NCBI RefSeq assembly: GCF_000455285.1 | Contig: NZ_HG005289.1 | Span: 207,120 to 252,487, forward strand | Direction: 5' to 3' | Origin: Candidatus Stoquefichus massiliensis AP9 | GTDB lineage: Bacteria; Bacillota_I; Bacilli_A; Erysipelotrichales; Coprobacillaceae | DNA: 45,368 nt | Shown here: one piece after another, positions 1 through 45,368 of the stretch | How the letters are laid out: every line of letters starts with the position of its first letter | How positions within the stretch are numbered: position 1 is the first letter of the stretch | The notes under the pieces: generated by a model | The model's database searches: none | Seen by the model: only the letters and a program-made list of their open reading frames with translations | What the model was told of the DNA's origin: nothing | Program-made: the position numbers and the translations under genes

Positions 1-273
1 AATAAACCAATACATTGTCTGAGTTGGATAATGATCAAATAGAAATTCTAATACCTTTGCAAATCCAATCAACCCAATAGCGGCTCCAAATAAAACCTGA
101 AATAAAAATAATATATCTTCTTTACGATGATCATTTTCTTTTTGAAAGACACCAGAAATAGCTTCCATCGTATGATTGAAAATTCCAAGAATAACCATCA
201 TTGTTCCACCGCTGACACCAGGAATAACATTCGCAATGCCAACTGCAATACCACCAATCAAATTCTTTATCAT
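1..273 (-). CDS. DUF368 family polyprenyl-phosphate transporter, N-terminal part (PopT-like)
   Basis: Only the first 91 codons are present; the 3' end lies beyond the window edge. The translation starts MIKNLIGGIAVG and carries the DUF368 hallmark PGVSGGT at about residues 18-24, followed by a hydrophobic, membrane-type stretch. DUF368 proteins are membrane proteins linked by published work to recycling undecaprenyl phosphate across the membrane, the lipid carrier also needed by the polysaccharide locus in this window. The start at 273 has a ribosome-binding site (GGAGAAAAATTC) directly upstream. It is the last visible gene of a minus-strand cluster, 63 bp after the preceding stop. The family call rests on the N-terminal motif only. 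Confidence 0.8.
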   Translation of the reverse strand, partial: MIKNLIGGIAVGIANVIPGVSGGTMMVILGIFNHTMEAISGVFQKENDHRKEDILFLFQVLFGAAIGLIGFAKVLEFLFDHYPTQTMYWFI

Positions 274-336
274 GAATTTTTCTCCTTTTTGTCAAGATAT
301 TGGTATTATACATAATTTGGCTATCCTTGGCAACAA

Positions 337-768
337 TCATTTCATTAACCTTAATAATTCTTTTTCACTCCAGAAAGCCCTCATACACTCTAAAAATTCA
401 TCTAATGCTTTATGTTTCATACGATAATAACTTGCGCGTGAAAAATAGGGTGTCCACCATGATGGATCATAAAAATTTAAATACTCATTTTCAATAAACG
501 AATATGCATCTCTTGAAAGATGGGTATGTATCTGGTTAACAATACCAACAAAACTTTCTAATTCCTGTTTTCTTTCTAATTGATGAATAAATTTAGAATC
601 TGCTTTTTGATAAACAGTTGATGAATCTTTCACTCTAAACATATCTACTTGTGGGTAATAGTTATAGTGCTGGGTTAAATACAAAATATCTAATTGTGCC
701 CTCTGATAACTTTTATAAATCTTTTTTGCAATACGATCTTTTTCTTTTAATGTTAATTTTTCATCCAT
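337..768 (-). CDS. Small HTH protein, MG284/MPN403-like (sigma region 4/ArpU-like)
   Basis: A 143-residue soluble protein. I start it at MDEKLTLKEK (768) because AGGAGG lies 9 bases upstream; the longer frame to 810 has no comparable site. The C-terminal half is rich in aromatic residues (FIENEYLNFYDPSWW) and ends in a helix-turn-helix-like stretch, SRASYYRMKHKALDEF, at roughly residues 110-125. That resembles sigma-70 region 4 and ArpU-type phage regulators. The overall look matches small proteins annotated as MG284/MPN403 family in Mollicutes and Erysipelotrichia; that match is from memory. It sits between the phosphatase and the DUF368 gene and is probably co-transcribed with them. Molecular function is unknown. 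Confidence 0.65.
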   Translation of the reverse strand: MDEKLTLKEKDRIAKKIYKSYQRAQLDILYLTQHYNYYPQVDMFRVKDSSTVYQKADSKFIHQLERKQELESFVGIVNQIHTHLSRDAYSFIENEYLNFYDPSWWTPYFSRASYYRMKHKALDEFLECMRAFWSEKELLRLMK

Positions 769-819
769 AAAAAAATACCTCCTACTTCTATATACGCAAA
801 TAAAAGGCATTTTTCTTTT

Positions 820-1557
820 TTAAATTGTAAAATTTTCAATAATTTGCTCAATTTCGTCATTTTTGAGCCCAATTTCTAATAAATACTCCTTTGCACTGCC
901 ATAATGTTCTCTTAAATAATCAAGTACTTCCATCATATAACGTGGAGATGATTTTAAATATTGTTTAGCTTCTTCATCTTTCATCATTGCTGTTAAATTC
1001 TCATTCATCTCAATATTATTTTCATAAGATTCACTATAATCTTTTACAATATCATATTCATGGCAACCAATTAAATCTAATAATAAAGCAGCTGTCATCC
1101 CCGTTCTGTCTTTTCCTGCTGAACAATGAAACAAAATGCAATCATAAGGATGCTTTAAGAAAATATCAAAGATTTCTTTAAACTTATCTTTCATTCCTTC
1201 TAACATATAAATATAAACACCACCAAGATCTTTATATTGTTTCACTTCATCTGGAACAACTGATGCTGTAGATGAATCAAATAGATTCACTTCATAAAAG
1301 ATAACATCAGAATCATTTTGAAACGGATTTTCCTGATGATCTTTTTCAAAATCACTTCTTAAATCAATCACAACTTTTACACCATAATCTTTTAATGTCT
1401 TTAAATCTTTTTGAGAAGCATTAGCAGGTGATGAAGCACGCACATATTTATGAGCTTTACTATAAGTTCCACTTTGTGTTTCATAGCCACCTAAATCTCT
1501 TGTATTCACCATTTTCTCTAATTGAATGAGACGTTCTTCTCTTGTCATGTATAACAC
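820..1557 (-). CDS. Tyrosine-protein phosphatase family (Y_phosphatase3-like)
   Basis: A 245-residue soluble protein with the cysteine phosphatase P-loop HCSAGKDRTG (catalytic Cys about 145, Arg about 151). An N-terminal NTRDLGGYET segment is typical of the Y_phosphatase3/Siw14-like group, and an Asp-containing VVIDLRS motif sits near residue 65. It would hydrolyse phosphotyrosine or a related phosphoester such as an inositol phosphate; the substrate cannot be read from sequence. The start is GTG at 1557 because AGGAGG lies 7 bases upstream; the in-frame ATG three codons later is 16 bases from it. It follows the radical SAM gene by 11 bp and is likely in the same operon. It is not a CpsB/Wzb phosphatase of the capsule locus. 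Confidence 0.88.
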   Translation of the reverse strand: MLYMTREERLIQLEKMVNTRDLGGYETQSGTYSKAHKYVRASSPANASQKDLKTLKDYGVKVVIDLRSDFEKDHQENPFQNDSDVIFYEVNLFDSSTASVVPDEVKQYKDLGGVYIYMLEGMKDKFKEIFDIFLKHPYDCILFHCSAGKDRTGMTAALLLDLIGCHEYDIVKDYSESYENNIEMNENLTAMMKDEEAKQYLKSSPRYMMEVLDYLREHYGSAKEYLLEIGLKNDEIEQIIENFTI

Positions 1558-1568
1558 TCTATTACCTC

Positions 1569-2210
1569 CTACTCTTCAAATGGGCGTACTCTTAATGTCA
1601 CCCCTAATTCATCACAAATACTTTGGCATTTCTTGATTTTCTCTTCACCAATAATATCAACAACAGTCAAAACAACATGTGGAACATATGATAAACACGC
1701 TCTTGCAAATGCAAGCATGGCATCAAAGGATTCTATACCAAACCGACTTCTTGTTAAAGCAAGATATTCTTTAGCATCTGGAGCATTTAAACTAATTGAT
1801 ATTGTATCAATACGTCCCTTCATATCAGGTGCTACATCACGCTGATGAATCAAATTTGCCAATCCATTCGTATTCACGCGAATAGGAAGATCTTGACGAT
1901 ATAATTTTAAAATGCCAGCAATTTGAATGACATCATCAACTCTTTGTAGTGGTTCACCAAAACCACAAAACACAACTTCAGCAAAATCATCTAAATCATA
2001 TTTTTGAAACTCCTTAATCACTTCATCAACTGTTGGTTCCTTGTCTAACCATAATGTATTAGATTCGAGCATTTCTTTTGTTTGACGTAAACAAAATGTA
2101 CAAGCACAAGGACAACGATTGGTCAGATTGACATAAACATGAACATCTTCTAACGAATCAAGTTGCCCTATATCAATATAACTCTTTTCATGTAATGTAT
2201 ATAATATCAC
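1569..2210 (-). CDS. TatD-family-associated radical SAM protein
   Basis: A 213-residue protein with the radical SAM cluster motif Cx3Cx2C in NRCPCACTFC (Cys 33, 37 and 40, with an extra Cys 35), which would hold a [4Fe-4S] cluster and cleave S-adenosylmethionine. A glycine-rich GFGEPLQR follows near residue 85 and RVNTNG near 113, both typical SAM-contact regions. Size and the N-terminal pattern VHVYVNLTNRCP match the group known as radical SAM protein, TatD family-associated (TIGR04038). No TatD is beside it in this window. The start overlaps the pdxK stop by four bases (ATGA), implying translational coupling. Its substrate is unknown. Confidence 0.85.
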   Translation of the reverse strand: MILYTLHEKSYIDIGQLDSLEDVHVYVNLTNRCPCACTFCLRQTKEMLESNTLWLDKEPTVDEVIKEFQKYDLDDFAEVVFCGFGEPLQRVDDVIQIAGILKLYRQDLPIRVNTNGLANLIHQRDVAPDMKGRIDTISISLNAPDAKEYLALTRSRFGIESFDAMLAFARACLSYVPHVVLTVVDIIGEEKIKKCQSICDELGVTLRVRPFEE

Positions 2211-3046
2211 TTTTCATCCACTCCTAGTTCATACAAATATTCTTCAAAGCAAAGTCCATAGTAATTAGGAACTTGCATTTTTTCACAATAAGCAATACAT
2301 TTTGAAGCAAACTTTGTCGCCTTCTTCACACTTTCATAAAAACTATATCCATTTAAATAACTGCCAGCCATAACAGCAGCAATAACATCCCCAGTTCCAC
2401 AACGATCTTCACCAATTCGATCCACCATAACAATCTGATAATCTTCTCCTCGATTATAGATGAAATTAAGAATTTGTTTCTCATTAAAAGGAATACCTGT
2501 CACAACAATATGTTGAGGTCCTTGCACTGACAATTTCTCACACATATGAGATAATTCATCAAAAGTTGGTGTTGTTTGAGGATAAGGCAAATCAACTAAT
2601 GTCACAAGTTCAGTTAAATTAGGTGTCATTAAATCAGCATACTTGACTAACTCTTTCATCTTTAAACACATTTCTGGTGTGTATGTTGCATATAACTTTC
2701 CATGATCCCCCATTACTGGATCAACTAGCACAAACACATGATCTTTTTTGAATCTTTGAATAAAATCAATGACAATATCCACTTGTTGTTTAGAGCCTAG
2801 AAACCCAGTCGCAATAGCATCAAATTCCAAATCTAAATCTTTATAAGTCTGAATATAATCCTTCATTCTATCCGTATAATCATCAAAATAAAAAACTGGA
2901 AATTGAGTATGTGTTGAAAGAATGGCTGTTGGAATCGTAACAGCCTGTATTTTCATAGCAGAAATAATAGGTGCCATTGCAGCTATTGCACAACGTCCAA
3001 ATCCTGTCATATCGTTAATTAATGCAATCCGTTTTTGTCTTTTCAT
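2207..3046 (-). CDS. pdxK: Pyridoxamine/pyridoxal kinase
   Basis: A 279-residue ribokinase-fold kinase. The N-terminus RIALINDMTGFGRCA is characteristic of pyridoxal/pyridoxamine kinases. DPVMGDHGKLY (about 109-119) and LTPNLTEL form the substrate and nucleotide region, and GTGD at 217-220 carries the catalytic Asp. It would phosphorylate pyridoxal or pyridoxamine with ATP in vitamin B6 salvage. Length is normal. It appears to lead the five-gene minus-strand cluster ending at the DUF368 gene, with a GAGGTGACATA ribosome-binding region before ATG 3046. PdxY and PdxK subtypes cannot be separated by eye. Confidence 0.9.
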   Translation of the reverse strand: MKRQKRIALINDMTGFGRCAIAAMAPIISAMKIQAVTIPTAILSTHTQFPVFYFDDYTDRMKDYIQTYKDLDLEFDAIATGFLGSKQQVDIVIDFIQRFKKDHVFVLVDPVMGDHGKLYATYTPEMCLKMKELVKYADLMTPNLTELVTLVDLPYPQTTPTFDELSHMCEKLSVQGPQHIVVTGIPFNEKQILNFIYNRGEDYQIVMVDRIGEDRCGTGDVIAAVMAGSYLNGYSFYESVKKATKFASKCIAYCEKMQVPNYYGLCFEEYLYELGVDEK

Positions 3047-3133
3047 TATGTCACCTCATTTTTGTATATTTTAACATAAAAGTAATTAAAAGAGAATGAA
3101 TTTGTGTTATGATTAAAAGCGAGGTGAAAAAAT

Positions 3134-3754
3134 ATGCAAAAGCCAAACTTAACTTATATGAAAGAAACATTATTAAAAAATGAAATCAATCAGGAAACAA
3201 TTCAATCAAAACATTTTAATAATGATTTCATCTTTGATTCTAAACAATCTCATCATGAAATAAAGAACTGCTTATTTGAGGGCGTTACATTTGAAGAGTG
3301 TCAGGAAGAAGATTCTTATTTTTTAGATGTTGTTTTTCAAAATTGTGATTTATCAAATATGAAGTTTTATAGTTGTTTGTTTCGTCGTGTTCAATTTATG
3401 AACTGCAAGTTAATGGGAACTGATTTTTCTGAATCAGTATTTGATCAAGTGAATATGAAAGACTGTTTATGTAAATTTGCTAATTTCGCATTTATGAAAA
3501 ACAAAGAAACAGTTTATCAATTATGTGATTTTACACAAGCAAGTATTATTGAAACAAATCTTAAAAAATCATCATTTATAGAATGTTCTTTTAATCAATG
3601 TGAACTTCAACATGCTTCACTTAGTCAAATTGATTTATCAACTTGTGATCTTAACAATATCATAACGACTCCCGAAGATATTCGTGGTGCTATTATTGAT
3701 AGTTATCAGGCAGCATCCTTGATCCATTTATTAAGAGTACAAATCAAAGAATAA
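3134..3754 (+). CDS. Pentapeptide repeat protein
   Basis: A 206-residue soluble protein with a run of A(D/N)LXX-like five-residue repeats from about residue 40 to 175 (for example CDLSNMKFYSC, CKLMGTDFSES, CDFTQASIIET). These predict a right-handed quadrilateral beta-helix. The start has GAGGTG eight bases upstream. It stands alone, is divergent from pdxK, and is closed by its own terminator. Some pentapeptide-repeat proteins protect DNA gyrase, but repeat content alone does not show that here. Confidence 0.88.
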   Translation: MQKPNLTYMKETLLKNEINQETIQSKHFNNDFIFDSKQSHHEIKNCLFEGVTFEECQEEDSYFLDVVFQNCDLSNMKFYSCLFRRVQFMNCKLMGTDFSESVFDQVNMKDCLCKFANFAFMKNKETVYQLCDFTQASIIETNLKKSSFIECSFNQCELQHASLSQIDLSTCDLNNIITTPEDIRGAIIDSYQAASLIHLLRVQIKE

Positions 3755-3761
3755 TGATAAT

Positions 3762-3787
3762 GAATTTCTCAAGAAATTCTTTTTTTT
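3762..3787 (+). terminator. Rho-independent terminator of the pentapeptide-repeat gene
   Basis: Perfect 8-bp stem GAATTTCT/AGAAATTC with a two-base spacer, followed by eight T. It begins seven bases after the stop codon. Confidence 0.85.
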
Positions 3788-3791
3788 GTAC

Positions 3792-3818
3792 AAAAAATAT
3801 GCGTCATATGACGCATAT
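3792..3818 (-). terminator. Terminator of proS built on a 22-nt perfect palindrome
   Basis: Positions 3797-3818 are a perfect palindrome (arms ATATGCGTCAT). On the minus strand it is followed by a run of T (A run at 3792-3797). The palindrome touches the proS stop codon. Together with the plus-strand terminator at 3762 it separates two convergent genes. Confidence 0.75.
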
Positions 3819-5257
3819 TAATAAGCTTTTGCAAAATAAACAATATGTTTGGCTTTCTTCCCACATATTGGACAAATACCATCAGCATGTGCTTTAGTAT
3901 CAATACAGCGAGATGTTGCAGCTGTTTCTTCTTTGATTTTTACTTCACAGGCCTCATCACCACACCATGGTAATTTGACATATCCACCTTTTGTATTAAG
4001 AATTTCTTTAAATTCTTCAAAAGTTGTCGCATCTGTGATATGTTCATTTCTAAATGCCAATGCTTTTTGATACATTTCTTCATGAATATCATCAAGTAAA
4101 TTCGCTAATGATTGAGGTAAGTTATCATCTATAGTCAGAGTAATTTTTTCTCCATTGACACGCTTAGCAACAACACATTGCCCATTTGCTAAATCACGTG
4201 GTCCTATTTCTAAACGTAAAGGAATTCCACGCATTTCTGCTTCAGAGAATTTCCATCCAGGTGATTTATCACTGGCATCAACTTTGACTCTTAAACCATA
4301 ATCTTTCAATTTTTTTTCTAATTCATAGGCTTTATCTAAAATACCTTCTTTTTGTTGTTGAATTGGAATAATCATCACTTGTGTTGGTGCAACTCTTGGT
4401 GGTAAAACCAAACCATTGTCATCGCCATGAACCATGATAATTGCTCCTAGAAGTCTTGTAGAAACACCCCAAGATGTTTGATAAACATATTTTTGTTTGT
4501 TATCTTTATCTAAGAATTGAATTCCAAACGCTTTAGCGAATCCATCTCCAAAATAATGAGATGTTCCTGACTGTAAAGCTTTTCCATCATGCATAAGAGC
4601 TTCAATTGTGTATGTTTCTTCTGCTCCAGCAAATTTTTCTCTTTCTGTTTTACGACCAGTAAGCATTGGAATAGCTAATAAATTGCTAGCAGTTTCCTCA
4701 TAAATATGCAACATTCTCATTGTTTCTTCTTTTGCTTCTTCTTTTGTTGCATGAATCGTATGACCTTCCTGCCATAGGAACTCAGAACCTCTTAAAAATG
4801 GTCTTGTTGTTTTTTCCCAACGAACAACACTGCACCATTGATTATATAATTTTGGTAAATCTCTATAAGAGTTGACAATTTTAGCATAATGTTCACAAAA
4901 TAATGTTTCAGATGTTGGACGAATAACCAAATGTTCTTCTAGTTCATCTAACCCACCTTTTGTAACAACTGCACATTCAGGTGCAAATCCTTCCACATGA
5001 TCTGCTTCTTTTTGCAATAATGGTTCTGGGATCAACATCGGCATATAAACATTCTCATGTCCTGTTTCTTTGAATTTTTTATCCATATATGCTTGAATCA
5101 TTTCCCATAAAGCATATCCATATGGTCGATAAATGATAAATCCTTTGACACTTGAATAATCCATTAATTCAGCTTTACGACATACATCTGTATACCACTT
5201 TGCAAAGTCTTCATCTCTTGATGTAATTGCATCATTTTTGACTTTTTGATTCGCCAT
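3818..5257 (-). CDS. proS: Prolyl-tRNA synthetase, archaeal/eukaryotic-type
   Basis: A 479-residue class II aminoacyl-tRNA synthetase that charges tRNA-Pro with proline. The N-terminal [19 protein letters not shown], the motif 2 region [20 protein letters not shown] and the class II core match the shorter type without the bacterial editing insertion. The C-terminal zinc-type cysteines ([10 protein letters not shown] and CPICGKK) and the terminal AKAY are typical of ProS type 3. This form occurs in Mollicutes, Erysipelotrichia and some Clostridia. It is monocistronic, with a good promoter upstream and its own terminator. The 84-bp leader is too short for a T-box. Confidence 0.96.
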
Positions 5258-5292
5258 TGTTTATACCCCTTTTCTTCAATATTTCCTTTACT

Positions 5293-5320
5293 ATTATACA
5301 AGATTTATAACAAATTGCAA
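5293..5320 (-). promoter_or_regulatory. Sigma-A-type promoter of proS
   Basis: On the minus strand TTGCAA (-35) and a consensus TATAAT (-10) are separated by 16 bases, about 35 bp before the proS start codon. Confidence 0.7.
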
Positions 5321-5341
5321 TCTTGGATTGTGATATTCTCA

Positions 5342-8300
5342 TTATTCTTTTTCAATATGTAAATAACTTCCACTAACACCTTTATCAACAACAATTTGTG
5401 TATGAATACGTTCTTTTAATTCATCAACATGTGAGATAATACCAATAACCTTATTATCATTTTGAAGATCCAATAAAACAGATAAAGCCTGATCAATCGA
5501 TTCATTATCCAGTGTTCCGAAACCTTCATCAATAAATAGAGTATTCAACTCAATACCTCCAGCATAAGTCTGAATCATTGAAGACAATCCTAAAGCTAAT
5601 GATAAAGCCGCTTTAAAAGATTCACCCCCAGACAATGTTTGGATATCTCTAAGCATTCCTGTTTCATAATCCAATACACTCAAATCCAATCCTTGCTGTT
5701 TTGTCCCTTTAATAGATTGTTTACGATACAAGGCAAAACGTCCCTGACTCATTTTTAAGAGTTCTATATTTGCATATTCTAAAATGTGTTCAAAATAAAC
5801 TGATAAAACATATCTTTCAAAAGACATACGTTGTGCATTTTTCCCAGACGTTATATCTGATAAATCCTGATACATAATATAGTTTTCAAAAATTGTCTGA
5901 TTTTCAGTATATTCTTTTTCTAATGTGTTTAAAATATCCTGGTTTTGCTGATAGATATGAAGCTGTTCATTGTATGTCTTAAAACAGTTATCTCTATTTC
6001 TTTCTAGTTCATGTAGTTTTTTGACCTCTTGACTTAAATCAGTGAGTCTATAATCTTTTGTTTGTGTCTTGAGTTTTTCTAATTGTGATAATAAAGTTCT
6101 TTCTCTTATAATATAGTCTTGATAAGTTTTTTCTTTGTTATCTAATTGTTCAAGCTGATTTAGATAAGTCTGATATTCTTTTGAGGAATCAAAGTTTTTT
6201 TCTATGAATATACTTAACTGCTTTTCAGTATCATTTTTTCTATCTATTAATATTTTCATTTGTCTATCTAGTTCTTCTTTTTGATGTGCTAAAATAGAAA
6301 CATCTTTTTGACACTGGTGATATGTTTTTTCAATTTGATCAATTTTTTGTTCTAATTGATTGAAATGTAATGTGTTTTGAGAAAGTTGTTGCTGATAATC
6401 TGATTGATATTGAAAATGATAGTGATTTTGGTATTCTTCTAATTGTGATTCATAGATAGCGACTTGTTTTTCCATTATGTGAATCTTATCAGACATTGTT
6501 TTCATATCCTCAATTTGCTGATTAAATAAAATTGTATCTTGCTCTAGAGATTTTTTTATACGCTTTAAATAAACCACTTCATCATATTTTTTCTGATATG
6601 TTTTTTCCTGATCACGAATAACTGATATAACATCCGATAATAAATGAATAAATACTTCTTTTGATAATTCTTCTTTGATTGAAAGCTGTTGTTTTAAGAT
6701 ATCTATTTTTGTTCTCAAAGTATTAATTTTCTGATTTTGGGCTAAAACTTCTTGATAAATTTCTTCCTTATGCTGTCTTTTTTGTTCAACTTCTAAACTC
6801 AGTTCTTCTAGTTCACTAGAAGATAAGACATGTGTTGATAATTTTGCCAAATTTGGATGATGTAAAGACCCACAGACTGGACATGGTTCATTGTCTTGCA
6901 GTGAAGAAGCCAATATACCTGCTTGTTGACGTTTAAATGATTCGTCCTCATGCTGATAATGTTGAAGTACTTTTTGATACATTTGATCACTTTGTTTATA
7001 TTGATTTGAAAGATCATAATGACGATCTTGTAAAACTGTAAGATCATCATAAAATTGACTTAACTCATGAATAGCAATTCTTTTATTGTTCACTTCTTTG
7101 ACTTTTTGTTCTTTTTGTTGTAAATCAAGTTGAAGTTGGGATAATTGATTGACATTTTCTTGATCTCTTTCCATTCGTTTCGATAATTTTTCATGAGTTT
7201 TTTTAAATTGCTGATACTCATAATCTAATTTTCGAATGTTCTGGACAAGAGAAGTATGCTTTTTTTGGATTTGTAAATATTCTTTTTGTTTTTCTATAGC
7301 CTGTTTGTTATTTTCTATTTCAACAAGAAGCTTATCTTTATCTATCTTAAGTTGTGGGAGTGTTTGGTATTCTTTTTCTTTAGTTAAGAAAAGTTGTGTT
7401 GAGTGATTCAATTTTGTTGTAATAAGAGATATTTGTTCTTGTGTTTTTTGATAATCATCTTGTATTTGATTATGTTGAATAATTAATGATTGATTTTGTT
7501 CAATAATTTTCATTTTAGCAATATCTCTATAAAGTTTTTGAATAGATGTTTGTTGTATTAATAATTCATCATGTTCTTTTTTGATTTGTTGATATTCTAA
7601 TAAATCTTGATTTTGTTTTTCTTTTATATAATAGTTTTTAGAAAAAATATCGTATACTTGTTTTGATTCTTCATATTGTTGCTTAAGAAAACATATTTTT
7701 TCATAAATATCCTGATTTTCTAAAGTTGCTTCTTCTAAAAATGAGGGATGAAAGTTTTCGTTATGCATCTTCATAAACTCTGATGATAAAGTAAGAAGCT
7801 GAAATCTTGATAAAAGTTGTTGACTGGATAATAGATACTGTTCTTTATTTCTTTTTGTCTCTTCTTTAAGAAGATTTTCAAACTTGACTAATGGTTCACT
7901 GTGAAAAATATGACGTAAAACATGCTCACGTTCTTCACTGCTTGCATAAATAAGTTTTGTAAACTCACCTTGAGCTATCATCACTATTTGTTTAAATTGA
8001 TGAACATCAACACCCAATAAATGATTGATTTTTGAATTAACTTCCTTAACACCTTCAATTGTTATACCATCATATGTTAAATAAGCATTGGCCATTTTTG
8101 CACTTTTATATCCTGGACGTGTATATGTTGGAGAACGTTTGATTTTATAAAGTTTTTGATGTAATTCAAATATCATTTCTACATATGTTTCATCTTTAAC
8201 ATCAGCAAAATCACTACGAAAATATGCTTGACTACGTGTACTACCACTTGCAACACCATATAATGCAAATGTCATAGCATCAAAGATTGTTGTTTTACCA

Positions 8301-8416
8301 GCACCTGTTGGTCCACTAATCAAGTAAAGGCCATGATCTATAAAATCATCAAATTGGATTGTTGTCTTCTCTTTATAAGTCATAAATGCATTCATTGCTA
8401 GACTAATAATCTTCAT
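5342..8416 (-). CDS. sbcC: SbcC (Rad50-like) nuclease-complex ATPase
   Basis: A 1,024-residue SMC-like protein. Walker A GPTGAGKTT is at about 35-43. Two long Gln/Lys-rich coiled-coil arms flank a zinc-hook CPVCG near residue 512. The C-terminal ABC signature LSGGESFKAALSLALGL and Walker B LFIDEGFGTLD complete the ATPase head. With SbcD it forms the nuclease that opens DNA hairpins and processes ends. I prefer ATG 8416 over GTG 8425 because AGGTG lies six bases before the ATG. The gene overlaps the end of sbcD by 14 bases, as in the usual sbcDC operon. Confidence 0.96.
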   Translation of the reverse strand: MKIISLAMNAFMTYKEKTTIQFDDFIDHGLYLISGPTGAGKTTIFDAMTFALYGVASGSTRSQAYFRSDFADVKDETYVEMIFELHQKLYKIKRSPTYTRPGYKSAKMANAYLTYDGITIEGVKEVNSKINHLLGVDVHQFKQIVMIAQGEFTKLIYASSEEREHVLRHIFHSEPLVKFENLLKEETKRNKEQYLLSSQQLLSRFQLLTLSSEFMKMHNENFHPSFLEEATLENQDIYEKICFLKQQYEESKQVYDIFSKNYYIKEKQNQDLLEYQQIKKEHDELLIQQTSIQKLYRDIAKMKIIEQNQSLIIQHNQIQDDYQKTQEQISLITTKLNHSTQLFLTKEKEYQTLPQLKIDKDKLLVEIENNKQAIEKQKEYLQIQKKHTSLVQNIRKLDYEYQQFKKTHEKLSKRMERDQENVNQLSQLQLDLQQKEQKVKEVNNKRIAIHELSQFYDDLTVLQDRHYDLSNQYKQSDQMYQKVLQHYQHEDESFKRQQAGILASSLQDNEPCPVCGSLHHPNLAKLSTHVLSSSELEELSLEVEQKRQHKEEIYQEVLAQNQKINTLRTKIDILKQQLSIKEELSKEVFIHLLSDVISVIRDQEKTYQKKYDEVVYLKRIKKSLEQDTILFNQQIEDMKTMSDKIHIMEKQVAIYESQLEEYQNHYHFQYQSDYQQQLSQNTLHFNQLEQKIDQIEKTYHQCQKDVSILAHQKEELDRQMKILIDRKNDTEKQLSIFIEKNFDSSKEYQTYLNQLEQLDNKEKTYQDYIIRERTLLSQLEKLKTQTKDYRLTDLSQEVKKLHELERNRDNCFKTYNEQLHIYQQNQDILNTLEKEYTENQTIFENYIMYQDLSDITSGKNAQRMSFERYVLSVYFEHILEYANIELLKMSQGRFALYRKQSIKGTKQQGLDLSVLDYETGMLRDIQTLSGGESFKAALSLALGLSSMIQTYAGGIELNTLFIDEGFGTLDNESIDQALSVLLDLQNDNKVIGIISHVDELKERIHTQIVVDKGVSGSYLHIEKE

Positions 8417-9530
8417 GTTCTTCACCTGCCTTTTCTAGTAATGAATTTACAATTTTCATTTGTTGATTATCTAATTCTATTGTTTTCATATCATAATAAA
8501 ATTGTTTAAAAAGTGCTTGTGTATCCATTTTCTCTATAGATTGAATATTTTGTAATGATTGATGAGATTGCTGATTAAAAAGATATGAATATGTAATCTG
8601 TAAAAGATGAGGATATAAGACCCTTAATTGATCAATCGCATGAGGAATAAGTTTTTGATCTTCTAATTCAAAAGCAAGATAATCTTCTTTGTAAGTTATA
8701 AACTGCGGATCCATAAATTGTGCAAATGTACCTGTATATTTTTTTAGTGTCTGTGATGGATGCAAATGATATAATTGAACAGACATATCATCAGTATCTA
8801 CGACAACGATAGACTTATCTTGTTTCACCTCATCAAAAGAATAACACATTAAAGAACCGCTATAACGAATCGTATCTCTTGATACTTTTTGTGGAGCATG
8901 CAAATGTCCTAATGCAACATAATCAAAATTATTAAATAAAGAAGCATCAATAATTTCACTACCACCTACACTTAATGGCATTTCTGATTCACTTGTTATA
9001 CTAGAATGACCTACAAATTGATGTGTTATTAAAATATTCTTATAATTTTTATCAACTTCCTGATGAGATAGATATAATTCTAAAGCTTCCTGATAATTAT
9101 GAATATCATCAATCTGATATAAATTTTTAACCTGAGATGGTTTAATAAATGGCAGCAAATAAAATCTTACCTGATTTTTTTCAACATACTCCATCTTCTC
9201 TTTCAAATATGTTTCTATATGCAATCCTCTTTTAGATAAGATAGAACTCGCAAAATGCATACGATCACTACTATCATGATTACCACTTATCATCAATACT
9301 TCAATATGATAATCTAGTAATGCTGCACTTAAAAAGTCATCTAATAAATTCACTGCTTCCTGACTAGGTATAAAACGATCATAAACATCACCAGCAATAA
9401 CTAAAAATTTAATATTTTCCTGATTCATAAAATCTAATAATTCAAATAACAATTCTCTTTGAATATGTAATAAAGAATATTGATGAAGAACTTTTCCAAG
9501 ATGTAAATCAGCAATATGTACAAATTTCAT
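8403..9530 (-). CDS. sbcD: SbcD (Mre11-like) exonuclease subunit
   Basis: A 375-residue calcineurin-like phosphoesterase with the metal-binding series ADLHLGK (8-13 region), GDVYDR, SGNHDS and, later, THQFVG and ALGHLHAPQ. These coordinate the two catalytic metals. It works with SbcC in double-strand break and hairpin processing. Length matches the family. It is the first gene of the sbcDC pair and the sbcC start lies inside its 3' end. Confidence 0.95.
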   Translation of the reverse strand: MKFVHIADLHLGKVLHQYSLLHIQRELLFELLDFMNQENIKFLVIAGDVYDRFIPSQEAVNLLDDFLSAALLDYHIEVLMISGNHDSSDRMHFASSILSKRGLHIETYLKEKMEYVEKNQVRFYLLPFIKPSQVKNLYQIDDIHNYQEALELYLSHQEVDKNYKNILITHQFVGHSSITSESEMPLSVGGSEIIDASLFNNFDYVALGHLHAPQKVSRDTIRYSGSLMCYSFDEVKQDKSIVVVDTDDMSVQLYHLHPSQTLKKYTGTFAQFMDPQFITYKEDYLAFELEDQKLIPHAIDQLRVLYPHLLQITYSYLFNQQSHQSLQNIQSIEKMDTQALFKQFYYDMKTIELDNQQMKIVNSLLEKAGEEHEDY

Positions 9531-9599
9531 ATAATCTCCTCTTTCCTATTAATCAGATTATATCTAAAATATCTCTACGAAACAATCTTTCTTTACAGT

Positions 9600-9628
9600 A
9601 AAAATGAAAATGTAAAATACATTTTCAT
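9600..9628 (-). terminator. Terminator of the GNAT gene
   Basis: Minus-strand stem ATGAAAATGT/ACATTTTCAT (10 bp, 5-nt loop) followed by T5. The stem overlaps the stop codon of the acetyltransferase gene. Confidence 0.7.
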
Positions 9629-10017
9629 CTCCACATATATATCATTTTTTCCTTTTCATCCTGATTAAAAAACTTTCGAAGATACTGAGGTATCACCTTT
9701 GTTTCTATATACTGACATCCTAATTTTTGGATAACTTTCTGTGAAGCCTTGTTGTGAGGATCACAAGTCATAATCAAATGATCAAATTCAATCATAGTCT
9801 TCAATAACAAACATCCCTGATAAGCATAATTATGCCCTTGATATTCTTCAAAAACAGTATAACCAATATGGCCATCATAGTAATGTTCAAGATCACTTCC
9901 AACACGTACTGTGATTCTTCCTACTTCTTCTTCATTGACAATTATACTGTAGATATAATATGGAGTAAAACCTTCAGGTAAATTCTCATGAACATATTCT
10001 AATAACTCTAACCTCAT
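9625..10017 (-). CDS. GNAT family N-acetyltransferase
   Basis: A 130-residue protein with the GNAT order: strand IVNEEEVGRITVRVG, then HIGYTVFEEYQGHNYAYQGCLLL with a degenerate acetyl-CoA loop (QGHNYA in place of Q/RxxGxG/A). DPHNKASQKVIQKLGCQYIE is the typical C-terminal motif B. It transfers an acetyl group from acetyl-CoA to an unidentified amine. It is short for the family but has all the core strands. It is monocistronic, between sbcDC and the riboswitch-controlled gene. Confidence 0.82.
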   Translation of the reverse strand: MRLELLEYVHENLPEGFTPYYIYSIIVNEEEVGRITVRVGSDLEHYYDGHIGYTVFEEYQGHNYAYQGCLLLKTMIEFDHLIMTCDPHNKASQKVIQKLGCQYIETKVIPQYLRKFFNQDEKEKMIYMWR

Positions 10018-10083
10018 AGACTATCATTCCTTTTCCATCAATATTCTATCACATATTGACAGTTTTTCAAAATATGATAAAAT

Positions 10084-10207
10084 AGTCTCATAAAAGGGAG
10101 TAGTTAGCATCTTTTAGATGTTATATAATCGTCACCACGCTATTAAGCCGGTTTATATATGAAATAACGAGACTTTTATTACAACAAAGTGATACTGGTC
10201 TTTTTTT
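10084..10207 (+). promoter_or_regulatory. yybP-ykoY (Mn2+) riboswitch with expression platform
   Basis: The leader contains the yybP-ykoY hallmarks in order: AAAGGGAGTAG (10093-10103), a variable hairpin, TCGTCACCACGCT (about 10129-10141), AGCCGG (10146-10151) and AACGAGACTTTTAT (10166-10179). P1 pairs ATAAAAG (10090-10096) with CTTTTAT (10173-10179). GAGAC (10169-10173) can instead pair with GTCTT (10198-10202), which runs into seven T. This gives a weak terminator competing with P1, so an ON switch on Mn2+ binding is plausible. AGTCTC (10084-10089) could also pair with GAGACT. The downstream gene, a CNNM/CBS-type transporter, is a usual partner of this riboswitch. Aptamer identity is strong; the switching mechanism is inferred. 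Confidence 0.88.
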
Positions 10208-10247
10208 GTATCACAATATAGGTCCAATAAAAAAGGAGAGTGATGAT

Positions 10248-11573
10248 ATGGACTCTATACCCTCGCAATTATTATTACAAGTTATATTGATTTTAGTTAA
10301 TGCATTTTTTGCTGCAACTGAAATCGCAGTATTATCTTTAAACACAACACAATTAGAAAAGAAAGCAGAAAAAGGTGAAAAAACTGCAAAAAGACTATTA
10401 AAATTAACACAAGAACCTTCAGGATTTTTATCAACTATCCAAATTGGTATAACCTTAGCAGGATTTTTAGGAAGTGCCTTTGCAGCGGATAATTTTTCTG
10501 AATATCTTGTCAACTGGGTATATAATGATTTAGGATTTACCACTTTGTCTTTAAGTATTTTAGATACTATTTCAGTTATCATTATTACATTGATTTTATC
10601 TTACTTTACACTTGTTTTTGGTGAACTTGTTCCAAAACGTATTGCTATGCAGAAACCTTATGAAGTTTCTAAATTTTCATGTGGTGTTGTTTTAGCAGTT
10701 GCTAAAATAGTCAAACCAATTGTTAAGTTTTTATCTTTTTCAACAAATGGAATACTTAAATTATTACACTTAAAAACTGAAGCAGAAGAAGATTCTATCA
10801 CGGAAGAAGAAATACTAATGATGATTGAACTTGGTGAAAAAAGAGGTGTTTTAGACGAAGATGAAAGTGAATGGCTACAAAACATTTTTGACTTTGATGA
10901 TACATGCATACGTGAAATTATGACTCATTCTGTAGATGTTACTTCAATTGCAAGCGATACAAGTGATGAAGAAATTATCAATATTATTAAAAAAACAGGT
11001 TTATCTAGATTTCCTGTCTATGAAGAAGATGATGAAAATATTATTGGTATTCTTCACGTAAGAGATTATTTATTAAACCTACAAACAAAAGAGAAATCAT
11101 TGAAAGATCTTCTTACTCCTGCTTATTTTATTCCTGATTCAATGACTGCTGATGATCTATTTGATGATATGCAAAAAAAGAATATTCATTTTGCAATAGC
11201 AATTGATGAATTCGGAGCTATGAGTGGTATTATTACTTTAGAAGATCTTGTAGAAGAAATTGTTGGAAATATTTATGATGAACATGATGCATATGAACAA
11301 CCATCTATCCAAAAAATAAATGATCATCAATGGAAAGTCACTGGTAATGTTAACATAGATGACTTAGTTGAAACTATTCAGATAGACTTACCTACTGATG
11401 AAGATTATGATACAGTTGGTGGCTACATATATAGCCATTTACGTTCAATACCCAAAGATGGTACAACCAAAACAATTCATACTGATCAACTTACATTTCA
11501 AATCACGAAAATACAAAACAGACGTATTAAGGAAGTCATTGTTACAAAGAATGAAAACAAGTCTCAAATTTAA
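10248..11573 (+). CDS. CNNM/CorC-type membrane protein with DUF21 and CBS domains
   Basis: A 441-residue protein: N-terminal DUF21 membrane domain of about four helices (roughly 1-180), a CBS pair (about 200-330, with VLDEDESEWLQNIFDFDD and IREIMTHSVDVTSI at its start), and a C-terminal CorC_HlyC domain. Families of this shape move or regulate divalent cations; the old name 'hemolysin' is misleading. The Mn2+ riboswitch upstream points to manganese export or homeostasis here. I start at ATG 10248 (MDSIPSQLL) because GGAGAG is seven bases upstream; the upstream ATG at 10206 falls inside the riboswitch expression platform. Confidence 0.92.
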   Translation: MDSIPSQLLLQVILILVNAFFAATEIAVLSLNTTQLEKKAEKGEKTAKRLLKLTQEPSGFLSTIQIGITLAGFLGSAFAADNFSEYLVNWVYNDLGFTTLSLSILDTISVIIITLILSYFTLVFGELVPKRIAMQKPYEVSKFSCGVVLAVAKIVKPIVKFLSFSTNGILKLLHLKTEAEEDSITEEEILMMIELGEKRGVLDEDESEWLQNIFDFDDTCIREIMTHSVDVTSIASDTSDEEIINIIKKTGLSRFPVYEEDDENIIGILHVRDYLLNLQTKEKSLKDLLTPAYFIPDSMTADDLFDDMQKKNIHFAIAIDEFGAMSGIITLEDLVEEIVGNIYDEHDAYEQPSIQKINDHQWKVTGNVNIDDLVETIQIDLPTDEDYDTVGGYIYSHLRSIPKDGTTKTIHTDQLTFQITKIQNRRIKEVIVTKNENKSQI

Positions 11574-11590
11574 AGAGACTTGTTTTTCTT
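11554..11590 (+). terminator. Terminator of the CNNM gene
   Basis: A 12-bp perfect stem, AAAACAAGTCTC/GAGACTTGTTTT, followed by T-rich sequence. It spans the CNNM stop codon and reaches the end of the convergent secreted-protein gene. Confidence 0.85.
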
Positions 11591-12021
11591 TATTTTAAGT
11601 TATCTGCGCTAAATTTCATTGTAACATCACATGAATTGCTTGGTTCAAAATCGTGTGATGTAACCCCCGAATAATATATACTGCCTTTTGAGCATCCATA
11701 CTCAGTGGCTAATTGTGCTGAATTTAATGGTATCCCCACAAATCTTGATTTTGATGCCTTGCTACTACTAACAAGTTCTGCAAAGTTGCCTAAAGCCGCA
11801 TCACCATGTGTTTTCTTAAAAGTTGCAAAATCTCCTGTAGTTGCTTTCTTACTTCCATAATATGTATCATAATGTTCACCAGCCCATGCAGGAATATCTT
11901 TATGTGTTACAGTTTGATATTGTGTACCAGAAACATAGACAGATGCTGATACAGTTGAAATGACTCCACATAAAACTAATAAACTCATTCCTAATGCGAC
12001 CATTTTCTTCTTTGTTTTCAC
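11590..12021 (-). CDS. Secreted protein of unknown family
   Basis: A 143-residue protein from GTG 12021 (VKTKKKMVALGM). It has a clear Sec signal peptide: KTKKK, a hydrophobic core (VALGMSLLVLCGVISTV) and an AxA-like cut at VSA-SV near residue 26. The mature part, about 117 residues, is rich in Ser, Thr, Tyr and Gly, with two cysteines (YGCSKG and NSCDV) that could form a disulfide. I recognise no domain; it is not clearly a lactococcin-972-type bacteriocin. The SD-like AAGGGGGGGG contains a run of eight G in a very AT-rich genome. The gene is divergent from an AgrA/AgrC-like pair across a region with 21-bp-spaced direct repeats, suggesting it is their target. Confidence 0.75.
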   Translation of the reverse strand: MKTKKKMVALGMSLLVLCGVISTVSASVYVSGTQYQTVTHKDIPAWAGEHYDTYYGSKKATTGDFATFKKTHGDAALGNFAELVSSSKASKSRFVGIPLNSAQLATEYGCSKGSIYYSGVTSHDFEPSNSCDVTMKFSADNLK

Positions 12022-12030
12022 TACTATCCA

Positions 12031-12038
12031 CCCCCCCC
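12031..12038 (-). repeat. G8 homopolymer in the ribosome-binding region
   Basis: Eight consecutive G on the minus strand, 9 bases before the GTG start of the secreted-protein gene and overlapping its Shine-Dalgarno position. I saw no comparable G/C run elsewhere in the window. Length change by slippage would alter SD strength or spacing. Confidence 0.8.
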
Positions 12039-12084
12039 TTTCCAACAATAATCTATCAAAAATGAAAAAAATATTGTCGAAATC

Positions 12085-12118
12085 GTAAAAAAATGCATGT
12101 ATAAAGGTAAAAAATGCA
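12085..12118. promoter_or_regulatory. Candidate LytTR/AgrA-type operator: direct repeats with 21-bp period
   Basis: The 10-mer AAAAAATGCA occurs at 12088-12097 and again at 12109-12118, exactly 21 bp apart. That is two helical turns, the spacing used by LytTR-domain dimers. The repeats lie between the divergent secreted-protein gene and the LytTR regulator gene. The function is inferred from spacing and position. Confidence 0.5.
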
Positions 12119-12201
12119 CACAAATCGAATATTATATGTTATACAATAGAAATGCAGTATAATTTTGAAGTACTGTATGCGATAAAAGGGAGGAAGATAT
12201 T

Positions 12202-12912
12202 ATGAAAATCGCGGTTTGTGACGATGAAGAATTTTACGTCAACAATATTTTAGAAAGGATAAATCAGTTTGGAATCGAAGACATAGTTCCTAATAAATTT
12301 GATGGTTATACGGATGCACAAGAACTATTAGATAACTATGCATTAATTCGATATGATTTAATATTTTTAGACATCGAACTAAAAGATTATAATGGTATGG
12401 ATATTGCAAAAGAAATTAAAAGAATAAATTCTGAATGCCTAATTGTATTTGTGAGTGCTTATAAAGATTATATACCTGAATCATATTGGATTGGCGCATC
12501 TCAATTTTTTATTAAACCTATCGATGATAAGATTTTTAATCAACAGTTAGTGAAATTAGTTAATCACTATAAGAAGCTTAATAGAAGCATTACTTTTAAT
12601 ACAACATTAGGATCAAAACTTATTAAAACAAGGAATATAATTTATTTAGAAACATGTTACAGTACATATAAATTATATACAACTAATGGTACTTATTATG
12701 GTAATAGTAAAGCTGTCATGAGTACTAAGAAGAAGTTACTAGAGTATAATTTCTTTCAATTAAATAGAAGTATTATTATTAATTTTAAATATGTAGATAC
12801 CTTTAAATCTGATAGTCTAAGAATGATTAATGATGATGAGTTAACTATTACCAAAAGAAAGAGAAAAGAGTTTAAAGAAAAATATTTTGATTATATAGAT
12901 AAGGAGATGTGA
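12202..12912 (+). CDS. LytTR-family response regulator (AgrA-like)
   Basis: A 236-residue regulator. The receiver domain (1-120) has the acidic pair CDDEE (D7, D8), the phospho-acceptor D57 in LIFLDIEL, Ser at VSAYK and Lys at IKPID. A C-terminal LytTR DNA-binding domain (about 135-235) reads out with IIYLETCYSTYKLYTTNG and FFQLNRSIIINFKYVD. It is followed after one base by its probable kinase gene. SD GGGAGG is eight bases before ATG 12202. The direct repeats just upstream are candidate binding sites. It probably controls the divergent secreted protein and itself. Confidence 0.92.
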   Translation: MKIAVCDDEEFYVNNILERINQFGIEDIVPNKFDGYTDAQELLDNYALIRYDLIFLDIELKDYNGMDIAKEIKRINSECLIVFVSAYKDYIPESYWIGASQFFIKPIDDKIFNQQLVKLVNHYKKLNRSITFNTTLGSKLIKTRNIIYLETCYSTYKLYTTNGTYYGNSKAVMSTKKKLLEYNFFQLNRSIIINFKYVDTFKSDSLRMINDDELTITKRKRKEFKEKYFDYIDKEM

Positions 12913-12913
12913 A

Positions 12914-14221
12914 ATGAATATGTTAATTAATTTAATAATTGGAATTATTTTATCATTAATTGATTTGTATTTAATTGAATTATATCTAAATGTACTACTT
13001 TTTAAACAACAGAATACAAATTTTTGTAATAAAACTATAATTCATTATTTAATACCTTTAACATTATTATTTATTTCAAATTGTATTACTATGAATTATG
13101 TTATTAAAATTATTTTATTTATCGTTGCCGTTTGTTGTATGATATTCAAATATATAAAAATTAATTTCAGTAATGTTAAGAATACATTTTACTTCATCAT
13201 GCTTAGAATTGTTATAAATATTACAATAACACTATTATTTTCATGGATTTTAAATATTCCAATCAAATTTACTACATATCATCATTTAATATCTTATAAC
13301 TTATTAGTGAATTTACTTGAAAGATATACAATGTTTTTAGGTATGATATCAAATTTTAAAATTTCTTTTATTCAACGATTCTCCAAATTTAAAATAATTA
13401 CGATTATACTATTTACATATTTTGCTATCACAATTCTATTTAACAATCAATCACTGTTTTACTTCCCAGATGTAGGTAGAACATTTGTCTTTGTTATTTT
13501 CATTAGTATTGCATCATTGATATTCTTTGACAGATATCAAGTTAAGCATGAGAAAATAGAAAGAGATCTTATTATTACGACTCAGAATATTACTAAAGAG
13601 AAAGAATATTTGAAAAAGTATAATGATTCTGCTGATGAAGTGAGAAGAATGAGACATAATATGCATAATGATTTGAATATTATTTATGGTTATCTTAATT
13701 CTAATGAATTTGATGATGCAATGAAACATGTATGTCATTTGTTAGGAAATATGGATAAAACTTCTTCAATCATACATGTTGGTCATACAAGTATAGATTC
13801 TATTATTGATGATAAGATAAAAGTAATGAATACAAAAGGAATTACATATAACGAAGAAATTGTTAGTGTTAATATTGGTAATATAGATGTTAATACAATT
13901 GCTATTTTACTAGGTTTAGCATTAGATAATGCTATTGAAGCAGCTGAAAAGGTAGATGGTTATAAAGAAGTTAAACTTGAAATTAAGAATTGTAAGGAAT
14001 ATTTAGTTTTACATATTGTGAATTCAATTATTCCTGGTAGTCAACCTGTCTTTCATAAAACAAGTAAGTTGACTGATCCTTTGAATCATGGTTATGGAGT
14101 TAAACAAATTAATCATATAGCAAAACAATATGATGGTAACGCAAAATTTGAAGTTAGTCATTGTTTTGTAACTTTGAAAATCATTTTAGATATGAAATTA
14201 AATGAAGACCCATCTTTATGA
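12914..14221 (+). CDS. GHKL sensor histidine kinase (AgrC-like)
   Basis: A 435-residue membrane kinase. Six or so hydrophobic segments fill residues 1-205, a short linker helix follows, and the phospho-acceptor region is EVRRMRHNMHNDL with H248 in the RH[N/D] position used by AgrC/ComD kinases. The GHKL ATPase has the N-box GLALDNAIEAAEK and the G-box NHGYGVKQI. The first codon lies one base after the regulator's TGA, so the two are coupled. No AgrB protease or AgrD peptide gene is adjacent, so the input signal is unknown. Membrane-domain base composition is very AT-rich. Confidence 0.92.
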   Translation: MNMLINLIIGIILSLIDLYLIELYLNVLLFKQQNTNFCNKTIIHYLIPLTLLFISNCITMNYVIKIILFIVAVCCMIFKYIKINFSNVKNTFYFIMLRIVINITITLLFSWILNIPIKFTTYHHLISYNLLVNLLERYTMFLGMISNFKISFIQRFSKFKIITIILFTYFAITILFNNQSLFYFPDVGRTFVFVIFISIASLIFFDRYQVKHEKIERDLIITTQNITKEKEYLKKYNDSADEVRRMRHNMHNDLNIIYGYLNSNEFDDAMKHVCHLLGNMDKTSSIIHVGHTSIDSIIDDKIKVMNTKGITYNEEIVSVNIGNIDVNTIAILLGLALDNAIEAAEKVDGYKEVKLEIKNCKEYLVLHIVNSIIPGSQPVFHKTSKLTDPLNHGYGVKQINHIAKQYDGNAKFEVSHCFVTLKIILDMKLNEDPSL

Positions 14222-14235
14222 TAGGTCTTCGTTTT
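14204..14235 (+). terminator. Terminator between convergent kinase and LytTR genes
   Basis: Stem GAAGACC (14204-14210)/GGTCTTC (14224-14230), then GTTTTATT. The stem covers the kinase stop codon. The minus-strand side is followed by ATTTAATTT and may work weakly in that direction too. Confidence 0.65.
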
Positions 14236-14236
14236 A

Positions 14237-14944
14237 TTATTTATTGAGAAATTTATAAAATACTTTTTTAAATTCTTTATATTTCTTTCTTGAAATTTTT
14301 AACATTTCATCGTTGGACATAAAAACGAAATTTTGATCTAATGTTTTTATATGTGCTAAATTGATAGTAAAACTTCTTTGAATTTGAAAGAAATGATATT
14401 CTTGTAATTGTTCTCTATATTTGAGTATTGGTTTAAGTGAACCATAATACACACCTTTTGTTGTGTAAAGTTTATATCTTTTATAAGCAGATTCCAAGAA
14501 AATGATATCATGTATATTCATAACAATGTTTCCTACTGTTGTAGGAAATATCATTGTTTTTTGATAAAACTGATAGTTTTTGACTGCTCTTTTAAATTCA
14601 TTGTTAAATAGCTTTTCTTTAAGTGGTTTTTTCATATATTGAAATGCGTTTACAATATATGACTGATTAAAGTAGCTCATATGACTTGTTACAAAGATAA
14701 TCATACAACTTGGTTTAATATCATGAATATGCTTTGCTGTATTCATACCATTAATATCAGTTAATTCTATATCAAGGTATACAAGATCATAATCTTTTGT
14801 TTGAAATGTATGTAGTAAATCTTTGCCATTTTGAAAAGTATCTATATGAAAAGATAAATCAGAATATTGTTCTTCTAATTGCTGTATACGTGAGACTATA
14901 TCATGAATATAATATTCTTCATCATCACAAATTGCTATTTTCAT
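14237..14944 (-). CDS. LytTR-family response regulator (second)
   Basis: A 235-residue regulator from ATG 14944 (MKIAICDDEE), with AGGAGGAGAAC just upstream. The longer frame to 14974 only reads back into the previous gene. The receiver domain keeps D58 in LVYLDIEL, with the Ser/Thr and Lys of the switch (VTSHM, MKKPL). The LytTR domain carries IIFLESAYKRYKLYTTKG and FFQIQRSFTINLAHIK. It closely resembles the regulator at 12202. The start lies 20 bases inside the end of the upstream LytTR gene, so the two are coupled. No kinase gene is attached; the neighbouring GHKL kinase may serve it. Confidence 0.9.
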   Translation of the reverse strand: MKIAICDDEEYYIHDIVSRIQQLEEQYSDLSFHIDTFQNGKDLLHTFQTKDYDLVYLDIELTDINGMNTAKHIHDIKPSCMIIFVTSHMSYFNQSYIVNAFQYMKKPLKEKLFNNEFKRAVKNYQFYQKTMIFPTTVGNIVMNIHDIIFLESAYKRYKLYTTKGVYYGSLKPILKYREQLQEYHFFQIQRSFTINLAHIKTLDQNFVFMSNDEMLKISRKKYKEFKKVFYKFLNK

Positions 14945-15686
14945 TATGTTCTCCTCCTGCTTTCTTTTTTTCAATATATCTTAAAAACTCATCATAAAGT
15001 AAATGGTTTTTAATAAGTGTTTTACGACTTGTTGGAAAAACTTCTCTAGATTTTAAAATGACATTTCTATCTGTTAAAAAATCTATACACTTCATATTCA
15101 CAAGAACACTTTGATTGACTTGCATAAACCATCTTGACTTAAGTGCTGGTCTTAGTTTGTATCTGTTTTTAACATGTGTCATATAATGTTCATCTTTTAT
15201 AGTTACAATTTCTAAATCATTATAATATGTTTCAAAGTATTTAATTTCATCAACTGAGAATATGCGTTTTCTGCCTATATCACGTATTGGTACAACAAAT
15301 TTAATATTTTGTTCAAGATACCAATCCATTAAATAAGCAAAGACATCTCTAAACTGTTCTGTACTTATTGGTTTAAGAAGATATTCTCTCGCTTTAACTT
15401 GAAATGCTTCATAAATCATTCTGTACTGATCACTAATAAATACAACTTGGCATGCTGGATTCACTTCTTTTAATCTTTCTGCGACTTTGATTCCCTTCCC
15501 ATTTTCTACCTTCATTTCAATAAAGGCAAACTGATATGAATGTTCTTTAACGCTATCAATAAATTCATCAGTACTTGCATATGTATAGACTTTTAAATCT
15601 ATTTCTCTTTCATTAAAACATTCAATAATTTTCTTTTTGATTAAATTGAGATAATCTCTTTGATCATCACAAACCGCTATGTTCAT
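14925..15686 (-). CDS. LytTR-family response regulator with Glu at the phospho-acceptor position
   Basis: A 253-residue regulator from ATG 15686 (MNIAVCDDQ; SD GGGGAGG). The receiver fold is intact (CDD at 6-8, FISDQYR, LLKPIS), but the residue aligned with D57 of its neighbours is Glu: AFIEMKVENGKG at 54-65. Glu often mimics phospho-Asp, so this regulator may be constitutively active or independent of phosphorylation. The LytTR domain (about 150-245) has EIKYFETYYNDLEIVTI and WFMQVNQSVLVNMKCID. An in-frame upstream start at 15755 (MTEEQLFAK) is possible but lacks receiver homology. It leads a two-gene operon. Confidence 0.88.
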   Translation of the reverse strand: MNIAVCDDQRDYLNLIKKKIIECFNEREIDLKVYTYASTDEFIDSVKEHSYQFAFIEMKVENGKGIKVAERLKEVNPACQVVFISDQYRMIYEAFQVKAREYLLKPISTEQFRDVFAYLMDWYLEQNIKFVVPIRDIGRKRIFSVDEIKYFETYYNDLEIVTIKDEHYMTHVKNRYKLRPALKSRWFMQVNQSVLVNMKCIDFLTDRNVILKSREVFPTSRKTLIKNHLLYDEFLRYIEKKKAGGEHNENSNL

Positions 15687-15780
15687 TATAAAACCTCCCC
15701 TTCTTTTATGAACTAACGCATTACTTATTTTAGCGAATAATTGTTCCTCCGTCATTACACTTTTCTCCCATTTTAGGGTA

Positions 15781-15809
15781 TTTTTAGAATTTTTGGTATA
15801 TTTTGTCAA
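15781..15809 (-). promoter_or_regulatory. Promoter of the two-regulator operon
   Basis: Minus-strand TTGACA (15804-15809) is followed after 17 bases by TAAAAA (15781-15786), giving a leader of about 90 bases to ATG 15686. The -35 is consensus and the -10 is weak. Confidence 0.5.
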
Positions 15810-15839
15810 TAATTCTGATATTTAATTTTCAAATTTCAT

Positions 15840-15888
15840 TTGCAAAACGCAAGAAAATTACCTATTGCGAATTTTAATAGTGTATAAT
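15840..15888 (+). promoter_or_regulatory. XRE-gene promoter with candidate operators
   Basis: TATAAT at 15883-15888 stands about 20 bases before ATG 15909. Upstream are TTGCAAAACGCAA (15840-15852, TTGC/GCAA arms) and ATTGCGAAT (15864-15872, near-palindrome). These share the TTGCG core and are likely repressor half-sites in the divergent region between the XRE and LytTR genes. Confidence 0.45.
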
Positions 15889-15908
15889 AACAGCAAGGTG
15901 GTGAAATC

Positions 15909-16166
15909 ATGAGTATTGGAGAAAGATTAAGAACTTTAAGAGTTGAAGCTGGTCTATCACAAAAGCAAGTTGCTGAAACATTAAAAATGTCTAAGCCCAT
16001 TGTTTCACAATATGAATCTAATCAAAGAACTCCTTCTTTAGGTAAATTAATTCGTTTTTCACGTTTTTATAACGCTTCTTTAGATTACATTTGTGAAAAC
16101 GTTGATGAAAAAGGTGCATTTTTAGGTGATATTAAAGCCCTATTAGAAAAAACAAAAGACAAATAA
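15909..16166 (+). CDS. XRE-family transcriptional regulator
   Basis: An 85-residue protein that is almost entirely one Cro/C1-type helix-turn-helix. GERLRTLRVEAGLSQKQVAETLKMS is helices 1-2 and KPIVSQYESNQRTPSLGKL is the recognition region, followed by a short tail. SD AAGGTGGTG precedes the ATG. It is divergent from the LytTR operon and carries candidate operators in its own promoter, suggesting autoregulation and perhaps control of the LytTR genes. Confidence 0.9.
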   Translation: MSIGERLRTLRVEAGLSQKQVAETLKMSKPIVSQYESNQRTPSLGKLIRFSRFYNASLDYICENVDEKGAFLGDIKALLEKTKDK

Positions 16167-16172
16167 AGTCAC

Positions 16173-16207
16173 AAAAAGTTGTAACAATACAAGTTACAAC
16201 TTTTTAT
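16173..16207 (+). terminator. Terminator of the XRE gene
   Basis: Stem AAAAAGTTGTAAC/GTTACAACTTTTT (7-nt loop) with the T-run in the 3' arm, starting seven bases after the stop. Confidence 0.85.
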
Positions 16208-16387
16208 TACATATTTTTTTGACGAATCTGTCATTAATTCATTACAAAAATAGTAATTTTGTGTTTTTATCTTTAAAAGAATGACTTTACATATTATAAT
16301 TGTCTTGTCTTTAAAGATACAACGCATATACCAATTAATACACTCTTAAATAAAGAAAATGAACTTATAAAACAAAATAAATAGAAA

Positions 16388-16573
16388 GGGATTTTTCTCA
16401 TCAGCAACCTATGTTGTTATATGTAAGATATATTTATAAGTTGTGACTTAGCCTAAATGAACCTGGCTTCTTATGACTATAAATATATATGACAAATTAA
16501 ATCGATTTAACACTTGTCGCAGGATAAGAAAGGGCTGGAGTTTTATATAAACTTACTTCAGCCTTTTCGGCTA
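16388..16573 (+). ncRNA. Structured RNA, 6S-like candidate
   Basis: There is no reading frame here, but a single long hairpin can be drawn by hand. A closing stem pairs TTTCT (16394-16398) with AGAAA (16527-16531), ATC (16400-16402) with GAT (16523-16525) and GC with GC. A large central bubble contains, on its 3' side, the perfect palindrome TTAAATCGATTTAA (16497-16510). A terminal stem pairs TGT with ACA and ATATATTTAT (16428-16437) with ATAAATATAT (16479-16488), capped by AGCC/GGCT. This closing stem, bubble and terminal stem-loop plan is that of 6S RNA. A terminator follows and ATTATAAT near 16294 could be its -10. It could be another family of RNA. Confidence 0.45.
16532..16568 (+). terminator. 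Terminator ending the structured RNA
   Basis: Stem GGCTG (16533-16537)/CAGCC (16559-16563), extended by AGTTT/AAACT inside, followed by TTTT. Confidence 0.6.
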
Positions 16574-16581
16574 AAACAAAT

Positions 16582-16606
16582 GGAAGAGACCCTACAGACC
16601 TCTTCC
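16582..16606. terminator. GGAAGAG/CTCTTCC hairpin downstream of the nucleotidyltransferase
   Basis: Arms at 16582-16588 and 16600-16606. Read on the minus strand it is followed by ATTTGTTTT and may end the nucleotidyltransferase transcript about 85 bp after its stop. Confidence 0.45.
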
Positions 16607-16653
16607 AAAGTTGTTAAGTATTACAAACCGATATAAGTTTATCATATTTTTTT

Positions 16654-16683
16654 ATGAATGAAAATTATTTTCATTCATTTTTC
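16654..16683 (+). terminator. 12-bp inverted repeat with T-run
   Basis: ATGAATGAAAAT (16654-16665) and ATTTTCATTCAT (16667-16678) are perfect arms with almost no spacer, followed on the plus strand by T-rich sequence. It could stop plus-strand readthrough before it runs antisense into the nucleotidyltransferase gene. Confidence 0.5.
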
Positions 16684-16690
16684 AATTTCA

Positions 16691-17590
16691 TTATAATTGA
16701 TTAGGATAAACCCCTTTTTCTACTAATAATTGAATATTTTCTTTGACAAAGTCTTTATCTTCTTTATAAGTCACACCAAACCACTCATCTTGCGATTTAA
16801 GCACTTCTACGGATACTTTTCCTTCATGAAGTAAATCACCTATAATTGTTGGTAAAAGATACTCAGCCTTTAAATTTGAGCTGTCTAGAGCATTTAAAAA
16901 CTCATCAAATCCAGTTTCTAGTATATTAAAGAATTCTGGATAAAGTCCCCACATATTCATAGATACTGCAGATTCTAAATCAATTTCTCTTCCTTCAGTC
17001 ACTGCTTTCCCGTCTATCTTTTCAATGTTATGTGTTTCAACAATATCAACAAGCTTGTTATTTGGATCAACTTGACATATACCTCTTGTTACTCCACCAT
17101 TATCACTTAAAGTATTCTTCAATACAAAACCAACCATACAAATTGGTAAAACATCACTATGATGTTCTTGAATTAAGTACTGATAAGCTTCTTGATAAGC
17201 TTCTTTACCATAGTAATCATCAGCATTAATAACTAAGAATGGTTCATTGATCAAGTCTTTACAAGCTAGAATTGCTTGACCAGTTCCCCATGGCTTTGTA
17301 CGTTCTTTAAATCTTTCTTGATATTGGCTTGGAATATCTGTTAATTCCTGATAAGCATATTCAACATGAATCTTCTTTTTCATACGTTGTCCAATAATCT
17401 CATCAAAATCTTTTTCTAAATCTTTTCTAATAACAAAGACAACCTTATTAAAACCAGCTTCTATTGCATCATAGATGCTATAATCCATGATAATCTCACC
17501 ATTAGGTCCTACAGGTTCTAATTGTTTAATTCCTCCACCAAATCGACTTCCAATTCCAGCTGCCATGACAACCAAAGTTACATCTTTCAA
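16691..17590 (-). CDS. Sugar-phosphate nucleotidyltransferase
   Basis: A 299-residue NTP-transferase-fold enzyme. The N-terminal VVMAAGIGSRFGGGIKQL holds the nucleotide loop (GxGxRF..K), RTKPWGTGQAIL is the base-recognition segment and VINADDYYG carries the metal-binding Asp. It would make an NDP-sugar from a sugar-1-phosphate, but it differs from typical GalU and its sugar is unknown. I choose TTG 17590: AAGGAG lies nine bases before it and falls inside codons 2-3 of the alternative ATG 17608, which would have a leader of only about five bases from the promoter at 17620. It stands alone. Confidence 0.8.
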   Translation of the reverse strand: MKDVTLVVMAAGIGSRFGGGIKQLEPVGPNGEIIMDYSIYDAIEAGFNKVVFVIRKDLEKDFDEIIGQRMKKKIHVEYAYQELTDIPSQYQERFKERTKPWGTGQAILACKDLINEPFLVINADDYYGKEAYQEAYQYLIQEHHSDVLPICMVGFVLKNTLSDNGGVTRGICQVDPNNKLVDIVETHNIEKIDGKAVTEGREIDLESAVSMNMWGLYPEFFNILETGFDEFLNALDSSNLKAEYLLPTIIGDLLHEGKVSVEVLKSQDEWFGVTYKEDKDFVKENIQLLVEKGVYPNQL

Positions 17591-17619
17591 TTTTTTCAAC
17601 TCCTTCATAATATGTGAAT

Positions 17620-17648
17620 ATTATATCAAATATATATAATTTCTACAA
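17620..17648 (-). promoter_or_regulatory. Promoter of the nucleotidyltransferase gene
   Basis: Minus-strand TTGTAG (17643-17648), 17-base spacer, TATAAT (17620-17625). Its position supports the TTG 17590 start. I see no other signal in the AT-rich gap 17650-17870. Confidence 0.65.
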
Positions 17649-17873
17649 TCATATGAAAATTAATTATTACTTCTATTTAAAACAGTTATAAATTCTATTA
17701 TTAGATATATGATTCAAAATATGAATAACTGATATATTGTTATGACTTGCCAAATATAGCTATATACTTATCATAAGAACTTTCCTATAACAAACATAAT
17801 ATCAATTTTCCCTTAAACCACTTTACCAAAAAGTTTTACAAATTAAATCTATTGAATATAATAAAGTATTAAC

Positions 17874-17908
17874 AAAAAATAGTAGCAAACTTTTAGAGTT
17901 TACTACTA
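17874..17908 (-). terminator. Terminator of the second LCP gene
   Basis: Minus-strand stem TAGTAGTAAACT/AGTTTGCTACTA (one mismatch) followed by a T6 run. Confidence 0.8.
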
Positions 17909-17949
17909 CATAATTCTTAAAATTTAACAATTCGTTTAATTAAATATTC

Positions 17950-19389
17950 TTATTGAATTGGTTCGCCATTTAATACATTTTGAATAGCTTCCTTATTTTC
18001 CTTGACACTTGATTCATTAGGTAACATATAATAGAGTTTTCTACCTGGAATATATGCACCTCCTGTTAACATTGCTCCAGTTCCACTTAATTGTTTTGTT
18101 GCAAATGTCCAAGATGCCATATCATTCAATTGCATTTGAATAAGACTTGTAATCTCATTGGATTGCATATTTGTTTCAAAACATCCTTCAATAGAATTTA
18201 AAACACCATTATAATTCGTTAAAATAGCTGGAGACATCATTTTCTTTAACATTCCTGTTAAGACTCTCTGTTGATTAGCTACACGCCCATTATCGCCACC
18301 TGTAACTGTATAACGTGCTCTCGCAAAATAAAGTGCCTGATCTCCGTTTAACTGATTTTTACCTTTGACATAATGATATTGTCCTATTGAGAAATCTTCT
18401 ACTGATTCTACTTCAATACCACCTAAAGCATCTACCATTTGAATCAGCGATGTAAAATTAACACGTGCATAATAATTAATATCAATATTCATAAAAGATT
18501 CTACTGTTTTAACAGTATTTTCAATACCCGCTAATCCAGAATGTGTTAATTTATCCTTTTTACCTTTATTAGCTAAAGTTACATAATAGTCTCTAGGAAT
18601 ACTTGTCATTAAGATCTGTTTTGTCTTAGGATTAACAGTCACAATCATATTGACATCACTTCTAGATATTGTTGATACTTTACCAAAAGTATCAATACCA
18701 CTTATATATATAACAAATGGTTTTGATGTTACATCAACATCTTTTGAAAAATCCTCCAATTTTTTATCAATAGAATAAGACCATACAACCTTTGTATCTT
18801 CATTAAAACTTTCATAATCTGTTTCTAACATTGTACGATATGCTTCATTGACAAATATAGAATCACATTTGTTATCATATAAATCTTTTGCTAACTGGTG
18901 AAAATCATTCACTTCTAAAGATTCAAACGATTGATTTTCTTCTTTTAAAGCAGATAATGCTTTTGTAAAATATTGAAGATCTTCCTCCACATTCATAGCA
19001 ATCTTCTTATCAGTTAAATCTTTCACATCTTTTATCTGACTATCTTTCTTTGTGATAACGGAATATGTATATGTATCCTTATTTGCTCCAGAAATGCTTT
19101 CTAACGTAGAATCTCCTTTAGCAATATAAAATGATCCAACAACTAATAATAAACTTATAATCAAACTACACACTTTTCCAACAATTGTTTTTATTGAATT
19201 GTTTTGATCATTTCGCATAAGAAAGAACATTCCAACATCTAATAAACATATAATGCCAACAAGTATGCAAGCATACATCATTGGAAGTGCTCCTAATTTA
19301 AAGATAAAAAATATAAATATAATCGTTGCAACAATCTGTAAACCTAAAATGACAGGCATTGTTGTTAATTTTTTTATAAAATTTTTCAT
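17950..19389 (-). CDS. LytR-CpsA-Psr (LCP) family ligase
   Basis: A 479-residue membrane-anchored enzyme. Three hydrophobic segments fill about 10-105. An extracytoplasmic insert at about 110-215 has substrate-binding-protein-like features (KDSQIKDVKDLTDKKIA, DLYDNKCDSIFVNEAY). The LCP domain follows, with SRSDVNMIVTVNP, SIPRDYYV, RVNFTSLIQMVDALGG and the Arg-rich ARARYTVTGGDNGRVANQQR. LCP enzymes transfer undecaprenyl-linked polymers such as teichoic acid or capsule to peptidoglycan. It is a close paralogue of the gene at 19519-21003. Its own terminator follows. Confidence 0.92.
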   Translation of the reverse strand: MKNFIKKLTTMPVILGLQIVATIIFIFFIFKLGALPMMYACILVGIICLLDVGMFFLMRNDQNNSIKTIVGKVCSLIISLLLVVGSFYIAKGDSTLESISGANKDTYTYSVITKKDSQIKDVKDLTDKKIAMNVEEDLQYFTKALSALKEENQSFESLEVNDFHQLAKDLYDNKCDSIFVNEAYRTMLETDYESFNEDTKVVWSYSIDKKLEDFSKDVDVTSKPFVIYISGIDTFGKVSTISRSDVNMIVTVNPKTKQILMTSIPRDYYVTLANKGKKDKLTHSGLAGIENTVKTVESFMNIDINYYARVNFTSLIQMVDALGGIEVESVEDFSIGQYHYVKGKNQLNGDQALYFARARYTVTGGDNGRVANQQRVLTGMLKKMMSPAILTNYNGVLNSIEGCFETNMQSNEITSLIQMQLNDMASWTFATKQLSGTGAMLTGGAYIPGRKLYYMLPNESSVKENKEAIQNVLNGEPIQ

Positions 19390-19477
19390 TTAAATCCATC
19401 TCCCCTTTACTAAGATGTACTTATAATATCACAAAAATGTGTATAAGTTGTATCTTTTATAAATAATTTTCTTCTAC

Positions 19478-19510
19478 ATAAAAAGAAGCATCTATTATTA
19501 AGACACTTCT
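19478..19510 (-). terminator. Terminator of the first LCP gene
   Basis: Minus-strand stem AGAAGTGTCT/AGATGCTTCT (with a central mismatch/wobble) followed by T5, a few bases after the stop. Confidence 0.65.
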
Positions 19511-19518
19511 CTCTTTTT

Positions 19519-21003
19519 CTATTCAGATACAGTAATCTTTTCTCCATTCATCATTTTTTTAATTAATGATGTACAAGAACTTACACTCTTATCATCTGGA
19601 ATCATATAATATAATTTGTTATTAGGCATATATGCTCCACCTGTCATAGACTGACCATGACCACTTAATTGAATTTGATGAATATCCCATGATGACATAT
19701 CATTTAATTGCATTTGGATTAAATCAGTAATTTCACCTGAAGCCATGTTTGTTTCAAATGACCCTGCAATAGAATTTAAAATTCCATTGTAATTCGTAAT
19801 AATAGCTGGTGACATGGCTTTCTTTAACATTGCTGTTAAAACACGTTGCTGGTTTTTAACACGATCATTATCACCATTTGCTAAACCATAACGTTCTCTT
19901 ACAAATCCTAATGCTTTATTACCATCCATTTGATTATCACCTTTAACAATCTTATATTGCCCATGCATAGTAGTAAAAGCAACTGGTGAATTAACAGTAA
20001 TACCATCTAAAGCGTCTACCATTTTAATAAGTGATGTAAAGTTGACTCTTGCATAATAATTAATATCAATTCCTAAGAAATTTTCAAGCGTTTTAACAGA
20101 GTTTTCAACGCCTGCAAGTCCTGCATGTGTCAATTTATCTTTTTTATCTTTATTTGCTAAAGTCACATAATAATCTCTAGGGATACTTGTCATTAAAATT
20201 TGTTTTGTCTTTGGATTTACTGTAACTAACATATTGACATCTGATCTTGATACAGTAGATACTGGCCCAGTTGTATCAATACCACTAATATAAATAGTAA
20301 ATAATTTTTCAGTTACATCCACATTTTTAGAAATATCTTTAACTGTCTCAGTAATATCATAATGCCAGATTTCTCTTGTTTCATTTGCAAAATTTTCATG
20401 ATTAGCTTCTAAATTAATATAATAAGCTTGATTGACAAGAATAGCTGGAGTTTTTCCACTGTATAAATCATCAGCCATCTTTTCAAAATCTTTAACATCA
20501 TTTGTTTTAATAGAAGATTCTGCTTTCTTTAACTCATCTAAAGCTTTACTCATATTTTCTTCATCAACAGCATTATTAACTTCTATAGTTTGATTTTTTA
20601 AATCAGAAATTTCTTTATATTGACTATCATTTAATACAAGAAGTGACATTCTTGTTGTTTGAGTATTTGCTCCAGAAATCAAATCAAGTACTGAATTTCC
20701 TTTTGCAATATAAAGTGATCCAACTAATAGTAATACACTTAATATTAAACTCACTACTTTTCCAACAATATTTCTAACATTTCCCTGACCTTTCTTTGAG
20801 GAAGGTTTCATTAAGAAAAATGTTCCAACACACAATAACACAACAAGTGCAATAAGAATTAATAAATATTTCATAGGTAATGCATTTAATCTAAATAATA
20901 ATGCAATTAATGCGATTGAAGCAATAGCTTGTATTGCAATAACAACTTGCCATGATGTTACTTTTTGTATAAGATTATTTGTATTTTTAGCTTTTTTAGC
21001 CAT
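19519..21003 (-). CDS. LytR-CpsA-Psr (LCP) family ligase (paralogue)
   Basis: A 494-residue paralogue of the downstream LCP protein. I start at MAKKAKNTNN (21003), with AGAGGG eight bases upstream; the frame extends to 21060 without such a site. Three membrane segments (about 20-125) are followed by an insert with LNDSQYKEISDLKNQTIEVNN and LYSGKTPAILVNQAYY, then the LCP core: SRSDVNMLVTVNP, SIPRDYYVTLANK, RVNFTSLIKMVDALDG and VRERYGLANGDNDRVKNQQR. It is expected to anchor wall polymers. The pair lies downstream of the polysaccharide locus and probably completes attachment of its product. Confidence 0.92.
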   Translation of the reverse strand: MAKKAKNTNNLIQKVTSWQVVIAIQAIASIALIALLFRLNALPMKYLLILIALVVLLCVGTFFLMKPSSKKGQGNVRNIVGKVVSLILSVLLLVGSLYIAKGNSVLDLISGANTQTTRMSLLVLNDSQYKEISDLKNQTIEVNNAVDEENMSKALDELKKAESSIKTNDVKDFEKMADDLYSGKTPAILVNQAYYINLEANHENFANETREIWHYDITETVKDISKNVDVTEKLFTIYISGIDTTGPVSTVSRSDVNMLVTVNPKTKQILMTSIPRDYYVTLANKDKKDKLTHAGLAGVENSVKTLENFLGIDINYYARVNFTSLIKMVDALDGITVNSPVAFTTMHGQYKIVKGDNQMDGNKALGFVRERYGLANGDNDRVKNQQRVLTAMLKKAMSPAIITNYNGILNSIAGSFETNMASGEITDLIQMQLNDMSSWDIHQIQLSGHGQSMTGGAYMPNNKLYYMIPDDKSVSSCTSLIKKMMNGEKITVSE

Positions 21004-21078
21004 TTTATCCCTCTTTTCTTTAAACGAGAACATATTAGCATATTCATGTGTACTTTTCAAGAATTTATAGATTCTCTA

Positions 21079-21980
21079 TTATATTTGTGGTGATTTTAAT
21101 TTGTTTAATTGAGTTTTCTTAATATAAAAAGAAGAATGGACATATATATTGAGAGTTGTATTAACTGATGAATGCCCTAATATTTCACTTAAACTTTTAA
21201 TATCTACATTTGATTGAACACATCTCGTCGCAAAAGTATGTCTTAATACATGAAAATGGTAATCTTTAATTTTAATTTCATGTAAGATCTTTTTAAAATA
21301 ATATTGATATGTACGTGGGTCTAAGTAATGTTCTGTTCCGGTAATGACATATCCTTTAGGATTTCTTACACTTTTTAAAATATGGTATAAAACATTATTT
21401 ATTGGTATTTCTCTTATAGAGTTTTGTGTTTTAGGAATTCCTATCTCTGTATAACTTTTTCCATTTTCGCTTATTCTTTGAATTGATTTATTGATAAGAA
21501 TCCTTTGTTCAATTAAATCAATATCCGTCCATTGTAAAGCACAAATCTCACCTAATCTCAAACCAGTATATAAACAAATCATAATTCCAATATTGCGATA
21601 ATTTAAATGTTGAATGATATAGTTTTCAAGACAATATAATTCTTTTTCTTCAATAGTAATAACTTTATGCTTTAATACCTTAACTGAAGGAATAGCTTTT
21701 AAAGGTATACACCTATATCCAATAATATTCCCGTAATACAATATACTTTTCAAAACAACAAGTATATCCTGTAACGTCTTATTAGATATCCCCTTATCTA
21801 TCTTATCAATAAAATCAATAATGTTCATTACTGTAATTTCTGATACATAATAAAATCCTAAATAAACATCTATGTACTTCTCAATAATCCTTTTATATTG
21901 AAGCAATGATGTTTTTTTATTTTCTTTTCCTTATATTTTAACCATATCTTTGATAACTCCATAATACTCATCTTTTCCAT
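21079..21980 (-). pseudogene. Tyrosine recombinase, split by a -1 frameshift at an A7 tract
   Basis: The C-terminal frame (21079-21906) has the full catalytic set: Arg in TGLRLGEICAL, HxxR in HVLRHTFATR, His in LGHSSVNTT and the nucleophile Tyr in NIYVH. Upstream, ATG 21980 with SD GAGGTG opens the missing N-terminus MEKMSIMELSKIWLKYKEK in the other frame. The frames join at A7 (21912-21918), read ATA AAA AAA CAT. A -1 slip there gives KK-TSLLQYKRIIEKYI, a normal core-binding domain, and a product of about 300 residues. It could be a 1-nt deletion, programmed frameshifting or a switchable tract. Families like this integrate elements or invert DNA segments. Confidence 0.75.
21912..21918 (-). 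promoter_or_regulatory. A7 slippery tract (A AAA AAA) in the recombinase gene
   Basis: In the upstream frame the codons are ATA AAA AAA CAT, so the heptamer fits the X XXY YYZ rule for -1 frameshifting, and the -1 frame is exactly the one needed. No obvious stimulatory hairpin was found downstream by eye. Confidence 0.5.
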
Positions 21981-22048
21981 AATTTTTCACCTCATTTCTA
22001 TAGTAATACATTCGTAAAGTATATTCATTATGGAAAGGAATGATATTC

Positions 22049-22225
22049 ATGAAAATATGTCTAGTAGGTTCTAGTGGTGGACATTTGACACATTTATATT
22101 TACTAAAACCAACGTGGGAAAAATATGACAGATTTTGGGTGACTTTTGATAAAGAAGATTCAAGAAGTATGTTAAAAGACGAAAAAATGTATCCGTGTTA
22201 TTTTTCAGCCTTTTCTTTTTTATGA
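22049..22225 (+). pseudogene. Truncated Alg14/PssD-like glycosyltransferase subunit
   Basis: The first about 50 residues match the N-terminus of the Alg14/PssD/EpsE-type UDP-GlcNAc transferase subunit: KICLVGSSGGHLTHLYLL (glycine loop), then FWVTFDKEDSRSMLKDEK and YPCY. The family has about 150 residues; here homology stops near 22200 and the frame ends in SAFSFL. SD AAAGGA precedes ATG 22049. It is the only plus-strand gene piece in this stretch, divergent from the recombinase, and looks like the remnant of an older capsule operon cut off by rearrangement. Confidence 0.75.
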
Positions 22226-22302
22226 TATTTTTATTTTGCTCCTTTTCTATTTCATGATGTTATTCTATAATAGACTTATATATCTACTATTCTTTAGAAA
22301 GA

Positions 22303-22347
22303 CAAAAAAAGATAGAAATCTCCCCGACCAAAGTTTGATTTCTATCT
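22303..22347 (-). terminator. Strong terminator on the minus strand
   Basis: Stem AGATAGAAATC (22310-22320)/GATTTCTATCT (22337-22347), 11 bp. On the minus strand it is followed by seven T. It shields the recombinase and LCP genes from the polysaccharide operon. Confidence 0.8.
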
Positions 22348-22478
22348 GTTCCATTGAACAATATGATTCTAATAAAAATTAATCCAAATTTCAAGTCTAT
22401 TAATCAAAAAATATATAATAAATATACGAATCGCTCTTTTCTCAATCATAAAAGTGTCTTACGTGCTTTTTTATCCGA

Positions 22479-22525
22479 ATAAAAAGATTAGCTATATTTC
22501 AAGTAAAGTATTACAGCTAATCTTT
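22479..22525 (-). terminator. First terminator after the choline cassette
   Basis: Stem AAAGATTAGCT (22483-22493)/AGCTAATCTTT (22515-22525). On the minus strand it is followed by T-rich TTATTC. With the hairpin at 22303 it forms a double terminator. Confidence 0.65.
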
Positions 22526-22842
22526 ATTTTCTTATCTTAAATTGACGACATTAACTATCTCTAATTCTATTTTAACACATATTTACAACATATTCCTAAT
22601 TATTTAACTAGATAATTATTTAATCTTTAGTGAAGAGATATTACAATCAACATCAATTAATTGATGCCTTTACTATCAAAAATTTATTACTACGTTTTCT
22701 TAATACAATATATAAAAAGAAAATTTTTTTAGTGATATTCAACTAAATCTAATAATACAAAAACTATTACTAAATTATAAATATATTAATGTTAATTCGC
22801 AAATATTATAAGAAATCATATTGTTTGAATTTTAAAAACAAA

Positions 22843-24393
22843 TTAGTCTTTTTCACAATTTGCTTCATTCAACTCTATATTATATTTTTTTAAATCTTTG
22901 ATAAAACTAATAGAAATGAGTATTATAACAATAGCAATTGGAAATGCCGCAATAATACTTACAGACTGCAAATTAGTCATTGAGCTATCAGAAAACAGAA
23001 GAGCAATCGGTAAAAGAATAAGTAATATACACCACATAAGTTCAATAATTTTATGTGGCTTTTCACCTTCCCCCAATCTATGATAACTGTAACATGATGC
23101 AATTAAAGCAATAGAATCAAAAGATGTGGCATAAAACGCAATCATTGTAATTAAAAGTAGTATTAATATAAAATTTGAGGCTGGTAATGTCCGAATAATT
23201 GTAATAATAACTTGGTATAAATCTCCTGTTGATTGATACAAGGCAATTAAATCACATCTCCCTGACATTTGTACACCTAAAGAATAATTTCCTAGGATAA
23301 TAAAGCTAATTAATGTTGAGCCGACCCCGAAGACATATCCTCCTAAAATAACTTGTTTGATAGTTCTTCCTTTCGAAATGCTTCCAATAAAGAAAGGCGC
23401 AGCCACGCACCAAACCATCCAATATGCCCAATAGAATATTGTCCAATTTTGAGGAAATGATGTTGATCTTTGCGGATCAGTAAATGTTGCTAATTCAATA
23501 AAATTTTGTATCATTCTTCCTAATGAAGAAAAACCCGTCTCTATAATATATTTTGTTTCTCCACTAAAGAATAATACAAATGCTAAAAGAGTGAAAAACA
23601 AATATATGCAAACTTTAGCAAGAAAACTAATACCTTTTATTCCATGAAGAAGTGCATATGTATAAATAATACATGTAACAATTAAAATAGTAATTGTTAC
23701 AACGGTTCTATCTATATTTATATTAAATAATTCATTGATGATACTTGACATCAATGGTGTTGCTAATGTAAATGTTGTTGCTGTTCCTGCAATTAATGCA
23801 AAAACTGCCAACAAATCAATAAATCGTCCTATAAATCCATTAGTATGATTTCCTAGTAACGGTCGGCATGCTTCTGAAAACTTCTGCCTATTTCTTTTTC
23901 TTACATGTAACATAAATCCAAATGCAACTGCTAATACTAAATAAAATCCCCATGGGATAAGGCTCCAATGAAATAGTGGAAAGACACTAGACCAGTCTTG
24001 GATACTTCCTAGTTCAGCAATATGGGGATCCGTTGCATATAATATCCATTCCGAAAATGAATAGAATAAAATATCAGCGGCTAATCCAGCAGTAAACATC
24101 ATTGCTCCCCACGCAAAAAAAGAATACTTTGGTTTTTCGTCTGGTTTCCCTAGGCGTATATCTCCGAATTTAGAAAAAGTAATAAATATAGATAAGATAA
24201 ATATACCTAAACCTATTATCAAATAATATACACCTAATGTATCTCCTAAAAAAAATCGTATTTGACTTAATACCCTATTTGATTTATTAGGCATATAGAA
24301 GAACAAAATGCAGAGAATAATAATTAGTGATAATGGAAATAGAGTTATCATCCAGTCTATCTGTTTTTTATCCATTTTTTTATGATTTACCAT
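22843..24393 (-). CDS. BCCT family transporter (choline/betaine type)
   Basis: A 516-residue, 12-helix secondary transporter. The BCCT signature is visible in FYWAYWMVWCVAAPFFIGSISKGRTIKQ (about 315-342), with the preceding SGETKYIIETGFSS and the N-terminal KPKYSFFAWGAMMFTAGLAADILFY region. BCCT proteins take up quaternary amines such as choline, carnitine or betaine. It starts four bases after the LicC stop and is the last gene of the choline cassette, so choline is the likely substrate; in streptococcal lic loci this role is filled by the unrelated LicB. SD GGAGG is 11 bases before ATG 24393. Confidence 0.9.
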   Translation of the reverse strand: MVNHKKMDKKQIDWMITLFPLSLIIILCILFFYMPNKSNRVLSQIRFFLGDTLGVYYLIIGLGIFILSIFITFSKFGDIRLGKPDEKPKYSFFAWGAMMFTAGLAADILFYSFSEWILYATDPHIAELGSIQDWSSVFPLFHWSLIPWGFYLVLAVAFGFMLHVRKRNRQKFSEACRPLLGNHTNGFIGRFIDLLAVFALIAGTATTFTLATPLMSSIINELFNINIDRTVVTITILIVTCIIYTYALLHGIKGISFLAKVCIYLFFTLLAFVLFFSGETKYIIETGFSSLGRMIQNFIELATFTDPQRSTSFPQNWTIFYWAYWMVWCVAAPFFIGSISKGRTIKQVILGGYVFGVGSTLISFIILGNYSLGVQMSGRCDLIALYQSTGDLYQVIITIIRTLPASNFILILLLITMIAFYATSFDSIALIASCYSYHRLGEGEKPHKIIELMWCILLILLPIALLFSDSSMTNLQSVSIIAAFPIAIVIILISISFIKDLKKYNIELNEANCEKD

Positions 24394-24397
24394 AATG

Positions 24398-25108
24398 CTA
24401 TTTTCCTCCTATATAACTTGGATCTAAATTAATGAGTTGTTCAAAATCATCTATTTCTATGATATCATTTTCTTCCATTTGCATGATACCTAGCTGATAT
24501 TCATTAAAATAACAAAATAACACTATATCATCCCAATAAATTTTATGATTTTTGTGAATTTCAAATTCTATTTCAAGATGATTCTTCAATTTTTTTGCAT
24601 CATTTTTAGACCATCTAGAAATACTATACAACTGCCATCCATGTTTACCACCAATACGTGAACATCTTTTAATTATATTGTTTTCTAGTTCAAGAAGCCA
24701 CTCATCTGTTTCTCCCTCGCACCAAATACAATTATATCCTGATCTAATAAATTCTTTTTTTAATATATTAGGATTGTATATAATCTGATCCCCATCTAAA
24801 ATAATTGCATCTTCGAGATAATTTCTTGCAACATATAACGATGAGATATTATTACAAGTATCAAAATAAGGATTTTCAATAAATGTAATGTTATCATACT
24901 TATCCAATAGGACTTTAAATTCACTTTTTAAATAACCTACCACGATATATATTTCATATATATCGTTTTCATATAGTGCATCAATTATAGTTTCTATCAT
25001 TCTTTTCCCATTAACATTTATTAATGGTTTAGGCGTAGTCAGACTAACTGGTTGCAATCGTGTTCCTTTACCTGCTGCCAAGATAATTGCTCGTTTTACT
25101 ATATTCAT
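24398..25108 (-). CDS. licC: CTP:phosphocholine cytidylyltransferase (LicC-like)
   Basis: A 236-residue nucleotidyltransferase. RAIILAAGKGTRLQPV with TTPKPLINVNG gives the complete nucleotide loop and catalytic Lys. NNISSLYVARNYLEDAIILDGDQI is close to the LicC pattern around the metal-binding Asp, and YWDDIVLF is typical of the C-terminus. It would make CDP-choline from phosphocholine and CTP. It overlaps the upstream LicA-like fusion gene by four bases (ATGA) and precedes the BCCT gene, so three steps of choline use are coupled. The choline assignment rests mainly on this context. Confidence 0.85.
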   Translation of the reverse strand: MNIVKRAIILAAGKGTRLQPVSLTTPKPLINVNGKRMIETIIDALYENDIYEIYIVVGYLKSEFKVLLDKYDNITFIENPYFDTCNNISSLYVARNYLEDAIILDGDQIIYNPNILKKEFIRSGYNCIWCEGETDEWLLELENNIIKRCSRIGGKHGWQLYSISRWSKNDAKKLKNHLEIEFEIHKNHKIYWDDIVLFCYFNEYQLGIMQMEENDIIEIDDFEQLINLDPSYIGGK

Positions 25109-26865
25109 ATATTACTCCTTTCAATAAATTTCATTGCATAGTAATAATATTCTTTTGCATATCGATACTGTATCAAAGAATATTCTCCGAATTCTACTCC
25201 CAAATGATATTTATACTCACACCAATTACTCCATAATAATCCACATGTAGCAATATAACAATAAATTTTCAAACGTATACTATCGAGACATTGATTTTCA
25301 AAATATATATCAATCAATTGATCAATTTGTTTTTTATCGTACATAGCATATATACAAAACATAGCAATATCAACATGTGCATCTTGCATTGCTGCATATT
25401 CCCAATCAATCAATTTTATTTTTTTCTCATTTTTATCTTGATAGATAAGAAAATTATCTGGAACAGCATCGATATGCGTTAATGTCCACACTTTAGGAGA
25501 ATTATCAATAATCGTTTTTAACTTAAATACATTTTGTTTAGTCTCTTCATAATCTGGATATAGAGAATTACCATTTCTTAATTTTTCATAAAAATCAATT
25601 TTTTTATACAAATTAAAACAATGATCCACTTTTATATTCAAAGAATGAAAATTCTTTAAAAATTTCATACAATTTTTTAAGTCTTCTAAATTTACTGGAT
25701 TACATACTTTTGAATTATTAATATATTTAGTTAATTTATATCCATTATTTTTATCAAAGTAAATGACTTCATCACAAATGTGTAAATGATTAATTTTTTT
25801 GTAGACTTCTCCTTCCTCATAACGATTAATTAATTTATTGGTACCTTCACCAGGAATTCTCATAATATATTTTTGATCATTAGTTTCAAACATAAATGAT
25901 CTATTTGTCATTCCTTTTTTTGATAATGTAATATTTTTAATATCTAAAATATTAATATTTAAACTATTTAGTATAATTTGAATAATATCAGAATAAAGAC
26001 TATTAGAATTTGGATCTAAATCTCTTAAATCCTTAAAAGTATTGATTTCTTTAGATTTACCTTTAATAGTTTTATTATAAATATCTACATTTGAGTTGCC
26101 AATAATAATATCTTCCCAATAATAATGTTTTCTAAGAAAATAAGAATCATTTAATTTGTCAAATTGATTTTTTATTACAATTGAATCTTCATAATTTAAA
26201 TAAGCGATACTTAATGGTTTGTTACTAATATCCTTTTTGTTTTTTATAATTACTTTTTGATTTCTAAGTGACATATATTTTGTAATAACTTTTTGATTAG
26301 CATCAAACAAATACCAAGAGTTTAATTCAATATTATGAAATGGGTTTTCTTGGAACCATATGTCACTAGGTACAATGTATGAATTATGTAAATATTCTCT
26401 TGCCAAATATAAAGAATAGATATTATTTGTTTCCAAATATCTATTATTGACTATAAGATGTATACCATATTTGTCAATAAGGTGTTCATACTGTTCTTTC
26501 ATATATCCTACTACTATATGAATTTCCGTAATACCAACATTGTGGAGCTTTTCAATAATATTTTCTGTAATTGTTTTTCCATATATTTCAACAAATCCTT
26601 TTGGCATATCTTTATTAATTGGTGTCATTCTTAGTCCAATCCCTGCCGCAAGTATAATTGCATTAGTTGGCCTATTTTTATTAATCATTTTTATTGAGAT
26701 ATTAGTAATTTCATTATTATATGATAAATACTTTTTCTCTTTTAAAATTTTAATATTTTTATTAATTGTTCCTAAAGAACAATTTAAATCGCTAGACATT
26801 TCTCTTTGAGTATAATGCGGATATTGATATAGCTTTTTTATTATATTTAAAGCAATTATGTTCAT
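25105..26865 (-). CDS. Winged-HTH / LicC-like nucleotidyltransferase / LicA-like choline kinase fusion
   Basis: A 586-residue, three-part protein from ATG 26865. Residues 1-60 form a winged helix-turn-helix (LYQYPHYTQREMSSDLNC, SLGTINKNIKILKEKKYLS). Residues about 65-290 are a nucleotidyltransferase (AIILAAGIGLRMTPINKDMPKGF) with Leu where LicC has Thr in GxGTR. Residues about 300-586 are a choline kinase-like fold with the Brenner motif LTHIDAVPDNFLI and IKLIDWEYAAMQDAHVDIA. It would phosphorylate choline, and perhaps also carry out or regulate the cytidylyl step. The DNA-binding domain suggests self-regulation. The next gene is a separate LicC. Confidence 0.85.
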   Translation of the reverse strand: MNIIALNIIKKLYQYPHYTQREMSSDLNCSLGTINKNIKILKEKKYLSYNNEITNISIKMINKNRPTNAIILAAGIGLRMTPINKDMPKGFVEIYGKTITENIIEKLHNVGITEIHIVVGYMKEQYEHLIDKYGIHLIVNNRYLETNNIYSLYLAREYLHNSYIVPSDIWFQENPFHNIELNSWYLFDANQKVITKYMSLRNQKVIIKNKKDISNKPLSIAYLNYEDSIVIKNQFDKLNDSYFLRKHYYWEDIIIGNSNVDIYNKTIKGKSKEINTFKDLRDLDPNSNSLYSDIIQIILNSLNINILDIKNITLSKKGMTNRSFMFETNDQKYIMRIPGEGTNKLINRYEEGEVYKKINHLHICDEVIYFDKNNGYKLTKYINNSKVCNPVNLEDLKNCMKFLKNFHSLNIKVDHCFNLYKKIDFYEKLRNGNSLYPDYEETKQNVFKLKTIIDNSPKVWTLTHIDAVPDNFLIYQDKNEKKIKLIDWEYAAMQDAHVDIAMFCIYAMYDKKQIDQLIDIYFENQCLDSIRLKIYCYIATCGLLWSNWCEYKYHLGVEFGEYSLIQYRYAKEYYYYAMKFIERSNI

Positions 26866-26911
26866 TATGATAATACACCTCCATATTAATGAACAACACA
26901 TCACCAAATAA

Positions 26912-26928
26912 AGGTCAACATATGACCT
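26912..26928. promoter_or_regulatory. Palindrome AGGTCA-N5-TGACCT upstream of the choline cassette
   Basis: Six-bp perfect arms, 47 bp before the fusion-gene ATG. On the minus strand the right arm reads TTGACC and could serve as a -35 element. This is a candidate operator for the fusion protein's own winged-HTH domain; binding is inferred only. The rest of 26,929-27,040 shows nothing I can name. Confidence 0.4.
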
Positions 26929-27055
26929 CGATTTTAAGATGAAGTATGTTTATAATTTATTTATATATGAAACAGTACACAATACATATCTTATTAATTT
27001 CATTACATACCGTTTTAGTTAAATATTTGCTCATCTAATTTATCAAATAAACTCC

Positions 27056-27625
27056 CCCAGGTAGAACCCACAAATGTCTCCCAGACATTTGTGACGGGGT
27101 ATTTGAAAACATTGTGATTACAATCTTAAGAGTATTTGTTCATAAGAATCTTGTTTACCTTAATTCTTGACATATTCTTTGATTGTTTTCTCACTTGTAT
27201 TCTTTCCACAACTCGAAACAAAAAATCCGCCGCTCCAAAAACTTCCACCCCATAATACCTTCTTAACTTCAGGATGTTCAGCAAATATGCGTTTTGCCGT
27301 TGTACTTTTTATTGTTATTATAATTTTGTTGGACTATACTCAGGTAATGACTGAATAAGAAAATGAACATGATCTTGGTCTGCTCCAATTTCTAGAAATG
27401 TAATCCAATCATATCTTGTTTCTATTCCCTCGCATATTTGCTTTAAACTCTTGTCTACATATTGTGTTATCACCACGCGACGATATTTCGTTGGGCATAC
27501 AAAATGGTAAACAAGATTTGAAACATTATGTGAATTGTGTATAAACATACTATCTGGCATTCGTAATCACCCCAAAGTTATATAATAACTTTAGGCGCTA
27601 CGCCACAAGCAGTGGGGAAATGCCC
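27056..27625 (-). mobile_element. IS200/IS605-type insertion sequence (tnpA only), inactive
   Basis: Contains a frameshifted Y1 transposase gene and subterminal hairpins. At the transposase 3' side is CACAAATGTCT-CCC-AGACATTTGTG (27069-27093). At the 5' side are AAAGTTAT/ATAACTTT (27574-27592) and GGCG/CGCC (27594-27604). There are no terminal inverted repeats and no tnpB, as expected of IS200 types. The exact cleavage ends are estimates. It lies between the choline cassette and the transferase-like genes. Confidence 0.7.
27160..27560 (-). pseudogene. tnpA: IS200/IS605 TnpA (Y1 HUH transposase), frameshifted
   Basis: The N-terminal frame (27560-27318) reads NLVYHFVCPTKYRR and then the HUH motif DHVHFLIQSLPEYSP. 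It stops early because the A-run at 27324-27327 has four A where five would keep the frame. The other frame then continues with TAKRIFAEHPEVKKVLW, GGSFWSGGFFVSSCG and the region of the catalytic Tyr (TIKEYVKN) to the stop at 27160. Restored length is 133 residues, normal for TnpA. A one-base deletion has inactivated it unless frameshifting occurs. Confidence 0.8.
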
Positions 27626-27629
27626 AAGA

Positions 27630-27658
27630 GTTAAAAGTATTCATTGGATACTTTTAAC
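27630..27658. terminator. Hairpin after the transferase-like gene
   Basis: Arms GTTAAAAGTAT and ATACTTTTAAC (11 bp) with a 7-nt loop, 26 bp beyond the stop of the gene at 27684. It lacks a good T-run on the minus strand, so termination may be weak; it may also mark the edge of the IS insertion. Confidence 0.4.
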
Positions 27659-27683
27659 TTATTATAAATAGTAGTCTATTTTT

Positions 27684-28688
27684 TTAATCTAATCTTTTTC
27701 TAATATCATTTAATAAATTGATAGGTGAAAATTCATTTTGATAATTGTAGTTTACTATACTTTTTTCTCTTACCCAATTCCAATCAATGTCATTTACGTC
27801 TTTAAAATATTGTATGTATTTTTCGTTATAAAATGATAATTTAAGAATCGATGGATTATTTGTTAATAATTTTTTATTATATACTATAGCTTCATAAGCT
27901 CTTAAAGTTAAACCTACTTGTTTAGATCTAACAATATCTAAAATGCAATTTGCTTCCAATGTTTTAGAAATAATTTCATCATATTCCATAATATCTTCTT
28001 TAGAATGTAAAATTACATTATAATCTATATCTTTCAAGATGGTGTTGTTTGGATCAACTATAACGTCCATAGTTACATTGACATTAAATTTTTTTGATAT
28101 CTCAATTAACTTTTTTAATATTGCACCTCTATCCGATTCAACACCTGCAAAGTATAAATCTTTATTAATATCAAATTTTTTATCCAAAAGTTTAGAATAT
28201 GGAGTTTGCCAAAATATAAGATTATTCTTCGCTGCATCATCAGAATCAAAAGTGTAAGTTAAATCAAATATTTTGTTATTAAGTAAATAATTCGCATATT
28301 TTGATACTTCTCTAGAAGCAGAATCAATATAAAAAATAATATATCTTAAATTATTAAACTGTTGCTTCAACCTTTCTAAAAACCTTAATGGATATCTTGA
28401 TGTTGTAAATGTTGTATTTAAAAATATAACATAAATTTTTTTATATTTATTATTTATTTTGTAAATTTCTTTATAAAGATTATACTTTTCTATAAACAGG
28501 AAGTTTAATTTCCCTTGTGTGAACGATTGTACCTTTCTACGTCCTAATATATTGGAAACTAATCCTATAGAGTTTTCTTTTACGATTGTCAATTGTTTTT
28601 TGTCACTTAAAATATCTTTAAACATTCTTTCTTCAAGTATATTTGCCTCTCTAATATTGTTTTGTACAAAAATAAAATAATCAGTCAT
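27684..28688 (-). CDS. Putative polysaccharide glycosyltransferase-like protein (paralogue 2)
   Basis: A 334-residue soluble protein from ATG 28688 (MTDYFIFVQNN; SD AAAGGAG). I do not recognise a named family. The C-terminal half has a GT-B-like sequence: DLYFAGVESDRGAILKKLIEI, then LEANCILDIVRSKQVGLTLRAYEAIVYNKKLLTNN, which is the sort of nucleotide-sugar-binding segment seen in capsule transferases. It is clearly related to the upstream gene across this region. The start overlaps the previous stop by eight bases. It probably acts on the surface polysaccharide; donor and acceptor are unknown. Confidence 0.7.
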   Translation of the reverse strand: MTDYFIFVQNNIREANILEERMFKDILSDKKQLTIVKENSIGLVSNILGRRKVQSFTQGKLNFLFIEKYNLYKEIYKINNKYKKIYVIFLNTTFTTSRYPLRFLERLKQQFNNLRYIIFYIDSASREVSKYANYLLNNKIFDLTYTFDSDDAAKNNLIFWQTPYSKLLDKKFDINKDLYFAGVESDRGAILKKLIEISKKFNVNVTMDVIVDPNNTILKDIDYNVILHSKEDIMEYDEIISKTLEANCILDIVRSKQVGLTLRAYEAIVYNKKLLTNNPSILKLSFYNEKYIQYFKDVNDIDWNWVREKSIVNYNYQNEFSPINLLNDIRKRLD

Positions 28689-29676
28689 TAGATACTCCTT
28701 TCTGTTTTTCCAATTGTTCAATTCTTTCTAATATTCTAATTGGTGAAAAAACATTATTATTTTTATACTGTACATTTTCTTTTTTTAAAAGAAAATCAAT
28801 ATTAATATCCTCAGTTTTTTCAAAAATTTGCATATATCTACTATCATAAAATGGCATTTCTGATAAAAAACTATTATTAGTTAATAATTTTTTATTAAAC
28901 ATAATTGCTTCACATGTTCTTAAAGTAATACCTGTTTGTCCATCACGCAATATTTCAATAATACAATTTGTATTATATGATCTTATCAAATCTTCTTGAA
29001 AAGATAATCTTTCATTATATGTAACTCCTCTAATTTTTTCTTGTTTTGAGAGTGGAACTTCAGTAATAAAAAAAGAACAATTAGGTAAAATATTTGATAT
29101 TTTCTTAAAAACTTCTTGAAGTTTATTAATGCGCCCACAACCGCTACCAATAAAAAAAGCATCACTTTTTTTATTGGTATCTTCACTTATGTTTTTAGGA
29201 AAAGATAAACAATTATAAAAATATTCTAGTTTATATCTCTCGCAGTCATTTTTATCAAAAGAAAATTTATAATCAAACAAAGCTAATAAATCATAGGAAC
29301 GTCTTGCGCCTGGATATTTTGAAGAATCAAATATAAGCAAAGCAAATTTGACATTAGCATGCTTCTTTTTTATTTGTAATAAATAATCTTTTTCAAAATG
29401 TTTCCTTAAAGATCCATTCATAAATATTACACAATAATTCTCGTTTGGGTCAAAATCATATTTATGAAGTTCATAAAATGGATACCAGATTTGTTTAAAT
29501 GGTAATGGAATACGCTTATTAATTCTATCATCATAATGTAAATTATATATTTTTTTTAAAAAAGAAGGTATCTTCATCCTTTGTAATTCTACAACATCAT
29601 AGATATTTTGTATAAATAAATCATTCATCATTGCTCTATATAACTCATGTTCATCATTTATCATTATATATTTCAT
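28681..29676 (-). CDS. Putative polysaccharide glycosyltransferase-like protein (paralogue 1)
   Basis: A 331-residue protein from ATG 29676 (MKYIMINDEHELY; GGAG is five bases upstream; GTG 29694 is an alternative). Like the downstream gene it has a divergent N-terminal half and a conserved C-terminal half: DAFFIGSGCGRINKLQEVF, then NTNCIIEILRDGQTGITLRTCEAIMFNKKLLTNN and MPFYDSRYMQIF. The two look like an old tandem duplication. No promoter was recognised; the region upstream is decayed insertion-sequence DNA, so this gene pair may depend on readthrough or on a hidden promoter. Confidence 0.7.
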   Translation of the reverse strand: MKYIMINDEHELYRAMMNDLFIQNIYDVVELQRMKIPSFLKKIYNLHYDDRINKRIPLPFKQIWYPFYELHKYDFDPNENYCVIFMNGSLRKHFEKDYLLQIKKKHANVKFALLIFDSSKYPGARRSYDLLALFDYKFSFDKNDCERYKLEYFYNCLSFPKNISEDTNKKSDAFFIGSGCGRINKLQEVFKKISNILPNCSFFITEVPLSKQEKIRGVTYNERLSFQEDLIRSYNTNCIIEILRDGQTGITLRTCEAIMFNKKLLTNNSFLSEMPFYDSRYMQIFEKTEDINIDFLLKKENVQYKNNNVFSPIRILERIEQLEKQKGVSND

Positions 29677-29699
29677 TTTTACTCCATTCTCCACACCTT

Positions 29700-30748
29700 G
29701 TTGTGTGGCACAAATATTTTTTGAAAGATGTCCTACTTACGCTATGCTTCCTTTTATCCCAATACTACAATATAAGAGAACTAGTATACTACAAAGCATG
29801 TAAAGGTGAGTAGATAGTCTTTTATCTTTTTGATTTAAGACTAATCTGTATATCTATAAATTGCTGTCACAAATAATTGAGGGGGAGGTTAGAGCTCAAA
29901 CACTTATCATTGATATATAATCATTTGGTCATATTGCTGGATGACAGTCAATGGCATTCTTGACTCTGTATCCTCAGATTCTTTAGGAAAAAGTAGCCGT
30001 ACTGTCCTAGAACAAGTTATGAGTTCTAACATGATTACAAAGAAAATATTGGAAAATTACTTCTTAAATTTGGGATAAGAACATGGTTATAATGGTTATT
30101 CAATATTCACATATTAAAACTGCAAACGTCTCGAATTAAAATGTGCTATGAAGTATCTTAATAATTTTAATAAGAATATTTATGGTTTTGAATTGGAAAT
30201 AATTAAACAAAGTGAATTTTTCATTGACATCAAAGAATATATCCCTCAACAGCTGAGTTAGAGTGTCTCTCAAAATAATGGAGATATTGATAAAAAGAAA
30301 TCAATTCATATATTAAAATTTGGACAATATATCAAACCTACCCTTGATTGATGTACCTGTTATTGTATAGTAGTAAGACATATTTTAAAGTTAAATATAA
30401 TAGAATACAGAAAAAATATAGTCACAATAAAACGATAATGATCATAGACAGAATATTTCTTATTTCATCCTATCATTTGGTCAAAACGAGTGAAAATTTT
30501 AATCCATAAAATTATGACTGCTTTAAAAAACCAAGATTAAATCAATCAAAGATTATATCAAAACAAATTCTTTAAAATTTTCACATGTAGAGATTTTTCA
30601 AATCCAAATAACAGAAATTTAACAAGACTGTTAATCATTTACGTTAAAGTTTTTAAAAGACTATAATTTCGACTTATTTATAAGTCATCTTTTATTGATT
30701 GTATCATTCATTTTGTTCTTTTAACAAAATCAGATGGTATCAAAAAAG
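29700..30748 (+). pseudogene. Decayed transposase region, probably IS110-like
   Basis: No open frame longer than about 60 codons remains. Pieces on the plus strand, in shifting frames with stops, resemble a transposase. 29940-30250 gives QSMAFLTLYPQIL, LELKCAMKYLNNFNKNIYGFELEII and DIKEYIPQQLS. 30384-30510 gives KVKYNRIQKKYSHNKTIM and IDRIFLISSYHL, followed by FNP. The last resembles the C-terminal end of IS110-type transposases (R..RRGHK.AI......L...YH). The family is tentative. The relic separates wzx from the two transferase-like genes and breaks the operon. Confidence 0.4.
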
Positions 30749-32186
30749 TTAGTTTCTTTTTAAAATATGTATTCCTTTTTTATAAATATCAAAAATTATT
30801 TCATTTTTTAAAATAAGTTCAATAAATATATATACTATAGCCGATAATAATATGCATAAGAAAGTTTCTAAGATAAAACCGAATTTAAAAAGTTTTATAA
30901 TATTACATAGCAAATATATACCTAAACCTCCAAAAAAAACTGGTTTAATAATTGAATAATTTAAACTTTTTAAATATTCTTTTGATTTAATGAAACATAT
31001 CAAAAAAACAACTATTTCTGCAATCAGAGTGGTTAGAGCAGCTGCGTTTTGTTTATATAAAGGAATCAATAAAAGATTTAATAAAATATTTAAAATCGCA
31101 CTTATAATAGTTGCATATAGAAATATATCCTCTCTTCTATATGGAATAAGTACTCCTGTCCCAAATATACAAGCCAATAGAGCAAATATCAGAGCTATTG
31201 ACAGTATTTGCAAAGGTAAGACAGCTTCTAAATATGCTTCACCAGCAATGATTAGTACAATATTTTCACTTATACAGTATAATCCAATGGCAGCAGGAAA
31301 CAAAATTGTAAAAAGCATATTGAATACTTGATTAAATAATGATTTAAACTTTGCAGTTTCTGTATATGCTGTTAATCTAGGAATTGTTACTGATATAACT
31401 GCCAACATTACCTGTTTCACAATTGTATATATCTTAACAGATGTGCTGTATATACCTACACTATAATCACCAATAATCCAACCTAGAATTGATATATCAG
31501 AATTGACATAAATTGTTGATGCAATGGTTGAACTAAAAATTAATAGAATTGGTTTAATATGCTTTTTTAAAACAATTATTTTAAAATGGAATTTAAACTT
31601 TAAATATTTATTAGCATATACTCCATAAAATATATTTGCTATCCCTGTAGATAATACACTAAAAAAACTAATATATATATATATCCTTAGGGGTTTTGAT
31701 AAACGTCAATAAACAACATACATATATTAATTGTGATATAATTTGAGCAATAGTAATTATACCAAATTCCTCATATATATTATAAATCCAGGACTTACTA
31801 AATGTTGCTAAAAGTATTTGTATACTCAAAATCATAATTAATAAATAATAGTTTGAAAATTTTTCAAAAGAAATTACTATAATAAATAAGGATATGTAAG
31901 CTATTAAAGTAGAAATTATATTAATTGAAATAATTTCATTCGCAAAGTTTGTAAACCTTTCTTTATCCTCACGTATTTTAGCACCTTCGCGAATTGCATA
32001 TGTAGTTATACCTAATTCGGCAAAAATCACAAAATAACTAACTATAGATAATGCAAAATTATATTGTCCTATTGCATTTACTTGTAAAGTTCTCGTAATA
32101 TAAGGAAATGTTATTAAAGGCATAATTAAAGAAAAAATAGTTTTTATAGAAACTAGTAACGCATTTTTTGTTAAAGATTTATTCAT
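30749..32186 (-). pseudogene. wzx: Wzx-type polysaccharide flippase, frameshifted at an (AT)7 tract
   Basis: The N-terminal frame (32186-31668) reads NALLVSIKTIFSLIMPLITFPYITR in pieces typical of the PST/MATE-like O-unit flippases, then stops after TPKDIYIY. The frame continues two bases out of phase with ISFFSVLSTGIANIFYG and runs open to 30749. The two meet at an (AT)7 tract (31671-31684); eight or five AT units would restore about 479 residues, the normal length with 12-14 helices. The locus has no other flippase in this window. It may be reversible slippage, a fixed mutation or an assembly error. The gene overlaps the GT2 stop by eight bases. Confidence 0.85.
31671..31684 (-). repeat. 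(AT)7 dinucleotide tract inside wzx
   Basis: Seven uninterrupted AT units within the coding sequence, exactly where the reading frame of wzx is lost. The tract is a natural site for slipped-strand mispairing. Confidence 0.85.
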
Positions 32187-33162
32187 TCAAAATTCTCCTT
32201 TGCAAAAAGGATTTCAAAGTTAAATATACATTTGTTAAAATCAAAAAACCTTTAATTTTTTCAGTATAATTCAAATATGGAGATAGAACAAATAATATAA
32301 AATTACTTTTTAAATTGTTATAATAACATATATAATCATCAATATACTTTTTCTTTGTCTCTTTATCTTCTAAAATCAAATAGAGCATATAAAGTGAATA
32401 TTTTGCTTTAAAACACTTATACTCTTTTTTTAAGTTAGGATAATATTTTTCAATTATATTTTCTATTTGATTAAGATGCTCAATTATAATATGCTTTTTT
32501 GGGGAATATCCTGACCTAGTAATACTTTCACCGTTTTTACAATAATAATATAAAGGTTTAGATACATGCACAATTCTACTACATTTTTTAAATATTAAAG
32601 GTAATATTACAATATCCTCATTAATTTCACCTTCCGGGAATTTTATTTCATCAAACAAACTCCTTTTATATAATTTATCCCAAGCTGGTTCCCCTATATA
32701 TGTTCCTCTTAACATCTCTTGCATTGCTTTAGTAGATGAAATAGTTTTTTCCTTTGGTAGGGTGAATTCTTCTTCTATTTTTCCATTATCATAAAGGACG
32801 TAACGTCCACAGCAAGCCAAATCTGAATCAAACTTATAAATAGCATTAATCATTGTTTCAATCATAGTTTTATCAATAAAATCATCGCTATCTACAAAGC
32901 AAAGAAATTCTCCATGGCTTACATAGATTCCTGCATTTCTGGCGCTAGACAACCCACCATTAGTTTTATGTAAAACAACTACTCTATCATCTTTTTCTTT
33001 CCAAAACTCACACATGGATGAGCAATTATCTGGTGATCCATCATCTACTAGGATAATTTCTATGTTTTGATATGATTGATTTACTATGCTATTAATGCAT
33101 CTATCAAGATACATTTCTACATTGTATATTGGTACAATAACTGAGACTAATGGATTGTTCAT
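32179..33162 (-). CDS. Glycosyltransferase family 2
   Basis: A 327-residue enzyme from ATG 33162 (MNNPLVSVIVPIYNVE; SD AAAGGAG). The GT-A fold shows YLDRCINSIVNQSYQNIEII, LVDDGSPDN and the metal-binding FVDSDDFID, with GGLSSARNAGI between. It transfers a sugar from an NDP-sugar to the growing repeat unit at the membrane. The start lies 13 bases inside the upstream GT2 gene and its end overlaps wzx, so translation is tightly coupled. The donor sugar cannot be assigned. Confidence 0.9.
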   Translation of the reverse strand: MNNPLVSVIVPIYNVEMYLDRCINSIVNQSYQNIEIILVDDGSPDNCSSMCEFWKEKDDRVVVLHKTNGGLSSARNAGIYVSHGEFLCFVDSDDFIDKTMIETMINAIYKFDSDLACCGRYVLYDNGKIEEEFTLPKEKTISSTKAMQEMLRGTYIGEPAWDKLYKRSLFDEIKFPEGEINEDIVILPLIFKKCSRIVHVSKPLYYYCKNGESITRSGYSPKKHIIIEHLNQIENIIEKYYPNLKKEYKCFKAKYSLYMLYLILEDKETKKKYIDDYICYYNNLKSNFILFVLSPYLNYTEKIKGFLILTNVYLTLKSFLQRRILNE

Positions 33163-33173
33163 TTTTTTCTCCT

Positions 33174-34199
33174 TTAAGATTTTATTTTCAATAAAACGTA
33201 GCATACTAAAGTCATTTTCTTTTCAATAAAATAATATAAAACCTTTCTTTGAAATGGTGAAGATAATTTACATATTTTGATTGCCTTAAGTAACGTTTCA
33301 TTTTTTATCTCTTTTTTTAAGATATCAAACTTTTTATTAAATTTGTAATGAGATGCAACAATTTGTTTTAATGCTGCTATACAGTTTCCCAAATATAAAT
33401 TATTAAAACTATTCATTACATCACTATTATAATTTAATTCAGCTAGTGCTTTTTGAGTACACTGATAAAAAAAAGTATTTTTTTCTAATCGATCTTCACG
33501 GAATACATGAGTTAAAGAATTGTTGTTATAATAATAGTAATAAAAAGCCTGAGGAATAGTTACCACTTTTTCTACATGTTTATATAAATATATTAATGAA
33601 TAAAAGTCTTCTGAAATAATTTCACGCTCTGATACTAATCTCCAATTAGCTCGTTTGATAAGATTAATACTAAACATTGAAGCACACATACTCATACAAT
33701 ATCCATAGTCTTTACCATCAATAGGATCTACATTCATCAGTCTTGGTAAAAATATTTTTTCAATTTCATTTTTTTCAAAAATTTTATACTGAAGTGGTTT
33801 AGTGATTTTGGTAATCTTGTTATTAGGACCTATATAATTAATCCCAAAATTAACTATGTCTGCTGATGTTTCACAAATTGCTTCTAAACAGCATTTTATA
33901 GTATTAATATCGACTCGATCATCTGCGTCACAAAAACATAGATACTCCCCAGATGCATTTTCGATGCCGGTGTTTCTAGCATAGCCAAGTCCTTGATTTT
34001 TTTTGTGTATAACTTTAATCCTTGTATCTTTAGTAGCCCATTTATCACATATTAATGAACTCATATCTGTAGAACCATCATCAATTAATAAAATTTCTAT
34101 ATTTCTATAAGTTTGCTTTATTATACTTAATATGCATCTATCAAGAAACTTCTCGGCATTATACACTGGAACTATAATTGTAACTAAGATCTCATCCAT
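33174..34199 (-). CDS. Glycosyltransferase family 2
   Basis: A 341-residue GT-A enzyme: VTIIVPVYNAEKFLDRCI, LLIDDGSTDMSSL, NQGLGYARNTGIENASG and the DxD-type FCDADDRVD. It is a paralogue of the next gene in the operon and would add another residue to the repeat unit. ATG 34199 has SD AAAGGGGAA. It lies 13 bp after the wzy stop. Confidence 0.9.
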   Translation of the reverse strand: MDEILVTIIVPVYNAEKFLDRCILSIIKQTYRNIEILLIDDGSTDMSSLICDKWATKDTRIKVIHKKNQGLGYARNTGIENASGEYLCFCDADDRVDINTIKCCLEAICETSADIVNFGINYIGPNNKITKITKPLQYKIFEKNEIEKIFLPRLMNVDPIDGKDYGYCMSMCASMFSINLIKRANWRLVSEREIISEDFYSLIYLYKHVEKVVTIPQAFYYYYYNNNSLTHVFREDRLEKNTFFYQCTQKALAELNYNSDVMNSFNNLYLGNCIAALKQIVASHYKFNKKFDILKKEIKNETLLKAIKICKLSSPFQRKVLYYFIEKKMTLVCYVLLKIKS

Positions 34200-34212
34200 A
34201 CTTTTCCCCTTT

Positions 34213-35457
34213 CTAGATATTGGTCAAATTATCCATTTGTCCAAATAAAATAAATAATAGTAAGCTTGTAGGATTAAAAAAACTAGATTCAGCAATTGAG
34301 GTGATTAATAAATATAATATAATACTTCCCATTGCCAATGAAATAACCTTGCTTTTCTTATATTTTTTTAATATACAATTTATAAAATAAATTATAACCA
34401 AACAAAATATAGCAGTTCCAAATATCCCAGTTTGAGCAAAAATAGCAGGCCAAAAACTATCATTTAGAAAATATGATTCTAAAGCACTCATTCCGAAATT
34501 ATTATCATAGTTTAATTTAACATATAGAGGTGAATAAAACTGTTCTGCAATAGTTGTACCAAAGGTCCCAAATCCTGTACCAAGAGGAAAATGTTTAATC
34601 ATTAAATCGAAACTATCATTTAATAAAATTGATCTTGGTGAATATCTAGTTGGACTAAAAAAATAATTTATAATTGTATCTTTTGTAAGAAATAACATTG
34701 ATATTATTCCACCAATTCCAATTGGAATGAAATTAATTTCTTTTTTCATTATAAAAAGAAAAATATAAAACATCCAATATACAAATATGAAAGCAATTGC
34801 CTTAGACCTAAATGTTGTAAATATTATAAAACTGCAACAAATCAAATAAAAAATATTTTTATGATTATAGTTTGAATACGAGAGAATTGCTATTAAAGTT
34901 ACCATTGCCACCGCAAGGTACGTAGGATGTCCAAACATCAACTGTAAACTCTCCATAAAATATCTATATTCATTTTTTGGATAAATTGGATGAAAAAATA
35001 TGTCATGGATAATTAGCAATGTAAAAATTATAACTAATAATTTTGAGATTGGTGTAATAACTTGAATAAAGTCAAAATTAGTTTTTCTCGTATAAACAGA
35101 AGCTGCTAAATAAGCAATTATAAATTTACTAACTATTAAACCAGCATCAATTAATGCAGGAAAAAACAATTGATAGTTATATATAAGATTTGATATAAGA
35201 CCAAAAGATAAAAATAACATCCATAATATTAATAGCATTTTATAATTTTTAATGAGAAATAGTGTATTTTTCAAAAGATATAGTACAAAAAATACAGTTA
35301 ATATTTCATCAATATAATTTAAATATTGATAATCAGATAAACATTTAATAAAAAAAAGTATTAAAAATAAAAGATTTGAAACTACCACTTTTTTATCAAG
35401 ATTTAAATTTTTAATTAATGATGTTAGTTTATTTAATATATTGTCACAGTATTTCAT
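34213..35457 (-). CDS. wzy: Wzy-type polysaccharide polymerase
   Basis: A 414-residue membrane protein with about 10-12 hydrophobic segments and the O-antigen ligase/polymerase pattern. A large extracellular loop between late helices contains PTRYSPRSILLNDSFDLM and FPLGTGFGTFGTT, the usual Wzy loop near a G(T/F)G motif. It polymerises lipid-linked repeat units outside the membrane. Wzy sequences diverge fast, so the call rests on topology and on its position beside GTs and Wzx. The start overlaps the GT32 stop by 14 bases. Confidence 0.8.
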   Translation of the reverse strand: MKYCDNILNKLTSLIKNLNLDKKVVVSNLLFLILFFIKCLSDYQYLNYIDEILTVFFVLYLLKNTLFLIKNYKMLLILWMLFLSFGLISNLIYNYQLFFPALIDAGLIVSKFIIAYLAASVYTRKTNFDFIQVITPISKLLVIIFTLLIIHDIFFHPIYPKNEYRYFMESLQLMFGHPTYLAVAMVTLIAILSYSNYNHKNIFYLICCSFIIFTTFRSKAIAFIFVYWMFYIFLFIMKKEINFIPIGIGGIISMLFLTKDTIINYFFSPTRYSPRSILLNDSFDLMIKHFPLGTGFGTFGTTIAEQFYSPLYVKLNYDNNFGMSALESYFLNDSFWPAIFAQTGIFGTAIFCLVIIYFINCILKKYKKSKVISLAMGSIILYLLITSIAESSFFNPTSLLLFILFGQMDNLTNI

Positions 35458-36388
35458 TGAAATATGTTCCTTTCTTATAAAACTGCTCTACAGAAAATTT
35501 ATAACTTAATTTGTGAAAATCTGTTAATTGTTTTGTGGCATTCCATATATTTTCATCATAATCATCAAACAATCTTAATAATAAAATATGAGGTATAGAA
35601 TTCGGAAAAGGTATGACTCTTTGCCATTCTTGAGGATAAGTCTCTATAGCTAATTCAAAAAAATCATGGATAAGAAAATAATCTATTAAAATATTGTTAT
35701 ATCTCCAATATTCATATATCAGTTCTCTTGTTAATAGTATAATTGGATGATTAGTACATGATGTCATAAACCAACTTGATATGCGAGTAGAATGTCCATC
35801 TAACCCTGGTTTTAGATTTTGATAAACAAACAAATCCGAATCAAAGATATAGGAAGGATAATTGCTTCCAGAACAAAAAACTGTTGCATCAATCCAAGTA
35901 CCGCCATATTTAGCTAATAATTCTAATCTAAGAAGATCAGAGAAATGAGTTTTTGTTATTATGTTGTCATCTACCTTTCTCTGAATGAAGTCAGGAAAGT
36001 TAATATAATCTCTATAATTATTTTCTGTAATCAATATAATTTCTTTGTTTAATAAATTTTTTTGCAATGAATCATAACATTTTTGTACTAAAATAGGTGC
36101 ATTTTCCAGGCCTTGCAACCAACATACCCATATTTTATTTGTTTTTATTCTTTCTAGATTATCCATACAATGTTCTGATTTGTATTTTTTAATAAAATCT
36201 AAATTTCTTTTTCTTAGTTTTTTTTGAATCTTGTTATTAACAGAAAGTCTCACAATTTCTAGTGATTTTGCTGAAAAACCGTTCAATATAGTTTGAAAAA
36301 TAGCAAATATTAATACATGAGCCTTGGCATACTGTTTCAATATATTAATGCCATCAACTTTCTTAAATAAAATAATGAATTTTTTCAA
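35444..36388 (-). CDS. Capsular polysaccharide synthesis protein, GT32-like
   Basis: A 314-residue protein. The central region KIWVCWLQGLENAPILVQKCYDS (in two parts) leads to HFSDLLRLELLAKYGGTWIDATVFCSG, which contains the DxD-type motif and YGG of GT32/Caps_synth enzymes. It would transfer a sugar in repeat-unit assembly. I start at TTG 36388 because GAGGTG is six bases upstream; the frame extends to a TTG at 36406 that lacks a site. It lies 45 bp downstream of licD. Confidence 0.85.
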   Translation of the reverse strand: MKKFIILFKKVDGINILKQYAKAHVLIFAIFQTILNGFSAKSLEIVRLSVNNKIQKKLRKRNLDFIKKYKSEHCMDNLERIKTNKIWVCWLQGLENAPILVQKCYDSLQKNLLNKEIILITENNYRDYINFPDFIQRKVDDNIITKTHFSDLLRLELLAKYGGTWIDATVFCSGSNYPSYIFDSDLFVYQNLKPGLDGHSTRISSWFMTSCTNHPIILLTRELIYEYWRYNNILIDYFLIHDFFELAIETYPQEWQRVIPFPNSIPHILLLRLFDDYDENIWNATKQLTDFHKLSYKFSVEQFYKKGTYFNEIL

Positions 36389-36433
36389 AAAAACACCTCT
36401 TTTCAAAATTATAATATATTCTAAGTTAAATAC

Positions 36434-37261
36434 TTAATCTTCTTTCAAGTAAGTTTTATAGAAATGATGACCAATTCTTTCTTCTTTTGGTGGTAACTTC
36501 ATATAATTGCCATACATCGATGTTAATATTCGGTCATACTCTTTAGGTATGTAAAAATTATATTTTTCAAATTTGTGTAGTATTGATTCATCAAAATCAC
36601 TTTTCAAATAAATATCCTTTTTAAATCCAGATAACCACACCCCACAGCCAATATATTTTGATTCAGCATATTTATATTTTTGTGAAAGATACAATAATTT
36701 ATTTCTAAAATATTGTTTTCCAAAAATTTTAGAAACTAAATATAAAATAACCTCAATAATATTTCTAAACAATTTGTATCTTTTATTTATCATCGGTTTT
36801 ATTCTAGTAGAGCGAAACATAAGTGATGAGTAATGATCAATTTTTCTTGCATGACGAATTACATCCTTATAATCATTTCCTAAACCATCCATTGGATATA
36901 TATCAATAAATACACCCATTCCACAATCTACTTCATTATCAGTTTCAATTTTGTATCTATTATCGCTTACCCTAGCAATCATATAAGGATACTTATCATT
37001 ATATCGAGGCTCAAAAATTTCTAAAAACGAAAATTTTTTTGAATATTTAGGAAAACATGATAAAAATTTTTCATAATTTTCTCTATCCATTGCAATATCT
37101 AAGTCATCATCCCAAGGGATAAAACCATTATGTCTAATTGCCCCAATTAAAGTTCCATACATTAAAAAATACTTAATATCTTCTATTTCACAAATTTCAT
37201 GTACAAATTTCATAACTTCTAAGGCCCCACTTTGAACATAGCTATTAGATATTTCTTTCAT
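36434..37261 (-). CDS. licD: LicD family phosphocholine transferase
   Basis: A 275-residue protein with the LicD hallmark YGTLIGAIRHNGFIPWDDDLDIAM (about residues 40-62), where the DDDLD cluster binds metal, and later DIYPMDGLGND. LicD enzymes transfer phosphocholine from CDP-choline to sugars of teichoic acid or capsule. Other family members move other phospho-groups, but the LicA-like, LicC and BCCT genes 10 kb downstream make phosphocholine the best guess. The start lies within the end of the WchF-like gene (17-base overlap). GAGGAA precedes ATG 37261. Confidence 0.88.
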   Translation of the reverse strand: MKEISNSYVQSGALEVMKFVHEICEIEDIKYFLMYGTLIGAIRHNGFIPWDDDLDIAMDRENYEKFLSCFPKYSKKFSFLEIFEPRYNDKYPYMIARVSDNRYKIETDNEVDCGMGVFIDIYPMDGLGNDYKDVIRHARKIDHYSSLMFRSTRIKPMINKRYKLFRNIIEVILYLVSKIFGKQYFRNKLLYLSQKYKYAESKYIGCGVWLSGFKKDIYLKSDFDESILHKFEKYNFYIPKEYDRILTSMYGNYMKLPPKEERIGHHFYKTYLKED

Positions 37262-38408
37262 TTATTATTTCCTCATACTTTCCTACAATCAAATCCCAGC
37301 TATAATGCTCATTAATCCTTTTCTTTGCATTATTGGATAATTCAGCTAAGTCTTTTTCTTTAATTAATTCTAAATTATTGATAAGTCTTGCCAGATTCAT
37401 ATCCTCTTTATTCCAATAGACAGCACCATCTTCTCCAACTTCTTCATTAAATCCAACATCTAATAATAAATTTAAGTCTGTTGTTGCTAGAGCTTCCAGT
37501 AATGATGGATTGGTCCCTCCAACCTCATGTCCATGAAGATATCCATAGGCATTCTCTCTAATTTTCTTTAACAACTGTTGATTATAGACTGTTCCTACAA
37601 ATTTAATTCTTAAATCCTTATCAAAATGTGTTTGTTTCTTCAATTCTTCATAGAATTTGTTTTCTTCAACATTTGTAATTAATACAAAGTCTTTCTTTGT
37701 ATCAGATTTCATAAACTCTTTAATCATTGTTTCATAGTTATTTTCTGGTACAAATCTACCAACTACTAGATAATATTCTTTTGGTTTAACATCTTCATCT
37801 TTATACCATTTAAGAAGCTTTTCATCATCGTCTTGTAAAGTCGACTTTGTCGTATCAGCTCCATAAGCAATAAAAGTTGTCTTTGGTTGATATTGTTTAT
37901 AATTTTCCTGGATATATACTTCTATGTTCTCAGAATCACAGATTAATAAATCAGCATGTTTAACCATGAGTTTTTCTGATAATTTCCAATATTTTCTGAT
38001 TAAATAGTTCCATTTTGCTCTTTTCCATTCGTGACCATCAGGATTGACAAAAACTTTGCAATTCAAAGCATGTAATTGCTTAACATATTTACCTACAAAT
38101 GGACCAATTCGACATGCAAGAATATATACAATAGCGTATTCTAAATTATTTTTTTTAATATAATCTACACAATATTTTAATGCAGAAATATCATAATAAA
38201 CTGCCTTAGCTGGTCCTATATTGGGAACATTAACATTAAAGCAATGAGCAGTTTTATACTGAAATTCTTTAGTATCATTGGATAGACAAGAAACATGATA
38301 TTTTATGTTCTCATCTTTTTGTCTTGAAACTAGTTCATCTACAAAAGTTTCAAAGCCTCCATAGTTAGCTGGAATACCTTTTGATCCTATAATAAATACA
38401 TTTTTCAT
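37245..38408 (-). CDS. Rhamnosyltransferase, GT4 with DUF1972 (Cps2T/WchF-like)
   Basis: A 387-residue GT-B enzyme. The N-terminal DUF1972 domain starts NVFIIGSKGIPANYGGFETFVDEL, the pattern of beta-1,4-rhamnosyltransferases Cps2T/WchF. The C-terminal GT4 part has YYLVVGRFVPENNYE and the acceptor/donor loop GYLHGHEVGGTNPSLLEALA. It probably adds L-rhamnose as second sugar, fed by the dTDP-rhamnose genes just upstream. It follows the initiating transferase by 41 bp. Confidence 0.9.
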   Translation of the reverse strand: MKNVFIIGSKGIPANYGGFETFVDELVSRQKDENIKYHVSCLSNDTKEFQYKTAHCFNVNVPNIGPAKAVYYDISALKYCVDYIKKNNLEYAIVYILACRIGPFVGKYVKQLHALNCKVFVNPDGHEWKRAKWNYLIRKYWKLSEKLMVKHADLLICDSENIEVYIQENYKQYQPKTTFIAYGADTTKSTLQDDDEKLLKWYKDEDVKPKEYYLVVGRFVPENNYETMIKEFMKSDTKKDFVLITNVEENKFYEELKKQTHFDKDLRIKFVGTVYNQQLLKKIRENAYGYLHGHEVGGTNPSLLEALATTDLNLLLDVGFNEEVGEDGAVYWNKEDMNLARLINNLELIKEKDLAELSNNAKKRINEHYSWDLIVGKYEEIINERNI

Positions 38409-38449
38409 ATATCTATTCCTTTCCTTAATGAATATACTTTACGAAAAAG

Positions 38450-39799
38450 TTATAAAGCGCCTTTTCCATAAATTACACTTTTTACTGTTTTATAAATAAT
38501 AACTAAATCCAAACCCAAAGACCAATTTCGATAATAATAATCGTCTAATTGGCATCTATCTTTAAAACCAATATCATTTCTTCCATTTGCTTGCCACATT
38601 CCTGTGATACCCGGTTTACAAGCAATTACAGATTCATAATAAATATCCATATCTATTTTTTCTCTAGGTAAATAAGGCCGTGGTCCTACCAAACTCATTT
38701 CACCTTTAATAACATTTATGAATTGAGGAAATTCATCTAATGAACTTTTTCTGAGAAAATGTCCTACTTCTGTAATACGTGGATCATTTATTAATTTCTT
38801 ATTTTCCAAATATTCTCTCTTGATTTCAGGATCTTTCTCCATTAATTCTTCTAAAACTTTTTCAGCATTTGGAATCATAGACCTATATTTATAAATGTAT
38901 ATAGGTTTTCCATCTTTACCAATTCTTTCTTGTTTAAAGAAAATAGGCTCTGTATCTCCATTTTTCTTGTTTTTATGAGAAACAAATAAAGTTAATGGAA
39001 TCAAAAGAACACATCCAACAATTCCCGCACAAATATCAATGATTCTCTTAATAATTCTCTCTATAAATCCTAATTTACCTCGAGATGTAGATATAAGTAA
39101 TTCACCATCATAATCATTAACTTTAGAATTAAATGTCATTGTAAAATTAAGTTCTGGCAAAATCTTTACTATGTTAACTTTGCCAAATATTCGTTTTGAA
39201 ACATTGTCAATCTGGTCTTTAGTTGCATTTGGAATCGCGATAATTACTTGATCAATCTTTTCTTGAATCAATATTTCTTCTAACTCACTAGACTCATAAA
39301 TATTAAACTTTTCATTTTTTCTTAATTCATCAGCATATACTTCATCATACATTTTCACAAATCCAGTGACATCTGTCAAGGCAAAGCGATTATTATGTGA
39401 AATAGTTCCTATTCTATATGCATGATTGCCCGTTCCAATAACAAGTGTTTTTCTTGCTAACCACTTCCTTAACATAATTCTTAATAATCTATTGACAAAT
39501 ACAGAAACAAAGAACTGAAAAAAGCCTACACATATGATTATTGGAAAATAATTCCAATTTGGGTATATAAATACAAGAGACAATGCACAAAAATATATAA
39601 ATGCTTTTGCATCACTCCTAATTTCATCCCATACCAATGTAGACTCAATTTTGTAATGTTTAAAAATAAATATAACAATAAACCAAATGGCGCCTATTTG
39701 CCATAATATCCCATCATTTAAATGAAAAACACTGCTAAATAAATAGAAAAAGAATGTCTCTATAATGAATAATAGAACTGCATAAAAATTCTCTTTCAT
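38450..39799 (-). CDS. Initiating sugar-phosphate transferase (WbaP/CpsE-like)
   Basis: A 449-residue polyprenyl-phosphate glycosyl-1-phosphate transferase. N-terminal helices (1-125) are followed by a CoA-binding-like region (KTLVIGTGNHAYRIG) and a hydrophobic re-entrant segment (DICAGIVGCVLLIPLTLFV). The catalytic domain carries FKQERIGKDGKPIYIYKYRSM, SLDEFPQFINVIKGEMSLVG (in overlapping pieces) and the end LGLDLVIIYKTVKSVIYGKGA. It links the first sugar phosphate to undecaprenyl phosphate. It opens the second transcription unit of the locus, with its own promoters. Confidence 0.93.
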   Translation of the reverse strand: MKENFYAVLLFIIETFFFYLFSSVFHLNDGILWQIGAIWFIVIFIFKHYKIESTLVWDEIRSDAKAFIYFCALSLVFIYPNWNYFPIIICVGFFQFFVSVFVNRLLRIMLRKWLARKTLVIGTGNHAYRIGTISHNNRFALTDVTGFVKMYDEVYADELRKNEKFNIYESSELEEILIQEKIDQVIIAIPNATKDQIDNVSKRIFGKVNIVKILPELNFTMTFNSKVNDYDGELLISTSRGKLGFIERIIKRIIDICAGIVGCVLLIPLTLFVSHKNKKNGDTEPIFFKQERIGKDGKPIYIYKYRSMIPNAEKVLEELMEKDPEIKREYLENKKLINDPRITEVGHFLRKSSLDEFPQFINVIKGEMSLVGPRPYLPREKIDMDIYYESVIACKPGITGMWQANGRNDIGFKDRCQLDDYYYRNWSLGLDLVIIYKTVKSVIYGKGAL

Positions 39800-39835
39800 A
39801 TATTAAGCCTCCCATTCCCAAATCGAACTCATATC

Positions 39836-39864
39836 ATTTAATCATATAATTGATTAAATGTCAA
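39836..39864 (-). promoter_or_regulatory. Promoter with overlapping palindrome before the initiating transferase
   Basis: Minus-strand TTGACA (39859-39864), 17-base spacer and TTAAAT (39836-39841). The stretch 39836-39859 is a palindrome, ATTTAATCA-N6-TGATTAAAT, covering the -10 and spacer. It is a strong candidate for a repressor operator. Confidence 0.55.
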
Positions 39865-39889
39865 AACATATTTCTACATCATTAGTCAT

Positions 39890-39918
39890 ATTATAACAGT
39901 TTATGAGTCATTCAACAA
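39890..39918 (-). promoter_or_regulatory. Second promoter before the initiating transferase
   Basis: Minus-strand TTGTTG (39913-39918), 17-base spacer and a consensus TATAAT (39890-39895). Its start site would lie about 20 bp upstream of the other promoter's -35 box. Confidence 0.6.
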
Positions 39919-40012
39919 CCTTCAATTTTAAATTAAATATGACAATTCATTTATCCCTTAAAGTACACTTTTTTGTATGGTAAAAATTGTTAAATTAAAT
40001 AGATTATTCAAT

Positions 40013-40043
40013 AAAAAAAGATGCTTATATAACATAAACATCT
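40013..40043 (-). terminator. Terminator of the rml operon
   Basis: Minus-strand stem AGATGTTTAT/ATAAGCATCT (one T-G wobble) followed by T7. It separates rmlD from the downstream polysaccharide genes. Confidence 0.75.
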
Positions 40044-40051
40044 GATGTTTG

Positions 40052-40079
40052 TTAAAGTGTACTTTTGCGTACACTTTAA
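40052..40079. repeat. 11-bp inverted repeat after rmlD
   Basis: TTAAAGTGTAC (40052-40062) and GTACACTTTAA (40069-40079), 6-nt loop, starting eight bases after the rmlD stop. A 12-bp inverted copy of its core (AAAGTACACTTT) lies at 39960-39971. Confidence 0.7.
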
Positions 40080-40086
40080 TTTTACA

Positions 40087-40929
40087 CTATTCTTCAATTA
40101 TCTTCAAGTATCGATTTAAAGCATCTTGCCATGTAGGTAATCTGTTAAATCCATGTCTATCTAATTCACCTTTATTCATACGACTATTAGATGGTCTTTT
40201 TGCTTTAGCAGGAAAAGCATTTGAATCAACCGGTGTCACTTTGACATCTATATCTGCTTGCTTAAAGATTTCACATGCAAATTCATACCATGAACATATT
40301 CCTTCATTTGTTGCATGGTATGTTCCATATTCTTGTGTTTGTATCATATCTACACATAACTTTGCTAAATCATATGTATAAGTTGGTGATCCAATCTGAT
40401 CATCAACCACTGAAACTGCTCCTCTTTCTTTTCCTAATCGTAACATTGTTTTAATAAAGTTATTACCATTCAATCCAAATACCCATGAAATACGAATAAT
40501 AAAATGTTTAGGTAACTTTTCAACAATGAGTTCACCTTCATATTTTGTTTGACCATAAACATTTAATGGTTCTCTATAATCGTATTCATTCCATGGTTCT
40601 TCTCCTAATCCATTAAAAACATAATCAGTAGAAAAATACATCATTGGTATATCTAACTCTTTACAAACATTTGCAATATTCTCAGTTCCATCTCTATTCA
40701 CCTTTCTGCATAACTCTACTTCATCTTCTGCCTTATCTACAGCGGTCCATGCAGCACAATGAATAACTGCATCAGCATTAGTGTTATGAATCACTTCATC
40801 AACTTGTTTTGCATTAGTAATATCCATTTCATCAATATCCACACCAATTGCCTCTATATTTCTTTTTTGACATTCATTAACTATATCATAGCCTAATTGA
40901 CCTTTTACACCTGTCACCAATATTTTCAT
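40087..40929 (-). CDS. rmlD: dTDP-4-dehydrorhamnose reductase
   Basis: A 280-residue short-chain dehydrogenase-type reductase. MKILVTGVKGQLGYDI is the NAD(P) glycine motif, STDYVFNG carries the catalytic Thr region, and YGQTKYEGE gives the YxxxK pair. It makes the last step to dTDP-L-rhamnose. Length is normal. It is the last gene of the rml operon, 16 bp after the GH25 gene, and is followed by a terminator. Confidence 0.94.
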   Translation of the reverse strand: MKILVTGVKGQLGYDIVNECQKRNIEAIGVDIDEMDITNAKQVDEVIHNTNADAVIHCAAWTAVDKAEDEVELCRKVNRDGTENIANVCKELDIPMMYFSTDYVFNGLGEEPWNEYDYREPLNVYGQTKYEGELIVEKLPKHFIIRISWVFGLNGNNFIKTMLRLGKERGAVSVVDDQIGSPTYTYDLAKLCVDMIQTQEYGTYHATNEGICSWYEFACEIFKQADIDVKVTPVDSNAFPAKAKRPSNSRMNKGELDRHGFNRLPTWQDALNRYLKIIEE

Positions 40930-40945
40930 TTTATGTTCACCTACC

Positions 40946-42733
40946 TTATATTGGATATGCTCCTTTATTAACTATTTGTATTTGAATTGCTTCTGCTCTT
41001 AGTGACTGACCAATAGTCCCAGAAACCTCTCCATTTTTTGACCAATTTAGCCAGCCTTTATTTTGAATATGGAGTCTGTAGTATATATCATAATAATTTG
41101 AAATTTCTCCTGTAAGTTTTATCTTAATTGCTTCAAGCCGAAGAGCATTACCACTTGTTCCGTTCACTGAATTATTACTAGACCAATTTAACCAGCCATC
41201 ATTTTGTACATGTGTTATATAGGAAATATTCCCTGACATACCTGTTTTCTGCAATAAAGATTCTATATCTATTTTTATGTTTTCCATCCTCAATGCTTTA
41301 CCAACAGTTCCACTAATTGCTCCTTCAGATACATAGGGAGTGTCCCCATATGTTTGTACATGAGAAGAATATTTCAATTTTGATCCACCATAAAAAGACG
41401 TCTTTATAGTTTTTCCAGGTGCCTCATCTCCTTTTTTCACCATTTCAATTTGGATAGCTTCAGCACGAAGTTTCTTTCCCACAGAACCAGAGATAGCACC
41501 ATTTTTTGACCACTCTAGCCAACCCTCATTTTGAATATGTAAGCGATAATAAATATCATATTTATTTGATATATCTCCATCAAGCTTAATTTTTATGCCC
41601 TCAATCTGTAATGCTTTTCCTGTAGTTCCGCTTATTTGTCCATCCTGTTTCCATGCAGTCCATCCAATATCTTGAATGTGTGTACTGTACTTTATACTTC
41701 CATTAATATTTTTATTTTCAATATTAATTTTTAGTCCTTCTAATCTTAAGGATTCCCCAGTAATTCCAGCAACTTCTTTTTTATTTACTGAATCTAGCCA
41801 CCCATATTTTTCAGAATGTGCAGTATATGAAAGTCTTGCCTCACTATTAAATGCACTAATATCAACACGCCCATTAATGCCTGACACATTTCCACTTGAA
41901 GTATATTGCCATCCATATAAGTCGTTAGTATAATCATGATTTACATATCCTAATGTTTTAGTATAAGCAGCCACCCAAGATACATACTTTAAAATTTTAG
42001 GACTATTTAATACTCCCTGTAAATAGCTTCTATAGCTATAGACATCAGCAGTGTATCCATGATTCTTCATTGTATCCATAAAAGATGATACAATTTGTTC
42101 ATAAACTTTTGTGGACTTAGGAGCTGTTAATTTTACTCCATTCTCTTTATAAGACCAATTTTCTAAATCATAATATATTGGATATGTGTTTTTTACATTT
42201 AACTTTTTTATAAGTGAAGCAAAGAAATCAGCTTCTTTTTTTGCTTCATCTGCATTAGCAGCATAACTATAAAGATATACTCCATATGGGATGTTTAATC
42301 TATTTAATGCATCAATATTATTTTTAGCTTGCTCATCAATTTGATCACTATACCAACCATATCCTAATCTTACAATAACTCCATCAATTTCCTTAGAATT
42401 CTTTACTTTTTGCCAATCAATTTTACCATTATGCTTTGATATATCAATAATTTTTTTTGAATTACTTATACCAAATAAATTATCATTTGCATCATAAAAA
42501 TTTCTTCCTTTCCAATACGGAGAAGAACTTGTTCTAAACATACTTACTTGATTAAACAATCTAGATTTTTCATCAGTTCCATTAATCCAATCATCATATT
42601 TTTGTTGTTCTGCATTTGCTATTCCTTCATGTTGTTCTTGATTAACTATATCATCCGCCAACACATTTTTAACTGGATTAACAAGAAGGATTATAAAACT
42701 AATGATAACAGATGCTATTAAATATTTTTTCAT
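40946..42733 (-). CDS. Secreted GH25 muramidase with six ChW repeats
   Basis: A 595-residue exported protein from ATG 42733 (MKKYLIASVIISF), with a signal peptide cut near VLA-DD. Residues about 95-290 are a glycoside hydrolase 25 domain: IIDISKHNGKIDWQKV, IVRLGYGWYSD, and YPIYYDLENWS with the catalytic acid pair. The rest is six clostridial hydrophobic (ChW) repeats of about 47 residues, with the GWLxWSxNGxxSGTxG pattern in most; the fourth has Gly-Asp-Thr where the Trp should be. It would cut peptidoglycan while the repeats bind the surface. It lies, unexpectedly, between rmlB and rmlD. Confidence 0.92.
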   Translation of the reverse strand: MKKYLIASVIISFIILLVNPVKNVLADDIVNQEQHEGIANAEQQKYDDWINGTDEKSRLFNQVSMFRTSSSPYWKGRNFYDANDNLFGISNSKKIIDISKHNGKIDWQKVKNSKEIDGVIVRLGYGWYSDQIDEQAKNNIDALNRLNIPYGVYLYSYAANADEAKKEADFFASLIKKLNVKNTYPIYYDLENWSYKENGVKLTAPKSTKVYEQIVSSFMDTMKNHGYTADVYSYRSYLQGVLNSPKILKYVSWVAAYTKTLGYVNHDYTNDLYGWQYTSSGNVSGINGRVDISAFNSEARLSYTAHSEKYGWLDSVNKKEVAGITGESLRLEGLKINIENKNINGSIKYSTHIQDIGWTAWKQDGQISGTTGKALQIEGIKIKLDGDISNKYDIYYRLHIQNEGWLEWSKNGAISGSVGKKLRAEAIQIEMVKKGDEAPGKTIKTSFYGGSKLKYSSHVQTYGDTPYVSEGAISGTVGKALRMENIKIDIESLLQKTGMSGNISYITHVQNDGWLNWSSNNSVNGTSGNALRLEAIKIKLTGEISNYYDIYYRLHIQNKGWLNWSKNGEVSGTIGQSLRAEAIQIQIVNKGAYPI

Positions 42734-42800
42734 TATATTCATTTCCCCTTTTAGAAACATCTCAAAGACAAAAAGTTATTATGAAAATAACTTTTTGAAA

Positions 42801-43829
42801 TTATACTCTTCCTTTTTCTTTATACATTTTATCAAAGTAATTCTGATATTCACCCGAAAGAATGTTTTGCCACCATTCTTTATTATCTAAATACCATTGA
42901 ATTGTTTGTTGTATACCTGTATCAAAGTTATATTTTGGTTTCCATCCTAATTCTGTTTCTAACTTGTGAGGATCAATAGCATATCTTCTATCATGACCTT
43001 TACGATCTTCTACAAATTTAATTAATGATTCTGGTTTATCTAATGCCTTTAAGATAGTTTGTACAACTTCTAAGTTTGTACGTTCATTATGTCCGCCAAC
43101 ATTATAAACTTCACCAACTTTACCATTTCTGACAATCAAGTCTATAGCTACACAATGATCATAAACATGTAACCAATCTCTTACATTATCACCTTTTCCA
43201 TATACAGGTAATGATTCATCAGCTAATGCTCTTGAAATCATTAAAGGAATTAATTTTTCAGGGAAATGATATGGTCCATAATTATTAGAACATCTACTAA
43301 TTGTTACTGGTAACCCATAAGTTCTATGATAAGCTAAGACAAATAAATCTGCTGAAGCTTTAGATGAACTATATGGACTAGATGTATGTAATGGTGTTTC
43401 TTCTGTAAAGAATAAATCTGGTCTATCTAATGGTAAATCACCATAAACTTCGTCAGTAGATACTTGATGATATCTTGTAATGCCATATTTATTACATGCA
43501 TCTAACAAAGTTGTTGTTCCCATGACGTTTGTTCTGACAAAACTTTCAGGATCTTCAATACTTCTATCTACATGTGATTCTGCTGCAAAATTCACAACAA
43601 CATCAAATTTTTCTTTTTCAAACAAATCAAAAATAAACTTTCTATCAGCAATATCACCTTTTACAAATTTATAATTTGGTTTCCCTTCTACTGGTTTACA
43701 TGTTTCTAAATTTCCAGCATAAGTTAATAAATCTAAATTTACAATCATATCATCTGGATACTTCTCTACCATATAATGAACAAAGTTACCACCAATAAAC
43801 CCTGCTCCACCTGTCACTAATATCTTCAT
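42801..43829 (-). CDS. rmlB: dTDP-glucose 4,6-dehydratase
   Basis: A 342-residue extended short-chain dehydrogenase. KILVTGGAGFIGGNFVHY binds NAD, STDEVYGDL carries the catalytic Thr-Asp-Glu, and SPYSSSKASADLFV contains YxxxK. It turns dTDP-glucose into the 4-keto-6-deoxy intermediate. It starts four bases after rmlC, in the same operon. Confidence 0.95.
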   Translation of the reverse strand: MKILVTGGAGFIGGNFVHYMVEKYPDDMIVNLDLLTYAGNLETCKPVEGKPNYKFVKGDIADRKFIFDLFEKEKFDVVVNFAAESHVDRSIEDPESFVRTNVMGTTTLLDACNKYGITRYHQVSTDEVYGDLPLDRPDLFFTEETPLHTSSPYSSSKASADLFVLAYHRTYGLPVTISRCSNNYGPYHFPEKLIPLMISRALADESLPVYGKGDNVRDWLHVYDHCVAIDLIVRNGKVGEVYNVGGHNERTNLEVVQTILKALDKPESLIKFVEDRKGHDRRYAIDPHKLETELGWKPKYNFDTGIQQTIQWYLDNKEWWQNILSGEYQNYFDKMYKEKGRV

Positions 43830-43833
43830 TTAT

Positions 43834-44406
43834 CTATTCTCCTTCATATACAAATTGATTATCTGATTCTTCTAAGGTTGGTCCTGTTTTATCTTTTTCA
43901 CTTAGAACAGGCTCTATTCCATTTAATAATCCTCCCCAGTCTACATTCACAGTAGGATCGTCATAACGCATACCACCTTCAGATTCTTTGTTATAAACAT
44001 TATCAACTTTATATCTAAATTCTACATCATCAGTCAATGTTAAGAACCCATGAGCAAACCCTTGAGGAATAAAGAATTGTCTATGATTTTCTGCACTTAA
44101 TTCTACAGAAACCCAATCACCATATGTAGGACTACCTTTTCTGATATCCACTGCTACATCAATCACTTTCCCTTTTGTACAAGAGACAAGTTTAGATTGC
44201 GCATATGGGGGATTTTGCCAATGCAAACCTCTCAATGTTCCTTTTTGTGCACTAAACGACATATTGTCTTGTACAAAATCAACAGTTACACCTATTTTTT
44301 CATATTTAGGTTTAGAATATGTTTCACAGAAATATCCTCTATGATCTCCATTCACATCAATATCAATAATCAATACACCTGGTATCTTTGTTTCAGTTAC
44401 TTTCAT
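43834..44406 (-). CDS. rmlC: dTDP-4-dehydrorhamnose 3,5-epimerase
   Basis: A 190-residue cupin-fold epimerase. GDHRGYFCETYS, NMSFSAQKGTLRGLHWQ with the catalytic His, CTKGKVIDVAVDIRKGSPTYG and FFIPQGFAHGFLTL are all present. It epimerises the RmlB product before reduction by RmlD. I use ATG 44406; a TTG at 44415 has better spacing to GGGAAG and overlaps the rmlA stop, so a nine-base longer product is possible. Confidence 0.94.
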   Translation of the reverse strand: MKVTETKIPGVLIIDIDVNGDHRGYFCETYSKPKYEKIGVTVDFVQDNMSFSAQKGTLRGLHWQNPPYAQSKLVSCTKGKVIDVAVDIRKGSPTYGDWVSVELSAENHRQFFIPQGFAHGFLTLTDDVEFRYKVDNVYNKESEGGMRYDDPTVNVDWGGLLNGIEPVLSEKDKTGPTLEESDNQFVYEGE

Positions 44407-44407
44407 A

Positions 44408-45286
44408 TTAATCAATATACTTCCCTTCTAAAACATCCTTTAAATATTTACCATATTGGTTCTTCTTATATAGTTCACAAGCTTCTAATAGTTCTTCTTT
44501 AGAAATCCACTGATTATCATAAGCAATTTCTTCTAAACAAGCAATCTTTCTATTAGAATGTGTCTCTACAGTTTTCACAAAGTTTGTTGCATCTACTAAA
44601 GACTCATGTGTTCCTGTATCTAACCAAGTAAATCCTTGACCTAGTAAAGTCACTTCTAAATCATTATTTTCTAAATAGATTCTATTTAAATCAGTAATCT
44701 CAAGTTCTCCTCTATCACTAGGTTTAATACTCTTTGCATATTCTACAACCTTATTATCATAGAAATACAATCCAGTCACTGCATAATTAGATTTAGGATT
44801 TTCAGGTTTCTCTTCAATAGAAATAGCTCTCCCTGTTTCATCAAATTCAACAACTCCAAATCTCTCTGGATCATCTACATAATATCCAAATACAGTCGCT
44901 CCTTTTTCTTTTTTGGCAGCATCTCTTAAACGCTTTGTTAAACCATGACCATGGAAAATATTATCTCCAAGTATCATTGCACAACTATCACCGTTAATAA
45001 ACTCTTCACCTAAAATAAAAGCTTGTGCTAATCCATCAGGTGATGGCTGTACTTTATATTGTAAATTCACTCCAAATTGATGTCCATCTTTCAATAACTC
45101 TTGAAATCTCGGTGTATCATCAGGTGTAGAAATAATTAATATGTCTTTGATTCCCGCATTCATTAAAATACTCAATGGATAATAAATCATAGGTTTATCA
45201 TAAATTGGTAACAATTGTTTACTTGTTACTTGAGTCAAAGGATATAAACGTGTTCCACTACCACCAGCTAAAATAATTCCCTTCAT
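44408..45286 (-). CDS. rmlA: Glucose-1-phosphate thymidylyltransferase
   Basis: A 292-residue nucleotidyltransferase from ATG 45286 (SD GGAGG). [18 protein letters not shown] with [17 protein letters not shown] is the RmlA signature, [15 protein letters not shown] holds the metal Asp, and [19 protein letters not shown] follows. It makes dTDP-glucose and is allosterically inhibited by dTDP-rhamnose in this family. The gene opens the rml operon and the whole minus-strand polysaccharide locus visible here. Confidence 0.95.
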
Positions 45287-45325
45287 ATTAATGTCCTCCA
45301 AATATTTTCTATATTTAAATAATAA

Positions 45326-45349
45326 ACCATGACGTAACGTCATGGTCAA
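45326..45349 (-). promoter_or_regulatory. Palindrome overlapping the likely rmlA promoter
   Basis: ACCATGACGT-A-ACGTCATGGT (45326-45346) is a 10-bp perfect inverted repeat. On the minus strand TTGACC (45344-45349) overlaps one end and T/A-rich -10-like sequence (TTTATTATTT) follows. It could be an operator on the rmlA promoter or the terminator hairpin of a gene outside the window. Confidence 0.5.
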
Positions 45350-45368
45350 TTAGTTTTGTTATTTTTGG

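Follow-up and report, generated by a model that had tools for sequence, protein, structure and literature searches.

A frameshifted tyrosine recombinase and a probable capsule-switching inversion in Candidatus Stoquefichus massiliensis AP9

Introduction

A tyrosine recombinase gene that lies beside a capsule locus and is split between two reading frames raises two questions: which DNA does such an enzyme rearrange, and does the split reflect programmed recoding or simple mutation? The gene considered here (positions 21,079 to 21,980) belongs to a stretch of 45,368 nt from Candidatus Stoquefichus massiliensis AP9 (contig NZ_HG005289.1, 207,120-252,487), hereafter the window.

A recombinase in two reading frames

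The gene and its frame junction are as follows.

21079-21980, minus strand: frameshifted tyrosine recombinase gene (PF00589), made of an ATG frame (21980-21870) and a catalytic frame (21930-21079)
21912-21918, minus strand: A7 tract where the frames meet; two intact homologues have A8 and a degenerate one (genome G029) has A7

GAGGTG lies at good spacing before the ATG at 21980 (minus strand), which opens a frame that reads MEKMSIMELSKIWLKYKEKKIKKHHCFNIKGLLRST before a stop at 21870. The catalytic frame, -1 relative to it, is open from 21930 to 21079 and encodes a 275-aa part of a phage-integrase family tyrosine recombinase (PF00589 match of 98 bits). The A7 tract, in the codons ATA AAA AAA C, falls within the stretch of about 61 nt common to both frames. 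A first-pass annotation had described a start codon with a good Shine-Dalgarno (SD) sequence opening the N-terminus, a catalytic part in the -1 frame with both sides open, and A7 in the register of an X XXY YYZ heptamer. All of this is found in the sequence, but the A AAA AAA register is commonplace and no more than chance gives: it occurs in frame in 18 of the 37 tracts of A7 or longer of the intact minus-strand genes of the window. In the window as a whole, A7 is slightly rarer than in shuffled sequences (74 found, 101 expected).

The nearest intact recombinases come from Massilimicrobiota timonensis (57% identical; L044 and G004) and from a second genome of that genus (G005, 55%). Both are encoded in a single frame with ATA AAA AAA ACA, i.e., A8, so that the window gene is one base short compared with each of them. 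Their common N-terminus, M(T/M)F.ELSMIWL.YKSYTIKKTS, agrees with the peptide of the ATG frame of the window. A third homologue, in G029, is the sister of the window gene in the tree (support 98/96) and likewise has A7. It has lost its start region, contains two stops and has damaged catalytic motifs, and is an obvious pseudogene. This dead gene may have contracted to A7 independently, or the change may be old and common with the window; owing to the damage, its A7 says nothing of function. In the same-genus genome G001, the best match is 40% identical, hence no close orthologue, and the recombination site described below is absent. A scan of viral contigs with the recombinase protein and the 19-base site gave no match, and recombinases from plasmid and phage records were all less than 60% identical (at most 44% among the matches listed).

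Inverted sites bounding the capsule genes

The first-pass annotation had proposed a search for inverted repeats around the polysaccharide promoters. A 31-bp pair bounds 16.4 kb of capsule genes:

22011-22041, minus strand: predicted recombination site, left arm of the 31-bp inverted repeat, with the core AATGAATATACTTTACGAA at 22011-22029
38415-38445, plus strand: predicted recombination site, right arm of the inverted repeat, with the core at 38427-38445

The arms match at 30 of 31 positions and are the sole pair in 29 kb with an exact 16-base seed. A repeat scan of 14000-25500 alone did not find the site because its partner lies at 38.4 kb. The 19-base core has exactly two copies in the 3.5-Mb genome, in opposite orientations, and no others at zero or one mismatch. 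Among 315 genomes of the order, six carry it with at most one mismatch, and the same 19 bases are found directly upstream of the recombinase gene in relatives. In the window, the left site lies 5' of the recombinase gene, whose start codon is 30 nt away, and separates it from the plus-strand stump of an Alg14-type gene. The right site lies between the genes of a priming sugar transferase (38450-39799) and a DUF1972 glycosyltransferase (37245-38408). The locus thus combines two features of DNA inversion systems, inverted repeats that bound a segment and a recombinase gene beside this segment, frameshifted here but intact and adjacent to the site in two relatives. The surrounding features are:

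22011-38445, no strand: proposed invertible segment (16.4 kb) holding the capsule operon, from the inverted repeat and the comparison with M. timonensis
22040-22225, plus strand: stump of an alternative operon, consisting of the initial ~55 codons of an Alg14-type gene, with 89% identity to M. timonensis before it diverges
22843-37261, minus strand: remaining capsule operon genes as now oriented (BCCT transporter, two NTP transferase/choline kinase-like proteins, broken flippase, GT2 pair, Wzy-like protein, Caps_synth, LicD)
37245-38408, minus strand: DUF1972 glycosyltransferase, first operon gene now behind the transferase, 83% identical to its M. timonensis counterpart, which faces the recombinase there
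38450-39799, minus strand: priming sugar-phosphate transferase (Bac_transf/EPS_sugtrans), fixed flank upstream of the site
40087-45349, minus strand: fixed upstream genes RmlA, RmlC, RmlB, GH25 and RmlD, common to M. timonensis except GH25
17950-21060, minus strand: two LCP (LytR-CpsA-Psr) genes, fixed flank on the recombinase side

Besides these genes, the segment shows other particularities. The flippase gene (Polysacc_synt; 30749-32186, minus strand) is split at an (AT)7 repeat (31671-31684) into an N-terminal part (31668-32186) and a C-terminal part (30749-31420) in two frames, so that the locus may hold a second frameshift or contingency tract at a simple repeat. The presence inside the segment of genes for a BCCT transporter, an NTP transferase, a choline-kinase-like protein and LicD (22843-26907, 36434-37261) suggests that the capsule could be decorated with phosphocholine.

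The site is also seen in other genomes. In another genus, it adjoins a transferase gene (L088, G024:C111; L093, G025:C154); the G024 contig starts 34 bases before the site, and a more distant recombinase gene, cut at its 5' end, opens another contig (L089). In G005, a different gene start, glycosyltransferase-like, lies behind the site (MKIEIICPLYNAE; L087, G005:C74, 1-58), so the interior operons vary between species and the site is kept.

Exchange of segment interiors in Massilimicrobiota

The comparison with M. timonensis reveals that both interior arrangements occur between related species. One of its contigs carries RmlA/C/B/D and the transferase gene, the site, and then Alg14-Alg13-GT2; another carries the LCP genes and the recombinase gene, the site, and then DUF1972. 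The fixed flanks are alike in the window and in M. timonensis, and the interiors are exchanged exactly at the repeats. The exchange point includes a common CCTTTCC, in which the next gene likely has its ribosome-binding site. Such swapped ends are what a reciprocal inversion at these sites would give, and can be read as the signature of an invertible segment choosing the capsule operon. We infer one segment with convergent operons, the two M. timonensis contigs not being joined. A further M. timonensis contig, with its own flippase and a UDP-sugar dehydrogenase, could continue the Alg14 operon.

In G005, the recombinase contig starts at the first base of the common repeat (CCTTTCCTA followed by the core) and a second contig starts 58 bases before the transferase-side site; these breaks fit a mixed population without proving it. 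Searches for Alg14 and DUF1972 homologues in G005 and G024 found none, so the interiors there differ or are missing.

The idea of an inversion near the polysaccharide genes, put forward in the first-pass annotation, therefore holds for the kind of event, given the unique 31-bp repeat and a relative with the swapped arrangement. It does not hold for the inversion of a promoter, since the sites enclose a 16-kb biosynthetic block behind a fixed transferase gene.

A proposed switch and its decay

Taken together, the gene quite probably encodes a recombinase dedicated to switching capsules by DNA inversion, put out of action when its A8 tract lost one base. The rhamnose genes upstream and the priming transferase gene would stay fixed, while the recombinase would cross two inverted sites of 19-31 bp, one directly behind the transferase gene and the other directly upstream of its own gene. 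The 16-kb flip would place one of two oppositely oriented capsule operons, DUF1972-first or Alg14/Alg13-first, downstream of the transferase gene, and the other operon would then point away from it. This supposes that the recombinase acts on these two sites and that capsule expression follows the orientation of the segment, both of which we infer.

In this genome, the DUF1972 operon would be in the reading position and the Alg14 operon deleted to a stump, in which 54 codons are kept at 89% identity to M. timonensis, with divergence thereafter. As nothing remains of the Alg14 operon beyond about 55 codons, a flip would at present lead to nothing but an off state; the switch may therefore no longer be under selection, which agrees with the broken recombinase gene. 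As translation of the enzyme would end after 36 residues, the segment can probably no longer turn, and the switch looks decayed and phase-locked. In G029, a degenerate copy of the site (AGAGAATATAATTTATGAA; L019/L090) and the recombinase pseudogene persist between capsule and LCP genes, probably as remnants of a second decay of the switch.

Origin of the frame break

Programmed frameshifting, slippage and mutation had all been proposed for the A7 tract. Mutation is the best supported of the three because the two intact homologues carry A8, in frame. The simplest reading of the sequence is a recent one-base contraction disabling the enzyme, and the frameshifted gene presumably makes no useful product. 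All 275 codons of the catalytic part of the window gene are free of stops, against an expectation of about 46 per unit of neutral divergence, and its dN/dS relative to intact genes is about 0.25-0.32; the enzyme therefore worked until recently, or works still. A dead gene would thus have been lost only recently, at a neutral divergence under about 0.07. The open catalytic frame and the A7 shared with G029, which could mean that this tract is old, both count against a disabling contraction.

It is unlikely, in our view, that some enzyme still arises through slippage on A7, either of the ribosome (-1 frameshifting) or during transcription, at a low level that would throttle the inversion rate. 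The A AAA AAA heptamer is slippery in E. coli, and genes with a programmed -1 frameshift, such as dnaX and those of IS elements, join a heptamer of this type to an SD-like motif about 10 nt upstream. The window gene resembles them by its heptamer, which has exactly this register and lies in the zero frame with both frames open, and by an SD-like AAGG 10 nt upstream of it. A weak stem (-12.9 kcal/mol, z -1.7) is predicted just downstream, but it overlaps the heptamer instead of starting 5-8 nt past it. The stop-free catalytic frame, with its dN/dS like that of intact genes, and the A7 common to the supported sister in G029 are also what maintained recoding could leave. However, the A7 of such a degenerate gene is uninformative, and the same register is seen in about half of the long A tracts of ordinary genes (18/37). 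Neither the shift site nor the need for a shift is kept in the functional homologues of M. timonensis and G005, which have A8, need no shift and are devoid of the AAGG motif. The tract, whose absence from homologues the first-pass annotation would have counted against programmed frameshifting together with the lack of a frameshift product, is thus kept in the degenerate homologue and not in the intact ones, and beyond the heptamer, the unconserved SD-like motif and the degenerate A7 homologue, nothing positively supports programmed frameshifting. A more specific proposal, quite unlikely as well, is that A7 is old and shared with the G029 lineage, that slippage by the ribosome or the RNA polymerase has kept the recombinase functional, and that the rate of this slippage sets the rate of capsule switching.

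A further possibility is a contingency locus, in which slippage of replication between A7 and A8 would turn the recombinase off and on within a population. Homologues have either A8 or A7 at this position, and the locus has a second broken gene, that of the flippase, interrupted at (AT)7, against 82 unbroken conserved genes elsewhere in the genome. We nevertheless hold this to be very doubtful: A7/A8 is short for a contingency tract, and the intact conserved genes of this genome contain 57 A7/A8 tracts with no breaks. These figures come from a frameshift survey of 400 kb of this genome against 800 kb of the same-genus G001, which yielded 82 well-covered conserved genes (95 kb). The loss of a base from an intact gene by sequencing or assembly error is highly improbable because, although homopolymer indels are the commonest error on several platforms and the flippase gene of the same locus has a second simple-repeat indel, all 82 of these genes are unbroken despite their A7/A8 tracts.

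Comparison with known systems and significance

The one-base contraction of the recombinase gene is in itself an ordinary frameshift. Several known systems are comparable to the switch proposed around it. In the vpma/Xer1 system of Mycoplasma agalactiae, a site-specific recombinase encoded next to the locus inverts DNA and thereby changes the expressed surface gene, but the units are single lipoprotein genes with many sites, whereas the window has two sites around a capsule operon of about 16 kb; mutants without Xer1 show phase-locked expression, the outcome to be expected from a broken recombinase (PMC2268961). In Eggerthella lenta (PMC13174815, preprint 2026), inversion at a short inverted repeat (16 bp) likewise alters the expressed capsule clusters. 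These inversions run over megabases between clusters far apart, and their breakpoints lack a recombinase gene, whereas the window has a local segment with its own recombinase gene. In the same way, site-specific inversion controls the capsule loci of Bacteroides fragilis (Mpi, Tsr19; PMC3090145, PMC5903667), but there the promoter turns and each locus is on or off, whereas in the window the biosynthetic genes would turn and the upstream part would stay.

A partial literature search found no paper on this switch in Erysipelotrichales, nor any case of a local biosynthetic segment turned behind a fixed transferase gene by its own tyrosine recombinase. Inversion of capsule promoters and very large capsule-linked inversions are already known, and we rate the local version with biosynthetic genes as a variant of these.

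If the proposed switch is real, some Erysipelotrichales gut bacteria would have two capsule structures to choose from and would select one by inverting 16 kb of biosynthetic genes behind a fixed transferase gene, a local, recombinase-encoded counterpart of the capsule inversions of E. lenta recently tied to phage evasion. The window would then be a naturally phase-locked case, to be set beside the intact switch of Massilimicrobiota.

What the first reader, a model, noticed from the sequence alone, without database searches (positions are those of the whole stretch)
31668..31690. wzx flippase switched off by a dinucleotide (AT)7 tract
The two halves of the flippase are both free of stops over their whole length and meet exactly at seven AT units; a gain of one unit restores a 479-residue Wzx. 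Recent loss or reversible slippage explains this better than old decay. A flippase switch would turn the whole polysaccharide on or off.
Basis: partly seen in the sequence, partly recalled or inferred. Interest (0 to 1): 0.75.

Follow-up and report, generated by a model that had tools for sequence, protein, structure and literature searches.

The report
Broken sugar flippase at AT repeat
In this assembly the gene for the membrane protein that flips sugar building blocks of a surface polysaccharide is cut in two by a reading-frame break at the genome's only seven-unit AT repeat; the break looks real and recent, but relatives suggest an ordinary small mutation at least as much as a built-in on/off switch.

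Summary
On the minus strand a Wzx/MOP flippase is split into a 172-residue N-half (32186-31671) and a stop-free C-half (31705-30752). The two frames overlap for 35 bases, and (AT)7 at 31671-31684 lies inside that overlap. It is the only (AT)7 in the 3.51 Mb genome. All 24 other full-length flippases found in family and class genomes have a single open frame.

(AT)7 is at chance level genome-wide (0.85 expected, 1 observed), and the tract simply encodes a conserved D-x-x-I-Y motif where transmembrane helix 6 begins. Homologues carry no such tract. The spacing across the junction has no gap in 27 homologues, nor in TacF of known structure. A whole-AT-unit change gives one residue too many or too few; a net one-base difference gives the family spacing. 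So AT slippage and an ordinary one-base indel are both live, with a slight lean to the indel. No reads or second strain exist here to show switching.

The rest of the operon is intact, so loss of Wzx should be costly unless another flippase covers for it or the locus is silent. Better slippage candidates in this genome are poly-G tracts (G10-G11) in other glycan operons.

The parts
31671..31684 (.). (AT)7 tract; on the minus strand it encodes most of the D-I-Y-I-Y stretch where helix 6 of the flippase begins
   Evidence: only (AT)7 in the genome
31671..31705 (-). zone where the two reading frames overlap (35 bases); the frame break lies somewhere in it
   Evidence: stop positions
31668..32186 (-). 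wzx N-terminal part, ATG start, 172 aa, ends at TAG
   Evidence: PF01943 E=3.5e-21
30749..31705 (-). wzx C-terminal part, stop-free frame of 318 codons; first ATG/GTG/TTG only at 31420
   Evidence: PF13440 E=5.4e-13 and PF01943 E=1.8e-7
32179..33204 (-). family 2 glycosyltransferase, intact
33174..34199 (-). family 2 glycosyltransferase, intact
34213..35457 (-). Wzy-like polymerase (Wzy_C, just under cut-off), intact
35444..36406 (-). Caps_synth glycosyltransferase, intact
36434..37261 (-). LicD-family phosphocholine transferase, intact
37245..38408 (-). Cps2T-like rhamnosyltransferase, intact
   Evidence: NF046071 667.9 bits over a 500-bit cut-off
38450..39799 (-). initiating sugar-phosphate transferase (Bac_transf), intact
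40087..45349 (-). rmlD, GH25/ChW lysozyme-like protein, rmlB, rmlC, rmlA: dTDP-rhamnose supply with a cell-wall hydrolase in the middle
22843..26907 (-). choline block: kinase/nucleotidyltransferase fusion (25105-26907), nucleotidyltransferase (24398-25108), BCCT transporter (22843-24393)

Best explanation
This is a recently frame-broken (loss-of-function) allele of a TacF/Wzx-like MOP flippase in an otherwise intact, rhamnose- and probably phosphocholine-containing polysaccharide locus. Translation stops 172 residues in, before helix 6, and the rest has no proper start, so no working flippase is expected from this gene. The (AT)7 tract is there because the conserved D-x-x-I-Y motif was spelled with alternating ATA/TAT codons in an AT-rich genome. 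It probably made the spot mutable, but it does not behave like a tuned switch. The mutation was either a one-base indel in the 35-base overlap (slight lean) or loss of an AT unit from a lineage-specific form one residue longer. Shown: broken frame, intact neighbours, undecayed halves, spacing of relatives. Inferred: loss of function, recency, kind of mutation.
For: Frames and tract. Flippase identity: (TacF structure 9XZN, E=9.7e-21). 24 other full-length flippases in family and class genomes, one of them the paralogue in this genome, all have one open frame. The two halves, aligned separately onto 27 homologues, fit without a gap only if the join is shifted by one base relative to a whole-AT-unit join; none of the 27 has a gap in the roughly 50 columns around the junction. 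TacF fits the same spacing (my reading of the alignment). No homologue examined has alternating A/T longer than 6 bases there. Chance-level (AT)n; other (AT)6 sites lie in intact genes, such as truA, spelling D-I-Y-I (motif placement by reading). The nearest relative (45% identity, L005) is also frame-broken, at a different place without a long repeat. Both halves keep family-like scores.
Against: The sole (AT)7 of the genome coinciding with the only clear frame break seen in 45 kb is unlikely unless the tract took part, which favours unit slippage. A one-residue insertion is possible in this lineage: the window protein has another private one about 35 residues downstream. The intact initiating transferase and glycosyltransferases without a visible suppressor argue against long-standing loss (flippase loss is lethal in pneumococcus, PMC8561386).
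Confidence: 0.58

Rival explanations
1. Reversible slippage switch: the AT tract gains and loses units, so that some cells make a full flippase (one residue longer than the family spacing) and others do not. The assembly caught the OFF state.
For: The only (AT)7 in the genome sits in the frame-overlap zone. A whole-unit change can restore an open frame of 479 codons. Dinucleotide tracts of 7-13 units separate pneumococcal serotypes 15B and 15C and switch in nature (PMC7101100). Intact upstream genes suggest the loss is recent or transient.
Against: No read or strain data. No whole-unit change gives the spacing that 27 homologues share. No homologue has a tract there. Tract frequency is at chance level. 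MutS is intact, so repair that damps slippage is probably present. Where this genome does carry unusually long repeats in glycan operons, they are poly-G.
Confidence: 0.27
2. Sequencing or assembly error: the real gene is intact.
For: One small length error would be enough. The assembly is a 24-contig draft of unknown method. L005, another draft, also has a frame-broken copy.
Against: Nearly all other ORFs in 45 kb, and those in about 50 kb elsewhere that I read, are intact full-length frames, so the assembly is not generally error-prone. A 14-base tract is short for any read type.
Confidence: 0.1
3. The gene still works as it is: programmed frameshifting or transcriptional slippage at the tract, or two separately made halves that assemble.
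For: Both halves are free of stops.
Against: The N-half stop comes before the downstream T7 run, so slippage there cannot help. The break falls inside the N-terminal six-helix bundle, after about five helices, not between domains. No start codon lies near the head of the C-half. Relatives are single-frame genes.
Confidence: 0.05

Closest known systems
Streptococcus pneumoniae wciZ (TA)n, serotypes 15B/15C
   Same: Dinucleotide A/T tract of 7-8 units inside a capsule gene, with a two-base frame effect (PMC7101100, PMC5207522, PMC3541774)
   Different: There the tract controls an O-acetyltransferase (side modification), switching is documented and strains carry 7-13 units. Here it is a flippase, no variation is shown, and no unit number gives the family spacing.
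Acinetobacter baumannii wzx poly-T slippage under phage selection
   Same: Frame break of wzx at a short repeat, switching off a surface polysaccharide (PMC10249906)
   Different: Homopolymer, selected by phage in the laboratory, observed directly.
Pneumococcal TacF (9XZN) and Cps2J flippases
   Same: MOP-family flippases of Gram-positive surface polymers; TacF is the only solved relative found and also serves a choline polymer
   Different: Loss of either is lethal in pneumococcus (PMC13385700, PMC8561386); here the gene is broken in a genome that was evidently sequenced from living cells.
Campylobacter-type poly-G contingency loci
   Same: Tract-length frame switching in surface-glycan genes; similar poly-G tracts exist elsewhere in this genome
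   Different: The wzx tract is AT, not poly-G, and is not longer than chance predicts.

Membership tests
Wzx/MOP polysaccharide flippase | Polysacc_synt profile over the protein | tested here: met
   Both halves hit PF01943 back to back; TacF hit E=9.7e-21
Wzx/MOP polysaccharide flippase | Single open frame of about 480 codons | tested here: not met
   Split into 172 and 318 codons; relatives intact. So: a broken allele of the family
Wzx/Wzy-dependent polysaccharide locus | Initiating transferase, glycosyltransferases, Wzy-like polymerase and Wzx in one operon | tested here: met
   the Wzy_C hit is just under its cut-off (30.7 against 31.7 bits)
Simple-sequence-repeat phase-variable gene | Tract in or next to the coding frame whose unit change alters the frame | tested here: met
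Simple-sequence-repeat phase-variable gene | Tract longer than chance | tested here: not met
   0.85 expected against 1 observed genome-wide
Simple-sequence-repeat phase-variable gene | Some tract length gives the normal family protein | tested here: not met
   Whole-unit changes miss the conserved spacing by one residue; function of such a form is unknown
Simple-sequence-repeat phase-variable gene | Length variation among cells or strains | not testable with these tools
   No reads; one genome for the species; the only congener held (G001) has no match at E<=1e-20
Simple-sequence-repeat phase-variable gene | Tract conserved in orthologues | tested here: not met
   Longest A/T alternation at the site in the homologues examined is 6 bases

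The most novel reading that the evidence does not exclude
A reversible AT-repeat switch on the flippase itself, rather than on a decorating enzyme, turns a rhamnose/phosphocholine surface polymer on and off in a Gram-positive bacterium that also uses poly-G tracts in other glycan operons. This would need a way to survive lipid-carrier trapping in the OFF state.
Probability: 0.22. Interest if true: 0.5.

Novelty: new member of a known kind. Interest (0 to 1): 0.25.

Why it matters
If it switches, it would put the choke point of polymer export under random control and raise the question of how the OFF cells avoid trapping undecaprenyl phosphate. If it is a plain mutation, as seems at least as likely, it is one more frame-broken capsule gene. 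The spacing test used here (does any whole-unit length give the family spacing?) is a simple way to separate tuned switches from chance tracts.

Tried and rejected
Looked for other strains: the genus holds one other genome and it has no match at E<=1e-20; one genome-contig scan gave three distant relatives; the flanked-tract pattern found nothing in viral contigs; plasmids gave only about 69% identity over a short piece. Looked for a tract in homologues: none. Looked for an RNA element near the break: none; promoter-like matches are at shuffle level. Searched the 1 kb gap downstream of wzx for a recognisable gene: none. Looked for inverted repeats of an invertible switch in the locus: only AT-rich chance-like pairs. 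Rejected slippage at the nearby T7 run as a rescue, because the stop codon precedes it.

Full report
Check of the observation. The window is contig C6:207120-252487 of a 3.51 Mb, 24-contig, 99.4% complete genome. On the minus strand an ATG-started frame runs from 32186 to 31671 (172 codons) and stops at TAG 31670-31668; a second frame is stop-free from 31705 to 30752 (318 codons). The frames overlap by 35 bases, 31671-31705. The (AT)7 tract, 31671-31684, lies at the downstream end of that overlap and is the longest dinucleotide run of the window. Pfam's Polysacc_synt model is covered back to back by the two halves, 1-168 and 167-271.

Chance. In the whole genome (AT)6 or longer occurs at three sites, and only this one reaches seven units. 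With the window's base-step frequencies 0.85 (AT)7 and 7.7 (AT)6 matches are expected per genome, so the tract is not unusually long for this genome. The other two sites lie within intact ORFs, one of them truA, where D-I-Y-I gives the alternating codons (placement of the motif by reading). The sister-species genome also has three (AT)6 sites. What is unlikely by chance is that the single (AT)7 falls in the 35-base zone of a frame break (my estimate: about 4e-5 per given zone). The tract therefore probably took part in the break as a mutable spot; that is inference.

What the gene is. It is a MOP-superfamily flippase; the only solved relative found is pneumococcal TacF, 9XZN (E=9.7e-21). It sits at the end of an operon with rmlA, rmlC, rmlB, rmlD, an initiating sugar-phosphate transferase, a Cps2T-like rhamnosyltransferase, LicD, a Caps_synth transferase, a Wzy-like polymerase and two family 2 glycosyltransferases, all intact, followed by a choline block (kinase/nucleotidyltransferase, BCCT transporter). 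The polymer is therefore probably rhamnose-containing and phosphocholine-decorated (inference from families). A paralogue in the same genome (C2:211099-212499, 38-39% identity) is intact and sits with its own Wzy-like and glycosyltransferase genes.

Spacing test. 24 other flippases found over full length in family and class genomes (including the paralogue) are all single open frames. The two halves were aligned separately onto 27 homologues (those in family and class genomes plus L005 and L006). None of the 27 has a gap in the roughly 50 columns around the junction. The N-half ends on the tyrosine of a conserved D-[YIFLV]-x-x-Y motif where helix 6 begins; the C-half continues in register with the family only if the join is shifted by one base from a whole-AT-unit join. 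TacF has the same spacing (my reading of the alignment). A whole-unit change can open the frame, but it leaves the protein one residue longer or shorter than every relative. Homologues have at most six alternating A/T bases at the site. So the tract codes for a conserved motif and is not a conserved repeat.

Weighing the two origins. For AT slippage: the coincidence with the tract, and the known high rate of unit slippage (general knowledge). Against: the ancestor would have needed a one-residue insertion at a spot where none of 27 relatives has an indel. For a one-base indel: it gives the family spacing directly. Against: such an indel would fall beside the tract in only a few percent of cases. 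My estimate is close to even, with a slight lean to the indel. The nearest relative, L005 (45% identity, a MAG), is itself frame-broken at another place without a long repeat, so plain frame breaks occur in this family or in such drafts.

Recency and cost. Both halves keep scores like those of intact relatives (window joined 453.9 bits; leave-one-out scores of full-length relatives 384-609), so decay is not advanced. In pneumococcus loss of the capsule flippase is lethal unless the initiating transferase is shut off (PMC8561386), and loss of Wzx traps undecaprenyl phosphate in many bacteria (PMC12826051). Here the initiating transferase is intact, so the locus may be silent, another flippase may cover (some pneumococcal flippases accept foreign cargo, PMC11759038), or the loss may be very recent or transient. 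None of this could be tested.

Closest known case. Pneumococcal wciZ carries 8 TA units in serotype 15B and 7-13 in 15C, and the switch is seen in nature (PMC7101100). A. baumannii wzx is switched off by poly-T slippage under phage attack (PMC10249906). Mechanistically the finding resembles these; membership among tuned switches fails on tract length, family spacing and conservation, and strain variation is untestable here.

Beyond the finding. The genome carries G10, G10 and G11 tracts in glycan operons: next to the start of a FlaA1/CapD-like gene (C6:288679), at the end of an acetyltransferase gene (C6:283752), and at the end of an RmlD-like gene followed by another SDR gene (C5:64106). In such a low-GC genome (the window is about 28% GC) these are far longer than chance (my estimate), and 21 of 43 family genomes have at least one G9 or longer. 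These are better candidates for real slippage switches than the AT tract.

Left out. I have not spelled out which base or bases would restore the frame, nor proposed restoring the gene, because the species and its relation to disease are unknown.

Noticed in passing
L076 (G000:C6:278000-296000), tract at C6:288679-288688, minus strand: G10 between an upstream ATG with a purine-rich leader and the first in-frame ATG of a FlaA1/CapD-like NDP-sugar dehydratase; tract length sets the frame of the leader, a good candidate for a real slippage switch.
   Followed up: partly
L076, C6:283752-283761; L077, C5:64106-64116: G10 at the end of an acetyltransferase gene and G11 at the end of an RmlD-like gene, both in glycan operons with another sugar-modifying gene just downstream.
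   Followed up: partly
window 12031-12038: C8 (G8 on the coding strand) in the ribosome-binding region of a small secreted protein (GTG start at about 12020, end 11590), beside two LytTR/AgrC-like regulatory genes; length changes could alter translation.
   Followed up: partly
family genomes (43): 21 of 43 held genomes of this bacterial family have at least one poly-G run of nine or more; slippage tracts may be common in this Gram-positive family.
   Followed up: partly
L005:10001-11435: The nearest flippase relative (rabbit-gut MAG, going by its name) is also frame-broken, near residue 356, without a long repeat; it may be an error of the MAG.
   Followed up: partly
window 29737-30748: About 1 kb downstream of wzx with no ORF over about 65 codons, no Pfam, Rfam or DNA match; perhaps a decayed gene.
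   Followed up: partly
window 21079-21906: Tyrosine recombinase between the choline transporter and the LytR-CpsA-Psr genes; no clear inverted repeats of an invertible switch were found nearby.
   Followed up: partly
window 27318-27560: Truncated IS200-like Y1 transposase remnant inside the locus.
   Followed up: no
window 40946-42760: GH25 lysozyme with six ChW repeats encoded between rmlB and rmlD, inside the polysaccharide operon.
   Followed up: no
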